In this document: positions 1-64,000 of the stretch, piece by piece
How the letters are laid out: the number at the start of each line of letters is the position of its first letter
Numbering within the stretch: position 1 is the stretch's first letter
From: Sphaerisporangium sp. TRM90804
GTDB taxonomy: Bacteria; Actinomycetota; Actinomycetes; Streptosporangiales; Streptosporangiaceae
NCBI RefSeq assembly: GCF_029846175.1
Contig: NZ_JARWAC010000013.1
Location: forward strand, 1-64,000
Reading direction: 5' to 3'
Length of the DNA stretch: 64,000 nt
The notes under the pieces: model-generated
What the model was told of the DNA's origin: nothing
The model's input: the letters and a program-made list of their open reading frames with translations, nothing else
Database searches by the model: none
Made by a program: the position numbers and the translations under genes

Positions 1-128
1 GCGGCGCGCTTGAGTGCCGGGAGGTCTGCCGGGACGCCCGGATGCCGCGGGGCGTCTCCACGCCTGGGACGCCGTGGCGCCTGCGCGTGCAAGCCGCCCG
101 GACGGCGGCGCGCTTGAGTGCCGGGAGG
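1..128. repeat. Direct repeat in GC-rich intergenic DNA
   Basis: A 24-bp sequence beginning GCGGCGCGCTTGAGTG is present at 1-24 and again, identical, at 105-128, a period of 104 bp. The first copy touches the window edge and may extend further left. From about 30 to 240 the DNA keeps returning to short CGTCCGG and GCCCGGATG words, a degenerate repetitive tract. No frame here has convincing start and coding features, so I read 1-270 as non-coding repeat DNA upstream of the nrdAB control region. Confidence 0.6.
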
Positions 129-271
129 CCCGTCTGGGCGTCCGGGTGCCTGGGACGTCCGGACGTGGCGGATGCCCGGATGTCTTGACGTCCGGGACAC
201 CCGAAGGGGCCGGGGCCCCGGGACGGCCGGCCGCCGGGGGCGCCCGCGTGCTCCCGCCGGAAGGTCTCATG

Positions 272-321
272 GTGACACAACTTCTTGTGGTTGTGGATTG
301 TGAGGCCACCACATGTGGTGC
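272..321 (+). promoter_or_regulatory. Tandem NrdR boxes over the nrdAB promoter
   Basis: Two imperfect palindromes resemble the NrdR box (consensus acaCwAtATaTwGtgt). Box 1 is at 275-290 (ACACAACTTCTTGTGG). Box 2 is at 306-321 (CCACCACATGTGGTGC). Their starts are 31 bp apart, three helical turns, which is the phasing known for NrdR box pairs. A possible promoter, GTGACA at 272-277 and GATTGT at 296-301 with an 18-bp spacer, is covered by the boxes, as expected for repression by the ATP/dATP-sensing NrdR. Box 1 matches about 12 of 16 positions; box 2 is weaker but keeps the most conserved ones. NrdR itself is not in the window. Confidence 0.7.
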
Positions 322-424
322 TCGCACCCCGCAAGCACGGGTCGGAACCACCCCGCAGCCGGGGGGCCCCGCCCCCTACCCGCATTCCTGGAGATGCGCC
401 GCTCGGGACCGGAGGACAACGATG

Positions 425-600
425 TGGCGGTGTGGGTGCTCACGCACGCGCCACTTACAAAGGAGACAAACCACGCGCGGTGAGCGGGAACGGCCGCCGT
501 CATGTGAGCACCGGGCCGCAGGCCCGCGACGCGATGGCCTGTAGAGCCGAGGTGTGTGCCCGCGAGTCCGAAGACCTGCCGGGGACGTGGTTGTCCAGGG
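425..600 (+). promoter_or_regulatory. Cobalamin (B12) riboswitch upstream of nrdAB
   Basis: The conserved B12 box is present at 564-580 (GAGTCCGAAGACCTGCC), matching rAGYCMGgAgaCCkGCC. Upstream lie the other cobalamin-aptamer landmarks in order: GGGAA near 486-490, a GTGAG...CACC hairpin arm near 514-522, and a CCCGCGAC element near 533-540. The aptamer is about 100-280 nt upstream of the nrdA start. Streptomyces class Ia nrdABS operons are known to be switched off by B12 through such a riboswitch, because the B12-dependent class II enzyme then suffices. The outer boundaries given are approximate. Confidence 0.85.
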
Positions 601-703
601 CCTCGAGAGAGGGCCGTGGGACGGAGTGCTCCGGCGTGCCCGCTCGCCGGCGGCTCCGCCGCGTGCCCTCGTCCGGGGATTCGAGCGCACGAGGAGATTG
701 CAC

Positions 704-3028
704 GTGACCGTGACAAGCGACCTGCTTCATCACCGGGAGCCAGGCGGCGCCTCCTTGGACGGGAGTGCCGGCCGAACCCGCGAGCCCGCGGGCCTTGGGG
801 CCGCGGTGGACCTCGGGGCCGTCCGGGACGCCGCGCCGGGCAGGCGGGCCGCCATCGAGGAGGCCGCCGCCCGCGTGGTGGAGGACCCGGCCAACTCGCG
901 CGTCGCCGCCGGGCTGCTGGCCGAGGAGATCCTCGAGGAGGCGGCCACGCAAGGGGTGCGGACCTTCTCGGAGTCGGTCGCCGCCACCCACCGGGCCGGG
1001 CTGGTCCATGACGGCCTCGCGGAGTTCGCCGCCGCGAACGCCGTCGAGCTGGACAACCTGGTCGACCCCGAGGGCGACGCCCGGTTCGAGTACTTCGGCC
1101 TGCGCACCGTCTACGACCGCTACCTGCTCAAGCATCCCGTCACCCGCCGCGTCCTGGAGACGCCCCAGCACTTCTTCCTGCGCGTCGCCTGCGGCCTCGC
1201 CGACACCGTCGCCGAGGCGGCCGAGCTCTACCGGCTGATGGCGACGCTGGCGTACCTGCCCAGCTCGCCCACGCTGTTCAACTCCGGCTCCCGGCGCCCG
1301 CAGCTGTCCTCGTGTTTCCTGCTCGACTCGCCCCGCGACGAGCTGGACGGCATCTACGAGCGGTACACGCAGGTCGCGCGCCTGTCGAAGTACTCCGGCG
1401 GCATCGGCGTCTCCTGGAGCCGGGTGCGGGCGCGCGGCTCGCTGATCCGGGGGACCAACGGCCACTCCAACGGCATCGTCCCCTGGCTGCGCACCCTGGA
1501 CTCCAGCGTTGCCGCCGTGAACCAGGGCGGCCGGCGCAAGGGCGCCGCCTGCGTCTACCTGGAGCCGTGGCACGCCGACGTCGAGGACTTCCTGGAGCTG
1601 CGCGACAACACCGGCGAGGACGCCCGGCGCACCCACAACCTCAACCTGGCCAACTGGATCCCCGACGAGTTCATGCGCCGCGTCGAGGCCGACGCCCCCT
1701 GGTCGCTGTTCGACCCCAAGGAGGTCCCCGAGCTGGTCGACCTGTGGGGCGACGCGTTCGACGCCGCCTACCGCGAGGCCGAGGCCGAGGGCCGGTACGT
1801 CCGCCAGGTCCCGGCGCGGGCGCTGTACGGCCGCATGATGCGCACGCTGGCCCAGACGGGCAACGGCTGGATGACGTTCAAGGACGCCGCCAACCGCACC
1901 TCCAACCAGACGGCCAGGCCGCAGAACGTGATCCACCTGTCCAACCTGTGCACCGAGATCCTGGAGGTGACCAGCGACGCCGAGACGGCGGTCTGCAACC
2001 TCGGCTCGGTCAACCTGGCGGCGCACGTGACCGAGGACGGCGTCGACTGGTCGCGCCTGCGCGCCACGGTGGCGACGGCCGTGCGCTTCCTGGACCGGTC
2101 GATCGACCGCGGCTTCTACCCCACCCCGGAGGCCGAGGGGGCCAACCGCCGGTGGCGTCCGGTCGGGCTCGGCGTGATGGGCCTGGCGGACGTGTTCTTC
2201 TCGCTGCGGATTCCGTTCGACTCGCCCGAGGCCCGGGCGCTGTCGACGCGGATCGCCGAGGAGATGGCGCTGGCCGCCTACCGCGCCTCCTCCGACCTGG
2301 CCGCGAGCCTTGGCGCCCACCCGGCCTACGGCGACACCAGGGCCGCCATGGGAGTGCTGCACCCCGACCACTATCCCGACAGCCGCCCCGTCCACCCGGC
2401 CGAGTGGGCCGAGCTGCGGGAGCGGATCGCGGTGACCGGGCTGCGCAACTCGCTGCTGCTGGCCGTCGCGCCGACCGCCACCATCGCCTCGATCGCCGGC
2501 TGCTACGAGTGCGTCGAGCCGCAGGTGTCCAACGTCTTCAAGCGCGAGACGATCTCGGGCGAGTTCCTGCAGGTCAACCGCTACCTGGTGCGCGACCTGC
2601 GTGAGCGGGGCCTGTGGACGCCGGCCGTGCGGGACGCCGTCAAGCGCGCCGACGGCTCGGTGCAGGATCTGGAGGCCGTCCCCGGCGACCTCAAGGAGCT
2701 GTACCGCACCGCGTGGGAGCTGCCGCAGAAGGCGCTGATCGACCTCGCGGCGGCGCGGCAGCCCTACATCGACCAGTCGCAGTCGCTGAACCTCTTCATG
2801 GCCACGCCCACCATCGGCAAGCTGTCGTCGATGTACGCCTACGCCTGGCGCGCGGGGCTGAAGACCACCTACTACCTGCGCTCCCGCCCCGCCACGCGCA
2901 TCGCGCAGACCACCGTGGCGGTCGCGGCGGCGCCCGCCCGGCCGGAGGCCGCGCCCGCGGCGGTCCCCGACGGGGACGCCGTCGCCTGCTCCCTGGAGAA
3001 CCCCGAGATCTGCGAGGCGTGCCAGTGA
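704..3028 (+). CDS. nrdA: Class Ia ribonucleoside-diphosphate reductase, large subunit
   Basis: NrdA reduces ribonucleoside diphosphates to deoxyribonucleotides together with NrdB. The product is 774 aa from GTG 704, chosen because GAGGAG lies 7 nt upstream and longer in-frame starts would run through the riboswitch. Family motifs are clear: SSCFLLDS with the redox cysteine, the active-site NLCTEI with catalytic Cys and Glu, the second redox cysteine in CNLGSVNL, PTATIAS, and a C-terminal shuttle pair in EICEACQ. I see no N-terminal ATP-cone: the first ~60 residues are variable and Ala-rich and lack the VxKRDG signature, so allosteric activity control by dATP may be absent. It overlaps nrdB by one base (TGATG) and should be co-translated. 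Control is probably by NrdR and B12. Confidence 0.95.
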   Translation: MTVTSDLLHHREPGGASLDGSAGRTREPAGLGAAVDLGAVRDAAPGRRAAIEEAAARVVEDPANSRVAAGLLAEEILEEAATQGVRTFSESVAATHRAGLVHDGLAEFAAANAVELDNLVDPEGDARFEYFGLRTVYDRYLLKHPVTRRVLETPQHFFLRVACGLADTVAEAAELYRLMATLAYLPSSPTLFNSGSRRPQLSSCFLLDSPRDELDGIYERYTQVARLSKYSGGIGVSWSRVRARGSLIRGTNGHSNGIVPWLRTLDSSVAAVNQGGRRKGAACVYLEPWHADVEDFLELRDNTGEDARRTHNLNLANWIPDEFMRRVEADAPWSLFDPKEVPELVDLWGDAFDAAYREAEAEGRYVRQVPARALYGRMMRTLAQTGNGWMTFKDAANRTSNQTARPQNVIHLSNLCTEILEVTSDAETAVCNLGSVNLAAHVTEDGVDWSRLRATVATAVRFLDRSIDRGFYPTPEAEGANRRWRPVGLGVMGLADVFFSLRIPFDSPEARALSTRIAEEMALAAYRASSDLAASLGAHPAYGDTRAAMGVLHPDHYPDSRPVHPAEWAELRERIAVTGLRNSLLLAVAPTATIASIAGCYECVEPQVSNVFKRETISGEFLQVNRYLVRDLRERGLWTPAVRDAVKRADGSVQDLEAVPGDLKELYRTAWELPQKALIDLAAARQPYIDQSQSLNLFMATPTIGKLSSMYAYAWRAGLKTTYYLRSRPATRIAQTTVAVAAAPARPEAAPAAVPDGDAVACSLENPEICEACQ

Positions 3029-4023
3029 TGCTCCTGGACCCGGGCATGGACCTGACCCTGCGCCCCATGCGGTACCCCGCCTTCTACGAGCGGTACCGCG
3101 CCGCCATCCGCAACACCTGGACGGTGGAGGAGGTGGACCTGCAGTCGGACCTCGCCGACCTGACCAAGCTCAGCCCGGGAGAGCGGCACCTGATCAACCG
3201 GCTGGTCGCCTTCTTCGCCACCGGCGACTCGATCGTGGCCAACAACCTGGTGCTCAACCTCTACCAGCACGTGAACGCCCCGGAGGCGCGGCTCTACCTG
3301 TCGCGGCAGCTCTACGAGGAGGCCGTGCACGTCCAGTTCTACCTGACGCTGCTGGACACCTACCTTCCCGACCACGACGAGCGCGCCAAGGCGTTCGCGG
3401 CGGTCGAGCACATCCCTTCGATCAAGGACAAGGCGGACTTCTGCTTCCGCTGGATCGACTCGCTCGGCGGGCTGAGGCGGCTGGAGAGCCGGGAGGACCG
3501 GCGGGCGTTCCTGCTCAACCTGATCTGCTTCGCCGCCTGCATCGAGGGGCTCTTCTTCTACGGCGCGTTCGCCTACGTCTACTGGCTGCGCTCGCGCGGC
3601 CTGCTGGGCGGCCTGGCCACCGGCACCAACTGGGTGTTCCGCGACGAGTCCATGCACATGGAGTTCGCCTTCTCGGTCGTGGACACCGTGCGCGCCGAGG
3701 AGCCGGAGCTGTTCGACGCGGCGATGGGCGCCGAGGTCACCCGGATGATCGAGGAGGCGGTCGCCGCGGAGCTGGCCTTCGCCCGCGACCTGTGCGGCGC
3801 GGGGCTGCCCGGCATGACGGCCGAGCAGATGCGGGAGTACCTGGAGTACGTCGCCGACCGGCGCCTGGCCCGGCTCGGCCTGCCCGCCCGGTACGGCACG
3901 GCCAGCCCGTTCGCGTTCATGGAGCTGCAGGACGTGCAGGAGCTGGCCAACTTCTTCGAGCGCCGGGTGTCGGCCTACCAGGTCGCCGTGGAGGGCAGTG
4001 TCAGCTTCGACGAGGCCTTCTGA
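3028..4023 (+). CDS. nrdB: Class Ia ribonucleotide reductase, small (R2) subunit
   Basis: NrdB houses the diiron-tyrosyl radical that starts catalysis in NrdA. The product is 331 aa. The iron ligands are visible in order: Asp in FFATGDSIVANN, Glu and His in YEEAVHVQFY, Glu in CIEGLFFYG, and Glu and His in RDESMHMEF. The radical tyrosine is the Y four residues after the first ligand His (HVQFY), the E. coli Tyr122 position, so this is a tyrosyl-radical enzyme and not a Tyr-less class Ic type. The ATG overlaps the nrdA stop, indicating translational coupling. No nrdS-like third gene follows; a strong hairpin ends the operon about 130 bp downstream. Confidence 0.95.
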   Translation: MLLDPGMDLTLRPMRYPAFYERYRAAIRNTWTVEEVDLQSDLADLTKLSPGERHLINRLVAFFATGDSIVANNLVLNLYQHVNAPEARLYLSRQLYEEAVHVQFYLTLLDTYLPDHDERAKAFAAVEHIPSIKDKADFCFRWIDSLGGLRRLESREDRRAFLLNLICFAACIEGLFFYGAFAYVYWLRSRGLLGGLATGTNWVFRDESMHMEFAFSVVDTVRAEEPELFDAAMGAEVTRMIEEAVAAELAFARDLCGAGLPGMTAEQMREYLEYVADRRLARLGLPARYGTASPFAFMELQDVQELANFFERRVSAYQVAVEGSVSFDEAF

Positions 4024-4150
4024 GCCGGCCGCACGGGCCCGGGACAGGGGCGGTGTGACCGATATCTCGTAGTTAAATGTCCTCTGAGCTGATTTTTGGG
4101 TCAGAGTCGGTAATGCAAGGTCGAAGCCGGCCGTTGGCCGATCTTCGTCC

Positions 4151-4187
4151 CGGCGGCCCGGGCTGGAGACTCCAGCCCGGGCCGCCG
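4151..4187 (+). terminator. Terminator hairpin after nrdAB
   Basis: A perfect 17-bp inverted repeat (4151-4167 with 4171-4187) surrounds a 3-nt GAC loop. The stem is almost all G/C. There is no clear T-run after it, as is common in high-GC actinomycetes. It lies between nrdB and the mscS-like gene and should end nrdAB transcription. The rest of the 4024-4249 gap shows nothing else I can name. Confidence 0.75.
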
Positions 4188-4249
4188 TGTTCGAAGGGCG
4201 GGCCCGCGGCGGCGTGCGCGAGGAGACGACGACGAAGGGGGCGCCGTAG

Positions 4250-5431
4250 GTGTCATCGGCAGTCGAGTGGATCGTTCTGGTGGTCGCCGTCGTGGCGGCG
4301 GTCGTGGCCGTGGAGCTGCTCCGGCGGGTGCTGAGGTCCCGCCGGGTCAACGGCCGCTTCTCGCTGGCCGGGCCGGTGGTCGAGCGCTGCACGTGGCCGG
4401 GGTTCGCGACGGCGGCCGTGGTCGCCTTCGACACGGTCTACGCGCCGGGCATGTCGGCCGGGTCGTTCGACCCGGCGATCCGCCAGACCCTCACGCTGCT
4501 GTTCATCGCCTGCGTCGCGTGGCTCGTCATCCAGGCCGCCTACGCGGTGACCGACGTGGTGCTGGCCCGGCTGGGCACGGTCGAGGGCGACGGCAACCGC
4601 AAGGCGCGCCGCATGCGCACCCAGATCGCCCTGGTGCGGCGCGTGGCCGCGGCCGTGATCATCGTCGTCTCCCTGGGCGCGATGCTGTTCAGCTTCCCTT
4701 CGGTGCGCGCGCTCGGCGCCGGGCTGCTCGCCTCGGCCGGAATCCTCGGCGTGGTGGCGGGCATCGCCGCGCAGTCGACGCTGAGCAACCTGATCGCCGG
4801 CCTCCAGCTCGTCTTCAGCGACGCCCTGCGGCTCGACGACGTCGTCGTGGTCGACGGCGAGTGGGGAAGGATCGAGGAGCTCACGCTGACCTACGTCGTC
4901 CTGCGCGTGTGGGACGAGCGGCGGCTCATCCTGCCGGTCTCCCACTTCACCGGCAACCCGTTCGAGAACTGGACCCGGCACGGGAGCCGCGTGATCGGCC
5001 ACGTGATCTTCCGGGTCGACTGGTCGGTGCCGGTCGACGAGCTGCGGACCGAGCTCTACCGCGCGCTGCGCGAGCACCCGCTCTGGGACCAGAAGGACTG
5101 GGTGCTCCAGGTGACCGACGTGCAGCCCAACGGCCTGGTGGAGCTGCGCGCGCTGATGAGCGCGTCGGACGCCCCCAGCGTGTGGGACCTGAAGTGCGAC
5201 ATGCGCGAGCACCTGGTGACCTACATCCGCGAGAACCACCCGCAGGCGCTCCCGCGCTTCCGCGTCGAGGACGTCGCCGGGGTCCAGGGGCCGTCGCCCG
5301 CCTCCCGCGCCGCGGCCGGCCCGGCCGGGGCGGCGTCCGGCATGGGCCCGCAGCAGGGCTGGACGCAGCCGGGCGACGCCGGCGGCGCCTCCGGACTGCG
5401 GGGCGACGCCGCGGACGGCTCCGGACGGTGA
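4250..5431 (+). CDS. MscS-family mechanosensitive ion channel
   Basis: Predicted small-conductance mechanosensitive channel that releases osmolytes on hypo-osmotic shock; inner membrane, homo-oligomeric in this family. The 393-aa product starts at GTG 4250 behind an A/G-rich site. Hydrophobic segments lie near residues 7-27, 60-95, 128-148 and 155-185. The last continues into the conserved pore and beta domain (GILGVVAGIAAQSTLSN, then a stretch ending GEWGRIEEL). The cytosolic alpha/beta domain covers residues ~235-340 and the last ~55 residues are a Gly/Ala/Pro-rich tail. The family call is firm; the physiological stimulus is inferred. It is separated from nrdAB by a terminator and is probably monocistronic. 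Confidence 0.88.
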   Translation: MSSAVEWIVLVVAVVAAVVAVELLRRVLRSRRVNGRFSLAGPVVERCTWPGFATAAVVAFDTVYAPGMSAGSFDPAIRQTLTLLFIACVAWLVIQAAYAVTDVVLARLGTVEGDGNRKARRMRTQIALVRRVAAAVIIVVSLGAMLFSFPSVRALGAGLLASAGILGVVAGIAAQSTLSNLIAGLQLVFSDALRLDDVVVVDGEWGRIEELTLTYVVLRVWDERRLILPVSHFTGNPFENWTRHGSRVIGHVIFRVDWSVPVDELRTELYRALREHPLWDQKDWVLQVTDVQPNGLVELRALMSASDAPSVWDLKCDMREHLVTYIRENHPQALPRFRVEDVAGVQGPSPASRAAAGPAGAASGMGPQQGWTQPGDAGGASGLRGDAADGSGR

Positions 5432-5558
5432 CGCCGGGCCGGTGGCCGCGAGCCCGCCGGCGCCGGTGAGCGTGCCCGGACAGGTGGCGGCGCCCGGTGA
5501 GCGCGCCCGGACGGGCGGCGGGGCCCGGATGAGCGGCCGGCGGGGCCGCGTCCGGTGG

Positions 5559-7127
5559 TCAGGTGCTGGACGGGCGCAGCACGCGGGTGGCGCCCGCGAT
5601 CAGGGCCGTGGCCAGGATCCAGCCGGAGGCGATGAGGATGCCCGCCAGCCACTGGGTCCAGCCCACCGGCTCCCAGGCCCCGCGCTGCTCGAACACGCTG
5701 ACCGGGACCAGCAGGTCGAGCGTGTAGAGGAAGGCGTGGAAGACGCGCCGCTCGTCCAGGCCGACCTGGACGGGGCGATGGAGCTCGAACACCGTCGTCC
5801 CCACGGCCAGCAGCACGGCGAACCACACCCCCGCCAGCCACGGCCGGTACCCGTAGCCGACCACGAAGTCGAGCAGGTGACCGGCGACCCGGCTGGGCAG
5901 CCGCAGCGTGGCGCGCCGCGCCCGCTGCTTGGCCAGCAGCACCCGCCGGGCCTCCGGCTCGTGGCCGATCCGCTGGTACCACGCGGCGAGCTGTTCGTAC
6001 GGCTGCGGGCGGTAGCCCTCCGGGTCGCGGCCGACCCACGACAGCCGGTCGGCCAGCGAGGTGGGGCCGCGCAGCGACTCGACCGTGAGCCCGTTGAGGC
6101 GCACGTGCCCGGGGTAGGCGCTGGGGTGGTCGGCCAGGACGCCCACCCGTGAGTACGCGAGGTTGACCTCCCCGCTGATGGAGGCGGGCCACAGCAGAAG
6201 CTCGTCGGCCTGCATGTGGCTCAGGTGCAGGCACCGGCCCGGCGCGCTGAGCACGGCCTGGTCGAAGGAGACCACCCCGGAGACCCGCGCGCCGCGCAGC
6301 CGCACCGTGCCCTCGGCGGTGAAGCCCGCGCTGAACTCCAGGCTGGTGGCCGTCAGGTGGTCGGCGTACACCGCGTGGGCGCCGGCGTTCTTGATCACCG
6401 CCCGCTGCAGGAACAGGCCGCTGTTGAACTTGGCGCCGATCATGCGAAGCCCGCCGACGGCCACCATGTCGCGGCAGAACGCGCCGCCGTCGACGGTCAG
6501 GCCGCCGGCCCACAGCGCCCACAGGCCCCGGTCCCAGCCGCGGTCGTGCCTCTCGGCCTCGGAGAAGGGTCGCCGGCTGTCCTGCTTGAAGCTCTCGGAG
6601 GCCGTGTGGTCGCCGTCGGGCGCGTGCAGCCGCGTGCGGCCCAGTCGGAGCTGCCCGGTGACGTGCGCGTTGTCGAGCCGCAGCCCCGCGTGGATCGTGC
6701 TGGCGTCCAGCTCCAGCAGCCCGTCGACGGTGCAGCGGGCGGCGCGGAAGCGCCGGATGTCGCAGCCCCGGAACCGGACGCCCTTGACCGATGCGTCGGC
6801 GAGCGAAACGGTGCCGGCCAGGTGGCAGTTCAGCAGGTGGATCTTGGCGCCGATCGTGGCGTCCGAGAGGTTCAGCTCGCCGACGATCCGCGCGCCCGCC
6901 AGCCGGAGCCCGGCAACCTGCCCGGGCTCGGCGGGGTTGGCGCCGAGCAGCAGCGCGATCAGCACCTCGGCCCGGACGGTGCGGCCGGCCGGCCACTTGT
7001 GTCCCATGGCCGGGTCGTCGCGCGCCTCCTCGCCGGTCCGCAGGTCGACCCACGCGCCGGAGGGGAAGGCGTCCCACACCCGCCGCTCCGGGGGGGTCAG
7101 CCTCCAGAACGGCCGTGATCTTCGCAC
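5559..7127 (-). CDS. Pentapeptide-like repeat protein with C-terminal membrane segments
   Basis: A 522-aa protein of unknown role. Residues ~60-370 are built from short repeats of the form LRLxxAxIxGELxLSxATI, typical of pentapeptide or beta-helix proteins. The C-terminal ~100 residues carry two or three membrane segments (around LAGVWFAVLLAVGTTVF and LAGILIASGWILATALIAG). Such proteins are common in actinomycetes and are sometimes labelled membrane-associated oxidoreductases, but I see no cofactor motif. Start chosen at GTG 7127: a TAAAGT -10 lies exactly 7 nt upstream (7140-7135), fitting a leaderless mRNA. An alternative in-frame start at 7208 would place the promoter inside the gene. Confidence 0.7.
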   Translation of the reverse strand: MRRSRPFWRLTPPERRVWDAFPSGAWVDLRTGEEARDDPAMGHKWPAGRTVRAEVLIALLLGANPAEPGQVAGLRLAGARIVGELNLSDATIGAKIHLLNCHLAGTVSLADASVKGVRFRGCDIRRFRAARCTVDGLLELDASTIHAGLRLDNAHVTGQLRLGRTRLHAPDGDHTASESFKQDSRRPFSEAERHDRGWDRGLWALWAGGLTVDGGAFCRDMVAVGGLRMIGAKFNSGLFLQRAVIKNAGAHAVYADHLTATSLEFSAGFTAEGTVRLRGARVSGVVSFDQAVLSAPGRCLHLSHMQADELLLWPASISGEVNLAYSRVGVLADHPSAYPGHVRLNGLTVESLRGPTSLADRLSWVGRDPEGYRPQPYEQLAAWYQRIGHEPEARRVLLAKQRARRATLRLPSRVAGHLLDFVVGYGYRPWLAGVWFAVLLAVGTTVFELHRPVQVGLDERRVFHAFLYTLDLLVPVSVFEQRGAWEPVGWTQWLAGILIASGWILATALIAGATRVLRPSST

Positions 7128-7248
7128 AGGGGGGACTTTAGCCTGACATCGCGGTACCCGGCAGCCCACTTCGGCACCCGGTGCCCGCGCCGCGTCCACC
7201 TTCGGCACGCGTACGGGGCACGCCTCCGGCGCCGACGGCCGTGCCGGG

Positions 7249-8484
7249 CTACCGCTCGACGATCTCGTTCTTCCCGATCACGACGACGCCCTCGCGGGTG
7301 ACGGCGAAGTGGGCGCGGTCGTACTCGGGGTCCACGCCGATGCGGGCGCCGTCGGGGATGATGACGTTCTTGTCCACGATCGCCCGGCGGACGATCGCCC
7401 CCCTGCCGACCTTGACGCAGCCCATCAGCACCGAGTCCTCCACCTGGGAGTGCGAGTGCATCACGACGCCCGGTGACAGGATGGACCGCGCGGCCATGCC
7501 GCCCGAGATGATCACGCCGGGGGAGACGAGGGAGTCGACGGCCCGCCCGACGCGGTCGCCGTCGTTGTGGACGAACTTCGCCGGCGGCAGCGGGTCCTGG
7601 CCGGTGTAGATAGGCCAGCGGTCGTTGTACAGGTTGAACACCGGGTGCGCGGAGACGAGGTCCATGTTGGCCTCGTAGTAGGCGTCCAGGGTGCCGACGT
7701 CCCGCCAGTAGCCGCGGTCGCGGTCGCTGGAGCCGGGCACCACGTTGTCGGCGAAGTCGTACACCTCGGCGCCGCCCGACTTCACGAACATCGGGATGAT
7801 GTCCCCGCCCAGGTCGTGCCGGCTGCTGGGGTCGAGCGCGTCCTCGCGCAGCGCGTCGATCATCGCCTGCGTCTTGAACACGTAGTTGCCCATCGAGGCG
7901 TAGACCTGGTCGGGGGCGTCGGGCAGGCCGATGGCGTCGGTGGGCTTCTCCCGGAACGCGACGATCTTGCGCCCGGCGGGGTCGGTCTCGATCACCCCGA
8001 ACTGGTCGGCCAGCGACAGCGGCTGGCGGATCGCCGCCACGGTGACGTCCGCCCCGGAGTCGACGTGCTGGCGGACCATCTGGCTGGGGTCCATCCGGTA
8101 GATGTGGTCGGCGCCGAAGACGATGCAGTGCTCGGGCAGCTCGTCGTAGATCAGGTTCAGGTTCTGGAACAGCGCGTCCGCCGAGCCGGCGAACCAGCGC
8201 GGGCCGAGCCGCTGCTGGGCGGGCACCGGCGTCACGTAGTTGCCCAGCATGGCCGAGAGCCGCCAGGTGCGGGACACGTGCCGGTCGAGGCTGTGGCTCT
8301 TGTACTGCGTCAGGACGACGATCTTGAGGTATCCGCCGTTGGCGAGGTTCGACAGCACGAAGTCGATCAGGCGGTAGATGCCTCCGAAGGGGACCGCGGG
8401 CTTGGCCCGGTCGGCCGTGAGCGGCATCAGCCGCTTCCCCTCGCCACCGGCCAGCACGATCGCGAGGACTCTGGACGTCGTCAT
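7249..8484 (-). CDS. glgC: Glucose-1-phosphate adenylyltransferase
   Basis: Makes ADP-glucose from glucose-1-phosphate and ATP, the first committed step to glycogen or maltose-1-phosphate. The 411-aa length is normal for bacterial GlgC. The N-terminal nucleotidyltransferase signature [14 protein letters not shown] is at residues ~10-23, followed by [16 protein letters not shown], the catalytic region [10 protein letters not shown] near 125, and EKP near residue 170. The C-terminal ~110 residues are the left-handed beta-helix. The gene is divergent from glgM across 68 bp. A TAACGT -10 lies 6 nt before the ATG, so the mRNA may be leaderless. Confidence 0.95.
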
Positions 8485-8552
8485 AGCACGACGTTACCCG
8501 CCTTCTTCCTGCTAAACCCGCACAAACTTCGCCAAACGCTAAGGTCTAGTAC
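8485..8552. promoter_or_regulatory. Divergent glgC/glgM promoter region
   Basis: This 68-bp gap holds back-to-back -10 hexamers: TAACGT on the minus strand (8496-8491), 6 nt before the glgC ATG, and TAAGGT on the plus strand (8540-8545), 7 nt before the glgM ATG. Neither gene has a good Shine-Dalgarno sequence, so both transcripts are candidates for leaderless translation. No convincing -35 box or operator palindrome was found. Confidence 0.5.
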
Positions 8553-9728
8553 ATGCGCGTCGATCTGCTCAGCCGTGAGTACCCGCCGGAGGTCTACGGC
8601 GGGGCCGGAGTCCATGTCGAGTACCTCGCCCGCGAGCTGCGAAGCCTCGCTGACGTGCGGGTTCGCTGCTTCGGCGCGCCGCGCCAGGAGGCCGGGGTGC
8701 GGGCCTACCGCGTCCCCGGCGGCCTGGAGGACGCGAACCCGGCGCTCCAGGTTCTCGGCGTCGACCTGGAGATGGCGGCGGCCTGCGAGGGGGCCGACGT
8801 GGTGCACAGCCACACCTGGTACGCCAACTTCGCCGGCCACGTCGCCAAGCTGCTGTACGGCACGCCGCACGTGGTGACCACCCACAGCCTGGAGCCGCTG
8901 CGCCCGTGGAAGGCCGAGCAGCTCGGCGCAGGGTACGCGCTGTCGTCCTGGGCCGAGCGCACGGCCCTGCTCGCCGCCGACGCGGTGATCGCCGTGTCCG
9001 AGGGCATGCGGCGCGACGTGCTCGCCGCCTACCCCGAGATCGCGCCCGAGCGCGTGTCGGTGATCCACAACGGCATCGACACCGGCGAGTACGCGCCCGA
9101 CCGCGGCACCGAGGTCCTGCTCCGGCACGGCGTCGACCCGGCCCGGCCCTATGTCGTGTTCGTCGGGCGCATCACCCGGCAGAAGGGCCTGGCGCACCTG
9201 CTCCGCGCGGCCCGGTCGTTCGCGCCGGACGCGCAGATCGTGCTGTGCGCGGGCGCCCCGGACACCCCCGAGATCGCGGCCGAGGTGACCGGCCTGGTCC
9301 AGGAGCTGCGCGCGGCCAGGGAGGGCGTGGTCTGGATCTCCGACATGCTGCCCAGGCCCGACGTCATCCAGATCCTCACCCACGCCGCCGTCTTCGTCTG
9401 CCCCTCGGTGTACGAGCCCATGGGCATCGTCAACCTGGAGGCCATGGCCTGCGAGACCGCCGTCGTCGCCACGGCGACCGGCGGCATCCCCGAGGTCGTC
9501 GCGGACGGCGAGACCGGCCTGCTCGTCCCCATCGACCAGGGCCCCGACGGCGAGCCGCGCGACCCCAAGGCCTTCGCCGACGCCGTCGCCGAGCGGGTCA
9601 ACGCCCTGCTGTCCGACCCCGGCAGGGCCGCCGCCATGGGCGAGGCGGGCCGCCGCCGCGCCGTCGGCCACTTCTCCTGGCCGGCCATCGCGACGCGCAC
9701 GCGGGCCCTCTACGACTCCCTGACCTGA
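8553..9728 (+). CDS. glgM: Actinobacterial glycogen synthase / maltose-1-phosphate synthase (GT4)
   Basis: A GT4 glycosyltransferase of 391 aa that uses ADP-glucose. Actinobacterial members formerly called GlgA make alpha-maltose-1-phosphate from ADP-glucose and glucose-1-phosphate (GlgM), feeding the GlgE pathway. Seen here: the N-terminal PPEVYGGAGVHVEYL loop, the HSHTWYAN region, NGID near residue 172, FVGRITRQKGL near residue 205, and the C-terminal EPMGIVNLEAMACE motif that binds the donor. Divergence from glgC supports the assignment. The exact product (polymer or maltose-1-phosphate) is inferred from family membership. No glgE, glgB or treS is visible in the window. Confidence 0.88.
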   Translation: MRVDLLSREYPPEVYGGAGVHVEYLARELRSLADVRVRCFGAPRQEAGVRAYRVPGGLEDANPALQVLGVDLEMAAACEGADVVHSHTWYANFAGHVAKLLYGTPHVVTTHSLEPLRPWKAEQLGAGYALSSWAERTALLAADAVIAVSEGMRRDVLAAYPEIAPERVSVIHNGIDTGEYAPDRGTEVLLRHGVDPARPYVVFVGRITRQKGLAHLLRAARSFAPDAQIVLCAGAPDTPEIAAEVTGLVQELRAAREGVVWISDMLPRPDVIQILTHAAVFVCPSVYEPMGIVNLEAMACETAVVATATGGIPEVVADGETGLLVPIDQGPDGEPRDPKAFADAVAERVNALLSDPGRAAAMGEAGRRRAVGHFSWPAIATRTRALYDSLT

Positions 9729-9799
9729 CGGCGGCCACGGCTCCCCGCCCGGCCGACGGGCGGCCCGGGCCGGCGCGGGCGGCTCGGTAAGCTGGCGGG

Positions 9800-10516
9800 G
9801 TGCTGGCGATCGAGCGGGTCAGGATGGCGTTCACCGACCGTCACGGGGGCGTGAGCTCCGGGCCGTACGGCACGCGCAACCTCGGGATGTCCGTCGGCGA
9901 CGACCCGGCGGCGGTGGCGCGCAACCGTGTGATCACCGCCGAGGAGTTCGGCGTCGACCCCGGGCGCGTCGTGTTCATGCGGCAGGTCCACAGCCCCGAC
10001 GTCGGGTATACGGCGGAGCCGTTCGGCGCCGCCCCTCCCGCCATCGACGGCGTCTACACCGACCGGCCCGGCCTCGCCCTGGCCGTGCTCGCGGCCGACT
10101 GCGCGCCCGTCCTGCTCGCCGACCCCGCCGCCGGCCTGGTCGGCGGCGCCCACTCCGGCCGGGCCGGCACGGCGGCGGGCGTGGTGCCCGCCCTGGTGGA
10201 GGCGATGCGCGCCCACGGCGCCGGCGACCTCGTCGCGCTGGTCGGCCCGATGGTGTGCGGCAAGTGCTACGAGGTGCCCGGCCCGCTGAGGGAGGAGGTC
10301 GCGGCCGCGGTCCCGCAGACCCGCTCTGCCACCCGCGCCGGCGCCCCCGCGCTCGACCTGCGGGCCGGCATCGCCGCCCAACTCGCTAGCGCCGGGGTGC
10401 TCGACGTCCGGCACGACGACCGCTGCACCGTCGAGACCCCCGACCTCTACTCCCACCGCAGAGAACAGCCCAGCGGCAGGTTCGCCGGCTACGTGTGGCT
10501 CGAACCGGGCCGCTGA
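9800..10516 (+). CDS. pgeF: Laccase-domain protein, PgeF/YfiH family
   Basis: A 238-aa single-domain protein of the multicopper-polyphenol-oxidase (DUF152) family. Members act on purine nucleosides or as the peptidoglycan-editing factor. Family metal and active-site blocks are present: RQVHSPDV, LAVLAADCAPVLLAD, and GGAHSGRAG in place of the usual HAGWRG, a divergent form that keeps His. TDRHGGVS at residues ~12-19 is the typical N-terminal signature. Starts at GTG 9800 with TAAGCT six nt upstream, a leaderless candidate. In many actinomycetes this gene sits beside ftsZ; here it follows glgM and converges on an acyltransferase with a 28-bp overlap. Confidence 0.8.
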   Translation: MLAIERVRMAFTDRHGGVSSGPYGTRNLGMSVGDDPAAVARNRVITAEEFGVDPGRVVFMRQVHSPDVGYTAEPFGAAPPAIDGVYTDRPGLALAVLAADCAPVLLADPAAGLVGGAHSGRAGTAAGVVPALVEAMRAHGAGDLVALVGPMVCGKCYEVPGPLREEVAAAVPQTRSATRAGAPALDLRAGIAAQLASAGVLDVRHDDRCTVETPDLYSHRREQPSGRFAGYVWLEPGR

Positions 10517-11886
10517 GCCCCCGCGAGCGGGCCGCCGGGCGCCGCGCCAGGCAGGCCGGGCGCGGCGGCGCGGCGCCGGAAGGCGATGGGGCCGCCGGTC
10601 AGGGCCAGGCCCGCCACGATGGCGGCGCCGGCCAGCACGGGGGCGGGGCCGGTGCTGAAGCCGGTGATCGTCAGGGTGAGCAGCCCGGCGCCGGCCAGGG
10701 CGGTCGCAGCGTACGCCCCCGCGGCGCCGACCGCGGCGCGCGGGCTCGCCGGGGGCTGCTCCCACCGGCAGAACAGCCGGAGCAGCGGGGTCATGACCAG
10801 CGCGAGCGCGGCCAGCCAGAGCGGCCACCCGGCCAGCCAGAGGGCGCCGCCCGGGGCGGGGGTCGCCAGGCCCAGGCCGACGACGGCCACGCCGGCCACC
10901 ACGATCAGCGCGCTCATGTGCCACAGGTAGACGGTCATCATCCGCGGCCCGGCCCAGGCCACCACGCGGGCGACGGCGGGACGCCGCACCAGGCGCAGGG
11001 CGGCGGGACGCAGCAGCATCGCGACCCCGATCTGCCCGAACGCCAGGGCCAGCAGCGCGAGGGTGGGCGGCGCCATGTTGGACACCGGCGCGCCGGGCAG
11101 CCCGATCATGCTCCCCGGGTACGGTCCGAACGCCACCAGGAGCGCCGCCGCCGCGAAGCCGCCGGCCGCCATCCACCCGTACCTGGTCAGCCGGCCGCCG
11201 GCGTACAGGAAGCCGAGCTGGTGCACGGCCAGCCACACCAGGACGACGTTCGCGAACCCGGCGGGCTCCCAGCCGTTGAACCGCACCACGTCGGCCAGCA
11301 CCGCGCCCGCGACCAGCGCGGCGGGCACCCGCCCGCCGTACCGGGCGCCCAGGCGCAGCAGCACGGGGGTGAGCGCGATGGCGACGAGGTAGACGGCGAG
11401 GAACCACAGCAGCTGGCCGGCCAGCCTGGCGGCCGTCTCCACCGGCTGGTGGGGCAGGCCGAGGGCCGGCAGCAGGTGCGCCAGCGGGATCCACACCGCC
11501 GCCAGCGGCAGCACCGGCCAGGCGAGGCGGCGCACCCGGCCCGCCAGCCAGGCGGCGTCCGTGCCGCCGCGCGCGGTGTGGGAGCGGTGCGCGATCGCGT
11601 TGGCCGCGCCGCCGGCGAAGAAGACCAGGGGCATGACCTGGCCGATCCAGGTGATCAGGAACGCGCCCGGCAGGGCGTAGGCGTTGCCCGTCAGGATGCG
11701 GCCGTCGGCGTAGGACAGCACCGGGATGCTCCAGTGCTCCAGCACCACGAGGGCGATGCCGAACAGGCGCAGCAGGTCGATGAACAGGTCACGCGGGGGC
11801 CGGGCCGGGGGCCTGTGCGCCGGTGGTCCGGCGCCGTCGGTCCGGGGCCGCGGGGCGGGGGGGCGGGTTTCGAGAAGTGCCGGCAT
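10489..11886 (-). CDS. Acyltransferase-3 family multispanning membrane protein
   Basis: A 465-aa integral membrane protein of the acyltransferase-3 (OafA/NodX-like) type, which acetylates or otherwise acylates cell-surface sugars, lipids or antibiotics. The diagnostic first block is RDLFIDLLRLFGIALVVLEHW (residues ~33-53), with the conserved Arg and the His of LEHW. About ten hydrophobic segments follow. A WHMSAL block lies near residue 320. Start ATG 11886 was chosen for GAGG six nt upstream; the N-terminal ~30 residues are Pro/Arg-rich and cytosolic. The 3' end overlaps pgeF by 28 bp on the opposite strand. The substrate cannot be told. Confidence 0.8.
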   Translation of the reverse strand: MPALLETRPPAPRPRTDGAGPPAHRPPARPPRDLFIDLLRLFGIALVVLEHWSIPVLSYADGRILTGNAYALPGAFLITWIGQVMPLVFFAGGAANAIAHRSHTARGGTDAAWLAGRVRRLAWPVLPLAAVWIPLAHLLPALGLPHQPVETAARLAGQLLWFLAVYLVAIALTPVLLRLGARYGGRVPAALVAGAVLADVVRFNGWEPAGFANVVLVWLAVHQLGFLYAGGRLTRYGWMAAGGFAAAALLVAFGPYPGSMIGLPGAPVSNMAPPTLALLALAFGQIGVAMLLRPAALRLVRRPAVARVVAWAGPRMMTVYLWHMSALIVVAGVAVVGLGLATPAPGGALWLAGWPLWLAALALVMTPLLRLFCRWEQPPASPRAAVGAAGAYAATALAGAGLLTLTITGFSTGPAPVLAGAAIVAGLALTGGPIAFRRRAAAPGLPGAAPGGPLAGAQRPGSSHT

Positions 11887-12073
11887 GGCGCGCCTCGCAG
11901 GGTGAGGGGATGACGATGTATCGACCCTCTCGCCGCGTGCCGCCCGGCACATTGCCGTCCACCGGCCTCTCGCGCGGCGCCGGCACCACCCGCGGCGGTA
12001 GTGCCAGCCCTACCATCGGCAGACCGGCGCGCGGGCTCGTGCGCCCCCTCGCGGCCTTCGTACCTTGGATGAC

Positions 12074-13321
12074 ATGAGATCCCCCATGCGGCGCCTCGGC
12101 GTCGACACGCGGTACAACCTGGTGGCGTTCGTCATCGCCATCCCGAGCTTCGCCTTGATGATGGTCGGCTTCAACGCCGGGGTGGGCACCGTGGTGGTGT
12201 GGGTGGGGCTTCCCATCCTGTCGGTGACGCTGCTGGCGGCCCGGGGGTTCGCCGAGGTGCAGCGGCACCGGCTGCCCCAGGTGCTCGGCCGCCCGGTGTC
12301 CCGACCCCGCTACCGCAGGGCGCCCGAGGGCGCCGGATGGATGCGCAGGATGGTGCAGCCGCTGGCCGACGGGCAGGCCTGGCTCGACCTGCTGCACGCC
12401 GTGATCGCCTTCCCGCTCGCGATCATCGGCTTCGTGCTGACCGTGGTCTGGTGGGCGGTGGCCGTGGGCGGGCTGACCTACCCGCTGTACGGCTGGATCC
12501 TGTCCAACATCGAAGGCAACCAGGGGCTGCCCGAGCTGCTCGGGATCGGGCAGGGGTACATCGCCGACAGCGTCGTACACGTGGTGCTGGGCCTGCTCTG
12601 CGCGGCCACCCTGCCGGTCGTCGTGCGGGGCGCGGCCCTGACGCAGGCCGGGCTGGCCCGGGCCCTGCTCACCGGCGTCGCCGAGCTGCAGGAGCGCATC
12701 GAGGACCTCACCGAGGGCCGCGCGGCCGCGGTGTCCGCCGAGGCGGGGGCGCTGCGCCGGCTGGAGCGCGACATCCACGACGGCCCGCAGCAGCGGCTGG
12801 TGCACCTGGCCATGGAGCTGTCGCGGGCGCAGCGCCAGCTCCAGAAGGACCCCGAGGCGGCGCGCGCGACGCTGTCGCAGGCCATCACCGCGACCCGGGA
12901 GACGCTGGACGAGCTGCGCGCCCTGTCGCGCGGCATCGCGCCGCCCATCCTGTCCGACCGCGGGCTCGCCCCGGCGCTCGCGGCGCTCGCCGGGCGCTGC
13001 ATCATCCCGGTCGAGCTGGACGTGCAGACCGTCGACAGGTACACCGCCGTGGTTGAGAACACCGTCTACTTCGTGGCGGCGGAGACCCTGACCAACGTCG
13101 CCAAGCACAGCCGGGCGCAGATGTGCACGATCTCGCTGATCCGCGCGGGTGACGTACTGCTGCTCAGCATCGGCGATGATGGGGTCGGCGGCGCGCACGT
13201 CGCCAAGGGGCATGGTCTGGCCGGCCTGGCCGACCGCCTGCGCGCGGTGGACGGCGAGCTCGTGGTGTCGTCGCCGGCCGGGGGCCCCACACTCATCGTC
13301 GCGGAGGTGCCGTGCGGGTAG
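12074..13321 (+). CDS. Membrane sensor histidine kinase (HisKA_3, NarL/DesK type)
   Basis: A 415-aa sensor kinase. Four hydrophobic stretches (about residues 17-38, 39-55, 115-140 and 165-190) form a small-molecule or membrane-sensing N-terminus with no large extracellular domain. A short coiled linker leads to the HisKA_3 dimerisation helix, with the phospho-His in RRLERDIHDGPQQRL (residue ~237). A HATPase_c domain follows, with ETLTNVAKHS (N-box) and GDDGVGG (G1 box). Start ATG 12074: TACCTT lies 7 nt before it, so a leaderless mRNA is likely; a TTG nine bases earlier is less likely. The stop overlaps the response regulator by 10 bp. The stimulus is unknown. Confidence 0.9.
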   Translation: MRSPMRRLGVDTRYNLVAFVIAIPSFALMMVGFNAGVGTVVVWVGLPILSVTLLAARGFAEVQRHRLPQVLGRPVSRPRYRRAPEGAGWMRRMVQPLADGQAWLDLLHAVIAFPLAIIGFVLTVVWWAVAVGGLTYPLYGWILSNIEGNQGLPELLGIGQGYIADSVVHVVLGLLCAATLPVVVRGAALTQAGLARALLTGVAELQERIEDLTEGRAAAVSAEAGALRRLERDIHDGPQQRLVHLAMELSRAQRQLQKDPEAARATLSQAITATRETLDELRALSRGIAPPILSDRGLAPALAALAGRCIIPVELDVQTVDRYTAVVENTVYFVAAETLTNVAKHSRAQMCTISLIRAGDVLLLSIGDDGVGGAHVAKGHGLAGLADRLRAVDGELVVSSPAGGPTLIVAEVPCG

Positions 13322-13959
13322 TCGTTGCCGATGACGCCGTTCTGATCCGGTCGGGGCTGGTGAGCCTGCTGGAGGAGTTCGGCTTCGAGGTGGTGGCCGC
13401 GGTGGGCGACGGCGACGGGCTCGTGGAGTCCGTCGCCGTTCATCGTCCCGACGTGTCGGTGGTGGACGTCCGCATGCCGCCGAGCTTCGCCGACGAGGGC
13501 CTGCGGGCCGCGGTGGAGGCCCGCCGCCGGGTCCCCGGCTCGCCGATGCTGATCCTCTCGCAGTACGTCGAGGTGTCCTACGCCGACGACCTGCTCGCCG
13601 ACGCCCGCGGCGGGGTGGGTTACCTGCTGAAGGACCGGGTGGCCGACGTCGAGGAGTTCCTCGACGGGCTGCGCCGGGTGGCCTCGGGCGGCACCGTCTT
13701 CGACCCCCAGGTGGTGTCCCAGCTCATGGTCCGCAGGCGCCGGGACGACCCGCTGGGCTCCCTGACCTCCCGGGAGCGCGAGGTGCTCGGGCTGATGGCC
13801 GAGGGCAGGTCCAACCCCGCGATCGGCCGCCAGCTCGTGATCACCGACGGCGCGGTGGAGAAGCACGTCAGGAGCATCTTCAGCAAGCTCGGCCTCTACG
13901 CCGAGGACACCGACCAGCACCGCCGGGTGCTCGCGGTCCTGACCTTCCTGCGCTCCTGA
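13312..13959 (+). CDS. NarL-family response regulator
   Basis: A 215-aa DNA-binding response regulator partnered with the overlapping kinase. The receiver domain (1-120) has the acidic pair in VVADDAVLIRSG, the phospho-acceptor Asp in DVSVVDVRMPP, and the Lys in LLKDRV. The C-terminal LuxR-type HTH (~145-205) reads LTSREREVLGLMAEGRSNPAIGR. A GTG start lies inside the last codons of the kinase gene, so translation is coupled. No obvious target promoter nearby can be assigned; the next gene at 14168 has its own ribosome site after a 208-bp gap. Confidence 0.92.
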   Translation: MRVVVADDAVLIRSGLVSLLEEFGFEVVAAVGDGDGLVESVAVHRPDVSVVDVRMPPSFADEGLRAAVEARRRVPGSPMLILSQYVEVSYADDLLADARGGVGYLLKDRVADVEEFLDGLRRVASGGTVFDPQVVSQLMVRRRRDDPLGSLTSREREVLGLMAEGRSNPAIGRQLVITDGAVEKHVRSIFSKLGLYAEDTDQHRRVLAVLTFLRS

Positions 13960-14167
13960 GCGAGCGTCCCTCCATGGTTCGTCCCTTGAACGAGGTCTGA
14001 CTACTTCCGTCGTCAATAGTTCGAGGAATTCTGTAACGTTCTGGTACCGGGGGGGCTGTGGAGGCGCTAGTGTGATCGCGCGCGCAAATGTCCCGATAGA
14101 TCCCGGTAGGCACCCAGCAGCATGTTGTCCGGCTTGTGCCGGTTTGCATCATCTGGCGGAGGACGGG

Positions 14168-14935
14168 ATGAGAGAAACGCGGCATCGACGAGCTCCGCAA
14201 CGGTCTCGATCACGGGCCCCAATCGTGGTCGGGCTGATTACGTCAACGTCGCTACTGGCCGGGACCGCTCTGCTAGGAGCGTCGGTTCTGGCTCCTGTAC
14301 AAGAATTCCTGATCTTCTACGCGGGGGTGGGCACTCTCCTTGGACTGACCGGAACGGTGGTCGTCGGACTGGCGGCCACCGATCGCCTGATACTTCGGGT
14401 TCGCCACCGCGTCTTCATGCAGGCACTGCACCGCGCCCTGGCCGTCGTGGCCGTCGGCTCGCTGATCGTGCACGTCAACCTGCAGATCATGAGGGGCCGG
14501 GTGAGCGCGATGGACGCGTTCCTGCCCTTCGGCGGGGCCGGCTTCGCCGTCGGGCTGGGCACCACGGCCGCCTATCTGCTGGTCCTGGCGGCCGCCACCG
14601 GCGCGTTCCGCGGCCGGTTCGTCGGAATGCGATGGCCGTGGATGTGGCGTGCGCTGCACGTCACCGCCTATCTGACGTGGCCGGTGGCCATCGTGCACGG
14701 GCTCACGGCGGGACGCGCCGCCCCCGACTGGGTGACGCTCTGCTACGCCGCCAGCCTCGTCGCCGTCGGCCTCGCGCTGTTGGTCCGGCTGGTGCTCACC
14801 GTCGGCCCGGCCAGGCAGGGCGGCGCTCCCGCCGTCCGTCCGGCCGCCGCGGGCAGGAAGGCCGAGCAGATCCGCGTCGACGACGTCTTCGACGAGGAGT
14901 TCTGGGTCACATTGCGAAAGGAGGTACGGCGATGA
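14168..14935 (+). CDS. Ferric-reductase-like / cytochrome b-type membrane protein
   Basis: A 255-aa membrane protein with about six transmembrane segments and paired His residues suited to haem ligation (RHRVFMQALHRAL, LIVHVNLQ, ALHVTAYLTWPVAIVHGL). This resembles ferric-reductase-like or cytochrome b561-type domains. It is translationally coupled (ATGA overlap) to a NuoF-ferredoxin fusion, so the pair probably moves electrons between NAD(P)H, flavin, Fe-S and membrane haem. Start ATG 14168 has GGAGGACGG upstream. The last ~40 residues are cytosolic and charged. The terminal acceptor is unknown; iron, quinone or oxygen are all possible. Confidence 0.75.
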   Translation: MRETRHRRAPQRSRSRAPIVVGLITSTSLLAGTALLGASVLAPVQEFLIFYAGVGTLLGLTGTVVVGLAATDRLILRVRHRVFMQALHRALAVVAVGSLIVHVNLQIMRGRVSAMDAFLPFGGAGFAVGLGTTAAYLLVLAAATGAFRGRFVGMRWPWMWRALHVTAYLTWPVAIVHGLTAGRAAPDWVTLCYAASLVAVGLALLVRLVLTVGPARQGGAPAVRPAAAGRKAEQIRVDDVFDEEFWVTLRKEVRR

Positions 14936-16419
14936 CCACGTACGGAGTGCTGGACGTCTACCGCATCGGGCCCGGTCGGCTGACCGCCGGCCTCGACAGC
15001 TCGCCACGCCTCGACTACGACACCCACCGGCGCGTGCACGGGCGCATGCCGCGGCTGCCGATCGACGACCTGATCGCCCTGGCCGAGCTCGGCGACCTGC
15101 GCGGCAGGGGCGGGGCGGGCTTCCCGTTCGCCCGCAAGCTCAGGGCCGTGCTCGACTCGGCCGGGCGTCGCGGGGCGCCCATCACGGTGGTGGTCAACGC
15201 CACCGAGGGCGAGCCCGCCGCGCACAAGGACAAGGTGCTGCTGTCCCGCACCCCGCACCTGATCCTGGACGGCGCCGACCTGGTGGCCCGCGCCCTGTCC
15301 GCCGTGGAGATCGTCGTGGGCGTCGCCCACGGCGGTCCCGGCGAGCGCTCGCTGCTCAACGCCATCCACGAGCGCGGCATGACGGACACCGTCCGGGTGG
15401 TGCGCATGCCCGACCGCTTCATCTCCGGCGAGGGCGGCGCCCTGGTGCGCGGCATCAACGGCGACCGCCCCATCCCGCCCGGCCGCAAGGTGCGCGCAAG
15501 CGACCGCGGCGTGGGCGGCATGCCGACCCTGCTGTCCAACGCCGAGACGTACGCGCAGCTCGCCCTGATGGCCATGCTGGGCGTCGACATGTACTCCTCG
15601 GTGGGCCTGGCCTCCGAGCCGGGCACGGTGCTGCTCAGCGTCACCGGCTCCGCCCGCAGGCCCGCGGTGGTGGAGACCCCGACCGGGGTGCGGCTGCGCG
15701 AGGTGCTCGACCTGTGCGACGCCACCATCGGGCAGGGCGTGCTGGTCGGCGGCTACCACGGCAAGTGGATGACCGCCGAGGCGGCCGAGCGCGCCGAGGT
15801 GTCCCGCGCCGGGTTCGAGTCCATGGGCGGCGCCCTCGGCGCGGGCATCGTCCTGCCGCTCGGCTGGGAGTCGTGCCCGCTGGGCGAGACCGCCCGCGTC
15901 GCCAGGTACATGGCCGGCCAGAGCGCCGGCCAGTGCGGGCCCTGCTACATGGGGCTGCCCGACCTGGCGCAGGCCTTCGGGGCGCTGGCGGACGGCAACG
16001 GCCACATCGAGGCGGTGCACCGGGCCGCCCGCACCATGCACGGGCGCGGCGCCTGCGGGCACCCCGACGGCACCGCGCGGTTCGTGCTGTCGGCCATCGA
16101 CGTCTTCGCCGAGGACATCATGACCCACGCGGCGTACGGCACCTGCGGGCTGCCCGTGCGCGGCGTGCTGCCGCTGCCCACCGAGCCGCTCACCCGCGCG
16201 GCCGAGGCGCAGCTCATCCTCGACTGGGCGCGGTGCGAGGGGCACGGCATCTGCTCCTCGGTGCTGCCCGAGCTGATCAGGCTCGACCAGCACGGCTACC
16301 CCGTGGTGAGCACCGCGTCGGTGCCGGGCCGGCTGGAGGGGGAGGCGCGCAGGGCGATCGAGATGTGCCCCGCGCTCGCGCTCCGCCTCACCCCCGCGCC
16401 CACCGAGAGCAGGCGGTAG
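14932..16419 (+). CDS. NuoF-like NADH dehydrogenase subunit fused to a ferredoxin
   Basis: A 495-aa soluble electron-transfer protein. Residues ~45-400 match the 51-kDa (NuoF) fold: GRGGAGFPFARKL (FMN/NADH loop), an EGEPAAHKDK block, an SLBB-like middle, and the Fe-S ligand region GQCGPCYMG with ACGHPDG. Residues ~420-490 are a single-cluster ferredoxin with Cys-x5-Cys in RCEGHGICSS and a distal Cys-Pro in EMCPAL. A strong AAAGGAGGT site precedes the ATG, which overlaps the upstream membrane gene. Fusion to ferredoxin and pairing with a cytochrome-like membrane protein set it apart from complex I; no other nuo genes are present. Confidence 0.85.
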   Translation: MTTYGVLDVYRIGPGRLTAGLDSSPRLDYDTHRRVHGRMPRLPIDDLIALAELGDLRGRGGAGFPFARKLRAVLDSAGRRGAPITVVVNATEGEPAAHKDKVLLSRTPHLILDGADLVARALSAVEIVVGVAHGGPGERSLLNAIHERGMTDTVRVVRMPDRFISGEGGALVRGINGDRPIPPGRKVRASDRGVGGMPTLLSNAETYAQLALMAMLGVDMYSSVGLASEPGTVLLSVTGSARRPAVVETPTGVRLREVLDLCDATIGQGVLVGGYHGKWMTAEAAERAEVSRAGFESMGGALGAGIVLPLGWESCPLGETARVARYMAGQSAGQCGPCYMGLPDLAQAFGALADGNGHIEAVHRAARTMHGRGACGHPDGTARFVLSAIDVFAEDIMTHAAYGTCGLPVRGVLPLPTEPLTRAAEAQLILDWARCEGHGICSSVLPELIRLDQHGYPVVSTASVPGRLEGEARRAIEMCPALALRLTPAPTESRR

Positions 16420-16491
16420 GCGAGGCGTCGTCGCCCCCGTGCCGAACGTCGAACCCGGAGAACCCGTGTCCGGCGGCCGGTGGCGCCGGCC

Positions 16492-17361
16492 TCAGGCCAC
16501 GGGGATGTCGAGCAGTCGCACGCCGTCGTCCCTGCGCACCTCGAAGCGCACGATGTCGGTGCGGGCCAGGGCCGTGCCGCCGGTCAGGCTGAGCGGCGCG
16601 GGGAACCCCGGCACGCCGAACCCCTTGCCGGGGGGCACGCTCCAACCGGAGACGATGTCGGTGTCCCCGGTGCGCGAGACGGCCACCAGGCTGCACCGCT
16701 CGGGGCCCGTCACGCCGCTGAGCTTGAACTGGACCTCGGTTCCCCAGCTCTTGCGCACCATGCCGACCGAGCCGCTGACCCCCTTCGCGGGGCCCTCGCC
16801 CTCGCGGACCTCGGGCGCGCCGGACACGGCCGGGGCGGCAACCGAGACGCCGGGGCCGGGGCCCGGCCACAGGTGCGCCGTCGCCACGCCGGTCACGCCG
16901 ATCACGAGCGCCGCGGCGACGCCGAGCCACGTGACGCTGCGGCGTCTGGCCTGGCGCCGCGCCTCGGCCAGCTCGTCGCGGAACCCGCCGGGAGGAGGAT
17001 CGGCCGAGACGCGCCGATGGCCGCCGGACCGCTCACGAGGCCGCGGAGGCCACAGGTCGCGGACGACGCCCTCGTCGGGGGAGGGGCCGCCGGTGACGCC
17101 GCGCGCGAAGCCGTTGGCCGCGGAACGGGGGGCGGCGGCGCCGTTGGGCACGCCCCGGGCCGTGCCGTTCACCTGGCCCTTCATGCTCCGCTTGACCAGG
17201 TTGAGCGCGTCGGGAAGGTCGTACATCTCGCGCAGCTCGTTCTGGCAGCTCGCGCATTCGAGCAGGTGGCGGTCGAACGCCTCGGAGTCCTCCTTGTTCA
17301 GCACTCCCAGGATGTAGGCCGCCACCTCGACATGAGGCGGTGACTCCATCAGCCCGTTCAC
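16492..17361 (-). CDS. Anti-sigma factor (zinc-binding, membrane-anchored)
   Basis: A 289-aa regulator of the ECF sigma factor encoded just upstream. The N-terminal anti-sigma domain carries the zinc motif His-x3-Cys-x2-Cys in HLLECASCQ (residues ~32-40). A ~80-residue low-complexity linker follows, then one transmembrane helix at ~143-163 and an extracytoplasmic domain of ~115 residues. The start overlaps the sigma stop by four bases, so the two are made in step. The extracellular part suggests sensing of envelope stress rather than cytosolic redox; that is inference. Confidence 0.88.
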   Translation of the reverse strand: MNGLMESPPHVEVAAYILGVLNKEDSEAFDRHLLECASCQNELREMYDLPDALNLVKRSMKGQVNGTARGVPNGAAAPRSAANGFARGVTGGPSPDEGVVRDLWPPRPRERSGGHRRVSADPPPGGFRDELAEARRQARRRSVTWLGVAAALVIGVTGVATAHLWPGPGPGVSVAAPAVSGAPEVREGEGPAKGVSGSVGMVRKSWGTEVQFKLSGVTGPERCSLVAVSRTGDTDIVSGWSVPPGKGFGVPGFPAPLSLTGGTALARTDIVRFEVRRDDGVRLLDIPVA

Positions 17362-17909
17362 CCCCGCTCCTTCATCGTCTTCTGGAGGGCGCGAAGCGCG
17401 TAGTACACCCGGGACTTGACCGTCCCGGGCGGGACTCCGAGCACTTCTGCCGCCTCATTGATCGTACGGTCGTGTAGGTAGGTCTGCACGAGCGCTTCGC
17501 GGTGTTCTTCCGACAGGCTGTACAGAGCCTCCGAGACGACCATCGCCGAGAGCATCGGCTCCGAGCCGTCCGGGATCGCCACGGTGTCGAGCCGGTCGGG
17601 CTCGACCTCCTGCGGTCGTACGGATCGCTGACGGTGGGCGTCGATGACGATCCTGCGGGCCACGGTCATCAGCCAGGCCCACAGCAGGCCGGGCTCCCTG
17701 TTCAGCTTCCCGGCGTTGCGCCAGGCGCGGAAGACCGTCTCCTGGACGACGTCCTCCGCCCACTGCTGGTCTCCGCCGGTCAACCTGCGTACGTTGCGAA
17801 GGAGTGGGCCGCCGAACTCCCGGTAGAGCGTCGTGACCAGTTGCTCTTCGGAGTCGTCGTAGGTTTCCTCCGGGCTTGACCGGACGCTGCGATGACGCTG
17901 CACAGCCAC
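17358..17909 (-). CDS. ECF RNA polymerase sigma factor
   Basis: A 183-aa sigma-70 family ECF factor. Region 2 (~25-95) includes DVVQETVFRAWRN and the -10-binding WLMTVARRIVIDAHRQR stretch. Region 4 (~120-175) includes LSEEHREALVQTYLHDRTINEAAEVLGV and GTVKSRVYYALRALQ. The anti-sigma gene follows with a 4-bp overlap. The gene is divergent from a DUF4142 protein. The GTG start has no strong ribosome site, so a slightly different start is possible. The promoter specificity cannot be read from the sequence. Confidence 0.92.
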   Translation of the reverse strand: MAVQRHRSVRSSPEETYDDSEEQLVTTLYREFGGPLLRNVRRLTGGDQQWAEDVVQETVFRAWRNAGKLNREPGLLWAWLMTVARRIVIDAHRQRSVRPQEVEPDRLDTVAIPDGSEPMLSAMVVSEALYSLSEEHREALVQTYLHDRTINEAAEVLGVPPGTVKSRVYYALRALQKTMKERG

Positions 17910-18067
17910 ATGGTGGCAGTGGAACTACTCGCGCGTAAGCAAATCCCACAACTTCTGCAAGATTCGGAAAATAGGCCCCATCCGGTGAACCAGGTCCCAG
18001 TGGACGCCGTACCTCCCCCTGACAAGCGCGCCTGAGGGATCGCGGGACAGGAAGGAGAAGCCGTTCA

Positions 18068-18709
18068 GTGAGTCGGCTCCAGCTCAAATCGATGCGGTTC
18101 GTCGAGGTACTCGGTGCCATCGCGTTCCTGGTCGTCGCCACCATCGCGGTCTTCGCCATCGCGCCCAACGCGATCAGGTCCGCGAGCGGCGCCTCCCCCG
18201 AGGACTGGACCATGACGGAGTCGGGGCCGCTCGGCCCCGCCGACCGGGACTTCCTGGTCAAGGTACGTCAGGCGGGCCTGTGGGAGATCCCGACCGGCCA
18301 GCAGGCGCAGGAGCGGGCGCGCAGCGCCCGCGTCAAGGAGGTCGGCCTCATGCTCGCCGCCGACCACACCAAGCTCGACGAGCAGGTCCGCGCGCTCGCG
18401 GCCAAGCTCAACGTGACGCTGCCCAGCACCGCCAGCACCGACCAGCAGGGATGGATGGCCGAGCTGTCCACCAAGGTCGGCGAGGAGTACGACCAGACGT
18501 TCGCCGACCGTCTGCGCTTCGCGCACGGCAAGGTGTTCGCCGTCGTGTCGGTGGTCCGAGCGGGCACCAAGAACGCCGAGATCCGCGCCTTCGCGCAGGT
18601 CGCGGTGGACGTCGTCATGAAGCACATGACCCTTCTGGAGAGCACGGGCAAGGTCGACTTCGCGGCCCTGCCCACGCCCCCGCCTCCCTCTCCGGCTCCC
18701 CCCAAGTAG
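18068..18709 (+). CDS. DUF4142-domain exported protein
   Basis: A 213-aa protein with one N-terminal hydrophobic segment (FVEVLGAIAFLVVATIAVFAI, residues ~11-31) acting as signal or anchor, then a helical DUF4142 domain (~55-195) with the usual LxAADHTKLDEQV stretch, and a Pro-rich tail. DUF4142 is a ferritin-like helical bundle found in exported proteins; its role is not established. GTG start with AGGAAGGAGAAG upstream. Divergent from the sigma/anti-sigma pair across 158 bp, so it could be a target of that sigma factor, which is speculation. Confidence 0.8.
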   Translation: MSRLQLKSMRFVEVLGAIAFLVVATIAVFAIAPNAIRSASGASPEDWTMTESGPLGPADRDFLVKVRQAGLWEIPTGQQAQERARSARVKEVGLMLAADHTKLDEQVRALAAKLNVTLPSTASTDQQGWMAELSTKVGEEYDQTFADRLRFAHGKVFAVVSVVRAGTKNAEIRAFAQVAVDVVMKHMTLLESTGKVDFAALPTPPPPSPAPPK

Positions 18710-18768
18710 GGGAGGGAGGCCGGGTACGCCCGCCCCGCCGGTGAGCCGCCCCCAAGGCTCCCGGCGTG

Positions 18769-18786
18769 GCCGGCCCCCGGGCCGGC
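18769..18786. terminator. GC hairpin between convergent genes
   Basis: An 8-bp perfect inverted repeat (GCCGGCCC at 18769-18776 with GGGCCGGC at 18779-18786) lies in the 138-bp gap between the convergent DUF4142 and GMC genes. The loop is too tight for all pairs to form at once. Position and composition fit a bidirectional terminator without T-run. Confidence 0.45.
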
Positions 18787-18847
18787 GGCCGATCGGCGGG
18801 GGGATCCACCTCCCCCCAAGCCGGTCGGCCGCCTCGGGGTTTCCGCC

Positions 18848-21268
18848 TCACCCCGGTCCGTAGACGTCCCAGAGCTGACCCACGAAGAACCTGCCGAACC
18901 TGGCCAGCGCGGACACCCCGCGCGGGCCCTCGGTGTGGAAGCTCTTCAGGGTCTCGGCGAGGTTCATGGGCTGGATGTGCAGCGTCCCCGCGCCGACCAC
19001 CCGGGCCCCGTCGTCCTCGTCTTCTGTGACGTGACCCTCCAGCAGACGCGTGTGGAGGGTCGAGGTGTCCAGCCACAGCCGGGTCGCCGGGCCGTGCCGG
19101 ACGTCCTTCACCCCCGCGAGGGTGCGCGGGCGGCCCTGGTCGTCGCTGAACCACAGCCGGTAGCGCATCTCGCGGTGGTCGGGCTCGTCGCCGGGCGCGA
19201 ACAGGTTGAACCATCCCCGCTCGACGGGGCGCCGCCCCCCGCATGAGGCGGCGTCCACCCACCCCTCGGCCCGCGCCAGGTGCGCGGGCTCGCCCAGGAA
19301 CCGGTCGACGTCGTCGACCGTGATGGTGAGCCGGAACTCGAACGCCTCGGCGTCCTCGCGGCCGGTCGCCCCGGCGAGGCGCGGCCCGCTCGTCCCCGGC
19401 GACAGCCGCCCGCGCATCTCCTCGGTGAACGAGAGCGAGGTGCGCTCGGCGTCCTCGACCGGGCTCGGCGTGTCGACCGGCGCGGCCATGCCCGCCGGCG
19501 CGCTCGCGAAGGTCATCAGAACCCGTCCCTCTTTCCTGTCGTGCCCTTTCGCACCCGGCCGCTTCTCCAGCAGCCGGGTGCACATGCGGTCGGCCAGCGC
19601 CGCGATCGTCAGCGACGGGTTCGGGCCGACCGGCCCCGGCAGCGCCGAGCCGTCGGCGATGTACAGGCCGGGCAGGTCGAACACCTCGCCGTAGGCGTCG
19701 CAGACGCCCTCGCCGGGGTGGCGCCCCATAGGCGTCCCGCCGAGCGGGTGCACCGTGATGATGCGCTTGCCCAGCCAGGCGGGCATGCCCGAATGCTCGG
19801 CGCCCAGCACGTCGGAGATGCGGCGCATCGTCGCGCGCAGCCGGTCGAAGTGCCGTTCGCTGGCCTCGCGGCTCCACTTGACGTCCAGCTTGCCGCCGCG
19901 CAGCCGCAGCTCACCGTCCGGCACGTCCCTGCCCATCCCCAGAAGGGGCAGGGACGTGCTCGAAAGCGCTCCCTCGCCGACCAGACCCGCGAGCTCCGCC
20001 GACAGGTTGTTGTCCTGTGTGACGAACGCCCGCATCCGGTCGGCGACGAAGCGGGCGGCACGCCGGATCTCCGCCCCCACGTCGGCGCCTTCCACGAGCC
20101 AGTCGAGGAAGGCCGGATATCCGCCGTCCTGGATGTACGCGCCGCGCCCGTCCTCGCCGGCGCCGTCCACCTCGTCCGCCAGCCGGATCGCGCTGGTGAT
20201 GACCGGCCCGTAGCTGGCGTTGATCGGACGCGTGCGGCTGCGGTCCTTGGCCCGCAGCAGGAAGGTCAGCAGGTCGCCGTTGCCGGAGAACCGGCTGCCC
20301 AGGGTGCCGCTCAGCCCGGGAAGCCACGGGCGGCTGCGCAGCAGCAGGTAGCTCGTGCCGTAGGTGCCCGCGGCCAGCACCAGGCGGTCGCACGTGATGA
20401 CGTGCGGGCCGTCGGCCGGGTGGTGACGGACGTACTCGACCTCGTAACCGCCGCCGTGCCGCCGCCTGATCTCCCGCACCTGGTGCATGGGGCGCAGGTC
20501 GGCGCCCTCGTGCCGGGCCGCCGACAGGTAGGTGTGGTCGAGGCTGTTCTTGGCGCCGTCGTTGCAGCCAATGTTGCACTCGCCGCACAGCCGGCAGGTC
20601 CTGCGCGGCACGCCGTGCAGGTTGGGGTACTCGGCCTCGGCCAGCGGCAGGCCCAAGGACGGCCGCGCGCCCGGCGAGGCGGCGAAGCTGATCGCCAGCG
20701 GCGGCAGGCTCCAGTCGAGCCCCAGCTCGGCCGCGGCGTCCTGCATCGCCCGCGTCTTCGGGGTGTCGGAGTAGGCGGGATCGTCCACCGGGTAGGGCGC
20801 GACGCCGATCATCTTCTCGACGGCGTCGTAGTGCGGGTCGAGATCGGCGCGGTTCACCGGCCACGACTCGTAGCCGCCCCCCGGCAGCCCCTCCTCGTGC
20901 ACGAACCACTGCTCGTCCTTGCGCAGCAGCACGTTGGCGTAGATCAGCGACCCGCCGCCCAGCCCGCTGGAGACCACCGAGTCGCAGCCGCCGAAGCTCC
21001 ACACGTCGTACATGCCGTAGTGGCCGGCGTCCGGGTCCCAGAACGCCTTGCCCATCTCGGCGGGGCTGCGCGGGAACGTGCCGGGCGCGTACGCGCGCCC
21101 CCGCTCCAGCACGACCACCGACAGCCCCGCCGATGCCAGGCGGTACGCCGCGACCGACCCCCCGAACCCCGAGCCGACCACCACGACGTCCGCGTGCTCC
21201 CCCCCGGCCGGGCCCCGCCCCCCCGCGGGGCCCGGCCCCCGCCGGGTACTGCTTCCAGATGTGGTCAT
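18848..21268 (-). CDS. GMC-family (cholesterol-oxidase-like) FAD oxidoreductase
   Basis: An 806-aa flavoenzyme. The dinucleotide-binding motif VVVGSGFGGSVAAYRLASAG sits at ~29-48. GMC features follow: SSGLGGGSLIYANVL near 105, a Cys-rich segment CRLCGECNIGCNDG near 215, and the C-terminal catalytic region with HPLGGTPMGR and NPSLTIAALADR. This arrangement is that of bacterial cholesterol-oxidase-like GMC proteins. Beyond residue ~570 there is an extra ~230-residue C-terminal domain, probably beta-rich, not found in classic enzymes. It lies 7 bp downstream of an alpha/beta hydrolase on the same strand, suggesting joint action on an ester or sterol substrate. The substrate is not determined. 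Confidence 0.85.
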   Translation of the reverse strand: MTTSGSSTRRGPGPAGGRGPAGGEHADVVVVGSGFGGSVAAYRLASAGLSVVVLERGRAYAPGTFPRSPAEMGKAFWDPDAGHYGMYDVWSFGGCDSVVSSGLGGGSLIYANVLLRKDEQWFVHEEGLPGGGYESWPVNRADLDPHYDAVEKMIGVAPYPVDDPAYSDTPKTRAMQDAAAELGLDWSLPPLAISFAASPGARPSLGLPLAEAEYPNLHGVPRRTCRLCGECNIGCNDGAKNSLDHTYLSAARHEGADLRPMHQVREIRRRHGGGYEVEYVRHHPADGPHVITCDRLVLAAGTYGTSYLLLRSRPWLPGLSGTLGSRFSGNGDLLTFLLRAKDRSRTRPINASYGPVITSAIRLADEVDGAGEDGRGAYIQDGGYPAFLDWLVEGADVGAEIRRAARFVADRMRAFVTQDNNLSAELAGLVGEGALSSTSLPLLGMGRDVPDGELRLRGGKLDVKWSREASERHFDRLRATMRRISDVLGAEHSGMPAWLGKRIITVHPLGGTPMGRHPGEGVCDAYGEVFDLPGLYIADGSALPGPVGPNPSLTIAALADRMCTRLLEKRPGAKGHDRKEGRVLMTFASAPAGMAAPVDTPSPVEDAERTSLSFTEEMRGRLSPGTSGPRLAGATGREDAEAFEFRLTITVDDVDRFLGEPAHLARAEGWVDAASCGGRRPVERGWFNLFAPGDEPDHREMRYRLWFSDDQGRPRTLAGVKDVRHGPATRLWLDTSTLHTRLLEGHVTEDEDDGARVVGAGTLHIQPMNLAETLKSFHTEGPRGVSALARFGRFFVGQLWDVYGPG

Positions 21269-21275
21269 GACGGGC

Positions 21276-22376
21276 TCAGCCGGAGTGGCGCTTGAGGAAG
21301 TCGAGGATCCGCGGGAACACGTCGACGTGGGCGTTCTTGCCGATCAGCGTGTCGATGTGGCCGTAACCGGGGATCACCTGCAGCTCGTGGCGCCCGGGCG
21401 CGAGCCTGGACATGTGCCGGTGGCAGACGACGTTCGAGTCGGTGAACACGTTGTTGCGGTCACCGGTGACGAACAGCACGGGAGTGTCGGCCCCGCCCGC
21501 CGCGGCGAGGTAGTCGTCGGGCAGGCCGGCGTGCGACGGGGTGCCCGGGTCGCACTTCACCGCCCGCCCGGCCGCCACCATCTTGGCGATGTGCCGGTAG
21601 TACGCCACGTCGGCCGCGCCGTTCAGGTCGGCGAGCCGCTGGTGGACGTGCGTCTCCCGCGCGATGTTGCCGTGGCGGTACATCGCCGGCTTGCCGCTGC
21701 CCCACATGAAGCTCTGCATGTGGCACGCGGGCTCGCGGCACTCGGGATGGAACAGCGACAGCGCCCGGGCCAGCAGCCATCGCCGGCTGAACGGCGGCGC
21801 GTCGTGGAACCGCGGGTCGAGATACGGCAGCCCCAGGCCGTGTTCCAGGAGGAAGGGACCGTAGCGGAGCTTGACGCGGGCCCAGGCGGGGACCCGCGGG
21901 GTCAGCCCCACGCTGTTGGCGACCATGCTGGACACGCCTTCCAGCGCGCCGCCGAACAGGCTCATCTGGAACGACACCGACCCCAGGCAATGCGCGATGA
22001 CGTGGATCCGCCGTGCCCCAACGTGACGGCGGAGCTCGGTCATGGCTGCCGGGTGGTCGAACGCCGCGATGTCGTCCAGCGTGTGCCGCCGGGTCTCCAT
22101 GTTGTAGGGGAACCGGCCGCTCATGCGGAAGTCCAGCGCCCAGACGTCGCCGAAACCGCTGTCCAGCAGGAAGCTCACCAGGTTCCGGTGCTCCGGCATG
22201 ATGAACATGTCGCTGGACGAGGTCAGCCCGTGGACGAGCAGCACGACGTCGTCGGCGTCGGCGGCGTGGAACCGCGTCAGCGTCAGGCCGAGCTCGTCCT
22301 CGGTCGCGAAAGGATGCACCGACACCTCGGCGCCCCGCACGCCGTCCAGCGTGTACCGAGGGATGCGATGCTCCAT
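21276..22376 (-). CDS. Alpha/beta hydrolase with a Cys nucleophile elbow
   Basis: A 366-aa alpha/beta-fold hydrolase. LLVHGLTSSSDMF (residues ~46-58) gives the oxyanion loop. The nucleophile elbow reads AHCLGS (128-133), so Cys130 replaces the usual Ser, as in PHA synthases and dienelactone hydrolases. A catalytic Asp is likely in VTGDRNNVF and the His in GYGHIDTLIG. No signal peptide. Good ribosome site (AGGAGG) before the ATG. The GMC gene follows after 7 bp, forming an operon. Some actinobacterial proteins carry GMC and hydrolase parts together, which supports a common pathway; that is recalled family knowledge. Confidence 0.8.
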   Translation of the reverse strand: MEHRIPRYTLDGVRGAEVSVHPFATEDELGLTLTRFHAADADDVVLLVHGLTSSSDMFIMPEHRNLVSFLLDSGFGDVWALDFRMSGRFPYNMETRRHTLDDIAAFDHPAAMTELRRHVGARRIHVIAHCLGSVSFQMSLFGGALEGVSSMVANSVGLTPRVPAWARVKLRYGPFLLEHGLGLPYLDPRFHDAPPFSRRWLLARALSLFHPECREPACHMQSFMWGSGKPAMYRHGNIARETHVHQRLADLNGAADVAYYRHIAKMVAAGRAVKCDPGTPSHAGLPDDYLAAAGGADTPVLFVTGDRNNVFTDSNVVCHRHMSRLAPGRHELQVIPGYGHIDTLIGKNAHVDVFPRILDFLKRHSG

Positions 22377-22449
22377 CGTGACCGTCCTCCTGTGGTGACC
22401 CGCTCCAACAATGCCAACCGCCCGGTGTGGGCGGCATCGTGGAAACCCC

Positions 22450-22481
22450 GTACATAAGACGCGACCCGGTACGTGAGACGC
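22450..22481. promoter_or_regulatory. Direct repeat upstream of the hydrolase-GMC operon
   Basis: Two 13-bp direct repeats (GTACATAAGACGC at 22450-22462 and GTACGTGAGACGC at 22469-22481) are spaced 19 bp apart, about two helical turns on the same DNA face. They lie between the LAL regulator stop and the hydrolase start. They could be a binding site for that regulator; there is no direct evidence. Confidence 0.35.
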
Positions 22482-22485
22482 CGGA

Positions 22486-25410
22486 TCAGGGGCCGCGGTT
22501 CAGCTTGGTGGCCACCCCGACCCGGGAGGAGACGCCGAGTTTGGCGAAGACGTGCGACAGGTGGGTCTCCACGGTGCGCACGCTGAGGAAAAGCTGCTCG
22601 GCGACCTGCTGGTTGGTGAGCCCCTCGGCGACCAACGCGGCGATCTCCGCCTCCCGGGGCGACAGCCCGTGCGGGGCGCCGCCCTGCCCGCCCTGCCCGC
22701 TCGCGCCGCCCGGCCCGGTGGCCGAGACCCGCACGCCGAGGCGGCGCTGCTCGCGCACGGCCTGGGCCTCCAGACCCCAGGCGCCGGCGGTGTGGAAGAT
22801 CTCGGTGGCCTGCCGCAGGTGGGCGCGGGCCTGGCGCTTGTCGCCGGCCTCGCCGTAGGCCATGCCGGCGGTGAGCAGGGCACGTCCGGCGTCGATCATC
22901 CGGCCCCCGTCGGTCAGGACGCGGGCGGCCTCGGCGGCGTGCTCGGCGGCGGCGGCCGGGTCGGTGGCGCGCAGGGCGTGCGCGCGGGCCAGCGGGATGA
23001 GGCCGGAGAAGCCCGGCAGCGGGTCGACGTACTCCAGCGCCCGGTCGGCCCAGAACGCGGCCTCGGCCGGACGGCCGCGCGCGGCCTCGGCCTGGGCGAC
23101 GATCTCACACGTCGCCAGCAGCGTGCCCCGGTCGACGCGCGGGTTGCGGAAGCCGTCGCAGGCCTCGAGCACGGCCGTGACGCCCTCGTCCAGGCGGCCG
23201 GCCACGATCAGCGCGACGCCGCGGGCCTGCCGGGCCATGTCGGCCCAGACCTCCCCGGCGCCCACGCCCGTCGCGACCGCCTCGTCGCCGGCGCGCAGCG
23301 CGGCCTCGTGGTCGCCCGACCAGGCCGAGGCCAGGCACACCTGGGTGAGCGCGAAGACGAGCTGCTGCCCCGACTCCAGCAGGCGGGCGCCCTCGACCGA
23401 CTCCTCGATGGTCGCCAGCGCCTCGGGCAGCCGGCCCAGGACGCCCAGGGTGCGGGCCTTGCCCGCCAGCAGGTTGGTCAGGATGTAGGTCTGCCCGGTG
23501 GCGCGGGCCACCGAGACCGCGCGGTCGAAGTGCCGCAGGGCCACCGAGTAGCGTCCCAGGTTGGTCTCGGCCCAGCACAGCCACGCCACCGCGTCCAGCC
23601 ACTCGGCCAGGTGCTCGTCCAGCGCGGTGACGATGAGGCCGTCGGCGGCGTCGGCGAAGCGCAGCGCCTCCTCCAGCATGCCGGCGGCGTAGGCGGGCAT
23701 CGGCCGCAGAGCGGCGACGGCCATGGCCAGGCCGGGCTCCCAGTCGTCGGCGGAGTCGGGCATGAGGTCGAGCACGGCTTGGGCGGCGCGGAAGTCGACG
23801 CGCATCATGCTCTCGGCGACCAGGCGCATCCGCAGCGGGATCGCGGCGGCGGCGCGGGGGTCGGGCATGCGGCGCAGTTCGTCCAGCAGCAGGGCCCGCG
23901 CCTCGTGCGGGCGGTCGAGCTGGCGTTCCATCAGCGCGCAGATGCGCGCGGCCCTGGCCCGGCGGGCGTGCTCGCCGACGGGCAGCAGCCGCAGCAGCTC
24001 GCGCGCGGTGTCGCGGCCCTCGGCCAGCCGGCCGCTGACCCCCTGGGCGCGGCTGAGCTCCATGAGCAGCTCCAGCCGGTCCTCCAGCCGCGCGGGGTCC
24101 TCGGGCATCAGGTCCAGCGCCTTGCGCAGCCAGTGCGCCGCGGTCACCGGCGCCTGCGGGGCCACCGCGCGCGCCGCCTCGATCAGCGTGGCGATGGCCC
24201 GCTGGTCGCCGAAGGAGCCGGACCGCTCGAAGTGGTGCGCCTGGACGGTGGCCGGCGCGCCCAGGGTGGCCAGGTGCGCGGCCAGCCGGGCGTGCGCGGC
24301 GAGCTGCCACCCGGCCGCCGTCGACTCGTACGCCGCCTGGCGCACCAGCGGGTGGCGAAACCGGAAACGGCCCGCCACCGGGCGCACGATGTCACGGGCC
24401 ACCAGCTCGTTCAGCGCCTCCAGCGCCGTGGCCAGCGGCACCTGCGCGGTCACAGCCGCAAGTGCGGGCTCGAACTCATCCGCGGTCACCGCCGCGGCCT
24501 GCGCGATCAGCAGCGACCCCGGCGACAGGTCGCCCAGCTCCACCTGCAACGCCGCCCGCACCGTCGGCGGCAGCTCGCCCACCGAGAGCTGCCCCATGCG
24601 GGCCAGCGCCTCCAGGTAGAACGGGTTGCCGCCGCTGGCCTCGTACAACGCCCTGCGGCGCGTGCCGTTGACCTGTGGCCCCAGGAACTCCTCCACCTCG
24701 GCCTGGTTCAGCGGGCCGACGGTGACCTGACGGCCGTTGGCGCCGGCGGTGCGCACCAGCGCGGCCAGGCGCGGGGCGACCTGCGCGGGACGGTAGGCCA
24801 CCACGACCAGCACCCGGCCGCGCGGCGGGTGGCGCACCAGGTGGTCCAGGAACTCCGCCGAGCTGTCGTCGGCCCAGTGCACGTCGTCCAGGATCAGCGC
24901 CAGCCCGCGCGGGCCGGCCAGCTCGTCGACGAGCTGGCGCAGCGCCCGGTACAGCCGGTAGCGGACCATGCCGCTCTGGTCGTCCTCGTCGGGCTCGTCG
25001 TCGGGAACGTTCTCGGCCAGCTTGGCGGCCAGCGCCGGGAACACCGACGCCAGCTGCCGGGCCTGCGCCGTTCTGAGCCGGCCCGCCAGCTCGTCGCGGC
25101 TGGCCTCCAGGTGGTCGTCCAGCGCGTCGATCAGCACGCTGAACGGCATGATCTGCTCGAACTCGGCGGCCCTGCCCCACAACGTGGCCAGCCCCCGGCC
25201 GGCGGCCAGCGACGACAGCTCCGCCAGCAGCCGGGTCTTGCCCGCGCCGGGCTCGCCCACCACCGCCATGAACTCGAACCCACGGGCGACCGTCGCATCG
25301 ACGGCCTGTGCGAAGGCGTGCAGCGCGTCACGACGGCCGACGAGAGGGGTGCCGCCGGAGAACGCCACCCCGGCTCCCTCGCCCGGCGGCAGACTGTCAC
25401 GACCGTTCAT
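22486..25410 (-). CDS. LAL-type LuxR transcriptional regulator (AAA ATPase)
   Basis: A 974-aa large ATP-binding LuxR regulator (MalT/LAL class). Residues ~20-300 are an ATPase with Walker A VVGEPGAGKTRLL and Walker B LALILDDVHWAD. The middle ~500 residues are TPR-like helical repeats that usually bind the inducer. The C-terminal LuxR HTH reads LSPREAEIAALVAEGLTNQQVAEQL with VRTVETHLSHVFAKLGV. Start ATG 25410 is preferred over an upstream TTG at 25458; the ribosome site is weak. It precedes the hydrolase-GMC pair on the same strand, so it may be their activator. Confidence 0.88.
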   Translation of the reverse strand: MNGRDSLPPGEGAGVAFSGGTPLVGRRDALHAFAQAVDATVARGFEFMAVVGEPGAGKTRLLAELSSLAAGRGLATLWGRAAEFEQIMPFSVLIDALDDHLEASRDELAGRLRTAQARQLASVFPALAAKLAENVPDDEPDEDDQSGMVRYRLYRALRQLVDELAGPRGLALILDDVHWADDSSAEFLDHLVRHPPRGRVLVVVAYRPAQVAPRLAALVRTAGANGRQVTVGPLNQAEVEEFLGPQVNGTRRRALYEASGGNPFYLEALARMGQLSVGELPPTVRAALQVELGDLSPGSLLIAQAAAVTADEFEPALAAVTAQVPLATALEALNELVARDIVRPVAGRFRFRHPLVRQAAYESTAAGWQLAAHARLAAHLATLGAPATVQAHHFERSGSFGDQRAIATLIEAARAVAPQAPVTAAHWLRKALDLMPEDPARLEDRLELLMELSRAQGVSGRLAEGRDTARELLRLLPVGEHARRARAARICALMERQLDRPHEARALLLDELRRMPDPRAAAAIPLRMRLVAESMMRVDFRAAQAVLDLMPDSADDWEPGLAMAVAALRPMPAYAAGMLEEALRFADAADGLIVTALDEHLAEWLDAVAWLCWAETNLGRYSVALRHFDRAVSVARATGQTYILTNLLAGKARTLGVLGRLPEALATIEESVEGARLLESGQQLVFALTQVCLASAWSGDHEAALRAGDEAVATGVGAGEVWADMARQARGVALIVAGRLDEGVTAVLEACDGFRNPRVDRGTLLATCEIVAQAEAARGRPAEAAFWADRALEYVDPLPGFSGLIPLARAHALRATDPAAAAEHAAEAARVLTDGGRMIDAGRALLTAGMAYGEAGDKRQARAHLRQATEIFHTAGAWGLEAQAVREQRRLGVRVSATGPGGASGQGGQGGAPHGLSPREAEIAALVAEGLTNQQVAEQLFLSVRTVETHLSHVFAKLGVSSRVGVATKLNRGP

Positions 25411-25634
25411 GTCTGTACCCCACAGCGAGACGGAACACCACGAACAGCCCCGCCGCAATCCAATTGTGGGCGCAACTTCGTACGGGCTCCCGGGGGAGCC
25501 CCGATGTTCATGGCCGAGGGCGGACCGTACGGCTACCCCCGGAGCATGATTTTGGCGTAATACTGGCCGGTAGCGTGCAAATCATCCTGATCAAACCGAT
25601 TCCGCCCAGGATGCCTGCGATTCTCGCCAGTCCG

Positions 25635-26312
25635 CTACCCTTTTGTGGCGAATTTTTCCCGACCGGAATGGACCCGCTCGGTCTGCGGGCCCGACCGCGA
25701 CGGGAGTGAGCGCAGGCCACGCATGGCGATCGCCACTCCCTGGCGGGCCGCGGCCGCGATCTCGGGCAGGGAGTCGCCGCGGTCGCGGGCGGCCACCGCC
25801 GCCATCGTCGCCGCGCCGACGAAGGCGCCGACCGCCGCGGCGGCCTCGACGGGATCGACCTCGTCGGGGCAGGCCCGGCGCAGCGCCTCGGCCACCTCGC
25901 GCTGGACGTCGAAGAGCACGTGCAGCGCCCGCGCCTCCAGGGCCGGCACCGTCATGATCAGGCGGGTGCGCGCCGCGGCCAGCTCCAGCGCCCGCTCACC
26001 CGTCGTCTCCTCCGGGACGAGCGTCGCCTCGGCCAGCCGGGGGAGCAGCTCGACCAGGGTCTCCTCCGGGCGCCGCTCGGCGATGACGGCGAGAGCGCGC
26101 TCCACCCTGGCCCGGGTGTCGTGGAAGACCACGTCCTCCTTGCTGGCGAAGTAGCTGAAGAACGTGCGTGTCGAGACGTCGACGGAGGCCGCGATCTCGG
26201 CCACGGTGGTCTCCTCGTAGCCCTTCAGCTCGAACAGCCGCACGGCGGCCTCGACCAGCGCGTGCCGCGTGCGCAGCTTCTTGCGTTCTCTCAACCCCGT
26301 CCCGGGCGCCAT
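25635..26312 (-). CDS. TetR-family transcriptional regulator
   Basis: A 225-aa TetR regulator. The N-terminal HTH spans ~12-58 (RHALVEAAVRLFELKGYEET, then VAEIAASVDVSTRTFFSYF). The C-terminal ligand domain is helical and Ala-rich, with no homology I can name. It is divergent from the P450-ferredoxin operon across 118 bp, the usual layout for a repressor of that operon and itself. A TAAAGT -10 lies 6 nt upstream of the ATG (26324-26319), so its mRNA may be leaderless. A small palindrome overlaps that promoter. Confidence 0.88.
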   Translation of the reverse strand: MAPGTGLRERKKLRTRHALVEAAVRLFELKGYEETTVAEIAASVDVSTRTFFSYFASKEDVVFHDTRARVERALAVIAERRPEETLVELLPRLAEATLVPEETTGERALELAAARTRLIMTVPALEARALHVLFDVQREVAEALRRACPDEVDPVEAAAAVGAFVGAATMAAVAARDRGDSLPEIAAAARQGVAIAMRGLRSLPSRSGPQTERVHSGREKFATKG

Positions 26313-26326
26313 GGGCGAACTTTACT

Positions 26327-26337
26327 ACATCAGATGT
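26327..26337. promoter_or_regulatory. Candidate TetR operator
   Basis: A perfect short palindrome, ACATC-A-GATGT, sits immediately upstream of the putative tetR -10, in the shared tetR/P450 intergenic region. Its arms are short for a TetR operator (usually 15 bp or more), so this is a tentative site. Confidence 0.4.
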
Positions 26338-26430
26338 TTCTTTTCACCGATTGCAATTTCGCAGCCGGTACTGTTCTGTGGACGGCAGGAAGGGTCATCC
26401 CGTCCAGGCCTTCGAATGAGGAGCCGCGCC

Positions 26431-27630
26431 ATGGATCAAGCAACGCCCCCTCCCGTCACCCTCACCCTGTCGAGGGAGACCCCCCTCGACCCGCCCGCCG
26501 CGCTCGGCCGCTGGCGCGAGGAGAGCCCCCTCAGGCCGATGGCCTACGCCGACGGACACATGGGCTGGCTGGCCACCGGCCACGCCGTCGTGCGCGCCGT
26601 CCTCGCCGACCCCCGCTTCAGCGCCCGGGCCGAGCACCTGCACCCCGCACTGCCCGAGCAGAAGCGGCGCATGAGCGTGGTCTCCTCGACCCCCGGCTTC
26701 TTCCTCCGCGAGGACCCGCCCGAGCACACGCGCTTCCGCAGGCTGCTCACCGGCCAGTTCACCGTCCGCCGCATGAAGGCACTCGAACCGAGGATCGAGA
26801 AGATCACCTCGGACATGCTGGACGCCATGGAGGCCGCGGGCCCGCCCGCCGACCTGGTGCGCGACTTCGCGCTGCCCATCCCGTCCCTGGTGATCTGCGA
26901 GCTGCTCGGCGTGCCCTACGCCGACCACGACCGCTTCCAGCGCGACTCCAGCGCCCTGCTCAGCTTCGACTCCACGGCCGAGCAGTTCGCGCAGGCGATC
27001 CGCAGCCTGATGGGCTATCTGCGCGGCCTGGTGGAGCGCAGGCGCGAGGAGCCCGACGACGGCCTGATCAGCGGCCTGCTGTCCACGGGGGAGCTGACCG
27101 ACGACGAGGTCACCGGCGTGGCGGTGCTCCTGCTCATCGCCGGCCACGAGACCACCGCCAACATGCTCGCCCTGGGCACCTACACGCTGCTCGGCGAGCC
27201 CGAGCAGCTCGCGGCGCTGCGGAAGGACCCCTCGCTGATCGACACGGCGGTCGAGGAACTGCTGCGCTACCTCACCATCGTGCACCTCGGCCCGATCAGG
27301 ACCGCGCTGGAGGACGCCGAGATCGGCGGCCGGCTCGTCAAGGCGGGGCAGTCGGTGACGCTGTCCCTCTCGGCGGCCGACCGCGACCCCGCCAAGTTCG
27401 GCGAGCCCGACACGCTGGACGTCGGGCGTGAGGCGCCCGGGCACGTAGCGTTCGGCCACGGCATCCACCAGTGCCTGGGGCAGCAGCTCGCGCGCGTCGA
27501 GATGCGCATCGGCTACCTGGCGCTGCTGAACAGGTTCCCCGGCCTGAGCCTCGCCGTCCCGCGCGAGGAGGTGGTGATGCGCTCCAACAGCGCCATCTAC
27601 GGAGTACAGCGGCTGCCGGTCACCTGGTAG
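26431..27630 (+). CDS. Cytochrome P450 (bacterial class I)
   Basis: A 399-aa soluble P450 mono-oxygenase. Landmarks: EDPPEHTRFRRLL (C-helix) near 94-106, the I-helix oxygen-activation motif AGHETT at 237-242, the ExxR motif in VEELLRY near 275, and the haem-binding loop FGHGIHQCLGQQLAR with Cys348. Start ATG 26431 has GAGGAG eight nt upstream; an ATG 15 bases earlier is possible. A ferredoxin starts 30 bp downstream and should be its electron donor. The divergent TetR gene suggests substrate-inducible expression. The substrate is unknown. Confidence 0.93.
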   Translation: MDQATPPPVTLTLSRETPLDPPAALGRWREESPLRPMAYADGHMGWLATGHAVVRAVLADPRFSARAEHLHPALPEQKRRMSVVSSTPGFFLREDPPEHTRFRRLLTGQFTVRRMKALEPRIEKITSDMLDAMEAAGPPADLVRDFALPIPSLVICELLGVPYADHDRFQRDSSALLSFDSTAEQFAQAIRSLMGYLRGLVERRREEPDDGLISGLLSTGELTDDEVTGVAVLLLIAGHETTANMLALGTYTLLGEPEQLAALRKDPSLIDTAVEELLRYLTIVHLGPIRTALEDAEIGGRLVKAGQSVTLSLSAADRDPAKFGEPDTLDVGREAPGHVAFGHGIHQCLGQQLARVEMRIGYLALLNRFPGLSLAVPREEVVMRSNSAIYGVQRLPVTW

Positions 27631-27659
27631 CCCGGTCACCTGTCAGGAGGTCGCCGGTC

Positions 27660-27851
27660 ATGAAGATCCACGCGGACGCCGGGCGCTGCGTCGGCGCCGG
27701 GATGTGCGCTCTCACGGCGCCGGAGTTGTTCGACCAGAGCGAGGAGGACGGCACCGTGCTCGTCCTGCGGGCGGAGCCCTCCACCGCGCAGGAGGCGACG
27801 GCCCGCCGGGCCGTGCAGGTGTGCCCGTCCGGGGCCCTGTCGATCTCCTGA
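27660..27851 (+). CDS. P450-associated 3Fe-4S/4Fe-4S ferredoxin
   Basis: A 63-aa ferredoxin. The cluster ligands are Cys-x5-Cys in RCVGAGMCAL and a distal Cys-Pro in QVCPSGAL, the three- or four-iron single-cluster pattern seen in ferredoxins that serve actinomycete P450s. The ATG is preceded by CAGGAGG at ideal spacing. It lies 30 bp after the P450 stop on the same strand, so the two form an operon. No ferredoxin reductase is nearby; a housekeeping one would be needed. Confidence 0.92.
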   Translation: MKIHADAGRCVGAGMCALTAPELFDQSEEDGTVLVLRAEPSTAQEATARRAVQVCPSGALSIS

Positions 27852-27935
27852 GCCGGCCCGCCCTTGGCCGGCGCCGGCCAAGGGCGGCGCGAGCCGGGCG
27901 GAGTCGTCGTCGCGAACGGCGGGCGAGCCGGGCGC

Positions 27936-28487
27936 TCAGCCCGAATGGTGCTGGGTGTGGTTCCCCGAGTGCTGGGGCGGAGGCCCGCCCGGCGTCGCCC
28001 CGTCCTGCGGCATGACGTGTCCGCCCCTGCGCACGGTGCCGCCGAGCTGGCCGCGGAACGACTCCAGCATCTCCTCGGTGTTGCCCAGGACGATCCACCG
28101 GGTGCCGATGAGGTAGGCGCCGCCGTAGTCCAGAGCGTCCTCCAGCCACTTCTGCTTGCCCTGCTCGGTGGCGAAGGTCGTCACCGAGTACTGGCCCTTG
28201 GCCGTCTTACACATGGCCTGCCGCAGCTCGGCGGCGTCCACCTGCATCTGGGGCTTGGCGCATCCGGTCTTGGCGGCCAGCTCCTCCACGGTGGCGGGCG
28301 CCCCGGTCGCGCCGTGGGCGCCGGCGCCGCAGCCGCCGGCCGCCAGCGCGAGGCCGGCGGCCAGCAGCACGGCGGCGTACGGGCGTGCCGGCCGCGGCGC
28401 GCGGCCGTCGCCGACCGGCGGGGGAGCGCCCCGGCGGCGGGCGGGCGTACGCGGGCGGGCGGGCGCGGTGCGGGCGGCGGGCGTCAT
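27936..28487 (-). CDS. Putative lipoprotein, paralogue B of a tandem pair
   Basis: A 183-aa protein of unknown function. After an unusual ~36-residue Arg/Pro/Ala-rich N-terminus it has a hydrophobic stretch ending LAAGGC that could be a lipobox. The body (residues ~65-150) is clearly related to the preceding gene: both have KTGCAKPQ, ELRQ, CKTxKGQY, a GTRWxxxGN segment and a GGxYLxGT core. The C-terminus is Gly/His/Pro-rich. Its ATG overlaps the upstream stop (ATGA). An internal start closer to the signal segment is possible. Confidence 0.65.
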   Translation of the reverse strand: MTPAARTAPARPRTPARRRGAPPPVGDGRAPRPARPYAAVLLAAGLALAAGGCGAGAHGATGAPATVEELAAKTGCAKPQMQVDAAELRQAMCKTAKGQYSVTTFATEQGKQKWLEDALDYGGAYLIGTRWIVLGNTEEMLESFRGQLGGTVRRGGHVMPQDGATPGGPPPQHSGNHTQHHSG

Positions 28488-28933
28488 GGGGCCGTCGTCA
28501 CAAGGTTGCCGCCGACCTTGTCGCTGAAGGTCTGGAGCAGGCCGGTGTCGTTGCCCGCGATCACCCACCGGGTGCCCACGAGGTAGGAGCCGCCCCACTT
28601 CCTCGCCTCCGTCAGCCAGTCCTCCTTGCCCTTGTCGGTGGTGAAGGTGGTCAGGGTGTACTGGCCCTTGTCGGTCTTGCACACCCCCTGCCGCAGTTCC
28701 TCGGCCTCGGTCTGCACCTGCGGCTTGGCGCAGCCGGTCTTGGTCGCGAGCTGCTTCAGCGTGGCGGGCGGCCCGGGGTTGGCGGCCGGCGCGCCGCCGG
28801 CGGCCGCGCTCAGGGCCGCCGGATCCGCGCTCTCGCCCCCGCTGCATCCGGTCGCCAGCCCGAGCGCCAGAACCGCCCCGAGCAGGGCGGTCATCCGCGA
28901 CGCCAGGTGCGCGGTGAGCCTGAGACGTCCCAT
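28484..28933 (-). CDS. Putative lipoprotein, paralogue A of a tandem pair
   Basis: A 149-aa predicted lipoprotein: signal MTALLGAVLALGLATGC with a lipobox Cys near residue 30, an Ala/Gly/Pro linker, then a ~95-residue domain shared with the downstream gene. It has three Cys in the mature part, two of which (KTGCAKPQ and VCKTDKG) are conserved in the paralogue and may pair. Start ATG 28933 follows CGGGAGAAC. The two genes overlap by four bases. I do not recognise the family; related pairs of short lipoproteins are found in other actinomycetes. Confidence 0.7.
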   Translation of the reverse strand: MGRLRLTAHLASRMTALLGAVLALGLATGCSGGESADPAALSAAAGGAPAANPGPPATLKQLATKTGCAKPQVQTEAEELRQGVCKTDKGQYTLTTFTTDKGKEDWLTEARKWGGSYLVGTRWVIAGNDTGLLQTFSDKVGGNLVTTAP

Positions 28934-29192
28934 GGCAGTTCTCCCGTCCAGCGTTCCTGTAGTCGTCACCGCATGGGGATACGGCGCGCCCGGGGGTTCG
29001 GTTCAGCCTCTTTCCGGACGGATCCGCGCGCCCGCGGGCGTGTCCTGCGGCCCGGCCTTCGGACACCTCCCGCCAGAAACGGCCAAAACTTTTTCTCGGA
29101 TCGGTCGAACCCTTCCGCTCCGGCCCGCGTACCTCCCGGCGATGGGGCACCAACGACTGCCGCCATGAGCACAGACTCCGGGAGGAGTTCGA

Positions 29193-31112
29193 ATGACCCA
29201 AATGCAGCACAGACGGCGGTTCAGGCCCGTCCTGAGCGCCCTGGCCCTCAGCGGGGCGGGGATCAGTCTGGTGGTGGGGAGCCTGACCCCGGCTGCGCAG
29301 CCGATGAGCGCGGAGGCGTCTCTGTCGGCTCTCACCGTCGGCGCCGCCGCGCCCACGGTCGACTGCCCCTCGGTGGCCGACGCGCTACCGCAGATTCCGG
29401 CCGCCGTGGCCGCCGAGGTGGAGCAGAAGCTCGCCTTCCTCGACGACCAGGTCGCCGCGGCGAACAGGCAGCTCACCCAAGCCGGCGCGCAGGCCGACCG
29501 CGACTTCATCCAGGACAGTGTGCTGAGCCCGCTGCGGGAGAAGCGCCTGTCCACCCTGAACAGGATCATCGGGGCCATCGACCGCGTCGCCGCGCGTCCC
29601 ACCGGTCTTCAGGAGCTGGCCGACTGCTCCGTGAGCACCGGCGCGGCCGGAGGCGCACAGAACCCCGCCCCGTCCCCCTCGGCCCCCGCCGAGGACCCGA
29701 CGGCCGCGCCCGAGCCGACCGAGTCCGAGCAGGCGACCCCGAGCCCGACGGCCGACGCCGGCGACGGAGACGGCGAGGCCGCCGTCCGCACGGTGAACTG
29801 CCCCTCGGTCTCCGAGAAGCTGCCCGAAGTGCCCGCCCGGGCCGAGCGCGAGGTCCAGCGGAACCTGGACCTGCTCGACCGGCAGATCGCCCAGGCGAAC
29901 CAGCGGCTGGCGCGGCTCGGCGACCGGGGCAGCGCCTCGGTCATCCGCGCCACGGTGCTGAACCCGCTGCGCGTCGCGCGCACGATCACGATCAACCGGA
30001 TCTCCAACGCGCTCCTGCGCGCCGGGGTCCGCGCGGTCGCCCTGCGCACCCTGCGCGGGCTGCAGACGTGCCAGCTCCAGGACGGCGCGGGCGGCGGCGA
30101 GCCCACCCCCACCCCCAGCCCGACCGGCAGCGACGACCCGACCGCGTCGCCCTCGCCCACCGGCACCGGTGACCCGACGGCCAGCCCCACCGGCTCGCCG
30201 TCCCCCTCCCCGAGCCCCACGGGCAGCGGAGGCGCCAACGGGCCCTCGCCCGAGGACTTCGTCGACATCCGCAGCGTCCAGCCGAACGTCAACCGGCCGA
30301 ACTTCTCCCGTGCGGGATCGCGGGGCAGCTTCGTCTCCCGCTGCGGGCGCAACGAGGGGGGCCACCACAACTCCGACAACGTGATCGTGGCGCCCGGCGT
30401 GACCAACGGCGCGCACCACGTGCACGACTACGTCGGCAACCTCGACTCCAACGGCTTCTCCACCAACGAGAGCCTGCTCGCCGCGGACACCACGTGCTCC
30501 AACGGCGACAAGTCCACCCACTACTGGCCGGTGGTCCGCCTGCAGAACAGGGCGGGACCCGACGCCGACAAGCCGGGCGGCGGCCTGGACGGCAACGTCG
30601 GCCAGATCGTCAAGCCCGCCTCGGTCACGCTGACCATGCGGGGCAACCCGAACAGCAAGGTCGTGGCGATGCCGCAGTTCCTGCGCATCATCACCGGCGA
30701 CGCCAAGTCGTTCACCAACGGCCCGACGAACGCCAACGCCAGGTGGACCTGCACCGGCTTCGAGAACCGCACGCTCAAGGACAAGTACCCGATCTGCCCG
30801 CGCGGCAGCCAGGTCGTCCGCCTGCTGCAGTTCCAGAGCTGCTGGGACGGCAGCAACATCGACAGCGCCAACCACCGCACCCACGTCACCTTCGCCGGCG
30901 CCGACGGCGCCTGCCCCGAGGGTTTCCAGGCGATCCCCGCGCTTGAGCAGCGGATCACCTACAACCTGCCCCCGGGCCCGGGCTTCGCGCTCGACAGCTT
31001 CCCCGAGCAGCTCCACAAGCCCGTCACCGACCACGGCGACTTCATCAACGTCATGTCGGAAGACCTGATGAAGCGGGCCGTGGACTGCATCAACACCGGC
31101 CGGCGCTGCTGA
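29193..31112 (+). CDS. Secreted DUF1996 protein with duplicated N-terminal domain
   Basis: A 639-aa secreted protein. It has a signal peptide (1-~40), then two homologous ~90-residue helical domains (58-145 and 203-293), each starting with CPSV, ending in Cys, and containing an N-R/Q-Q-L helix and an SPLR/NPLR block. A Thr/Ser/Pro linker (~300-350) follows, then a C-terminal DUF1996 domain (~365-637) with HHVHDYVGN, STHYWP and FQSCWDG motifs. DUF1996 occurs in fungi and actinobacteria and has no established function. Strong GGGAGGAG before the ATG. A terminator follows. A shorter DUF1996 protein at 41379-42317 lacks the duplicated part. Confidence 0.82.
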   Translation: MTQMQHRRRFRPVLSALALSGAGISLVVGSLTPAAQPMSAEASLSALTVGAAAPTVDCPSVADALPQIPAAVAAEVEQKLAFLDDQVAAANRQLTQAGAQADRDFIQDSVLSPLREKRLSTLNRIIGAIDRVAARPTGLQELADCSVSTGAAGGAQNPAPSPSAPAEDPTAAPEPTESEQATPSPTADAGDGDGEAAVRTVNCPSVSEKLPEVPARAEREVQRNLDLLDRQIAQANQRLARLGDRGSASVIRATVLNPLRVARTITINRISNALLRAGVRAVALRTLRGLQTCQLQDGAGGGEPTPTPSPTGSDDPTASPSPTGTGDPTASPTGSPSPSPSPTGSGGANGPSPEDFVDIRSVQPNVNRPNFSRAGSRGSFVSRCGRNEGGHHNSDNVIVAPGVTNGAHHVHDYVGNLDSNGFSTNESLLAADTTCSNGDKSTHYWPVVRLQNRAGPDADKPGGGLDGNVGQIVKPASVTLTMRGNPNSKVVAMPQFLRIITGDAKSFTNGPTNANARWTCTGFENRTLKDKYPICPRGSQVVRLLQFQSCWDGSNIDSANHRTHVTFAGADGACPEGFQAIPALEQRITYNLPPGPGFALDSFPEQLHKPVTDHGDFINVMSEDLMKRAVDCINTGRRC

Positions 31113-31171
31113 CCGGACGGCACCGGGCCCGCACCGGCCCGGTACGGGCGGTCACGCCCGCCCCATGATCG

Positions 31172-31217
31172 ACGGAACGGCCCCGCGGGCACGCGCCCGC
31201 GGGGCCGTTCCGTTTTC
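31172..31217 (+). terminator. Rho-independent terminator after the DUF1996 gene
   Basis: A perfect 19-bp stem (31172-31190 with 31195-31213), a 4-nt ACGC loop and a TTTT run at 31213-31216. This is the most canonical terminator in the window and ends the 29193-31112 gene. Confidence 0.9.
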
Positions 31218-31271
31218 CGGCGCCGGGCCGTACCCGACCGCCGCGCCTCGGTTGCCGACGTCCCGGGTCGA

Positions 31272-31406
31272 TCAGTAGTCGTCGTCCCAGCCGTCGTCGT
31301 CGTCATCGTCATAGTCGCCGTCGTCGCCGAAGTGCAGGCCCGGCGCCGCCATGGCGAGCAGGGAGGCCGTCAGCGTGATGCCGATGGCGATGAGTCGTCT
31401 GAGCAT
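31272..31406 (-). CDS. Small secreted Asp-rich peptide
   Basis: A 44-residue reading frame. MLRRLIAIGITLTASLLAM is a clean signal peptide, cut near AAPG. The mature part (~24 residues) has about 13 acidic residues, mostly Asp, with Gly, Tyr and Trp (DGDYDDDDDDGWDDDY at the end). GGAGTG lies 8 nt before the ATG. I know no family. The Asp run suggests cation (Ca2+, Mg2+) binding at the cell surface, which is inference. A longer form to 31472 is possible but would bury the signal. Confidence 0.55.
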   Translation of the reverse strand: MLRRLIAIGITLTASLLAMAAPGLHFGDDGDYDDDDDDGWDDDY

Positions 31407-31642
31407 GAGAATCACTCCGAATCGGATTCTTCTGCTGGCCCGCGTGACCTGCGGGCGGACGGGGCGTCGCAATGGCTCCCGGGATACGCCAGAACGGCGC
31501 GGTACGAGTTCACACTAATCACGCCTTCTCGCACGGGTCACCAGAGCGGAGGCAAACCCCCAGCATGCGTTCGGGCAAACACGCGGGCCCCGGACGCGAC
31601 CCCGCGAGCCGGGCCGGGCGGCACTCTCCTGAGTCTTCGGGG

Positions 31643-31673
31643 TTGACCTCAACTTTGGTTGAGGTCCTAGTGT
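31643..31673 (+). promoter_or_regulatory. SoxR/MerR-type promoter-operator for the ABC exporter
   Basis: The -35 TTGACC (31643-31648) and -10 TAGTGT (31668-31673) are separated by 19 bp, the stretched spacer typical of MerR-family activated promoters. Between them is a perfect 9-bp-arm palindrome, GACCTCAAC-TTTG-GTTGAGGTC (31645-31666). Its core CCTCAA-N6-TTGAGG has the half-sites and spacing of the SoxR box. The ABC transporter gene starts at 31761. No MerR-family gene is in the window, so the regulator acts in trans. Streptomyces SoxR is known to control an ABC transporter gene, which fits. The rest of 31407-31760 shows no gene. Confidence 0.85.
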
Positions 31674-31760
31674 CGATCACGAGGCCGGAAAGTGTCGTAC
31701 CCGGGCTCTAATTTCTACTTCAGGCTTGCTTTTCGGTCCCGAGCGAAGGCGTGACTGTCA

Positions 31761-33644
31761 ATGGACATGGAAGTGACCGCGTGGCACTCGATGTACACCG
31801 CGATGCACGCCCAGCAGGATCGCCGGCCGTTCTCCATGGCCACGCTGCGGCGCATAGGCCGGTTCGCCCAGCCGCACCGCCGTAAGCTGACGGGCTTCCT
31901 GGTGCTGAGCGTGGTGACCGCCGCGCTGGCGGTGGCGACGCCCGTGCTCGCGGGGCAGGTGGTCAACGCCATCGTGAAGGGCGCCGCCACCGACGTCGTG
32001 GTGGGGCTGGCGGTGCTCATCGCGGGCATCGCGATCGTCGACGCCGGGCTCGGCCTGCTGACCCGATGGCTGTCGGCGCGCATCGGCGAGGGTCTGATCC
32101 TCGACCTCCGCACCACCGTCTTCGACCACGTGCAGCGCATGCCGGTCGCCTTCTTCACCCGCACCCGCACCGGCGCCCTGGTCAGCCGGCTCAACAACGA
32201 CGTCATCGGGGCGCACCGGGCGTTCAGCGACACCCTCTCCGGCGTGGCGGGCAACCTCGTCACGCTGGTGCTCACGCTCGTCGTCATGATCGGCATCTCC
32301 TGGCAGATCACCCTGCTCGCGCTGCTCCTGCTGCCGGTGTTCGTGGTGCCCGCCCGCCGCATGGGCTCGCGCCTGGCCCGGCTCGAACGCGAGGCCGCCG
32401 ACCATAACGCCCGCATGGGCACCCAGATGACCGAGCGCTTCTCCGCGCCCGGCGCCACGCTCATCAAGCTGTTCGGCAGGCCCGCCCACGAGTCCGCCGA
32501 GTTCGCCGGCCGCGCCGGCCGGGTGCGCGACATCGGCGTGCGCACGGCCATGGTCCAGTCGGTGTTCGTCACCGCCCTCACCCTGGTCTCCGCCCTCGCG
32601 CTGGCCCTGGTCTACGGGCTCGGCGGCTTCTACGCCCTGCGCGGCCAGCTCGACGCCGGGGCCCTGGTGTCCCTCGCGCTGCTGCTCACCCGGCTCTACG
32701 CGCCGCTGACCTCCCTGGCGAGCGCCCGGGTCGAGGTGATGAGCGCGCTGGTCAGCTTCGAGCGGGTGTTCGAGGTGCTCGACCTCAAGCCCTTGATCGC
32801 CGACAAGCCCGACGCCCGGCGGGTGCCCGACGGCCCGGTCTCCGTCGAGTTCGACCACGTCGCCTTCGCCTACCCCTCGGCCGACAAGGTGTCCCTGGCC
32901 TCCCTGGAGGAGGTCGCCACGCTCGACACCCGCGGCGGCGTCCAGGTCATCCACGACGTCTCCTTCCGCGCCGAGCCCGGGCAGATGGTGGCGCTCGTCG
33001 GCTCCTCGGGCGCCGGCAAGTTCACGATCGCCCAGCTCGCCACCCGGCTATACGACGTCGACGAAGGCGCCGTGCGGCTGGCCGGGGTCGACGTCAGAGA
33101 CCTGACCGCCGACTCCGTCCGCGAGACGCTCGGCATGGTCACCCAGGACGGGCACCTGTTCCACGAGACCGTGCGCGCCAACCTGCTGCTCGCCCGCCCC
33201 GAGGCCTCGGAGGACGACCTCTGGGACGCTCTGCGCCGCGCCCGGCTGTCCGACCTGATCGCCTCCCTGCCCGACGGCCTGGAGACCGTCGTGGGGGAGC
33301 GCGGCTACCGGCTGTCGGGCGGCGAGCGGCAGCGCCTGACGATCGCCCGCCTGCTGCTTGCCCGGCCCCGCGTGGTCATCCTCGACGAGGCCACCGCCCA
33401 CCTCGACTCCACGTCCGAGGCCGCGGTGCAGGAGGCCCTCGGCGAGGCGCTCGCCGGCCGCACCGCCGTCGTCATCGCGCACCGGCTCTCCACGATCAGG
33501 GCCGCCGACCTCATCCTGGTGGTCGAGAACGGCCGCATCGTCGAGCGCGGCACCCACGAGCAGCTCCTCGCCGCCTCCGGCCGCTACTCCGAGCTCTACC
33601 ACACCCAGTTCGCCGACGACCGACTCGCCGAACCCGTCGCCTGA
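31761..33644 (+). CDS. ABC exporter half-transporter (fused membrane and ATPase domains)
   Basis: A 627-aa type IV ABC exporter. Six membrane helices occupy residues ~40-330, followed by one ATPase domain (~355-600) with Q-loop TQDGHLF, signature LSGGERQRL, Walker B VVILDEATAHLDS and H-loop IAHRLST. Walker A reads GSSGAGKFT, so residue 421 is Phe where Ser or Thr normally holds Mg2+. The codon is TTC; a single base change from TCC would restore Ser. A ~35-residue insertion lies just before Walker A. Family role: drug, lipid or peptide export. Expression is probably induced through a SoxR/MerR regulator by redox-active compounds. Confidence 0.9.
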   Translation: MDMEVTAWHSMYTAMHAQQDRRPFSMATLRRIGRFAQPHRRKLTGFLVLSVVTAALAVATPVLAGQVVNAIVKGAATDVVVGLAVLIAGIAIVDAGLGLLTRWLSARIGEGLILDLRTTVFDHVQRMPVAFFTRTRTGALVSRLNNDVIGAHRAFSDTLSGVAGNLVTLVLTLVVMIGISWQITLLALLLLPVFVVPARRMGSRLARLEREAADHNARMGTQMTERFSAPGATLIKLFGRPAHESAEFAGRAGRVRDIGVRTAMVQSVFVTALTLVSALALALVYGLGGFYALRGQLDAGALVSLALLLTRLYAPLTSLASARVEVMSALVSFERVFEVLDLKPLIADKPDARRVPDGPVSVEFDHVAFAYPSADKVSLASLEEVATLDTRGGVQVIHDVSFRAEPGQMVALVGSSGAGKFTIAQLATRLYDVDEGAVRLAGVDVRDLTADSVRETLGMVTQDGHLFHETVRANLLLARPEASEDDLWDALRRARLSDLIASLPDGLETVVGERGYRLSGGERQRLTIARLLLARPRVVILDEATAHLDSTSEAAVQEALGEALAGRTAVVIAHRLSTIRAADLILVVENGRIVERGTHEQLLAASGRYSELYHTQFADDRLAEPVA

Positions 33645-33657
33645 GCGCCGCGCGCGG

Positions 33658-33925
33658 CCCCGCCCACCGGATGCCGGCCCTCCCCGGTGGGCGCGCGCCG
33701 CTCGCCCGCGTCCCGCGAGGGAGCGGTGATCAGCCGTCCGCACGCGCCCCGCCCACCGGATGCCGGCCCTCCTGGTGGGCGCGCGCCGCTCGCCGCGCCC
33801 CGCGAGGGGAGCGGTGATCAGCCGTCCGCGCGGGCCCCGCCCACCGGATGCCGGCCCTTGCCGGTGGGCACGCGCCGCTCGCCCGGCCCTTTGAGGGAGC
33901 GGTGATCAGCCGTTCGCGTGGGGCC
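33658..33925. repeat. Three tandem ~88-bp repeats with internal hairpins
   Basis: Three contiguous copies start with CCCGCCCACCGGATGCCGGC at about 33659, 33748 and 33836, periods 89 and 88 bp, with roughly 85-90% identity by eye. Each copy holds an inverted repeat (GCCCACCGG...CCGGTGGGC; weaker in copy 2) and ends GGAGCGGTGATCAGCCG. They fill the gap between the ABC exporter and the photolyase. All reading frames through them give Pro/Arg-rich peptide repeats without start signals, so I treat them as non-coding. They could act as tandem terminators. Confidence 0.85.
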
Positions 33926-34014
33926 GCTCGTGGTCGTGCCGGGCCCGGGGTGGGTACCAACCTCGGCAAGGGCGGGGTGGTTCCCGGCGAGCCGGCGTCG
34001 GGCGGAGGGGGAGC

Positions 34015-35496
34015 GTGCGGGGGCAGACGCGGCGGTGGCTCTTCGCCGACCAGCTCGGGGACCACTTCCTCGACTCGGCGGAGCAGCCCGTGCTGCTCGT
34101 CGAGGCCCGGTCCGTGCTGGCACGCAGGCGCTTCCACCGGCAGAAGGCCCACCTGGTGCTGTCCGCGCTGCGGCACCGCGCGGCCGAGCTGGGCGACCGC
34201 GCCGAGTTCGCCAGGACCCGCACCTACGGCGAGGCGCTCGACACGCTCGGGGCGCCGCTCACCGTCTGCCACCCCACCAGTTACGCGGCGGAGGCCTTCG
34301 TCCGGCGCCGCGACGAGGTGACCGTGCTGCCCCCGCGCGGGTTCACCACGTCCCCCGGGGAGTTCGGCGCCTGGGTCCGCGACCGCGGCCGGCGGCGACT
34401 GCTCCTGGAGGACTTCTACCGCGACGCCCGGCGCCGCCTCCTCGTGCTGATGGACGGGGACGACCCCGCCGGCGGCAGGTGGAACCTGGACGCCGACAAC
34501 CGCCTGCCGCCGCCGTCCGGAGGGCTGGACCTCCCGCCGCCGTGGGCGCCCGAGGAGGACGAGATCGACGAGGAGGTGCGCCACGACCTCGACCGGTGGG
34601 AGCGCGACGGCGAGGTCGCGTTCGCCGGGCGGGACGGCCCGCGCGGCTTCCCCGCCACCCGCCGGGAGGCGCTGCGGGCGCTGCGGCACTTCATCACGCA
34701 CCGGCTGCCCGTCTTCGGGCCCTTCCAGGACGCCATGCTGTCGTCCGACCCGCACATGGCGCACAGCCGGCTGTCGGCCGCCGTCAACCTCGGCCTGCTC
34801 GACCCCATGGAGTGCGTGCGCGCCGCCGAGGCCGCCTACCGCGACGGGCGCGCGCCGCTGGCGAGCGTCGAGGGCTACGTGCGGCAGCTCATCGGCTGGC
34901 GTGACTACACCTGGCACCTGTACTGGCACTTCGGGGACGACTACCGCAACCTCAACCGCCTGTCCGCCCACGTGCCGCTGCCCGCGTGGTTCGCCGAGCT
35001 GGACGCCGACGCCGTCGAGGCGCGCTGCCTGTCATGGGCGCTGCGCCAGGTGCGCGACACCGGCTTCACCCACCACATCGTCCGGCTCATGGTGCTCGGC
35101 AACTACGCCATGCAACGCGGATTCGACCCCCTGGCGCTCACCGACTGGTACCACCGCTGCTTCGTCGACGGCTACGACTGGGTGATGGTGCCGAACGTGA
35201 TCGGCATGTCCCAGCACGCCGACGGCGGGATGCTGGCCACCAAGCCGTACGCGGCGGGCGGCGCCTACATCAACCGCATGAGCGACTTCTGCGGCCCCTG
35301 CCGCTACCGCCCGACCCTGCGCACGGGCGAGGACGCCTGCCCGTACACGGCGGGGTACTGGTGGTTCGTCTCCCGCAACGAGGAGCACCTGGCCCGCAAC
35401 CCGCGCACCGCCCGCGCCGTCCACGGCATGCGGCGGCTGCCCGACATCGAGGAGGTCCGCGCCCAGGAGTCCCACCGCGACGCCTCGCCTCCCTGA
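34015..35496 (+). CDS. FeS bacterial cryptochrome/photolyase ((6-4)-type)
   Basis: A 493-aa DNA photolyase-like flavoprotein of the iron-sulfur FeS-BCP/PhrB group, which repairs (6-4) photoproducts in blue light. The N-terminal part begins WLFADQLGDHF and continues to VEARSVLARRRFHRQKAHLVLSA. The C-terminal FAD domain includes GWRDYTWHLYW and MVPNVIGMSQHADGG. Four Cys match the group's 4Fe-4S ligands: one in ARCLSWAL, two in FCGPCRY and one in DACPYTAG. GTG start with GGAGGGGG just upstream. The stop codon lies in the first copy of a 60-bp-period repeat. Confidence 0.9.
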   Translation: MRGQTRRWLFADQLGDHFLDSAEQPVLLVEARSVLARRRFHRQKAHLVLSALRHRAAELGDRAEFARTRTYGEALDTLGAPLTVCHPTSYAAEAFVRRRDEVTVLPPRGFTTSPGEFGAWVRDRGRRRLLLEDFYRDARRRLLVLMDGDDPAGGRWNLDADNRLPPPSGGLDLPPPWAPEEDEIDEEVRHDLDRWERDGEVAFAGRDGPRGFPATRREALRALRHFITHRLPVFGPFQDAMLSSDPHMAHSRLSAAVNLGLLDPMECVRAAEAAYRDGRAPLASVEGYVRQLIGWRDYTWHLYWHFGDDYRNLNRLSAHVPLPAWFAELDADAVEARCLSWALRQVRDTGFTHHIVRLMVLGNYAMQRGFDPLALTDWYHRCFVDGYDWVMVPNVIGMSQHADGGMLATKPYAAGGAYINRMSDFCGPCRYRPTLRTGEDACPYTAGYWWFVSRNEEHLARNPRTARAVHGMRRLPDIEEVRAQESHRDASPP

Positions 35497-35587
35497 GACC
35501 GGCCCGCCCGCTGGTGTCGGTGATCGACACCCCGCCGCTTTCGCTTGCCTCCCTGAGACAGGGCCCGCCTGGTGGTGTCGGATCGAC
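35487..35587. repeat. Direct repeat spanning the photolyase stop codon
   Basis: GCCTCCCTGAGAC followed by a GCCCGCC...GGTGTCGG...GATCGAC block occurs at 35487-35528 and again at 35547-35587, period 60 bp. The first copy contains the last photolyase codons and its TGA. The second copy looks like a local duplication of the gene's 3' end. Confidence 0.7.
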
Positions 35588-35606
35588 GCGCCGCCTGACG
35601 GCGCGG

Positions 35607-35981
35607 TCAGACGAGGTGGCGGGTCGCGGCGCTCTCCAGCGGGCCGCCGGCCAGCGCCGCCGTCACGTCCGCGTAGATGTCGAACATGGCGTCGAGGCCG
35701 GTGATCTGCAGGATCTTCCGCGGCGTGGGGCAGAGGCCGCACACCGCGCAGGTGCCGCCGTTGCGGGCGGTCCTGCCGCAGGCGCCGATCAGGAGCCGCA
35801 GGCCGGAGGAGTCGATGAAGCTCATCTCTGACAGGTCGAACAGCAGCCGGGGGCCGGGGTGCTGCTCGAAGGCCTCGTCGATGTGCTTGCCCAACTGGGA
35901 CATGCCGTTCCTGTCGACCTCGCCCACGATGGTGATCACCGTGAAGTCGTGACGGCGCTCGCGGCGTACCGTCAGCGACAT
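35607..35981 (-). CDS. STAS-domain anti-anti-sigma factor
   Basis: A 124-aa single STAS domain of the SpoIIAA/RsbV type, which frees a sigma factor by binding its anti-sigma kinase. The regulatory phospho-acceptor Ser is in FIDSSGLRLLIGA (residues ~55-67). DFTVITIVGEVDRN forms the N-terminal strand. It has three Cys near residues 70-85 (GACGRTARNGGTCAVCGLC) that are not typical for the family. GGGAGGG precedes the ATG. No partner kinase lies nearby. The 306-bp gap 35982-36287 toward the sulfotransferase holds divergent promoters at most; nothing specific was seen. Confidence 0.85.
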   Translation of the reverse strand: MSLTVRRERRHDFTVITIVGEVDRNGMSQLGKHIDEAFEQHPGPRLLFDLSEMSFIDSSGLRLLIGACGRTARNGGTCAVCGLCPTPRKILQITGLDAMFDIYADVTAALAGGPLESAATRHLV

Positions 35982-36287
35982 GTCGGCCCTCCCGTCTGTG
36001 GCGCCCGTTCCGGTCAGTCTGTCCCTCGTGGTCGTGCCCGCACAAGGGCACGCGTCGAGGGAGTGGCGACCACCCGCCCGGCCGGTGCCCGGGGGACGGC
36101 TGTGACGGAAGGTCTGACCGGGCCCCCGGGACGCGGTGAGCGCGCGGACGGCCGTCCGTTCCGCTCGTACGTGTCTCCTTGACTCCCCGGTGGGAATGAA
36201 CCTTGCATGGATCGGCATGTCACCGACCCGCCCGAGCGGCACGAGACCCCCGGTGGGAGGTGGTGACCGGTCGGACGGGGGACGCAC

Positions 36288-36965
36288 ATGCGGGTCATAG
36301 GCGCGGGATTCGGCCGGACGGGGACGCTATCCCTCAAAGTGGCGCTGGAGACGCTTGGATTCGCCCCCTGCAACCACATGACGGAGGTGATGCGGCGCCC
36401 CGACCTGATCAACGCGTGGCTCGACATCGCCGAGGGAAGATCCACCGACTGGGACGCCGTGCTTGGAGACTTCGACGCGACGCTCGACTGGCCCGCCGCG
36501 GCCTACTGGCGTGAGCTCGCCGAGCACTACCCCGACGCGAAGGTGCTGCTCACCGTCAGGGACCCCGAACGCTGGTACGAGAGCATGCGCGCGACCATAC
36601 TCCGGCGGCCCCATCTGAAGGCCGGTCGCTTCAGGCGCCTGGCCATGGCGGTGCTGAGCCGCCGCGGCGCCCACTTCCGCACGTTCGCCCGCATGGCCCG
36701 CACCACCGTCGTGGAGGGCGTCCTGGGCGGGGAGACGCGCGACAGGCACCGCCTCATCCAGATCTTCCAGGACCACGTCCGCGAGGTCCGCGACACGATC
36801 CCGCCCGACCGCCTCCTGGTGTACGACGTCCGCGAGGGCTGGCCCCGCTTGTGCGCCTTCCTCGGCGTCCCCGTCCCCGACATCCCGTTCCCCCGCCTGA
36901 ACGACAGGGAGGCCTTCCAGCGCCTCTCCCGATCGCTGACCCACGGCCCTCCCACCACCCCGTGA
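36288..36965 (+). CDS. Sulfotransferase-family protein
   Basis: A 225-aa small sulfotransferase-like protein. The PAPS 5'-phosphosulfate loop is GAGFGRTGTLSLKVALE (residues 5-21), and the 3'-phosphate-binding segment is KVLLTVRDPERWYESM (~84-99). YDVREGWPRLCAFLGVPVP near 185 is the usual C-terminal block. This is a bacterial group annotated as sulfotransferases; the acceptor is unknown and not all members have proven activity. It is a lone gene with no sulfate-activation genes nearby. Confidence 0.82.
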   Translation: MRVIGAGFGRTGTLSLKVALETLGFAPCNHMTEVMRRPDLINAWLDIAEGRSTDWDAVLGDFDATLDWPAAAYWRELAEHYPDAKVLLTVRDPERWYESMRATILRRPHLKAGRFRRLAMAVLSRRGAHFRTFARMARTTVVEGVLGGETRDRHRLIQIFQDHVREVRDTIPPDRLLVYDVREGWPRLCAFLGVPVPDIPFPRLNDREAFQRLSRSLTHGPPTTP

Positions 36966-37065
36966 CCGGCCGCCGTGAGGACGGCGCGGCGGTCGCCGGG
37001 GAGGCGGCGTCGCGTACGGCGGCCGGGAGCGTGGCCGGGCGGGCAGGCGGTCGTGGCGGTGGGTT

Positions 37066-38076
37066 CTACCAGTCGCCGCCGCCCTCGTCCTCGCCCTCGA
37101 AGGCGTCGCCGATCTCGTCGGCCACCTCGGCGGCGACCAGGCCGCCGACGACTCCGGCGGCGCCCGCCGCGGCGACCGCGCCCAGGCCCGGGCCGCCGCG
37201 ATGGTGGCCGTGGCCGTGGTGGTCGTGCTCGTGGTGCGGCCCGCCGTAGTGCCCTTCCCCGTAGTGGGCCTGGCCGTGGGCCGCCGGTCCGGCCGAGTGG
37301 CCGTGGCGGCCCGCGAGGCCGTCCAGCCAGCGGCCGATCTCGGCCGTCCAGTCGATGCGCAGAGCCTGGTCGTGGGTGACCTGGAAGCGGCCGAAGGAGT
37401 CGTGCCCGGACTGGAACATGCCGCCGCGCTTGTCGGCCTCCAGGATCACCTCCAGGCCCTCGGGGTTGGCGACGAACGTCAGCTCGACCTCGTTGACCTG
37501 CCCGGCGTACTGGCCGGGCGGGTAGAACTCGATCTCCTGGAAGAACGGGAGCCGCTGGTCGACCCCGAAGAGCTGCCCCGCCTCGAAGTCGGCGCTCTTG
37601 AAGTGGAAGCCGAGCCGGGAGAACGCCTGCAAGACCTGGTCCTGTGAGGGCAGCGGCACGATCGCGACGGGGTCGAGGTCACCCTTGTCCACGGCCTTGG
37701 CGATCGCGAGCTCGGTGCGCACGCCCACGGCCGAGCCGCGCATGGGCCGGCCCTGGATCTCGGTGATCGGCGTCTCCCACGGGACGGCGAACTGGAAGGG
37801 GATGTTCTGCTGCTCGCCCTTGCGCAGGGAGAACGGCCCGGCGACCCGGGTCTGGAAGAACTCGGCGGTGCCGGCGTGCTCACCGTCCCCGACCTCGCTC
37901 TCCACCCGGGTGACCAGCCCCAGCGCGACGTACTCGATCTCGGAGTCGACGTCGCCGCCCTTGAGGCGGACCTCACCGGCGAGGACCCCGCCGGGCTGCA
38001 CCTGCGTCGTGGCCAGGACGGTGTCCACCGAAGGACCTCCGACGCCCAAGGCTCCCAGCAACCGTTTGAATACCAC
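37066..38076 (-). CDS. spo0M: Spo0M-family sporulation-control protein
   Basis: A 336-aa cytosolic protein of the arrestin-like Spo0M family (~250 aa in Bacillus). VVFKRLLGALGVGGPSVDTVL opens it and the beta-sandwich runs to ~260 (VALGLVTRVE, IPFQFAVPWETPITEIQGR, DQRLPFFQEIEFYPP). The extra ~75-residue C-terminus is unusual: a His-rich stretch (residues ~268-305) followed by an Ala/Gly hydrophobic helix (~308-322) and an acidic end. The His stretch could bind Ni, Zn or Cu, and the helix could contact membrane; both are inference. GTG 38076 is chosen for GAGAGGGAA upstream. Confidence 0.85.
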   Translation of the reverse strand: MVFKRLLGALGVGGPSVDTVLATTQVQPGGVLAGEVRLKGGDVDSEIEYVALGLVTRVESEVGDGEHAGTAEFFQTRVAGPFSLRKGEQQNIPFQFAVPWETPITEIQGRPMRGSAVGVRTELAIAKAVDKGDLDPVAIVPLPSQDQVLQAFSRLGFHFKSADFEAGQLFGVDQRLPFFQEIEFYPPGQYAGQVNEVELTFVANPEGLEVILEADKRGGMFQSGHDSFGRFQVTHDQALRIDWTAEIGRWLDGLAGRHGHSAGPAAHGQAHYGEGHYGGPHHEHDHHGHGHHRGGPGLGAVAAAGAAGVVGGLVAAEVADEIGDAFEGEDEGGGDW

Positions 38077-38294
38077 GGCTTCCCTCTCCCGATGTGTCCG
38101 TGTGATCCGACCTCTGAGCAACGATCAGCTCCGGGCCCGGGTTCCCCCCGCGCCCGCCGCCAGCCAGTGTGCCCCAGCCCCCTTCCCGACACGCGAGATA
38201 CCGGCGACTTCCCCCCCGTGGGGCCGGACATCTGACGGGACGAACCCGATGACACCGCCCCGAACACCAGCGGACCGCCCAGCCGCAACCGTGC

Positions 38295-38384
38295 CACGTA
38301 CCGGCGTCCCGGGTATGGGGGACGGCGTGCGGGTGGGTTCGCGGCCGGTGGCTCATGCCGTCGCACGTACCGGCGTCCCGGGTA
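38295..38384. repeat. Direct repeat in the 38.1-38.6 kb gap
   Basis: CACGTACCGGCGTCCCGGGTA is present at 38295-38315 and 38364-38384, period 69 bp, and each copy is followed by a GACGGCGTGCG block. It lies in the 487-bp non-coding gap between spo0M and the flavin monooxygenase. Apart from the repeat I see no gene in 38077-38563. Confidence 0.65.
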
Positions 38385-38563
38385 CAGGTGACGGCGTGCG
38401 CGTCGGTCCCCGGCCGCTCGCCACGAACAGGTTCGCCCGGTGTCAGCGCCGCGTCGGTGCGTGGTGGTGCGGCGATTTCGGCGCCGGTTACGGCGGCGAG
38501 CCGGTCGATGCCGGTGGGTACCGCACGGTGCGGTGACGGGCGCGCGTGGGACGACCGGAGCCG

Positions 38564-39844
38564 TCAGGCGGCCGCGGGGGTGGAGCGGAGGAGGCGGCGG
38601 ATCTCGGTTGCGGCGGCGCGGCCGGCGCGGTTGGCGCCGACCGTGCTGGCCGACGGGCCGTAGCCGACCAGGTGGAGGCGGGGCTCGGCGATGACGCGGG
38701 TGCCGTCCATCAGAATGCCGCCGCCGGGCTCGCGGAGCCGCAGCGGGCTGAGGTGACCGAGCGCCGAGCGGAACCCGGTGGCCCACACGATCACGTCGGC
38801 GGGGAAGACCCGGCCGCCGGCCCACGCGGGCCCCTCGGGCGTGATCCGGTCGAACATGGGCTGCCGGTCGAGCGCGCCCTTGTCCAGCGCCTCGCGCACG
38901 ACGGACGTGTAGCCGAGGCCGGTGACGCTCACCACGCTCTGCGGCGGGAGCCCGGCGCGGACCCGCTCCTCCACCGCCGCGACGATGGCCCGCCCCTCCT
39001 CGGCCCCGAAGTCGCCCTCGCGGAACTGCGGCGGCCGGCGCGTCACCCACAGCGTGGCCGACGCCACCCCCGCCACCTCCGACAGCACGTGCGCCGCCGA
39101 ATGCCCGCCGCCCACCACGACCACCCGGAGCCCCGCGAACTCCGCGGGCCCGCGATAGCCGGCGTAGTGCAGCTGCCTGCCCTCGAAGAGCGCCGCCCCC
39201 GGGTAGAAGGGCCAGTGGGGCCGCGTCCAGGTGCCGGTGGCGTTGACCACCGCCCGCGCCGCCCACCGCCCCGACGACGCCGTGACCAGCAGACGTCCTT
39301 CCGTGCCCCCGTCCGCCACCCCACCGCGACCGCCTTGGGCGTCCCGCCCCCCCTGGGCCGCACCGGCGAGCCGGCCCCCCGTTTCCTCGGCCGAGCCGTC
39401 CGCGACGGCTTCATCCGCGCGGGCGAGCCGGCTCACGCCCAGGACCTGAACGGGACGGAGCACCGGCAGCTCCAGCTCCCGCTCGTAGCGGGCGTAGTAC
39501 GCGGGCACGACCTCGGCCACCGGGCGCGTCCCGTCGGCGACCTCGGGCAGGCGGACGCCGGGCAGGTCGAAGATCCCGTGGATCTTGTCCATGGTCAGCG
39601 TCGGAGACCGGTGCCGCCACGCTCCGCCGGGCCCGTCCCCGGCGTCCAGCACCACGAACGACGCCCCGAACCGCCGCAGAAAGTACGCGCTGGACAGCCC
39701 CGCCTGCCCGGCCCCGATCACCACGACGTCGACGTCGACGTCCCCGCCGCCGGGGCCGGGCCCGCCGGCACCGTCAGCGAAGCCCCCGCCACCGGACCCG
39801 ACCGAGATGTTCACGCCGATGAACAACCATCCCGGGCCCGCCAT
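38564..39844 (-). CDS. FAD-dependent (flavin monooxygenase-like) oxidoreductase
   Basis: A 426-aa two-dinucleotide-domain flavoprotein. The FAD motif VVVIGAGQAGLSSAYFL is near residue 40 and GAWRHRSPTL follows. A second Rossmann motif, VVVVGGGHSAAHVLSE, near 250 should bind NADPH. VIVWATGFRSALGHL near 355 is the FATGY-like block of class B flavin mono-oxygenases. The N-terminal ~35 residues are Gly-rich and may not be translated; a GTG nearer the FAD motif is an alternative start. A Gly/Ala-rich insertion lies at ~150-185. The P450 gene upstream (39985-41241) points the same way, 140 bp away. Confidence 0.82.
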   Translation of the reverse strand: MAGPGWLFIGVNISVGSGGGGFADGAGGPGPGGGDVDVDVVVIGAGQAGLSSAYFLRRFGASFVVLDAGDGPGGAWRHRSPTLTMDKIHGIFDLPGVRLPEVADGTRPVAEVVPAYYARYERELELPVLRPVQVLGVSRLARADEAVADGSAEETGGRLAGAAQGGRDAQGGRGGVADGGTEGRLLVTASSGRWAARAVVNATGTWTRPHWPFYPGAALFEGRQLHYAGYRGPAEFAGLRVVVVGGGHSAAHVLSEVAGVASATLWVTRRPPQFREGDFGAEEGRAIVAAVEERVRAGLPPQSVVSVTGLGYTSVVREALDKGALDRQPMFDRITPEGPAWAGGRVFPADVIVWATGFRSALGHLSPLRLREPGGGILMDGTRVIAEPRLHLVGYGPSASTVGANRAGRAAATEIRRLLRSTPAAA

Positions 39845-39984
39845 GCTTCCCAGGACACCGTCAACCGGACACCAGGTGAGCCCGAGGCCCGCCCGCGTGC
39901 CGTGAAGCGGAGAGCAGGTTCACGTTCTGCGTGCCGCCGGTCACCGGCCGGAACAGGGCATGAGAGCATGAGGGCGGCAGCCGC

Positions 39985-41241
39985 TCACCAGGTGAGGACC
40001 AGCTGCTCCGGCGACCGGTGGATCATCGTGGATCGCATGAGGACGGTGTGGCCGGGGGCCAGGCGGAGACCGGGAAGCCGCCGCGTCAGCGTCTCCAGGG
40101 CGATGCGCACCTGCTCCCGCGCGAGCTGCGCCCCCGGGCAGGCGTGCGCCCCGTGCCCGAACCCCATGTGACGCACCGGCGCCCGGGTGATGTCGAAGAC
40201 GTCCGCACGCTCGAACCGCGCCTCGTCCCGGTTCGCCGACCCGAACGCCACCAGCACCGAGGCGCCGGCGGCGAGTTGCGTCCCCGCGAGCGTCACCGGT
40301 CTGGTGGTCACCCGGTGGAACGCCTGCAGCGCGGTGTCGTGACGAACGGCCTCCTCGACGGCCGCCGGAATCATCGCGGGACGAGCGCGGAGCAGCTCCC
40401 ACTGCTCGCGATGCCGCAGCAGATGCAGAACGGCCGTCCCGATCAGCGCCGTCGTCGTCAGATGCCCGGCGAGCAGGAGGTTCTGCAGGTTGGACACCAC
40501 CTCGGCGCGCTGCTCGGCACTCATCTCGCCGGACCCGGGAGCCAGCGCCCGCACCATCTCGGTGCAGACGTCGTCACGAGGCTGCTCCCGCCGCCGCCGC
40601 GCGTACCCGTCCAGCAGGTGCTGCAACGCGACGACGTCCCGCGCGGCCCGAACCTGCTCCTCCTCTTCCAGCGGCACGAACAGCAGGTCGACCGCCCGCC
40701 GGCTCCACCCCACCGCCAGCGGCACGTCGGCGGTGTCGAGCCCCATCACCCGCCCCACGACCTCCCCGGCGAGGACCTCGGCGAAGTCCCCCATCAACTC
40801 CACCCGCCCGGCCCCGCCACCCGAACCGCCGAGCCCGGCACCCGGCCCCCCGGGCCCTCCAGCCGTGAACCCGTCGACAAGCGCCTCGGCCCGCTCGGCG
40901 ATGAACGGCACCACGGCGGCCACCCGCGCAGCGGAGAACCCCCGCGTCAACGGCAGCCGATACCGCCGATGCTCCTCCCCGTCGGCCGTGACGACCGTAC
41001 GAGCCCCCCCGACGCCCCGCCGCAACTCCGCCAGGGCGGCGCCCCCCGGCACCACGTCCGCCCGCAGAGCCCGCGCCGACGAGAAGACCTCCGGCCGCCG
41101 CAACACCTCCCGCGCATCCCCGAACCGACTCACCAGCCAGGAGTCCAACTCGGGCAGATAGGTGAGGCCCGGCGTCTCGCGCGCTTCGGCGTAGACGTCA
41201 TAGGGCTCACGCCGGACCTGATGCCACTCGCTATCCGTCAT
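39985..41241 (-). CDS. Cytochrome P450
   Basis: A 418-aa P450. The I-helix motif is AGHLTTT (an H-L-T variant of GxE/DTT; the acidic residue is replaced by Leu), the ExxR motif is in VEEAVRHD, and the haem loop is FGHGAHACPGAQLAR. The C-helix segment reads EEHRRYRLPLTRGF. A Gly-rich insertion lies near residues 125-145. GGAAAG precedes the ATG. No ferredoxin is adjacent. Loss of the acidic I-helix residue is known in P450s with substrate-assisted or peroxide chemistry, so it may differ from the 26431 enzyme. Substrate unknown. Confidence 0.92.
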   Translation of the reverse strand: MTDSEWHQVRREPYDVYAEARETPGLTYLPELDSWLVSRFGDAREVLRRPEVFSSARALRADVVPGGAALAELRRGVGGARTVVTADGEEHRRYRLPLTRGFSAARVAAVVPFIAERAEALVDGFTAGGPGGPGAGLGGSGGGAGRVELMGDFAEVLAGEVVGRVMGLDTADVPLAVGWSRRAVDLLFVPLEEEEQVRAARDVVALQHLLDGYARRRREQPRDDVCTEMVRALAPGSGEMSAEQRAEVVSNLQNLLLAGHLTTTALIGTAVLHLLRHREQWELLRARPAMIPAAVEEAVRHDTALQAFHRVTTRPVTLAGTQLAAGASVLVAFGSANRDEARFERADVFDITRAPVRHMGFGHGAHACPGAQLAREQVRIALETLTRRLPGLRLAPGHTVLMRSTMIHRSPEQLVLTW

Positions 41242-41378
41242 CAGTGTCTTTCCAGGAGGGATCGGTCATCGACATCCGCTTGGAAAGGCAGGGTAACCGA
41301 CGATCATCCGCCGGTCGCCGGACGTGAAGACGCACCCCGGCCGTCGGAGCGGACGACCGGGGTGCCAAAAGCGGGAGG

Positions 41379-42317
41379 TCAGGACCTGGGGAGTTGGTAG
41401 TTCTCGTCGAGGGCGGCGCCTCGGTGGGGCTTGTACTGGTCGTAGCCTCGCGAGTCGCACTGGAGGCCGCCGTTGATGCAGTGGCGGACCAGGGCGTCGA
41501 GCGTGGGGGGGTCCCAGGCGTTGAAGAAGTCGTAGTGCCAGGTGTAGCCGCGGCCGCTGGCCAGGCGGACGGTGGACATGTCGCCGCTGACGGGGAAGGC
41601 GATCTTGAACTCGATCATCGGGACGACGGAGGGGTGGGTGGAGGGGCAGCGGCCGTTGACCGGGTAGGCCATGTGGCTCTTGTGGTCGGCGCTGTCGAGG
41701 TCTCTGCCGTTCCAGCAGCTCGGGGCCTGGAAGCGGACGTTGAGCTGGGTTCCGGCCGGGCAGTTGGCCGGGAAGTCCCAGTTGAAGGCGCTGTTGCCGC
41801 ACTCCCAGCCCTCGACGCGGCCGGGGTGGTTCTGGAACTCCGACTGGCTCGCGGTCGGGCTGCCGACGACGAAGCGCAGGCCCTGGGGGAAGGAGCGGAC
41901 GGTCGTGTAGTCCTGGACGCCGGACTTGTAGTACACGACCTGGCGGAAGTTGGGCAGGATCATCTGGCTGCCCTTGTAGACCGAGGGGAACCAGTAGGCC
42001 GACTTGTCACCGGGGACGGTGCACGCCGTCCCGCCCGCGAGCAGCGAGGACGTGGTGCTGCTCGCGTTCGTGGTCGTGTTCCCGAGGAACGTGTGCATGT
42101 GCGAGGCGCCGGGCAGGCCGGGGTAGATGATCGGGTCGTCCGGCCGGTTCACCGTGGGGTTGCAGTTGGCCTGGAACTCGTGGTGGCTCACGTAGTCGTC
42201 GGCCGCCACGGCCGGGGACTGCTGAGCATGGGCTCCTGTGGTGGCACTAGCCACCAGGGCGAGGGCCGCGAGGCCGGTCGCCAGGCGGCCGGCCGTTCGC
42301 GTGAGCGTGCGTGACAC
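41379..42317 (-). CDS. Secreted DUF1996 protein under LacI-type control
   Basis: A 312-aa secreted protein: signal peptide (~1-33, ending ATTGAHA), then one DUF1996 domain with SHHEFQANC, ASHMHTFLGN, DKSAYWFPS and FQAPSCWNGRD motifs and several conserved Cys. GTG start behind GGGAGAGACC. Its promoter (TTGACA, 17 bp, TAACCC) carries GGAGAGCGCTCTCC just downstream of the -10, the same operator found before the neighbouring glycosidases and lacI. It is divergent from the GH55-like gene. This co-regulation links DUF1996 to polysaccharide breakdown; the activity itself is unknown. Confidence 0.85.
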   Translation of the reverse strand: MSRTLTRTAGRLATGLAALALVASATTGAHAQQSPAVAADDYVSHHEFQANCNPTVNRPDDPIIYPGLPGASHMHTFLGNTTTNASSTTSSLLAGGTACTVPGDKSAYWFPSVYKGSQMILPNFRQVVYYKSGVQDYTTVRSFPQGLRFVVGSPTASQSEFQNHPGRVEGWECGNSAFNWDFPANCPAGTQLNVRFQAPSCWNGRDLDSADHKSHMAYPVNGRCPSTHPSVVPMIEFKIAFPVSGDMSTVRLASGRGYTWHYDFFNAWDPPTLDALVRHCINGGLQCDSRGYDQYKPHRGAALDENYQLPRS

Positions 42318-42428
42318 GGTCTCTCCCGTCTGCGGGGGGCTGGTCGGAGAGTCGGGGGGGCGGGTCCTCGGCAGGGCCGGCGGGACCAGGGGCGTGGGAC
42401 GGCGGGGCCGCCGACGCGACGGAGGGCT

Positions 42429-42476
42429 GGAGAGCGCTCTCCCTAGAGGGTTACGCCGATGTTTCGCGTCTGTCAA
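42429..42476 (-). promoter_or_regulatory. DUF1996 promoter with LacI-type operator
   Basis: Read on the minus strand: -35 TTGACA (42476-42471), 17-bp spacer, -10 TAACCC (42453-42448), then the perfect palindrome GGAGAGCGCTCTCC (42442-42429) over the expected start site. Repressor bound there would block initiation. The full 42318-42829 gap is 512 bp and otherwise shows only the divergent promoter described next. Confidence 0.8.
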
Positions 42477-42723
42477 CCGGTTCTTCACATCTGATGGGTC
42501 GTGCGGGTGCGAACAGGGAGTCCCTCGCGAGAGATTCCATGTCAGAGCCCTTCGCTGAGGGAACGGGATGATGACAACCACTCTGACGTGCGCGGATGGC
42601 CTTCTGTCACGTGCCAAGGGCGAGTCGGGGGGCGGCGCGGGGCCGGTGACCGGGGGGCCGGGAGGGGGTGGACGTGTTTCGGCCGTGTGAGCAGCGCGTT
42701 TCCAACTCGGCGGCGGGGGAGTG

Positions 42724-42771
42724 TTGACAAGGACCGGCACAGCGGACACTCTCTGCTGGAGAGCGCTCTCC
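42724..42771 (+). promoter_or_regulatory. GH55-like gene promoter with LacI-type operator
   Basis: -35 TTGACA (42724-42729), 17-bp spacer, -10 CACTCT (42747-42752), then GGAGAGCGCTCTCC (42758-42771). The same three elements at nearly the same spacing precede the 48961 gene, and the leader sequences downstream are also similar. Confidence 0.8.
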
Positions 42772-42829
42772 CTTTCCTGTCGCCACCGTGTGCGGCGGCG
42801 GGCACCCCCCATGTCTTAAAGGAGAGGCC

Positions 42830-45031
42830 GTGCACCCAACTCGCAGTCCAGGCCGGTACAGGATCGGCCTGCTCATCGCCTCGCTGGTCGCCCTGGTCGT
42901 CCCCGGTCTGACCGTCGTGAGCCCCGCCGCGGCCGGCACGGCGCCGTCGAGCAGCGGGTCCGCGTCCTCGGCGGCGGCGGCGTGCGGCACGGCCAACGCC
43001 GCGCAGGGCAGGCCCGCGACGGCGTCCTCGTCCGAGGGCGCGGGCACGCCCGCCTCTGCGGCGTTCGACGGCGACACCGGCACGCGGTGGTCCAGCGCGT
43101 TCAGCGACCCGCAGTGGATCCAGGTCGACCTCGGCAGCTCACAGGAGATCTGCCAGGTCGTGCTGAGGTGGGAGAGCGCGTACGGCAGGGCCTTCCAGAT
43201 CCAGGTGTCGGCCAACGGCTCCACCTGGACCCCGGTGTACACCACGACCACCGGCGCGGGCGGCGTGCAGACCCTCGCGGTGTCCGGCACCGGCCGGTAC
43301 GTACGCATGTACGGGACGGCGCGCGCGACCGGTTACGGCTACTCCCTGTGGGAGTTCGCCGTGAACACCGGCTCGGGCACGCCGAGCCCGGCGTGCGCGA
43401 CCGACTTCGGGCCCAACGTCTCGGTCTTCGACCCCTCCATGCCGGCCGCGACCATCCAGGCCCGGCTCAACTCGGTGTTCGCCGAGATGGAGAGCAACCA
43501 GTTCGGCCAGCAGCGCTACGCCCTGCTGTTCAAGCCGGGCACGTACAACGTCGGCGCGAGGGTCGGCTACTACACGCACGTCGCCGGGCTCGGCATGTCG
43601 CCCGACGACGTCACCATCAACGGCCCGGTGATGGTCGACGCCGGATGGTTCAACGGCAACGCCACCCAGAACTTCTGGCGCGCCGCCGAGAACATGGCGC
43701 TGCGGCCGAACGAGGGCTACAACCGCTGGGCGGTCTCCCAGGCCGCGCCGTTCCGCCGCATGCACGTGCGCTCCGACATGCAGCTCGACGACGGCGGCTG
43801 GTCCAGCGGCGGCTTCATCTCCGACAGCAAGATCGACGGCCAGGTGCGGTCCGGCTCCCAGCAGCAGTGGCTGACCAGGAACAGCGAGCTGGGAAGCTGG
43901 TCGGGCTCGGTGTGGAACATGGTCTTCACCGGCGTCGCCGGCGCGCCCCCGCCGAACTTCCCCAACCCCTCCCACACGGTGGTGGACCAGACGCCCGTCA
44001 GCCGGGAGAAGCCGTTCCTGTACGTCAACAGCGCCGGGGCGTACAACGTGTTCGTGCCGTCGCTGCGGCAGAACACACGCGGCGCGACGTGGACGTCGGG
44101 CCAGACGCCCGGCTCGTCCCTGCCGCTCGGCGACTTCTGCATCGCCAGGCCCGGTGACACGGCCGCCAAGCTGAACGCGGCGCTGGCCTCGGGCAAGCAC
44201 CTGCTGTTCACCCCCGGCGTCTACCACGTCGACCAGCCGCTGAGGGTCACCCGCCCCGACACGGTGGTGCTCGGCATCGGGCTGGCGACGATCATCCCGG
44301 ACAACGGGACCATGGCGTTGTCGGTCGCCGACGTCGACGGCGTCAAGATCGCCGGACTGCTCATCGACGCGGGCCCGGTCAACACCCCGGTGCTGGTCGA
44401 GGTCGGCCCGGCCGGCTCGTCGGCGAGCCACGCGGCCAACCCGACCACGCTGCACGACCTGTTCGTCAGGATCGGCGGCGCGCACGTCGGCAAGGCGACC
44501 ACCAGCGTGGTGGTCAACAGCCGCAACGTCATCGGCGACAACCTGTGGCTGTGGCGCGGCGACCACGGCACGGGCGTCGGCTGGACGGTCAACACGGCCG
44601 ACACCGGCCTGGTCGTCAACGGCTCCGACGTGGTCATGTACGGCCTGTTCGCCGAGCACTACCAGAAGTACCAGGTGATCTGGAACGGCGAGCGGGGCCG
44701 CACGTACTTCTTCCAGAACGAGATGCCCTACGACCCGCCCAACCAGGCGAGCTTCATGAACGGCTCGACGCTCGGCTACGCGGCCTACAAGGTCGCCGAC
44801 TCGGTCACCACCCACGAGGCGTGGGGGCTCGGCAGCTACTGCCTGTTCCTGGACGACACGAGCATCGTCGCCGAGCGGGCCTTCGAGGTGCCGAACAGGT
44901 CGGGTGTCAGGCTCCACAACATGGTGATCGTCTCGCTGGGCGGCGTGGGCACCATCCGCCACGTCGTCAACAACACCGGGGGTCCGGTGAACGCCGCCTC
45001 CCAGACCTACTACCTCACCGGCTACCCGTAA
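42830..45031 (+). CDS. Secreted CBM32 + right-handed beta-helix protein, likely GH55-like beta-1,3-glucanase
   Basis: A 733-aa secreted protein. Signal peptide ~1-36; CBM32 (F5/8 type C) domain ~55-180 with DPQWIQVDLGSS and GYGYSLWEF; then a long beta-helix region ~190-733 beginning FGPNVSVFDPSMP, with ALLFKPGTYNVG and a second helix start at FTPGVYHVDQP. This matches the layout of actinobacterial GH55 exo-beta-1,3-glucanases of the SacteLam55A kind, as far as I recall that family. GH assignment is likely but not certain; a pectin-lyase-fold lyase is the alternative. GTG 42830 follows AAAGGAGAGG. Promoter, signal peptide and CBM32 are close relatives of those at 48961. Confidence 0.7.
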   Translation: MHPTRSPGRYRIGLLIASLVALVVPGLTVVSPAAAGTAPSSSGSASSAAAACGTANAAQGRPATASSSEGAGTPASAAFDGDTGTRWSSAFSDPQWIQVDLGSSQEICQVVLRWESAYGRAFQIQVSANGSTWTPVYTTTTGAGGVQTLAVSGTGRYVRMYGTARATGYGYSLWEFAVNTGSGTPSPACATDFGPNVSVFDPSMPAATIQARLNSVFAEMESNQFGQQRYALLFKPGTYNVGARVGYYTHVAGLGMSPDDVTINGPVMVDAGWFNGNATQNFWRAAENMALRPNEGYNRWAVSQAAPFRRMHVRSDMQLDDGGWSSGGFISDSKIDGQVRSGSQQQWLTRNSELGSWSGSVWNMVFTGVAGAPPPNFPNPSHTVVDQTPVSREKPFLYVNSAGAYNVFVPSLRQNTRGATWTSGQTPGSSLPLGDFCIARPGDTAAKLNAALASGKHLLFTPGVYHVDQPLRVTRPDTVVLGIGLATIIPDNGTMALSVADVDGVKIAGLLIDAGPVNTPVLVEVGPAGSSASHAANPTTLHDLFVRIGGAHVGKATTSVVVNSRNVIGDNLWLWRGDHGTGVGWTVNTADTGLVVNGSDVVMYGLFAEHYQKYQVIWNGERGRTYFFQNEMPYDPPNQASFMNGSTLGYAAYKVADSVTTHEAWGLGSYCLFLDDTSIVAERAFEVPNRSGVRLHNMVIVSLGGVGTIRHVVNNTGGPVNAASQTYYLTGYP

Positions 45032-45080
45032 CCACGCGGGCCGGCCCCGCCGAGCGCGGGGGCCGGGTCGTCGAGGGCGC

Positions 45081-45125
45081 CGAGGCCCGGGCCCCCCCGG
45101 TGAGGGCGGCGGGGCCCGGGCCTCG
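45081..45125. terminator. Bidirectional terminator between GH55-like gene and lacI
   Basis: A 15-bp perfect stem (45081-45095 with 45111-45125, containing GAGGCCCGGGCCCC) and a 15-nt loop lie in the 111-bp gap between convergent genes. Confidence 0.7.
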
Positions 45126-45142
45126 CGGCGGTGGACGTGCCC

Positions 45143-46195
45143 TCAGGAGGAGTCCCGCACCACCAGGGACGGCTCGAAGATGACCGAGGTGACCGGCCTG
45201 CCGGGGTCGTCGACCCGCTCCATCAGCATGCGGGCCATCTCGCCGGCCATGTCCTCCACCGGGTGGCGGATCGTGGTCAGCGGCGGCCGGCTGGCGGTCG
45301 CCGCGCTGCTGTCGTCGAAGCCGACCACGGCGACGTCCCCGGGCACCCGGCGGCCGTGGTGGCGCAGCACCTGCAGGGCGCCCTGGGCCATCAGGTCGTT
45401 GGCCACGAAGACGCCGTCGACGCCGGGATGGTCGGCCAGCAGCCGCTCCATGGCGATCTCGCCGCTCTGGTGGGTGAAACCGCCCTCGACGCACGGCACG
45501 TACGGGAAGCCGTGCGCGGCCATGGCGTCGCGGAAGCCCGACAGCCGGTCCTGGCTGGCGGGCACGTCGAGCGGGCCGGCGATGGTCGCGACGCGCCGGC
45601 GGCCCCGGGCCACCAGGTGGTCGGCGGCGAGCTTGGCGCCCGTGCGGTGCGCCACGTCGACGTAGCTGATCGGCAGCGGCGTGGCCGGCCGGGCGAACAG
45701 GACGGCGGGCAGCGAGGCCTCGACCAGCATCGCGGGCAGCGGGTCCTCCGAGTGGGTGGAGACCAGCACGGCGCCGTCGGCGTTCCCCTGGCGCAGGAAC
45801 GCGATCACCTGGGCGCGGGCCTCGCGGGTCTCGGCGAACATCAGGATCGGGTGCACGCCTCGCGGGCGCAGGAAGCCGACCACGCCGCCGGCCACGCGGC
45901 CGAAGAAGGGGTCGGCGAAGACCTGGTTGTGAAAGGGGTTCTCGCCGCCGTCGGTGCCCGCGCCCGAGACGATCAGGGCGATCGCCCCGGTGCGGCGCGT
46001 GACCAGCGACCTGGCCGCCCGGTTGGGGACGTACCCGGTGTCGGCGACGGCCCGCCTGACCGTCTCCTGGATCGCGGGGTCGACGTTGCGAACGCCGTTG
46101 ATGACGCGCGAGACCGTGGCGCGGGAGACGCCCGCCGCGCGAGCCACGTCCTCCAGTGTCGGGGATGCCGAAACAGGGGGGCGACCTTCGCTCAT
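45143..46195 (-). CDS. LacI-family transcriptional regulator of the glucan-type regulon
   Basis: A 350-aa LacI repressor. HTH at ~12-35 (LEDVARAAGVSRATVSRVING), hinge helix near NRAARSLVTRR, then a periplasmic-binding-like sensor domain for a sugar. Start ATG 46195: TATAAA lies 6 nt upstream, consistent with a leaderless mRNA, and an operator palindrome at 46216-46229 covers the -35, so it should repress itself. It sits downstream of the GH3 gene (46 bp) and can also be read through from the GH3 promoter. It is the obvious candidate to bind the five identical palindromes around it. The inducer is probably a short beta-glucan oligosaccharide (inference). Confidence 0.9.
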   Translation of the reverse strand: MSEGRPPVSASPTLEDVARAAGVSRATVSRVINGVRNVDPAIQETVRRAVADTGYVPNRAARSLVTRRTGAIALIVSGAGTDGGENPFHNQVFADPFFGRVAGGVVGFLRPRGVHPILMFAETREARAQVIAFLRQGNADGAVLVSTHSEDPLPAMLVEASLPAVLFARPATPLPISYVDVAHRTGAKLAADHLVARGRRRVATIAGPLDVPASQDRLSGFRDAMAAHGFPYVPCVEGGFTHQSGEIAMERLLADHPGVDGVFVANDLMAQGALQVLRHHGRRVPGDVAVVGFDDSSAATASRPPLTTIRHPVEDMAGEMARMLMERVDDPGRPVTSVIFEPSLVVRDSS

Positions 46196-46201
46196 GTGGC
46201 T

Positions 46202-46230
46202 TTTATAGCACGGCGGGAGAGCGCTCTCCA
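46202..46230 (-). promoter_or_regulatory. lacI promoter with overlapping operator
   Basis: Minus strand: -10 TATAAA (46207-46202) six nt before the ATG, -35 TGGAGA (46230-46225) with a 17-bp spacer, and GGAGAGCGCTCTCC (46229-46216) overlapping the -35 and spacer. This fits autorepression independent of the GH3 promoter. Confidence 0.75.
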
Positions 46231-46241
46231 GATCCCTGGGG

Positions 46242-48704
46242 TCACACCGGCCCATCCGTCACGACGGTGGTGCCCGTGACCAGCGGCACGTCGGCCGCCG
46301 AGCGCCCCGCCAGGACGGTGACCGGCCCCGGCTCGTACGCCCAGGCGTGCCGCTCGGCGTCCCAGTGGCGCAGCGCGCGGGCGGGCACCTCGACCGCCAC
46401 CTCGACGGCCTCGCCCGGCCCCGCGACGGCGCGCGCGTGCCCGGCCAGCCGCCGTGCGGTGCCCGGGCCGCCGGCCGGCTCCAGGTACACCTGGACGACC
46501 TCGCGGCCCGCCCGCCCGCCGGTGTTGCGCAGCCGCACCCGGACGGTGAACGGCTCGCCGGCGACGACCCGGGCGGGCGCGGCGACGCCCTCGTACGCCC
46601 ACGTCGTGTACCCCAGGCCGTGGCCGAACCAGTACGCGGGCGGCTCCTGCTCGCCCAGCCACGCCCGATAGCCGATGAGCGGGCCCTCGGCGTACTCCAG
46701 CACCCCGCCGGACGGCGTGGTGCCCGCGAGCGCCCGGCCGGCCCACGTGGTGGGCAGCCGCCCGCCGGGCTCGGCGGCGCCGAGCAGCACGTCGGCGAGG
46801 CCGCCGCCGTACTCCTGGCCGGGGAACCAGCTCAGCAGCACCGCGGGCACCTCCTCGCGCCACGGCAGGTCCACGGGCCCTCCCGCGTTGACCACCACGA
46901 CGGTGCGCGGGTTGGCCGCGGCGACCGCCCGCACCAGGGCGTCCTGCTCGCCGGGCAGCGACAGGCCGGTGCGGTCGTAGCCCTCGCTCTCGCTCTCGTC
47001 GGTCGAGCCGACCACCACGACGGCCACGTCGGCCCCACCGGCGAGCTCGACGGCGGCGGCCAGCTCCTCGGCGTCGCCCCGGCGCGGCGGGTCGGCCGCG
47101 AGCACCGAGGCCAGCCCGGTGCCGGGGTCAAGCCGCCGCGTGGCGACCAGCTCGACGTCCCGGCCGGCGGTCAGCTCCAGGTCGGCGTACCGGTAGGGCG
47201 GGTGCAGGTGGACGGTCGCCGGGTCGTCGGTGTCCCGCTCCACCTCCTCCTCGAGCAGGGTGCGGCCGTCCGCGGCCAGCGACACCCGGCCCCACCCGGC
47301 CACCGCCAGCCGCCAGGTGCCGCCGACCGGCGGGCACAGCCATGCGCGGATCTCCACCGCGGACGCGGCCTCTGCCGTCGCCGGCTCCAGGATGCGCCCG
47401 GTCAGCCGGTGCTCGGCGTGCAGCTCCGCGCCGTCGGCCGACAGCAGGCGCACCAGGACGCCCGGCTCGCCGCCGCGCGGGTCGCGGGCGTTGCCCAGGC
47501 CGAGCGGGGTGGGGTGGCCGGTGGTGTGCACTCCGGCGGCGTGAGCGACCTCGGCCCTGCCGGCCAAAGCCTCGGTGACGCCCTCCAGAGGGGTGGTGAC
47601 CGAGACCGGGTACACCCCCGCGCTGCCCCCGCCCTGCACGCGCGGGGTCGCCGCGTTGGGGCCGATCACCGCGACCCTGCGCAGCCGGCCGGCGTCCAGG
47701 GGCAGCAGAGACCCCTCGTTGCGCAGCAGGACGGTGCTCGCCGCGACGGCCTCGCGCAGCAGCACCCGCCCGCGCTCGGCGTACGCCGGCTCGACGGGGA
47801 CCGCGGGCGCCGCGGCGGCGAGGAAGGAGCCGGGCGCGGGGTCGTCCGGGCAGAGGGCGCCGACGCGGGAGGCCAGGCGCAGCAGGCGGCGGACCTTGTC
47901 GTCGACCGCCTCCTCGGGCACCTCGCCCGCGCGCACCGCCTCCACCAGCGCCTCGCCCCAGGGCCCGTCGGGGCCCGGCATGACCAGGTCCTGTGCGGCG
48001 CGCGCGGAGGCGGCCGTGGACCGCACGGCCCCCCAGTCGGAGATCACCAGCCCGTCGAAGCCCCATTCGCCCTTCAGCGGCTCGGCGAGCAGCGGGTTCT
48101 CGGTCATGGTGGCGCCGTTGACCCCGTTGTAGGCGGCCATCACCACCCAGACGCCGGCCTCGACGGCGGCCTCGAACGGCGTCAGGTACACCTCCCGCAG
48201 CGTGCGCTCGTCCACACGCGCGTCGAGCGTCAGCCGTTCGGTCTCGGAGTCGTTGGCCACGTAGTGCTTGGCGGTGGCGGCGACCCCGTGCGCCTGCACG
48301 CCCCTGATGTAGGCGGCGCCGATGCGGGCGGTGAGCAGCGGGTCCTCGGAGTAGCACTCGAAGTGCCGCCCGCCCAGGGGCGAGCGGTGCAGGTTGATCG
48401 TGGGCGCCAGCAGCACGTCGACGCCCTTGCGCCGGGCCTCGGCCGCGAGCAGCGCGCCGAGCCGCCCGACCAGGTCCTCGTCCCAGCTCGCGGCGAGCGC
48501 GGTGGGGGAGGGCAGGGTCAGGGAGGTGCTGCGCTCGTCCCATCCCTGGCCGCGGACGCCGACCGGGCCGTCGGAGGTGACGATCGGGCGCAGGCCGATG
48601 TCGGGCTCGGCGTGGGTGCGCCACGCCGTCCCCCCGGTCAGCAGCCGCACCTTCTGGGCGAGGTCCAGCTTGCGCACCAGGTCGTCGTACGCGTCGTCGG
48701 TCAC
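46242..48704 (-). CDS. GH3 beta-glucosidase with PA14 domain, intracellular
   Basis: An 820-aa GH3 enzyme without signal peptide, so it should cleave imported oligosaccharides in the cytosol. The N-terminal barrel (~1-300) has KHYVANDSE and the nucleophile Asp223 in LVISDWGAVRST. A PA14-like insertion spans ~385-530. The second sheet domain carries the acid/base Glu region ESEGYDRTGLSLPGEQ (~575-595), and a fibronectin-III-like domain ends it. GTG start behind GGAAGGA. Promoter and operator lie immediately upstream. PA14-bearing GH3 enzymes act on beta-glucosides of various linkages. Together with the secreted enzymes it gives a cascade from polymer to glucose. Confidence 0.92.
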   Translation of the reverse strand: MTDDAYDDLVRKLDLAQKVRLLTGGTAWRTHAEPDIGLRPIVTSDGPVGVRGQGWDERSTSLTLPSPTALAASWDEDLVGRLGALLAAEARRKGVDVLLAPTINLHRSPLGGRHFECYSEDPLLTARIGAAYIRGVQAHGVAATAKHYVANDSETERLTLDARVDERTLREVYLTPFEAAVEAGVWVVMAAYNGVNGATMTENPLLAEPLKGEWGFDGLVISDWGAVRSTAASARAAQDLVMPGPDGPWGEALVEAVRAGEVPEEAVDDKVRRLLRLASRVGALCPDDPAPGSFLAAAAPAVPVEPAYAERGRVLLREAVAASTVLLRNEGSLLPLDAGRLRRVAVIGPNAATPRVQGGGSAGVYPVSVTTPLEGVTEALAGRAEVAHAAGVHTTGHPTPLGLGNARDPRGGEPGVLVRLLSADGAELHAEHRLTGRILEPATAEAASAVEIRAWLCPPVGGTWRLAVAGWGRVSLAADGRTLLEEEVERDTDDPATVHLHPPYRYADLELTAGRDVELVATRRLDPGTGLASVLAADPPRRGDAEELAAAVELAGGADVAVVVVGSTDESESEGYDRTGLSLPGEQDALVRAVAAANPRTVVVVNAGGPVDLPWREEVPAVLLSWFPGQEYGGGLADVLLGAAEPGGRLPTTWAGRALAGTTPSGGVLEYAEGPLIGYRAWLGEQEPPAYWFGHGLGYTTWAYEGVAAPARVVAGEPFTVRVRLRNTGGRAGREVVQVYLEPAGGPGTARRLAGHARAVAGPGEAVEVAVEVPARALRHWDAERHAWAYEPGPVTVLAGRSAADVPLVTGTTVVTDGPV

Positions 48705-48722
48705 TCGGAGTCCTTCCGGGTT

Positions 48723-48774
48723 GGAGAGCGCTCTCCCTCCGGCCTAGCGTCACCGCCCCGGGCGGGGATGTCAA
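48723..48774 (-). promoter_or_regulatory. GH3 promoter with LacI-type operator
   Basis: Minus strand: TTGACA (48774-48769), 17-bp spacer, -10 GACGCT (48751-48746), then GGAGAGCGCTCTCC (48736-48723), which ends 18 bp before the GTG start codon. Same order as at the DUF1996 and GH55-like promoters. Confidence 0.8.
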
Positions 48775-48857
48775 TGGGGCGCCGGCGGCCGCCGGGAGGG
48801 CGTCGGACGCGTTTCCGTCGGGTGAGCGCCCGGTTTCGGGCAGGTTGCGCGGTGGTC

Positions 48858-48907
48858 TTGACAGCGATCGAGCCGCGGGTGCACTCTCCATTCGGAGAGC
48901 GCTCTCC
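48858..48907 (+). promoter_or_regulatory. Promoter-operator of the modular GH16/clan-A enzyme
   Basis: TTGACA (48858-48863), 18-bp spacer, CACTCT (48882-48887), then GGAGAGCGCTCTCC (48894-48907). Divergent from the GH3 promoter in the same 256-bp gap, which holds nothing else. Confidence 0.8.
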
Positions 48908-48960
48908 CTCCGTCTCCGGTCACCGTCCACGGCCGGCACCCCCCGCACCGAGGAGAGAAC

Positions 48961-51900
48961 GTGCATTCATCCCGCAGCCCGGGCAGGCTCCGCGTCGGCC
49001 TGCTGACCAGCCTTCTTGTCCTCATCGTCGCGGCGGGCCTGGCGGTGGTCACCCCCGCCACGGCCGCCGACACCCTGCTGTCGCAGGGCAGGCCCGCGAC
49101 CGCCTCCTCCACCGAGGGCGCCGCCTACGGCGCGTCGGCCGCCGTCGACGGCAACCTGACCGGCACCCGCTGGGCGAGCGCGTGGAGCGACCCGCAGTGG
49201 ATCCAGGTGGACCTCGGCGCGACGGCGACCATCAGCCAGGTGGTGCTGACGTGGGAGGGCGCCGCCTACGGCAGGGCCTTCCAGATCCAGACCTCCGCCG
49301 ACGCGGCCACCTGGACCCCGGTGTACGCCACCACGACCGGCACCGGCGGCGTGCAGACCCTGTCGACGCCCGGCTCGGGCCGCTACGTGCGGCTGTACGG
49401 CACCGCGCGCGGCAGCGGCTACGGCTACTCGCTGTGGGAGTTCCAGGTCTACGGCAGCTTCGGCACGACGCCGACCCCCACCCCCACTCCCACTCCCACG
49501 CCCGGGAACTGGACCGAGCTGTGGAGGGACGACTTCGACGGCCCGGCCGGCACCTCGCCCTCGGCGGCCGGCTGGCTGCTGCGCACCGGCACCCGGTACC
49601 CCGGCGGCGCCGCCAACTGGGGCACCGGGGAGGTCGAGACCATGAGCGCCTCCACCGCCAACGTGTCGCTCGACGGCGCCGGCCGGCTCAACATCCGCGC
49701 CATCAGGGACGGCTCCGGCAACTGGACCTCCGGCCGCGTCGAGACCCAGCGCACCGACTTCGCCCCCCGGGCGGGCGAGCAGCTCAGGTTCACCGCCAGG
49801 CTCAAGCAGCCGGACGTGGCCAACGCCATGGGCTACTGGCCCGGCTTCCGCGCGACCGGCGCCGCCTACCGGGGCGACTACAACAACTGGCCCGGCATCG
49901 GCGAGACCGACATCATGACCGACGTCAACGGCCGCAGCCAGCTCTCGCAGACGCTGCACTGCGGCACCGCGCCCGAGGGCGTGTGCAACGAGTACAACGG
50001 CCGCACCAGCGGCCTGGCGTCCTGCACCGGGTGCCAGACCGGCTACCACGAGTACACCCAGATCATCGACCGCACGAAGACCGACGAGGAGATCCGCTTC
50101 TACCTCGACGGCCGCCAGACCTGGGTGGTCAGGGAGAGCCAGGTCGGCGTCGCCGCCTGGCAGGCCGCCGTCCACCACGGCTTCTACCTGCGCTTCGACC
50201 TGGCCATCGGCGGCTCGCTGCCCAACGCCGTCGCCGGGTTCACCACCCCCACGCCCGCCACCACCTCCGGCGGCGTGCTCAGCGTCGAGTCGGTCCAGGT
50301 GGCCAGGAGCACCGGCACGGTCCCGTCCGCGATGACCGACCCGGCCACCCCCGCCGGCCCGAGCACCGTCCGCGTCACCGGCACCCAGGGCAACTGGCGG
50401 CTCGACGTCAACGGCGCGCCGTACGAGATCAAGGGCATCACCTACGGCCCGCCGCAGGCCGCCGCCGACGGCTACATGCGCGACCTGAAGGCGATGGGCG
50501 TGAACACCATCCGCACCTGGGGCGTGGACGACACCCACACCCCGACGCTGCTCAACCGGGCCGCCCAGCAGGGCATCAAGGTGATCGTCGGCCACTGGCT
50601 GAACCAGGGCGCCGACTACGTCAACGACACCGCCTACAAGAACAGCGTGAAGAACGAGATCGTCGCCCGGGTCAACGCGCTCAAGGGCCACCAGGGCGTG
50701 CTGATGTGGGACGTGGGCAACGAGGTCCTGCTCACCATGCAGGACTATGGCCTGCCGGCGGCGGAGGTCGAGGCGCGGCGCGTCGCCTACGCCAAGTTCG
50801 TCAACGAGGTGGCGGTGGCGATCCACGCCGCCGACCCCGGCCACCCGGTCACCTCCACCGACGCGTGGGTCGGCGCGTGGCCGTACTACAAGGCGCACAC
50901 CCCCGCGCTCGACCTGCTGGCCGTGAACGCCTACGGCGCGATCGGCGGCGTCAGGCAGGCGTGGATCGACGGCGGGTACACCAAGCCGTACATCATCACC
51001 GAGGGTGGCCCCGCCGGCGAGTGGGAGGTGCCGAACGACGTGAACGGCGTGCCCACCGAGCCGACCGACCTGCAGAAGCGGGACGGGTACACGGCGAGCT
51101 GGAACGCGATCAAGGCGCACCCGGGCGTCGCGCTCGGCGCCACCGAGTTTCACTACGGGCTGGAGAACGACTTCGGCGGCGTGTGGCTGAACACCCTCAC
51201 CGGCGGCTGGCGGCGGCTCGGCTACCACGCGCTGAAGCAGGCCTACACCGGCCAGGCGTCGGCCAACACCCCGCCGCGCGTCACCTCGATGACGGTCGGC
51301 TCGCAGACCGCCGTCCCCGCGGGCGGCCAGTTCACCGTCGAGACGGCGGTGACCGAGCCCGAGGGCGACCTGGTGCGCTACAACCTGATGTTCAGCGACA
51401 AGCACGTCACCGGGAACCGGGGCTTCAGCCACGTCCGCTTCACCGAGACCGCCCCGGGGCGGTTCACGGTGACCGCGCCGCAGCAGATGGGCGTGTGGAA
51501 GGTGTACGTCTACGCCTTCGACGGGCACGGCAACGTCGGCATCGAGCAGAAGTCGTTCCGCGTGGTGGCGCCGACCCCGCCGGGGACCAACGTGTCGGCG
51601 GGCAGGCCGACCACGGCCTCCTCCTACCAGGCGGTCGGCGACGGCGGCGCGCCGTTCACGCCCGCCAAGGCGACCGACGGCGACTACTCCACGCGCTGGG
51701 CCAGCGAGTGGAGCGACCCGCAGTGGATCCAGGTCGACCTCGGCGCGACCACCGCGGTCAGGCACGTGCAGCTGGCCTGGGAGGGCGCGTACGGCAGGGC
51801 GTACCAGATCCAGACGTCCACCGACGGCGCGAGCTGGACGCCGGTGTACACCACCACGAGCGGGGACGGCGGGTTCGACGGCGTCGACGTGAACGTCTCC

Positions 51901-51981
51901 GCCCGGTACGTCCGCGTCGACCTCACCCAGCGCGCCACCGGCTACGGCTACTCCCTGTGGGAGTTCGGCGTCTACAGATGA
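48961..51981 (+). CDS. Secreted multimodular enzyme: CBM32 - GH16-like - clan-A glycosidase - CBM32
   Basis: A 1006-aa secreted protein. Signal peptide ~1-36; CBM32 ~38-163; Thr/Pro linker ~166-180; GH16-like jelly roll ~182-450; TIM-barrel glycosidase ~460-765 (GVNTIRTWG, acid/base Glu588 in WDVGNEV, nucleophile Glu681 in IITEGG); an Ig-like domain ~770-870; and a second CBM32 ~880-1006. In the GH16 part the catalytic line reads GETDIMTD (from residue 314): Glu315 and Asp317 are kept but the acid/base Glu is Thr320, so this domain may only bind or may use another residue. The barrel resembles GH2/GH5/GH17-like enzymes; the exact family is open. Likely substrate is a beta-glucan of fungal or algal walls. 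Confidence 0.85.
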   Translation: MHSSRSPGRLRVGLLTSLLVLIVAAGLAVVTPATAADTLLSQGRPATASSTEGAAYGASAAVDGNLTGTRWASAWSDPQWIQVDLGATATISQVVLTWEGAAYGRAFQIQTSADAATWTPVYATTTGTGGVQTLSTPGSGRYVRLYGTARGSGYGYSLWEFQVYGSFGTTPTPTPTPTPTPGNWTELWRDDFDGPAGTSPSAAGWLLRTGTRYPGGAANWGTGEVETMSASTANVSLDGAGRLNIRAIRDGSGNWTSGRVETQRTDFAPRAGEQLRFTARLKQPDVANAMGYWPGFRATGAAYRGDYNNWPGIGETDIMTDVNGRSQLSQTLHCGTAPEGVCNEYNGRTSGLASCTGCQTGYHEYTQIIDRTKTDEEIRFYLDGRQTWVVRESQVGVAAWQAAVHHGFYLRFDLAIGGSLPNAVAGFTTPTPATTSGGVLSVESVQVARSTGTVPSAMTDPATPAGPSTVRVTGTQGNWRLDVNGAPYEIKGITYGPPQAAADGYMRDLKAMGVNTIRTWGVDDTHTPTLLNRAAQQGIKVIVGHWLNQGADYVNDTAYKNSVKNEIVARVNALKGHQGVLMWDVGNEVLLTMQDYGLPAAEVEARRVAYAKFVNEVAVAIHAADPGHPVTSTDAWVGAWPYYKAHTPALDLLAVNAYGAIGGVRQAWIDGGYTKPYIITEGGPAGEWEVPNDVNGVPTEPTDLQKRDGYTASWNAIKAHPGVALGATEFHYGLENDFGGVWLNTLTGGWRRLGYHALKQAYTGQASANTPPRVTSMTVGSQTAVPAGGQFTVETAVTEPEGDLVRYNLMFSDKHVTGNRGFSHVRFTETAPGRFTVTAPQQMGVWKVYVYAFDGHGNVGIEQKSFRVVAPTPPGTNVSAGRPTTASSYQAVGDGGAPFTPAKATDGDYSTRWASEWSDPQWIQVDLGATTAVRHVQLAWEGAYGRAYQIQTSTDGASWTPVYTTTSGDGGFDGVDVNVSARYVRVDLTQRATGYGYSLWEFGVYR

Positions 51982-52122
51982 CCCTCCGGCGACCCCGGAA
52001 CGGCCGGCCCCGCGCGTCCAGCGGGGGCGGCCGCGGCCGTGATACCGCGGTGAAACCAGCGCTTCCTATGGTGCCCGCAATCGACGCCACCCCGGGGGTC
52101 CGAGTAAGTCCGTGAGGTAAGG

Positions 52123-55100
52123 ATGGTGGTCCGTCTCCCGCGCCGTAGAGGCGCACGCGGAGGGTCCCGCTTCGCGCGCCCGTTCACGGTCGCGCTGCTC
52201 TGCTCCGCATCGCTCGCCACCTTCCTGGTGGCCCCGCCGCGCCCCGCCGCGGCCGACCCGTTCCCGCCGCCGGTGATCCGCGACGAGTCGATCGCCATGT
52301 CCGAGGCGCAGCGGCTCGGCGTTCCGGTGGAGATCCTCTCCGGGCGCAGTGAGACGGCGCGGTTGTTCGCCGAGCCGGACGGCAACCAGCGCCTGGTCGT
52401 CACCGCCCGCCCGGAGCGTGTGCTCAAGGGCTCCGAATGGGTGGACGTCCAGCCGAACCTGGTGCCGGTGGACGGCGGCGCGGTCGAGCCCGAAGCGTCG
52501 GCGGTCGGGGTCACCTTCTCCGGGGGCGGAGAAGGGCCGCTGGTGCGCGTCGTCGAGGACGGCGTGACGCTCGCGTTCACCTGGCCCACCCCGCTGCCGG
52601 CGCCGTCCGTCGAGGGCGCCGTCGCCACCTACGCGGACGTGATCCCCGGCGTGGACCTCAAGATGTCGGCCGACGTCGACGGCTACTCGCAGGTGCTGGT
52701 GGTCAAGACGCCGGAGGCCGCGGCCCGGCCGGAGCTGGCCGAGCTGCGGGTCGGCTACCAGGTGACCGGCGGCGGCCTGTCGATGGACGCGGCCGGCAAC
52801 ATGACCCTGGTCTCCGGCGACGGCCAGGTCAAGCTGCACGGCTCCACCCCGCAGATGTGGGACTCCACCGCGACGGAGGACGGCGGCGACCGGCTGGCCG
52901 GCCCGCTCACCGGCGACGCGGTCGGCAGCCTGGCCGCGCGGCTGGAGGACGGCACGCTGGTGCTCACGCCCGACCAGGAGTTCCTGCGGGCTCCCGGGCT
53001 GACCTTCCCGCTCTACGTCGACCCGCCGATGCACGGCGCGGGGCGGCTGGCCTTCGCGTACGTCTCCAAGCACTTCGCCTCGACCAAGTACTACGGCACC
53101 AAGGACGTGGCGAAGGTCGGCTACTACAACGACCCCCGCGTGCCGCGCGGCCCGACCCGGGACACCTACCGGTCGTTCTTCCGCATGAACACCGCGGGGG
53201 TGAACGGCAAGCACATCATCAAGGCGACCTTCCGTACCTTCGAGACGCACTCGTGGTCGTGCTCGGCCCGCGCCGTGCAGCTGTGGCAGACCGGCGCGAT
53301 CGGCACCGGCACCACCTGGAACTCCCAGCCGTCGTGGCGACGCCAGGTCGCCTCGGTGAACGCCGCGAAGGGGTACTACTCCAGGTGCGGCGACGGCGGA
53401 GTGGACTTCAACGCCACCTCCGCGGTGGTGGAGGCCGCGTCCAAGGGCTGGCCCAACCTGACGCTGGGCCTGCGGGCCGCCAGCGAGTCCGACACCTTCG
53501 CCTGGAAGAAGTTCCGCAACAACCCCAGCCTGGAGATCACCTACAACACCACGCCCAACATCCCCGACCAGCGCTCGTCGGAGATCGGGGCGAGCCTCGG
53601 CGTGCCGTGCGCGACCGGCGACGCCCGCCCCTACGTGACCACGGCCACCCTGACCCTGCGCGCCCGCGTAAGCGACGCCGACGCGAACAAGGGGCAGACG
53701 GTGCGCGCCCACTTCGAGTGGTACAACGGGTCCGCCAAGGTCGGCGAGCGGTACACCGCCTACGTGGCCTCCGGCACCCCGGTCACCGCGCCCATCCCGG
53801 CCGGCGCGTTCCCCGACGGCGCGCGCGTCACCTGGCGGGTCCGAGCCCAGGACGGCGTCGCCACCAGCGGCACCAGCGACTGGGCGCCGTCGTGCGAGAT
53901 GACGATCGACCGCACCAGGCCGGCCAACTCCCCGGTGGTGGCCTCCGCCGACTATCCCGAGACGCCCTCGGGGGGCGATCCGGTGCCCTCCGGCGGCATC
54001 GGGCGGATGGGCACGTTCACGCTCACCCCCGGGCCGCTGGACAAGGACATCGGCAGCTACCTGTACGCGCTGAACAGCGACTCGCCGGGCGCGGCCGCCT
54101 CGGTCAGCGCGCCGGCGGGCACGGCGACCATCAAGGCCACCCCGCTGCGCAGCCTGCTCAACGTCCTGTACGTCTGGAGCCGTGACAAGGCCGGCAACAT
54201 CGGCCCCTACAAGCGCTACGAGTTCAGCGTCCGGGCCGGAACGCCCGCCACGGGGCACTGGAGGATGGACGAGGCGACCGGCACCCGGGTCGGCGACGCC
54301 TCGGGCAACGGCAACGAGGCCACGCTGGCCGAAGGCGCGGTGTGGGGCAAGGGCCGGGTGGGCGGCGGTGTGCGCCTCGACGGGACCGGGGCCAGGCTCG
54401 GGTTCGTCAGGGAGACGCCGATCATCCGCACGGACGCGAACTTCACCGTCTCGACCTGGGTCCGGCTGGACGACAAATCCGTGACGCGCACGGTGATGAG
54501 CCAGGACGGCGTCGACCGCAGCGGCTTCGCCCTTCAGTACAACCAGCCGCTCGACCGCTGGGCGATGACCATGCCCTCGGCGGACAGCCCCAGCGGAGGC
54601 GTCACCTTCGCCACGGCGAAGTCCGACGCGCCGCCACGGCTCGACAGCTGGGTGCACCTGGGCGCCAGCTTCGACGCCGCGACCCGGCTGATCACCCTCT
54701 ACGTCGACGGCCGGCCGCAGGCGGCGACCGCCGTCCACCCCAGCCCGTGGCACGCGACGGGCAAGTTCGCCATCGGCAGGGGCCCGTGCTGCTCGGAGCC
54801 GTGGTCGGGCGAGGTCGACGACGCCAAGGTCTGGGACCGCGTGGTCTACCACGGCGACATCGCCAACGGCGCCGCCCGCCCGCCCGCGCTGACCGGCCAC
54901 TGGCGGTTCGACGGCGCAGGCTCCGTGGCCGGTGACTCCTCCGGCGGCAGGTGGGACATGCGGGCTTCGGGGGAGGCCTTCTCCTGGACCGAGGGGTGGA
55001 TCGGCGGCGCGGTGCGCTTCAACGGGCCCGGCACCCGCTTCGTCACCATTCCGCCGAGGCTCATACCGCCGAACTACCCGCCGCCGGTGCCGTCGCCGGG

Positions 55101-55563
55101 CGACCACCCCCAACTGCCCACCGACGCGTCCTACACGGTCGCCGCGTGGGTAAGGCTCGCCGACAAGCTCGACCAGCGGACCGCGGTCAGCATGGGAGGC
55201 GTCAACCAGGCCTCCTTCCTCCTGCAGTACTCCAAGGCCCACGACCGGTGGCGGTTCACGGTGCCCGTCGCCGACACGACCACCGCCGCCCACGCGGGCC
55301 CCGTCTCCGACGATCCGGCCGAGACCGGCGTGTGGACGCACCTGGTCGGCGTGCACGACCGGGGGAGGGGCGAACTCAAGCTCTACGTGGACGGCACTCA
55401 CCAGGGCACCGTCGCGTCGACCACGGCCTGGAGGGGCCACAACAACGTGATCATCGGCCAGGGTCACAACGACTCCGGCCAGTGGCTGGGGGACGTCGAC
55501 GACGTCCGCGTCTACAAGGGCGTGCTGAACGACGACGAGATCTACGACCTCGCCGCGCAGTAG
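52123..55563 (+). CDS. Large secreted protein with two LamG domains
   Basis: A 1146-aa exported protein. The twin-Arg-like N-terminus (PRRRGARGG...) precedes a signal ending PAAADPF near residue 45. A ~500-residue beta-rich region includes a DNRLRE-like part (SFFRMNTAG, then WNSQPSW), then an Ig-like section (~500-700), and two LamG/concanavalin-like domains (~705-905 and ~925-1146), each starting GHWRxD and ending in DVDD or VDDAKVW. Such proteins occur singly or as the N-terminal part of YD/Rhs toxins; no toxin part follows here. GAGGTAAGG precedes the ATG. No LacI-type palindrome is upstream, so it is not clearly in the glycosidase regulon. Confidence 0.78.
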   Translation: MVVRLPRRRGARGGSRFARPFTVALLCSASLATFLVAPPRPAAADPFPPPVIRDESIAMSEAQRLGVPVEILSGRSETARLFAEPDGNQRLVVTARPERVLKGSEWVDVQPNLVPVDGGAVEPEASAVGVTFSGGGEGPLVRVVEDGVTLAFTWPTPLPAPSVEGAVATYADVIPGVDLKMSADVDGYSQVLVVKTPEAAARPELAELRVGYQVTGGGLSMDAAGNMTLVSGDGQVKLHGSTPQMWDSTATEDGGDRLAGPLTGDAVGSLAARLEDGTLVLTPDQEFLRAPGLTFPLYVDPPMHGAGRLAFAYVSKHFASTKYYGTKDVAKVGYYNDPRVPRGPTRDTYRSFFRMNTAGVNGKHIIKATFRTFETHSWSCSARAVQLWQTGAIGTGTTWNSQPSWRRQVASVNAAKGYYSRCGDGGVDFNATSAVVEAASKGWPNLTLGLRAASESDTFAWKKFRNNPSLEITYNTTPNIPDQRSSEIGASLGVPCATGDARPYVTTATLTLRARVSDADANKGQTVRAHFEWYNGSAKVGERYTAYVASGTPVTAPIPAGAFPDGARVTWRVRAQDGVATSGTSDWAPSCEMTIDRTRPANSPVVASADYPETPSGGDPVPSGGIGRMGTFTLTPGPLDKDIGSYLYALNSDSPGAAASVSAPAGTATIKATPLRSLLNVLYVWSRDKAGNIGPYKRYEFSVRAGTPATGHWRMDEATGTRVGDASGNGNEATLAEGAVWGKGRVGGGVRLDGTGARLGFVRETPIIRTDANFTVSTWVRLDDKSVTRTVMSQDGVDRSGFALQYNQPLDRWAMTMPSADSPSGGVTFATAKSDAPPRLDSWVHLGASFDAATRLITLYVDGRPQAATAVHPSPWHATGKFAIGRGPCCSEPWSGEVDDAKVWDRVVYHGDIANGAARPPALTGHWRFDGAGSVAGDSSGGRWDMRASGEAFSWTEGWIGGAVRFNGPGTRFVTIPPRLIPPNYPPPVPSPGDHPQLPTDASYTVAAWVRLADKLDQRTAVSMGGVNQASFLLQYSKAHDRWRFTVPVADTTTAAHAGPVSDDPAETGVWTHLVGVHDRGRGELKLYVDGTHQGTVASTTAWRGHNNVIIGQGHNDSGQWLGDVDDVRVYKGVLNDDEIYDLAAQ

Positions 55564-55747
55564 GCCGCTCGTCGTGATGCGGCGCGCGGTGCCCGGGCGG
55601 CCGAGGGGGGCCACCGGTCGTCCGGCGGTATTCACTTAGGGCAGCATCGCAAAGGTCCTCCGATTCTCTGGGGGACGACGCGGAAACGACACGCACGTCA
55701 CGGCTCCACTCCGCCAAGCGGTGCTCACGCGACATCAGGGGAGACAG

Positions 55748-55966
55748 ATGAGGATCATCAGAAGACTGCTGGCCACGCTGACGCTGGCCGGAACGCTCAT
55801 GGCGGCGGGCGCCGTGCCCGCGTCGGCGATCGAGCTGCCGCCGATGCCGACGCCCACCCCCACGAAGTGCCCGCACGTCAAGCCCAAGTGCGACAGCCAC
55901 TGGATGGAGGGCGGGCCCGGGGACGGAACCGGCGGCGGGCAGGGGGGCGGGGGAGGGCAGGGCTAG
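55748..55966 (+). CDS. Small secreted peptide with two cysteines
   Basis: A 72-aa frame: signal peptide RIIRRLLATLTLAGTLMAAG...ASA (~1-28), then a Pro/Thr stretch, CPHVKPKC with the only two Cys, and a Gly-rich tail ending GGGGGQG. GGGGAGAC lies just before the ATG. I do not recognise a family. It follows the LamG protein on the same strand after 184 bp, and could be co-expressed with it. Confidence 0.55.
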   Translation: MRIIRRLLATLTLAGTLMAAGAVPASAIELPPMPTPTPTKCPHVKPKCDSHWMEGGPGDGTGGGQGGGGGQG

Positions 55967-55978
55967 ACGAGGTGCGGC

Positions 55979-56012
55979 GCGGTCTCAGCCACTCGGGGGC
56001 GGCTGAGACCGC
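55979..56012. terminator. Terminator hairpin at the SARP gene end
   Basis: A 12-bp perfect stem (GCGGTCTCAGCC at 55979-55990 with GGCTGAGACCGC at 56001-56012) and a 10-nt loop. It includes the stop codon of the minus-strand regulator and would also stop transcription from the small-peptide gene. Confidence 0.65.
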
Positions 56013-58978
56013 GTCTGCACGGCCTGCCGGGCCTCGTGGGCGCGTTCGCGCCACACCGGCAGGCCGATGCGCTCGAACTCCGCGGCCGCGAGGTCCAGCA
56101 GCGCGGCGGCCCTGTCCGGGTCGCCGCGCTCGGCGGCGAGCCGGCCGGCGGCCAGGCGGACGCGGGCCGCGACGAACGGCTCGCCGACCGCCTCGGCGAC
56201 GGCCAGGGCGGCGTCCAGATGGGCGGCCGCCTCGTCCAGCCTGGCGGCCAGCAGGCAGGCCTCGCCGCAGCCGAGCAGCCCGTACGCCTCGCCGATGCGA
56301 TCGCCCGCGGCACGGGACGCCTCCAGCACCCGCAGGAACGTCTCCTCGGCCCGCGCCGCCTCCTGCCCGCGCAGGTACAGCAGGCCCAGCCGGTTGAGGA
56401 TCTGCGCGGAGCCGCGCGCGTCGTCCAGCGCGCGGTAGACCTCAAGGGCGGCCTCCAGCAGCGGCCGCGCGGTCTCGGCCTCGTCCCGCTCGATGTGGAT
56501 CTGCGCGACGCTGCCGAGCACGTGCGCCTCCGCGTGCCGGTCGCCGACCTCGCGCAGCATCTCCAGCGCGCGCCCGTAGAGGCCCAGCGCGGCCTCCGCG
56601 TTGCCCTCCACCCGTTCGAGCAGCGCCGCGTTGCGCATGGTGAGCGCCCGGCCGTGCCGGTCGTCCACCTCGGCGAACAGGGCCGTCGCGGCGGTGAAGT
56701 GCGGGCCGGCGGCGGGGTAGCGCTGACGGAAGATCTCCAGTGTGCCCAGGGAGTACCGCATGGCCGCCTCGCCCCGCCGGTCGCCCGCGTGCCGCGCGGC
56801 GGCGAGCGCGGTCGCCGAGGTGCGCGCCCAGTCGTCGAACAGGCCCTGGGCCTCGAACAGCGTGACCGACGTCATCGCCAGGTCCCAGCAGGTCTCGGCC
56901 AGGCCGAGGCGGGCCGCCTGCTCGACGGCCGCCACCAGCCCCAGCCGCTCGCTGAGCAGCCACCCCATCGGGTCGGCCGACAGTCGCCCGAGGATGGGAG
57001 GCTCGCAGTGCCACCGCTGCCCAGTGCCGTGCAGCACGGTGTGGTCGCCGCCGTACCGCAGCCGGTGCGCCTGCTCGGCCAGCGCCAGGTAGCCGCCGGT
57101 CAGCCGGGTGAGCGCGGCCTCCGCCGCCCCGGGCGCCTCATCGGCGCCGGCCCGCTCCCTGGCGTGCAGCCGCACCAGGTCGTGGGTGCGGTAGCGGGCC
57201 TCGCCGACCTCGTCGGTGCCCGCGTACTCGACGAGCTGCGCCTCCACCAGGGTCTCCAGCACGTCCTCGGCCTTGCGGGCGCCGGTGTCGAGCAGCGCGG
57301 CGGCGACCCAGCCGGCGAAGTCGGGCGTCTCGACCAGCCCCAGCCGGCGGAACAGCGTGCGCCCGGGCTCGGTGAGCCCGGAGTAGCCGAGGGCGAGGCT
57401 GCTGCGCACCGACAGCGAGCCGTGGGTCAGCTCGTCCAGCCGGTCGTGCTCGGCAGCCAGGCGCGACAGCAGGCGCGGCACCGTCCAGTGCGGGCGCGCC
57501 GCCAGCCGCGCCCCGGCGATGCGCAGGGCCAGCGGCAGCCGGTCGCACCGGGCGGCCAGCTCCTCGGCGCCGGGGTCGCCGGCGCGGATCTCGGGGCGCC
57601 CGGTGACGGAGGCCAGCAGGTCGACGGCCGCCTCGGTGCTGAGGATGCCGAGCGGGACGCGGTGCGCGGCGGGCAGCGCGGTGAGCCGCGCCCGGCTGGT
57701 GATCAGCACGGCGCAGCCGGGGCCGGCCGGCAGGAGCGGCTCGACGTGCGCCTCGTCGGCGGCGTCGTCGAGCACGACGAGCACGCGCCGGTCGGCCAGC
57801 AGGCCGCGGAAGATCTCCGCCCGCTCGTCGAGGTCGTGCGGGACGGCCGTGCCGGTGACGCCGAGCGCGCGCAGGAAACGGCCGAGCGCCTGGTGGGGCT
57901 CCACCCGCTCGGTGCCCGCGCCGCGCAGGTTGACGAAGAGCTGGCCGTCGGGGAACGCGTCGCGGGCCCGCTGGGCCGCCTTCACCGCGAGCGCCGTCTT
58001 GCCCACGCCCGGCATGCCGGACAGCACGCACACGACCGGCGTGCTCGCCAAGACGGCGGCCAGCCGGTGCAGCTCGGCGTCGCGCCCGGTGAGGTCGCCG
58101 GTCGCCGCCGGAAGCAGGTCGAGGGCCGGTGCGGGGGCGGCCGCGCCTCGCCGCCCGTGCCCGGCCGGCAGAGGCGCGGCGGGACCGGCGGAGGCGGGCG
58201 CGGTGCCGCCGTCGTCGCCTAGGAGCGTTCCTTCGAGCTCGCGCAGCCGCGTGCCCGGCTCCACGCCGAGCTCCTCGGCCAGGGCGGCGCTCGTGCTCCG
58301 GTACACGGCGAGGGCCTCGGCGCGTCGACCGGCGCGGCGCAGCGCGACCATGAGCCGCTCGGCGGCCGGCTCCTCCAGCGGATTCTCCGCGACCAGGGTG
58401 CGCAGCTCGGGGATGAGGCGCTCGTGCTGGCCGAGGGCGAGGTCGGCGTCGATGCGGTCGGTCAGCGCCTGCCGGCGCTCCCGCTCCACGTGGCCGGCGG
58501 CCTCGGCGAGCGCGGCGACGTCGTGCAGGCCGGGAAAGGCGGGCCCGTCGCACAGGGCCAGGGCCTGGCGGAGCAGGACCGACGCCGTCTCGGGGTCGTC
58601 GCGGACCAGCGCCTGGCGGCCGCGCCGGGCCAGGTCGGCGAAGTGCCACAGGTCGACCTCCTCGGTGTCCGCGAGCAGGGCGTAACCCGCCCGGTCGTGC
58701 CGGATGCGGTGCGGGTCGCCCAGCGACCGCCGCAGCCGGTGCACGAGCACCTGGAGGTTCTTCCCCGGGCGCGCCTCGGGCCGCTCCCCCCACAGGGCGT
58801 CGGTCAGCGTCTCGGCGGACACGGCCCGGCCGCGCCGGTAGACGAGCAGGCCAAGGAGCTGCTCCTGACGGCGTGACGCCAACGGCGTGGGGCGCCCGTC
58901 GACGACGACGGAGACACCACCGACGACCGTGAACCTGACGGACACTTCCCCGGTGTTTCGTGAGCTCAAGCGGTGCAC
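55985..58978 (-). CDS. AfsR/SARP-family regulator (HTH-BTAD-NB-ARC-TPR)
   Basis: A 997-aa AfsR-like regulator, a class that activates secondary metabolism. Winged HTH ~14-105 (starting RFTVVGGVSVVVDG, with LTDALWGERPEARPGKNLQVLVHRLRRSLG), BTAD ~110-255, NTPase ~300-560 with Walker A SGMPGVGKTAL and Walker B VLVVLDDAADE, and TPR repeats to the end. The start is uncertain: GTG 58978 has GAGGAG ~13 nt upstream; GTG 58945 has no spacing for its GGGGAA; and a frame to 59095 would add ~40 atypical residues. No biosynthetic cluster is adjacent, so it may be pleiotropic. Confidence 0.85.
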   Translation of the reverse strand: MHRLSSRNTGEVSVRFTVVGGVSVVVDGRPTPLASRRQEQLLGLLVYRRGRAVSAETLTDALWGERPEARPGKNLQVLVHRLRRSLGDPHRIRHDRAGYALLADTEEVDLWHFADLARRGRQALVRDDPETASVLLRQALALCDGPAFPGLHDVAALAEAAGHVERERRQALTDRIDADLALGQHERLIPELRTLVAENPLEEPAAERLMVALRRAGRRAEALAVYRSTSAALAEELGVEPGTRLRELEGTLLGDDGGTAPASAGPAAPLPAGHGRRGAAAPAPALDLLPAATGDLTGRDAELHRLAAVLASTPVVCVLSGMPGVGKTALAVKAAQRARDAFPDGQLFVNLRGAGTERVEPHQALGRFLRALGVTGTAVPHDLDERAEIFRGLLADRRVLVVLDDAADEAHVEPLLPAGPGCAVLITSRARLTALPAAHRVPLGILSTEAAVDLLASVTGRPEIRAGDPGAEELAARCDRLPLALRIAGARLAARPHWTVPRLLSRLAAEHDRLDELTHGSLSVRSSLALGYSGLTEPGRTLFRRLGLVETPDFAGWVAAALLDTGARKAEDVLETLVEAQLVEYAGTDEVGEARYRTHDLVRLHARERAGADEAPGAAEAALTRLTGGYLALAEQAHRLRYGGDHTVLHGTGQRWHCEPPILGRLSADPMGWLLSERLGLVAAVEQAARLGLAETCWDLAMTSVTLFEAQGLFDDWARTSATALAAARHAGDRRGEAAMRYSLGTLEIFRQRYPAAGPHFTAATALFAEVDDRHGRALTMRNAALLERVEGNAEAALGLYGRALEMLREVGDRHAEAHVLGSVAQIHIERDEAETARPLLEAALEVYRALDDARGSAQILNRLGLLYLRGQEAARAEETFLRVLEASRAAGDRIGEAYGLLGCGEACLLAARLDEAAAHLDAALAVAEAVGEPFVAARVRLAAGRLAAERGDPDRAAALLDLAAAEFERIGLPVWRERAHEARQAVQTRSQPPPSG

Positions 58979-59151
58979 CTCTGGCGGGACGCTCCTCGTC
59001 CCGGCGGAGGGCGCCGGTGACGTCGCGTCCTGTCGAGCGGTATCGGGCGGACCCGGGTGCGAGACGACCCCCGTCGCATGACCCCCGGCATTCACTTTCT
59101 TTACAAGAGCGTAACTCCTGACACGGCCGATTGGACGTCGAGCCTTCGGGG

Positions 59152-59197
59152 GCGCGGGCGGCCGGCGTCACCCGGAGGTGGCGCCGGCCGCCCGCGC
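59152..59197 (-). terminator. Terminator hairpin after the nucleotidase gene
   Basis: A perfect 16-bp G/C stem (59152-59167 with 59182-59197) and a 14-nt loop, just beyond the minus-strand nucleotidase stop at 59208. Confidence 0.75.
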
Positions 59198-59207
59198 GAG
59201 ACCGTCG

Positions 59208-60980
<1,773 letters not shown>

Positions 60981-61113
60981 GAAGGGGACATTAATCAGGG
61001 AAAGTTGCTTATCGGTCACAAGGTTCTTGACTGCCGCATCCTCGCCGACCGGCACGTCGAAGGAAGGAGTGCGGGCGGGGGCCTCCGTCCGGCGACGGGG
61101 GATGGGGGCGTTC

Positions 61114-62352
61114 ATGCCGGACACGGTGGTGGTCGTGGGGGCGGGGCTGGCCGGGCTCGCCTGTGCCGTGCGGCTGCGCTCGGCGGGGGTGCCGGTGCGG
61201 GTGCTGGAGGCGTCCGACGGGGTGGGCGGGCGGGTGCGCACCGACCTGGCCGGCGGGTTCCGGCTCGACCGGGGGTTCCAGGTGTTCAACACCGCCTATC
61301 CGGAGGCGGCCCGCGTTCTGGACGTCGGCGCGCTCGACCTGCGGCCGTTCAGCTCGGGGCTGTTCGTCGCGCGCGACGGGCGGCGTGAGCGGGTGATGCT
61401 GCCGTGGCGGCATCCGCGGCACGTGCTGAGCGCCGCGCTGGCCCGCGTCGGCACGGTCTCGGACAAGGCCGCGCTCGCGGCGATGACCGGGCGCGACATG
61501 GCGTTCCCCGCCGCGCGGCTGCGCGGGGCCACCGAGCGGACGACGGCCACCGAGCTGCGGCACTGGGGGCTCTCGGAGGAGATGGTGGACACCCTGCTCC
61601 GGCCGTTCCTGTCCGGCGTGCTGCTGGAGCGCGAGCTGGAGACCTCCAGCCGCGTCTTCCACCTGTTCTGGCGGTCCTTCGCGCGCGGCACGATCGGGCT
61701 GCCCGCGCTGGGCATGGGACGCGTGCCGGCGCAGCTCGCGGCGCGCCTTCCCGAGGGCTCGGTCTCGCTGGAGACCCCGGTCGCCGGGCTGACCCCGGAC
61801 GGGGTGGCGCTCGCGGACGGCCGGGAGATCGCGGCGGCGGCGGTCGTCGTCGCGGTGGACCCCGGCTCGGCGGCCCGTCTGCTTCCCGGCCTGCGCGTGC
61901 CCGGGATGCGCGCCGTCACCACCTTCTACCACGCGGCTCCCCGCTCGCCCCTCGGCGAGCCGACACAGGTGGTCGACCCGACCGGAGCGGTCGCGGACAC
62001 CCTGGTGCTCACCGACGCGGCGCCGGAGTACTCCACCGATGGGCGGGCGCTGGTGTCGACCTCGGTGCTGGGCGTGCTCGGGGACGCGGACGAGCCGCGT
62101 GTGCGGGCGCGGCTCACCGAGATCTACGGCGACACCTCCTCGTGGGAGCACATCGCGACCTATCCCGTCAGGGCGGCCCTGCCGGTGATGACGCCGCCGA
62201 TGCGGATGCGGCGGCCCGTCCGGCTGGGCGGGGGGCGGTACGTGTGCGGCGACCACCGCGACACCGGTTCGATCCAGGGCGCCATGGTGTCCGGGCGCCG
62301 GGCCGCCGAGGCCGTCCTGGCGGACGCGGGGCGGCCCGGCGCGCGCGGATGA
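61114..62352 (+). CDS. FAD-dependent amine-oxidase / phytoene-desaturase-like protein
   Basis: A 412-aa flavoprotein. The FAD motif VVVGAGLAGLACAVRLRSAG opens it, followed by VLEASDGVGGRVRTD. FRLDRGFQVFNTAYPEA near 48-64 is typical of the NAD(P)-binding/carotenoid-desaturase-like group. The C-terminus has GGGRYVCGDHRDTGSIQGAM (the FAD-closing block). No signal peptide or membrane segment is seen. Start ATG 61114 follows GGGGG; ATG 61102 is also possible. No carotenoid genes are nearby, so the substrate is unknown. Confidence 0.83.
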   Translation: MPDTVVVVGAGLAGLACAVRLRSAGVPVRVLEASDGVGGRVRTDLAGGFRLDRGFQVFNTAYPEAARVLDVGALDLRPFSSGLFVARDGRRERVMLPWRHPRHVLSAALARVGTVSDKAALAAMTGRDMAFPAARLRGATERTTATELRHWGLSEEMVDTLLRPFLSGVLLERELETSSRVFHLFWRSFARGTIGLPALGMGRVPAQLAARLPEGSVSLETPVAGLTPDGVALADGREIAAAAVVVAVDPGSAARLLPGLRVPGMRAVTTFYHAAPRSPLGEPTQVVDPTGAVADTLVLTDAAPEYSTDGRALVSTSVLGVLGDADEPRVRARLTEIYGDTSSWEHIATYPVRAALPVMTPPMRMRRPVRLGGGRYVCGDHRDTGSIQGAMVSGRRAAEAVLADAGRPGARG

Positions 62353-62726
62353 TGACCGGGCTCGGGGCGAGCGAGCACGGTGACGGAGTGGGCGGGGAGC
62401 GCTCTCGGGACTGAGAATGCGCTCTCCCGGCTCACCGTGTCAAGGGTCGGCTTAACCGACAGGAAACTTTCCGAACATCTAGGTGCAATCGGACAGATGG
62501 GCTGAGAGCGCTCTCATCCGCCCATCCGTATATCGATCCTATCCGCTCTGACCTGCGGAAACCTGCGACCGTCTGAGAAACGCTTCCCTGGGGCGCCGCC
62601 TCCCGGCGTGTTCAGGTCACGGCGATCGTTACCATCCGACCCGTTGACACACACAGCGCGACCGGAAGACCCTTCTCGGGGAGCGCTCCCTTCATGATCA
62701 AAAAAATTCCCCCCAAGGGAGGGTCT
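62353..62726 (+). promoter_or_regulatory. Control region of the sugar-ABC operon with several LacI-type sites
   Basis: No gene here. Palindromes of the LacI type: GGGAGCGCTCTC near 62395-62406, a half-site GCGCTCTCC at 62419-62427, perfect TGAGAGCGCTCTCA at 62503-62516, and perfect GGGAGCGCTCCC at 62679-62690. A -35 TTGACA at 62644-62649 with a weak GACCCT -10 (62668-62673) stands just before the last site, the same order as at the 42-49 kb promoters. Two arm types (GAGAG and GGGAG) raise the possibility of two regulators. AAGGGAGGG precedes the start codon. Confidence 0.7.
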
Positions 62727-64000
62727 ATGGGCAAGCTTCGCCCCCGGATGGTCACCCCGCTGCTCGCCGCCGTACTGGCCGTGAGCGTCTCCGCCTGTGG
62801 CGGCGGCGGCGGCGGTACGGACGCGGGCGCCTCTCCGGGCGCCTCCCAGCCGGCCGAGAAGATCAAGCTGACCGTCGCGCTGTTCAGCGACTTCCACTTC
62901 GCGCCGCTGTACGAGGAGTTCAAGAAGACACACCCGAACGTCGAGATCGTCGAGCGGCGTTCGCAGTTCAACGACCACCACAAGAACCTCACCACGAAGC
63001 TGGCCACCGGCGCGGGCGCCGCGGACGTCGAGGCGGTGGAGGCCGGCTACATCGCCACCTTCACCCCGCTCGTCGACAAGTTCCACAACCTGGGCGACTA
63101 CGGCATGGCCAAGCGCCAGGCGGACTACCTCGACTGGAAGTGGAAGCAGGGCCTGTCGCCCGACGGCTCCAAGGTGCTCGGCCTCGGCACCGACATCGGC
63201 GGCCTCGCCATGTGCTACCGCACCGACCTGTTCAAGAAGGCCGGCCTGCCGACCGACCGCGAAGAGGTCTCGGCGCTCTGGCCCACGTGGGAGGCCTACC
63301 TGGAGGCGGGCAAGAAGTTCACCGCCGCCAAGGTCTCGGGCGCCAAGTGGTTCGACGGCCCCGGCGAGAACTTCCGCGCGATGGTCGACCAGGCGCCCGT
63401 CGGCTTCTACGACACCAGCAACACCCTGGTCGCGGGCACCAACCCCGACGTCAAGAAGGCATGGGACCTGTCGGTCCAGAGCATCCAGGCCGACCAGTCG
63501 GCCAAGCTGGCCGCCTTCAGCCCGCCGTGGAACACCGGCCTCACCAAGGGCTCCTTCGCCACCATCATCTGCCCCTCGTGGAAGACCGGCAGCATCAAGG
63601 ACGCCGCCCCCACCACGTCCGGCAAGTGGGACGTCGCGGCCGTGCCCGGCGGCGGCGGCGGCAACCAGGGCGGCACCCACCTGATGGCTCCCAAGCAGGG
63701 CAAGCACCCCAAGGAGGCCGCGGAGCTCATCGACCTGCTGACCAACAAGGACTCGCAGCTCAAGCTGTTCTCCGAGGCCGGCGCGCTGCCGTCGATCCCC
63801 GCCCTCTACGACGACCCGACCATCACCGGGTTCACCAACCCCTTCTTCAGCGACGCGCCCACCGGCAAGATCTTCACCGACGCCGCGAAGGCTCTCAAGC
63901 CGCAGCACGTGGGGCCCAAGGCCGGTGACGTCCTGACCGCCTTCGGCAACGGCCTCCAGCGGGTGGAGCAGGGCAAGCAGTCGCCCGACGAGGCGTGGAC
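62727..64000 (+). CDS. Sugar ABC transporter substrate-binding lipoprotein (partial)
   Basis: An open frame from ATG 62727 that runs past the right edge (at least 424 codons). Signal MVTPLLAAVLAVSVSAC with lipobox VSAC near residue 24, a Gly run, then a family-1 solute-binding fold: KLTVALFSDFHFAPLYEEFKK, a hinge near DIGGLAMCYRTDLFKKAGL, and ADQSAKLAAFSPPW. This family delivers oligosaccharides to an MsmX/UgpC-type importer; permease genes should follow beyond the window. The LacI-type operators upstream tie it to sugar control and plausibly to the glycosidase cluster 14 kb away. Confidence 0.9.
   Translation, partial: MGKLRPRMVTPLLAAVLAVSVSACGGGGGGTDAGASPGASQPAEKIKLTVALFSDFHFAPLYEEFKKTHPNVEIVERRSQFNDHHKNLTTKLATGAGAADVEAVEAGYIATFTPLVDKFHNLGDYGMAKRQADYLDWKWKQGLSPDGSKVLGLGTDIGGLAMCYRTDLFKKAGLPTDREEVSALWPTWEAYLEAGKKFTAAKVSGAKWFDGPGENFRAMVDQAPVGFYDTSNTLVAGTNPDVKKAWDLSVQSIQADQSAKLAAFSPPWNTGLTKGSFATIICPSWKTGSIKDAAPTTSGKWDVAAVPGGGGGNQGGTHLMAPKQGKHPKEAAELIDLLTNKDSQLKLFSEAGALPSIPALYDDPTITGFTNPFFSDAPTGKIFTDAAKALKPQHVGPKAGDVLTAFGNGLQRVEQGKQSPDEAW

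Follow-up and report, generated by a model that had tools for sequence, protein, structure and literature searches.

A predicted beta-1,3-glucan regulon of Sphaerisporangium sp. TRM90804 with a LacI-family repressor and a conserved 14-bp palindrome

Introduction

The closest described counterpart of the locus reported here comes from Streptosporangium roseum, in which a palindrome identical to ours lies upstream of the adjacent genes Sros_3721-3725, including those for a LacI protein, two CBM32 proteins and a GH3 enzyme, and was predicted to be a LacI-type regulatory site; the same palindrome was also noted before a putative cellobiose ABC operon (Anderson et al., 2012; PMC3377646). In the available text of that paper the GH3 is called of unknown function, no substrate is assigned, and the GH55, GH158 and DUF1996 identities and the conservation described below are not given. 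S. roseum has an extra copy of the palindrome before an ABC transporter operon (Sros_7173), whereas the genome studied here has no exact copy before a transporter. The idea of such a regulon is thus not new, a near-identical case having been predicted in print in 2012, and the present locus is a further, well-tested example; what it adds is a substrate assignment, the membership of DUF1996, the loss of a sugar-binding protein, a Glu to Thr/Ala change in the GH16 domain and a second, paralogous locus.

Two better-known systems frame the comparison. CelR of Thermobifida fusca and CebR of Streptomyces, the latter with the operator TGGGAGCGCTCCCA (PMC4898821), resemble the system described here in their related LacI proteins, the operator core GAGCGCTC, the 14-bp size of the palindrome and the control of glucan-degradation genes. 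They differ in the operator ends (TGGGAG in theirs, GGAGAG here, i.e. two changes per half-site), in the recognition residues (R-G versus R-A) and in the genes concerned (cellulose versus beta-1,3-glucan); the sites at our locus read GGAGAGCGCTCTCC and not TGGGAGCGCTCCCA. GlyR3 of Clostridium thermocellum (celC-glyR3-licA) is a LacI-family autorepressor whose gene adjoins beta-1,3-glucanase genes and which laminaribiose releases (PMC5483248). Our locus likewise has a LacI-family gene adjoining beta-1,3-glucanase genes and putative autorepression, while phylum, operon layout and operator are different, and here five genes each have their own operator. A literature search on laminarin, LacI and GH16 in actinobacteria returned nothing relevant.

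Results and discussion

A gene set for beta-1,3-glucan breakdown

Beta-1,3-glucan is a cell-wall and storage glucan of fungi or algae. The window, by which we mean the whole 64,000-nucleotide stretch analysed, carries five genes (Table 1) whose domain assignments give good support to their being a beta-1,3-glucan set, and in combination they fit a stepwise breakdown of this polymer. The GH55 domain aligns over 531 residues with 4pew (E=1e-219), a full-length homology to a characterised GH55, the structures of the 4pew group being presumably those of SacteLam55A. By eye, no signal peptide was seen at the N-terminus of the GH3 protein. The earlier note on this DNA had foreseen secreted and intracellular steps of one glycan pathway; here GH55 and GH16-GH158 are predicted to be secreted and GH3 is probably cytoplasmic.

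Table 1. Predicted genes, promoters and operator palindromes of the locus, in window coordinates; promoter rows give the coordinates of the TTGACA.
Feature	Coordinates	Strand	Evidence
DUF1996 protein, predicted secreted, ~312 aa, GTG start	41379..42317	-	Pfam PF09362 E=5e-49; AlphaFold model
Secreted CBM32-GH55 exo-beta-1,3-glucanase (predicted)	42830..45031	+	4pew E=1.5e-219; CBM32-type F5/8 domain
LacI-family repressor (predicted), recognition helix SRATVSRV	45143..46195	-	Pfam LacI + Peripla_BP_3; palindrome co-occurrence
GH3 beta-glucosidase, probably cytoplasmic	46242..48704	-	Pfam GH3 N, C, Fn3-like; 7pjj E=1e-197
Secreted CBM32-GH16-GH158-CBM32 protein (predicted), GH16 acid/base Glu to Thr	48961..51981	+	3dgt, 9oro, 6pal, CBM32 matches; motif check
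DUF1996 promoter: TTGACA -35, 17 bp, TAACCC, palindrome	42476-42471	-	sequence
GH55 promoter: TTGACA -35, 17 bp, CACTCT, palindrome	42724-42729	+	sequence
GH3 promoter: TTGACA -35, 17 bp, GACGCT, palindrome	48774-48769	-	sequence
GH16-GH158 promoter: TTGACA -35, 18 bp, CACTCT, palindrome	48858-48863	+	sequence
Operator palindrome 1, DUF1996 promoter	42429..42442	.	exact match
Operator palindrome 2, GH55 promoter	42758..42771	.	exact match
Operator palindrome 3, GH3-lacI gap, over lacI -35 (putative autoregulation)	46216..46229	.	sequence + ortholog loci
Operator palindrome 4, GH3 promoter	48723..48736	.	exact match
Operator palindrome 5, GH16-GH158 promoter	48894..48907	.	exact match

The catalytic domains are clearly homologous to those of GH55 (4pew), GH158 (9oro, 6pal) and GH16 endo-1,3-beta-glucanase (3dgt) structures. 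Both catalytic glutamates of GH158 are kept (GNEV at residue 586, TEGGPAG at residue 680), as they are in every ortholog listed. The GH16 domain, in contrast to 3dgt, carries Thr at the position of the acid/base Glu and, joined to GH158, lies between CBM32 modules; in place of the ExDxxE motif, seen as GE-DIMENV in active relatives, it reads GETDIMTDV, and the acid/base position is Thr or Ala in all 28 of 28 orthologs. The conserved loss of the acid/base residue, together with the membership of DUF1996, may point to glucan-binding or unusual catalytic roles.

Palindrome copies and promoter anatomy

Exact matching recovered five identical copies of GGAGAGCGCTCTCC, at the positions reported in the earlier note (Table 1), and these are the only copies in the whole 8.32-Mb genome; every one lies at a promoter, so that the many random copies inside genes which would have spoken against an operator were not encountered. 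A reversed control pattern has no copy genome-wide. When up to three mismatches are allowed, the window holds 13 matches against 10.7 expected, a total not above chance, and the signal thus consists only of the exact copies and their placement. The site is symmetric over its 14 bp; operators of the LacI/GalR family are short, symmetric and centred on CG. From its position and symmetry we rejected a mobile-repeat reading.

The order TTGACA, a 17-18 bp spacer, a -10 box and then the palindrome, as originally proposed, could be read at DUF1996, GH55, GH3 and GH16-GH158, where the palindrome overlaps the predicted transcription start and begins 34, 34, 38 and 36 bp, respectively, from the start of TTGACA; the -10 boxes of the DUF1996 and GH3 promoters match poorly. 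At lacI the palindrome instead covers the -35, as had also been proposed, within the 46-bp gap between GH3 and lacI. In the lacI promoter only 6 bp separate a TATAAA from the ATG, and a transcript starting there is probably leaderless; as GH3 precedes lacI on the same strand, the two may also share a transcript. Among 281 distinct palindromes, 185 have TTGAC[AC] 30-42 bp upstream, with a peak at 33-35, which indicates that the palindrome generally sits over the start of transcription.

The palindrome is inherited with its LacI

The LacI protein contains an N-terminal helix-turn-helix (PF00356, E=1.4e-15) and an effector domain resembling periplasmic binding proteins (PF13377, E=1.8e-39), placing it in the LacI/GalR family, with PDB chain 5ysz as its closest solved relative (E=1e-77). 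Within Sphaerisporangium, an ortholog (79-100% identical, the window's genome included) and exact palindromes (3-9 copies) occur in the same six genomes, and five genomes have neither. This pattern extends to the family, of which 299 genomes were surveyed: each of the 63 that have a LacI ortholog carries at least two exact palindromes (2-10), as opposed to two of the 236 without one, while a further 14 of those 236 have a single copy. Seventeen genera are involved, and Fisher's test gives p = 5e-50, a value that overstates independence because the genomes are related. The two exceptional genomes hold nine copies with no regulon gene within several kb; several of these lie, by eye, in repeated or apparently coding sequence, and they look incidental.

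At 30 lacI loci picked by protein alone, the exact palindrome was found in 27 and a site with at most one mismatch in 29, in most cases 33-40 bp before the start codon, and none of six lacI paralogs is preceded by it. This near-fixed position supports the autoregulation predicted from the window. At the start of the recognition helix, which aligns with LacI positions 17 and 18, 83 of 84 orthologs have R-A; CelR-like paralogs have R-G there, and the LacI at C6:67.4 kb has K-S.

In judging whether the sites belong to this LacI exclusively, a paralog, C9, has to be considered above all. Its recognition residues (R-A) are identical to those of the window LacI, its sites GGAGAGCGCTCTCG and GGAGAGCGCTCTCA differ from the window palindrome only in the outermost base, and in another Sphaerisporangium an exact copy of the palindrome lies upstream of a C9-type lacI. 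The sites might accordingly be common to at least two paralogs (the window LacI, the C9 type and possibly that at C6:67.4 kb), in which case the genes would make up an overlapping network and not the regulon of a single repressor. We regard this as rather unlikely, given that Sphaerisporangium genomes with other paralogs and without the window LacI have no exact palindrome, and that palindrome copy number tracks the window LacI ortholog; cross-regulation between C9 and the window LacI is possible, judging from their similarity. The single-repressor regulon of the earlier note is supported by the co-inheritance of protein and sites, its word 'single' being likely only, as C9 may share them.

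It is far less probable that the palindrome is the site of a general cellulose regulator of the CelR/CebR kind to which the local LacI is incidental. The core GAGCGCTC common to the palindrome and the CebR box TGGGAGCGCTCCCA (PMC4898821) would favour this, as would the relatedness of the proteins, but CelR-like (R-G) proteins occur in palindrome-free genomes and have no similar site before their genes, and it is with the local LacI that the palindrome is co-inherited. To the idea that the palindrome acts at the RNA level, folding into a hairpin within the 5' leader, conceivable from the overlap with the predicted start site and from a 5-bp stem around a GCGC loop, we give almost no credence: the lacI palindrome lies upstream of the -10 and would not be transcribed from lacI's own promoter, and the 14-bp symmetry, would-be loop included, is kept in nearly all orthologs. 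We put at roughly 90% the probability that the locus is a local beta-1,3-glucan regulon under one LacI-family repressor related to CelR/CebR.

A model for the regulon

Very probably, then, one sugar-sensing LacI repressor controls the beta-1,3-glucan enzymes of the locus in this soil actinomycete. The binding, repression and inducer steps are ones that we infer. Without inducer, LacI dimers would sit on GGAGAGCGCTCTCC at the starts of DUF1996, GH55, GH3 and GH16-GH158 and on the -35 of lacI, blocking RNA polymerase at all five sites. By analogy with GlyR3, basal GH55 and GH158 activity might yield a short beta-1,3-gluco-oligosaccharide, e.g. laminaribiose, which once imported would release LacI and turn on all five genes. 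Outside the cell the polymer would be cut by GH158 and GH55 while the CBM32 modules, and probably also the GH16-like domain, keep hold of it; inside, GH3 would split the imported oligosaccharides. Relatives bring an ABC transporter into the scheme, with that operator in front of it. The locus offers a clean, testable case, with one candidate repressor, an operator kept almost without change and a well-defined class of substrate.

Regulon content in relatives and a second locus

In about 35 further loci the palindrome precedes genes for LacI, GH3, GH16-GH158, DUF1996, GH55 and ABC sugar-binding proteins, and in related genomes the last are often followed by two permeases. Some genes on the opposite side of the palindromes (NRPS, Spo0M, MFS and others, from a simple gene caller) are probably unrelated neighbours.

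All five other Sphaerisporangium genomes that have the LacI ortholog encode the cognate ABC sugar-binding protein. The window's genome does not, having apparently lost it, and no dedicated importer remains at the locus. Of the parts that define glycan utilisation loci in actinobacteria, the glycosidases, both secreted and intracellular, and a local regulator are present and the ABC importer is missing. Import therefore probably proceeds through another transporter, e.g. one at 62.7 kb. This region is part of another beta-glucan locus, a paralog of the first that lies 10 kb downstream on the same contig (62.4-76 kb) and encodes an ABC transporter, GH1, LacI (49%), GH55, CBM32-GH16 and DUF1996 (46%), and has, besides its own LacI, sites such as TGAGAGCGCTCTCA; its transporter may work for the first locus as well. 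The paralogous LacI proteins of this genome, with operators slightly shifted from one another, lend themselves to work on how repressors diverge in specificity.

DUF1996 as a regulon member

Fungal DUF1996 proteins have been studied as vacuolar stress proteins (PMC4738358). From named genomes, 80 DUF1996 loci were picked by protein, 79 of them with enough upstream sequence, and 77 of these 79 have a palindrome-type site, mostly GGAGAGCGCTCTCC, within 1.2 kb upstream. Loci with a site include those of Planotetraspora, Nonomuraea, Herbidospora, Lentzea, Saccharothrix, Amycolatopsis, Kribbella, Actinoplanes and Kineosporia, genera that we take to span several orders. On this distribution DUF1996 is a firm member of the predicted regulon in several orders of actinobacteria, including cases in which its gene is far from lacI, and a family known hitherto mainly from fungal stress work is now tied to bacterial beta-1,3-glucan use.

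The AlphaFold model of the protein (pLDDT 84) has no fold match in the PDB (Foldseek best E=0.17, probability <0.1; VIA-align best Z=2.3), which does not prove a new fold, and a profile search of PDB sequences gave nothing credible. Tentatively, and at slightly worse than even odds, we suggest both that DUF1996 represents a so far overlooked family that acts on or binds beta-1,3-glucan, has a fold unlike solved structures and is core to the regulon in several orders, and that the GH16-like domain of the same regulon, its acid/base residue lost, is a glucan-binding module for GH158. At several of the named-genome loci, a CBM32-like sequence lies directly before DUF1996.

Gene content at the regulon locus

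In several relatives an ABC importer sits between the GH55 gene and lacI; it is lacking between these genes in the window (45031-45143), and the whole genome of the strain contains no sugar-binding protein of that importer. In the secreted CBM32-GH16-GH158-CBM32 protein, the acid/base Glu of the GH16 domain is replaced by Thr; all 28 of 28 orthologues carry either Thr or Ala at this position, and the catalytic Glu pair is retained in the fused GH158 domain. The GH16 domain is conserved and probably inactive. The gene that immediately follows the regulon lacks a palindrome and encodes a probably secreted protein of 1146 aa.

Locations of features (G000, the window's genome; C6, C9, C18 and C19, its contigs)
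Feature	Location	Detail
GH16 domain	residues ~171-460 of protein encoded at window 48961-51981	motif GETDIMTDV
1146-aa protein	window 52123-55563	DNRLRE and two Laminin_G_3 stretches
Second beta-glucan locus (L110)	window 62394-64000 and onward (C6:62394-75963)	
Near-palindromes	L109 (G000:C18) at 4263; L108 (G000:C19) at 5821, 5942	
LacI paralogue locus (L107)	G000:C9:186000-198000	sites at 6066, 6255 of L107

Related loci in the genome

The second beta-glucan locus encodes its own LacI (49% identical), together with an ABC transporter, GH1, GH55, CBM32-GH16 and DUF1996 (46%), and carries palindromes akin to the window operator yet distinct from it (TGAGAGCGCTCTCA, GGGGAGCGCTCTCG, GGGGAGCGCTCCCT, AGAGAGCGCTCCCC). 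Near-palindromes also occur on C18 and C19 (AGAGAGCGCTCTCT, AGAGAGCGCTCTCC), where they adjoin two genes, a second GH55-like one and a large GH3 that carries Exop_C; these may belong, as outliers, to a related regulon. On C9, a LacI paralogue whose recognition residues are identical to those of the window LacI is accompanied by a CBM6 beta-glucanase-like gene and by sites one base off the window operator; cross-regulation between this paralogue and the window regulon is possible.
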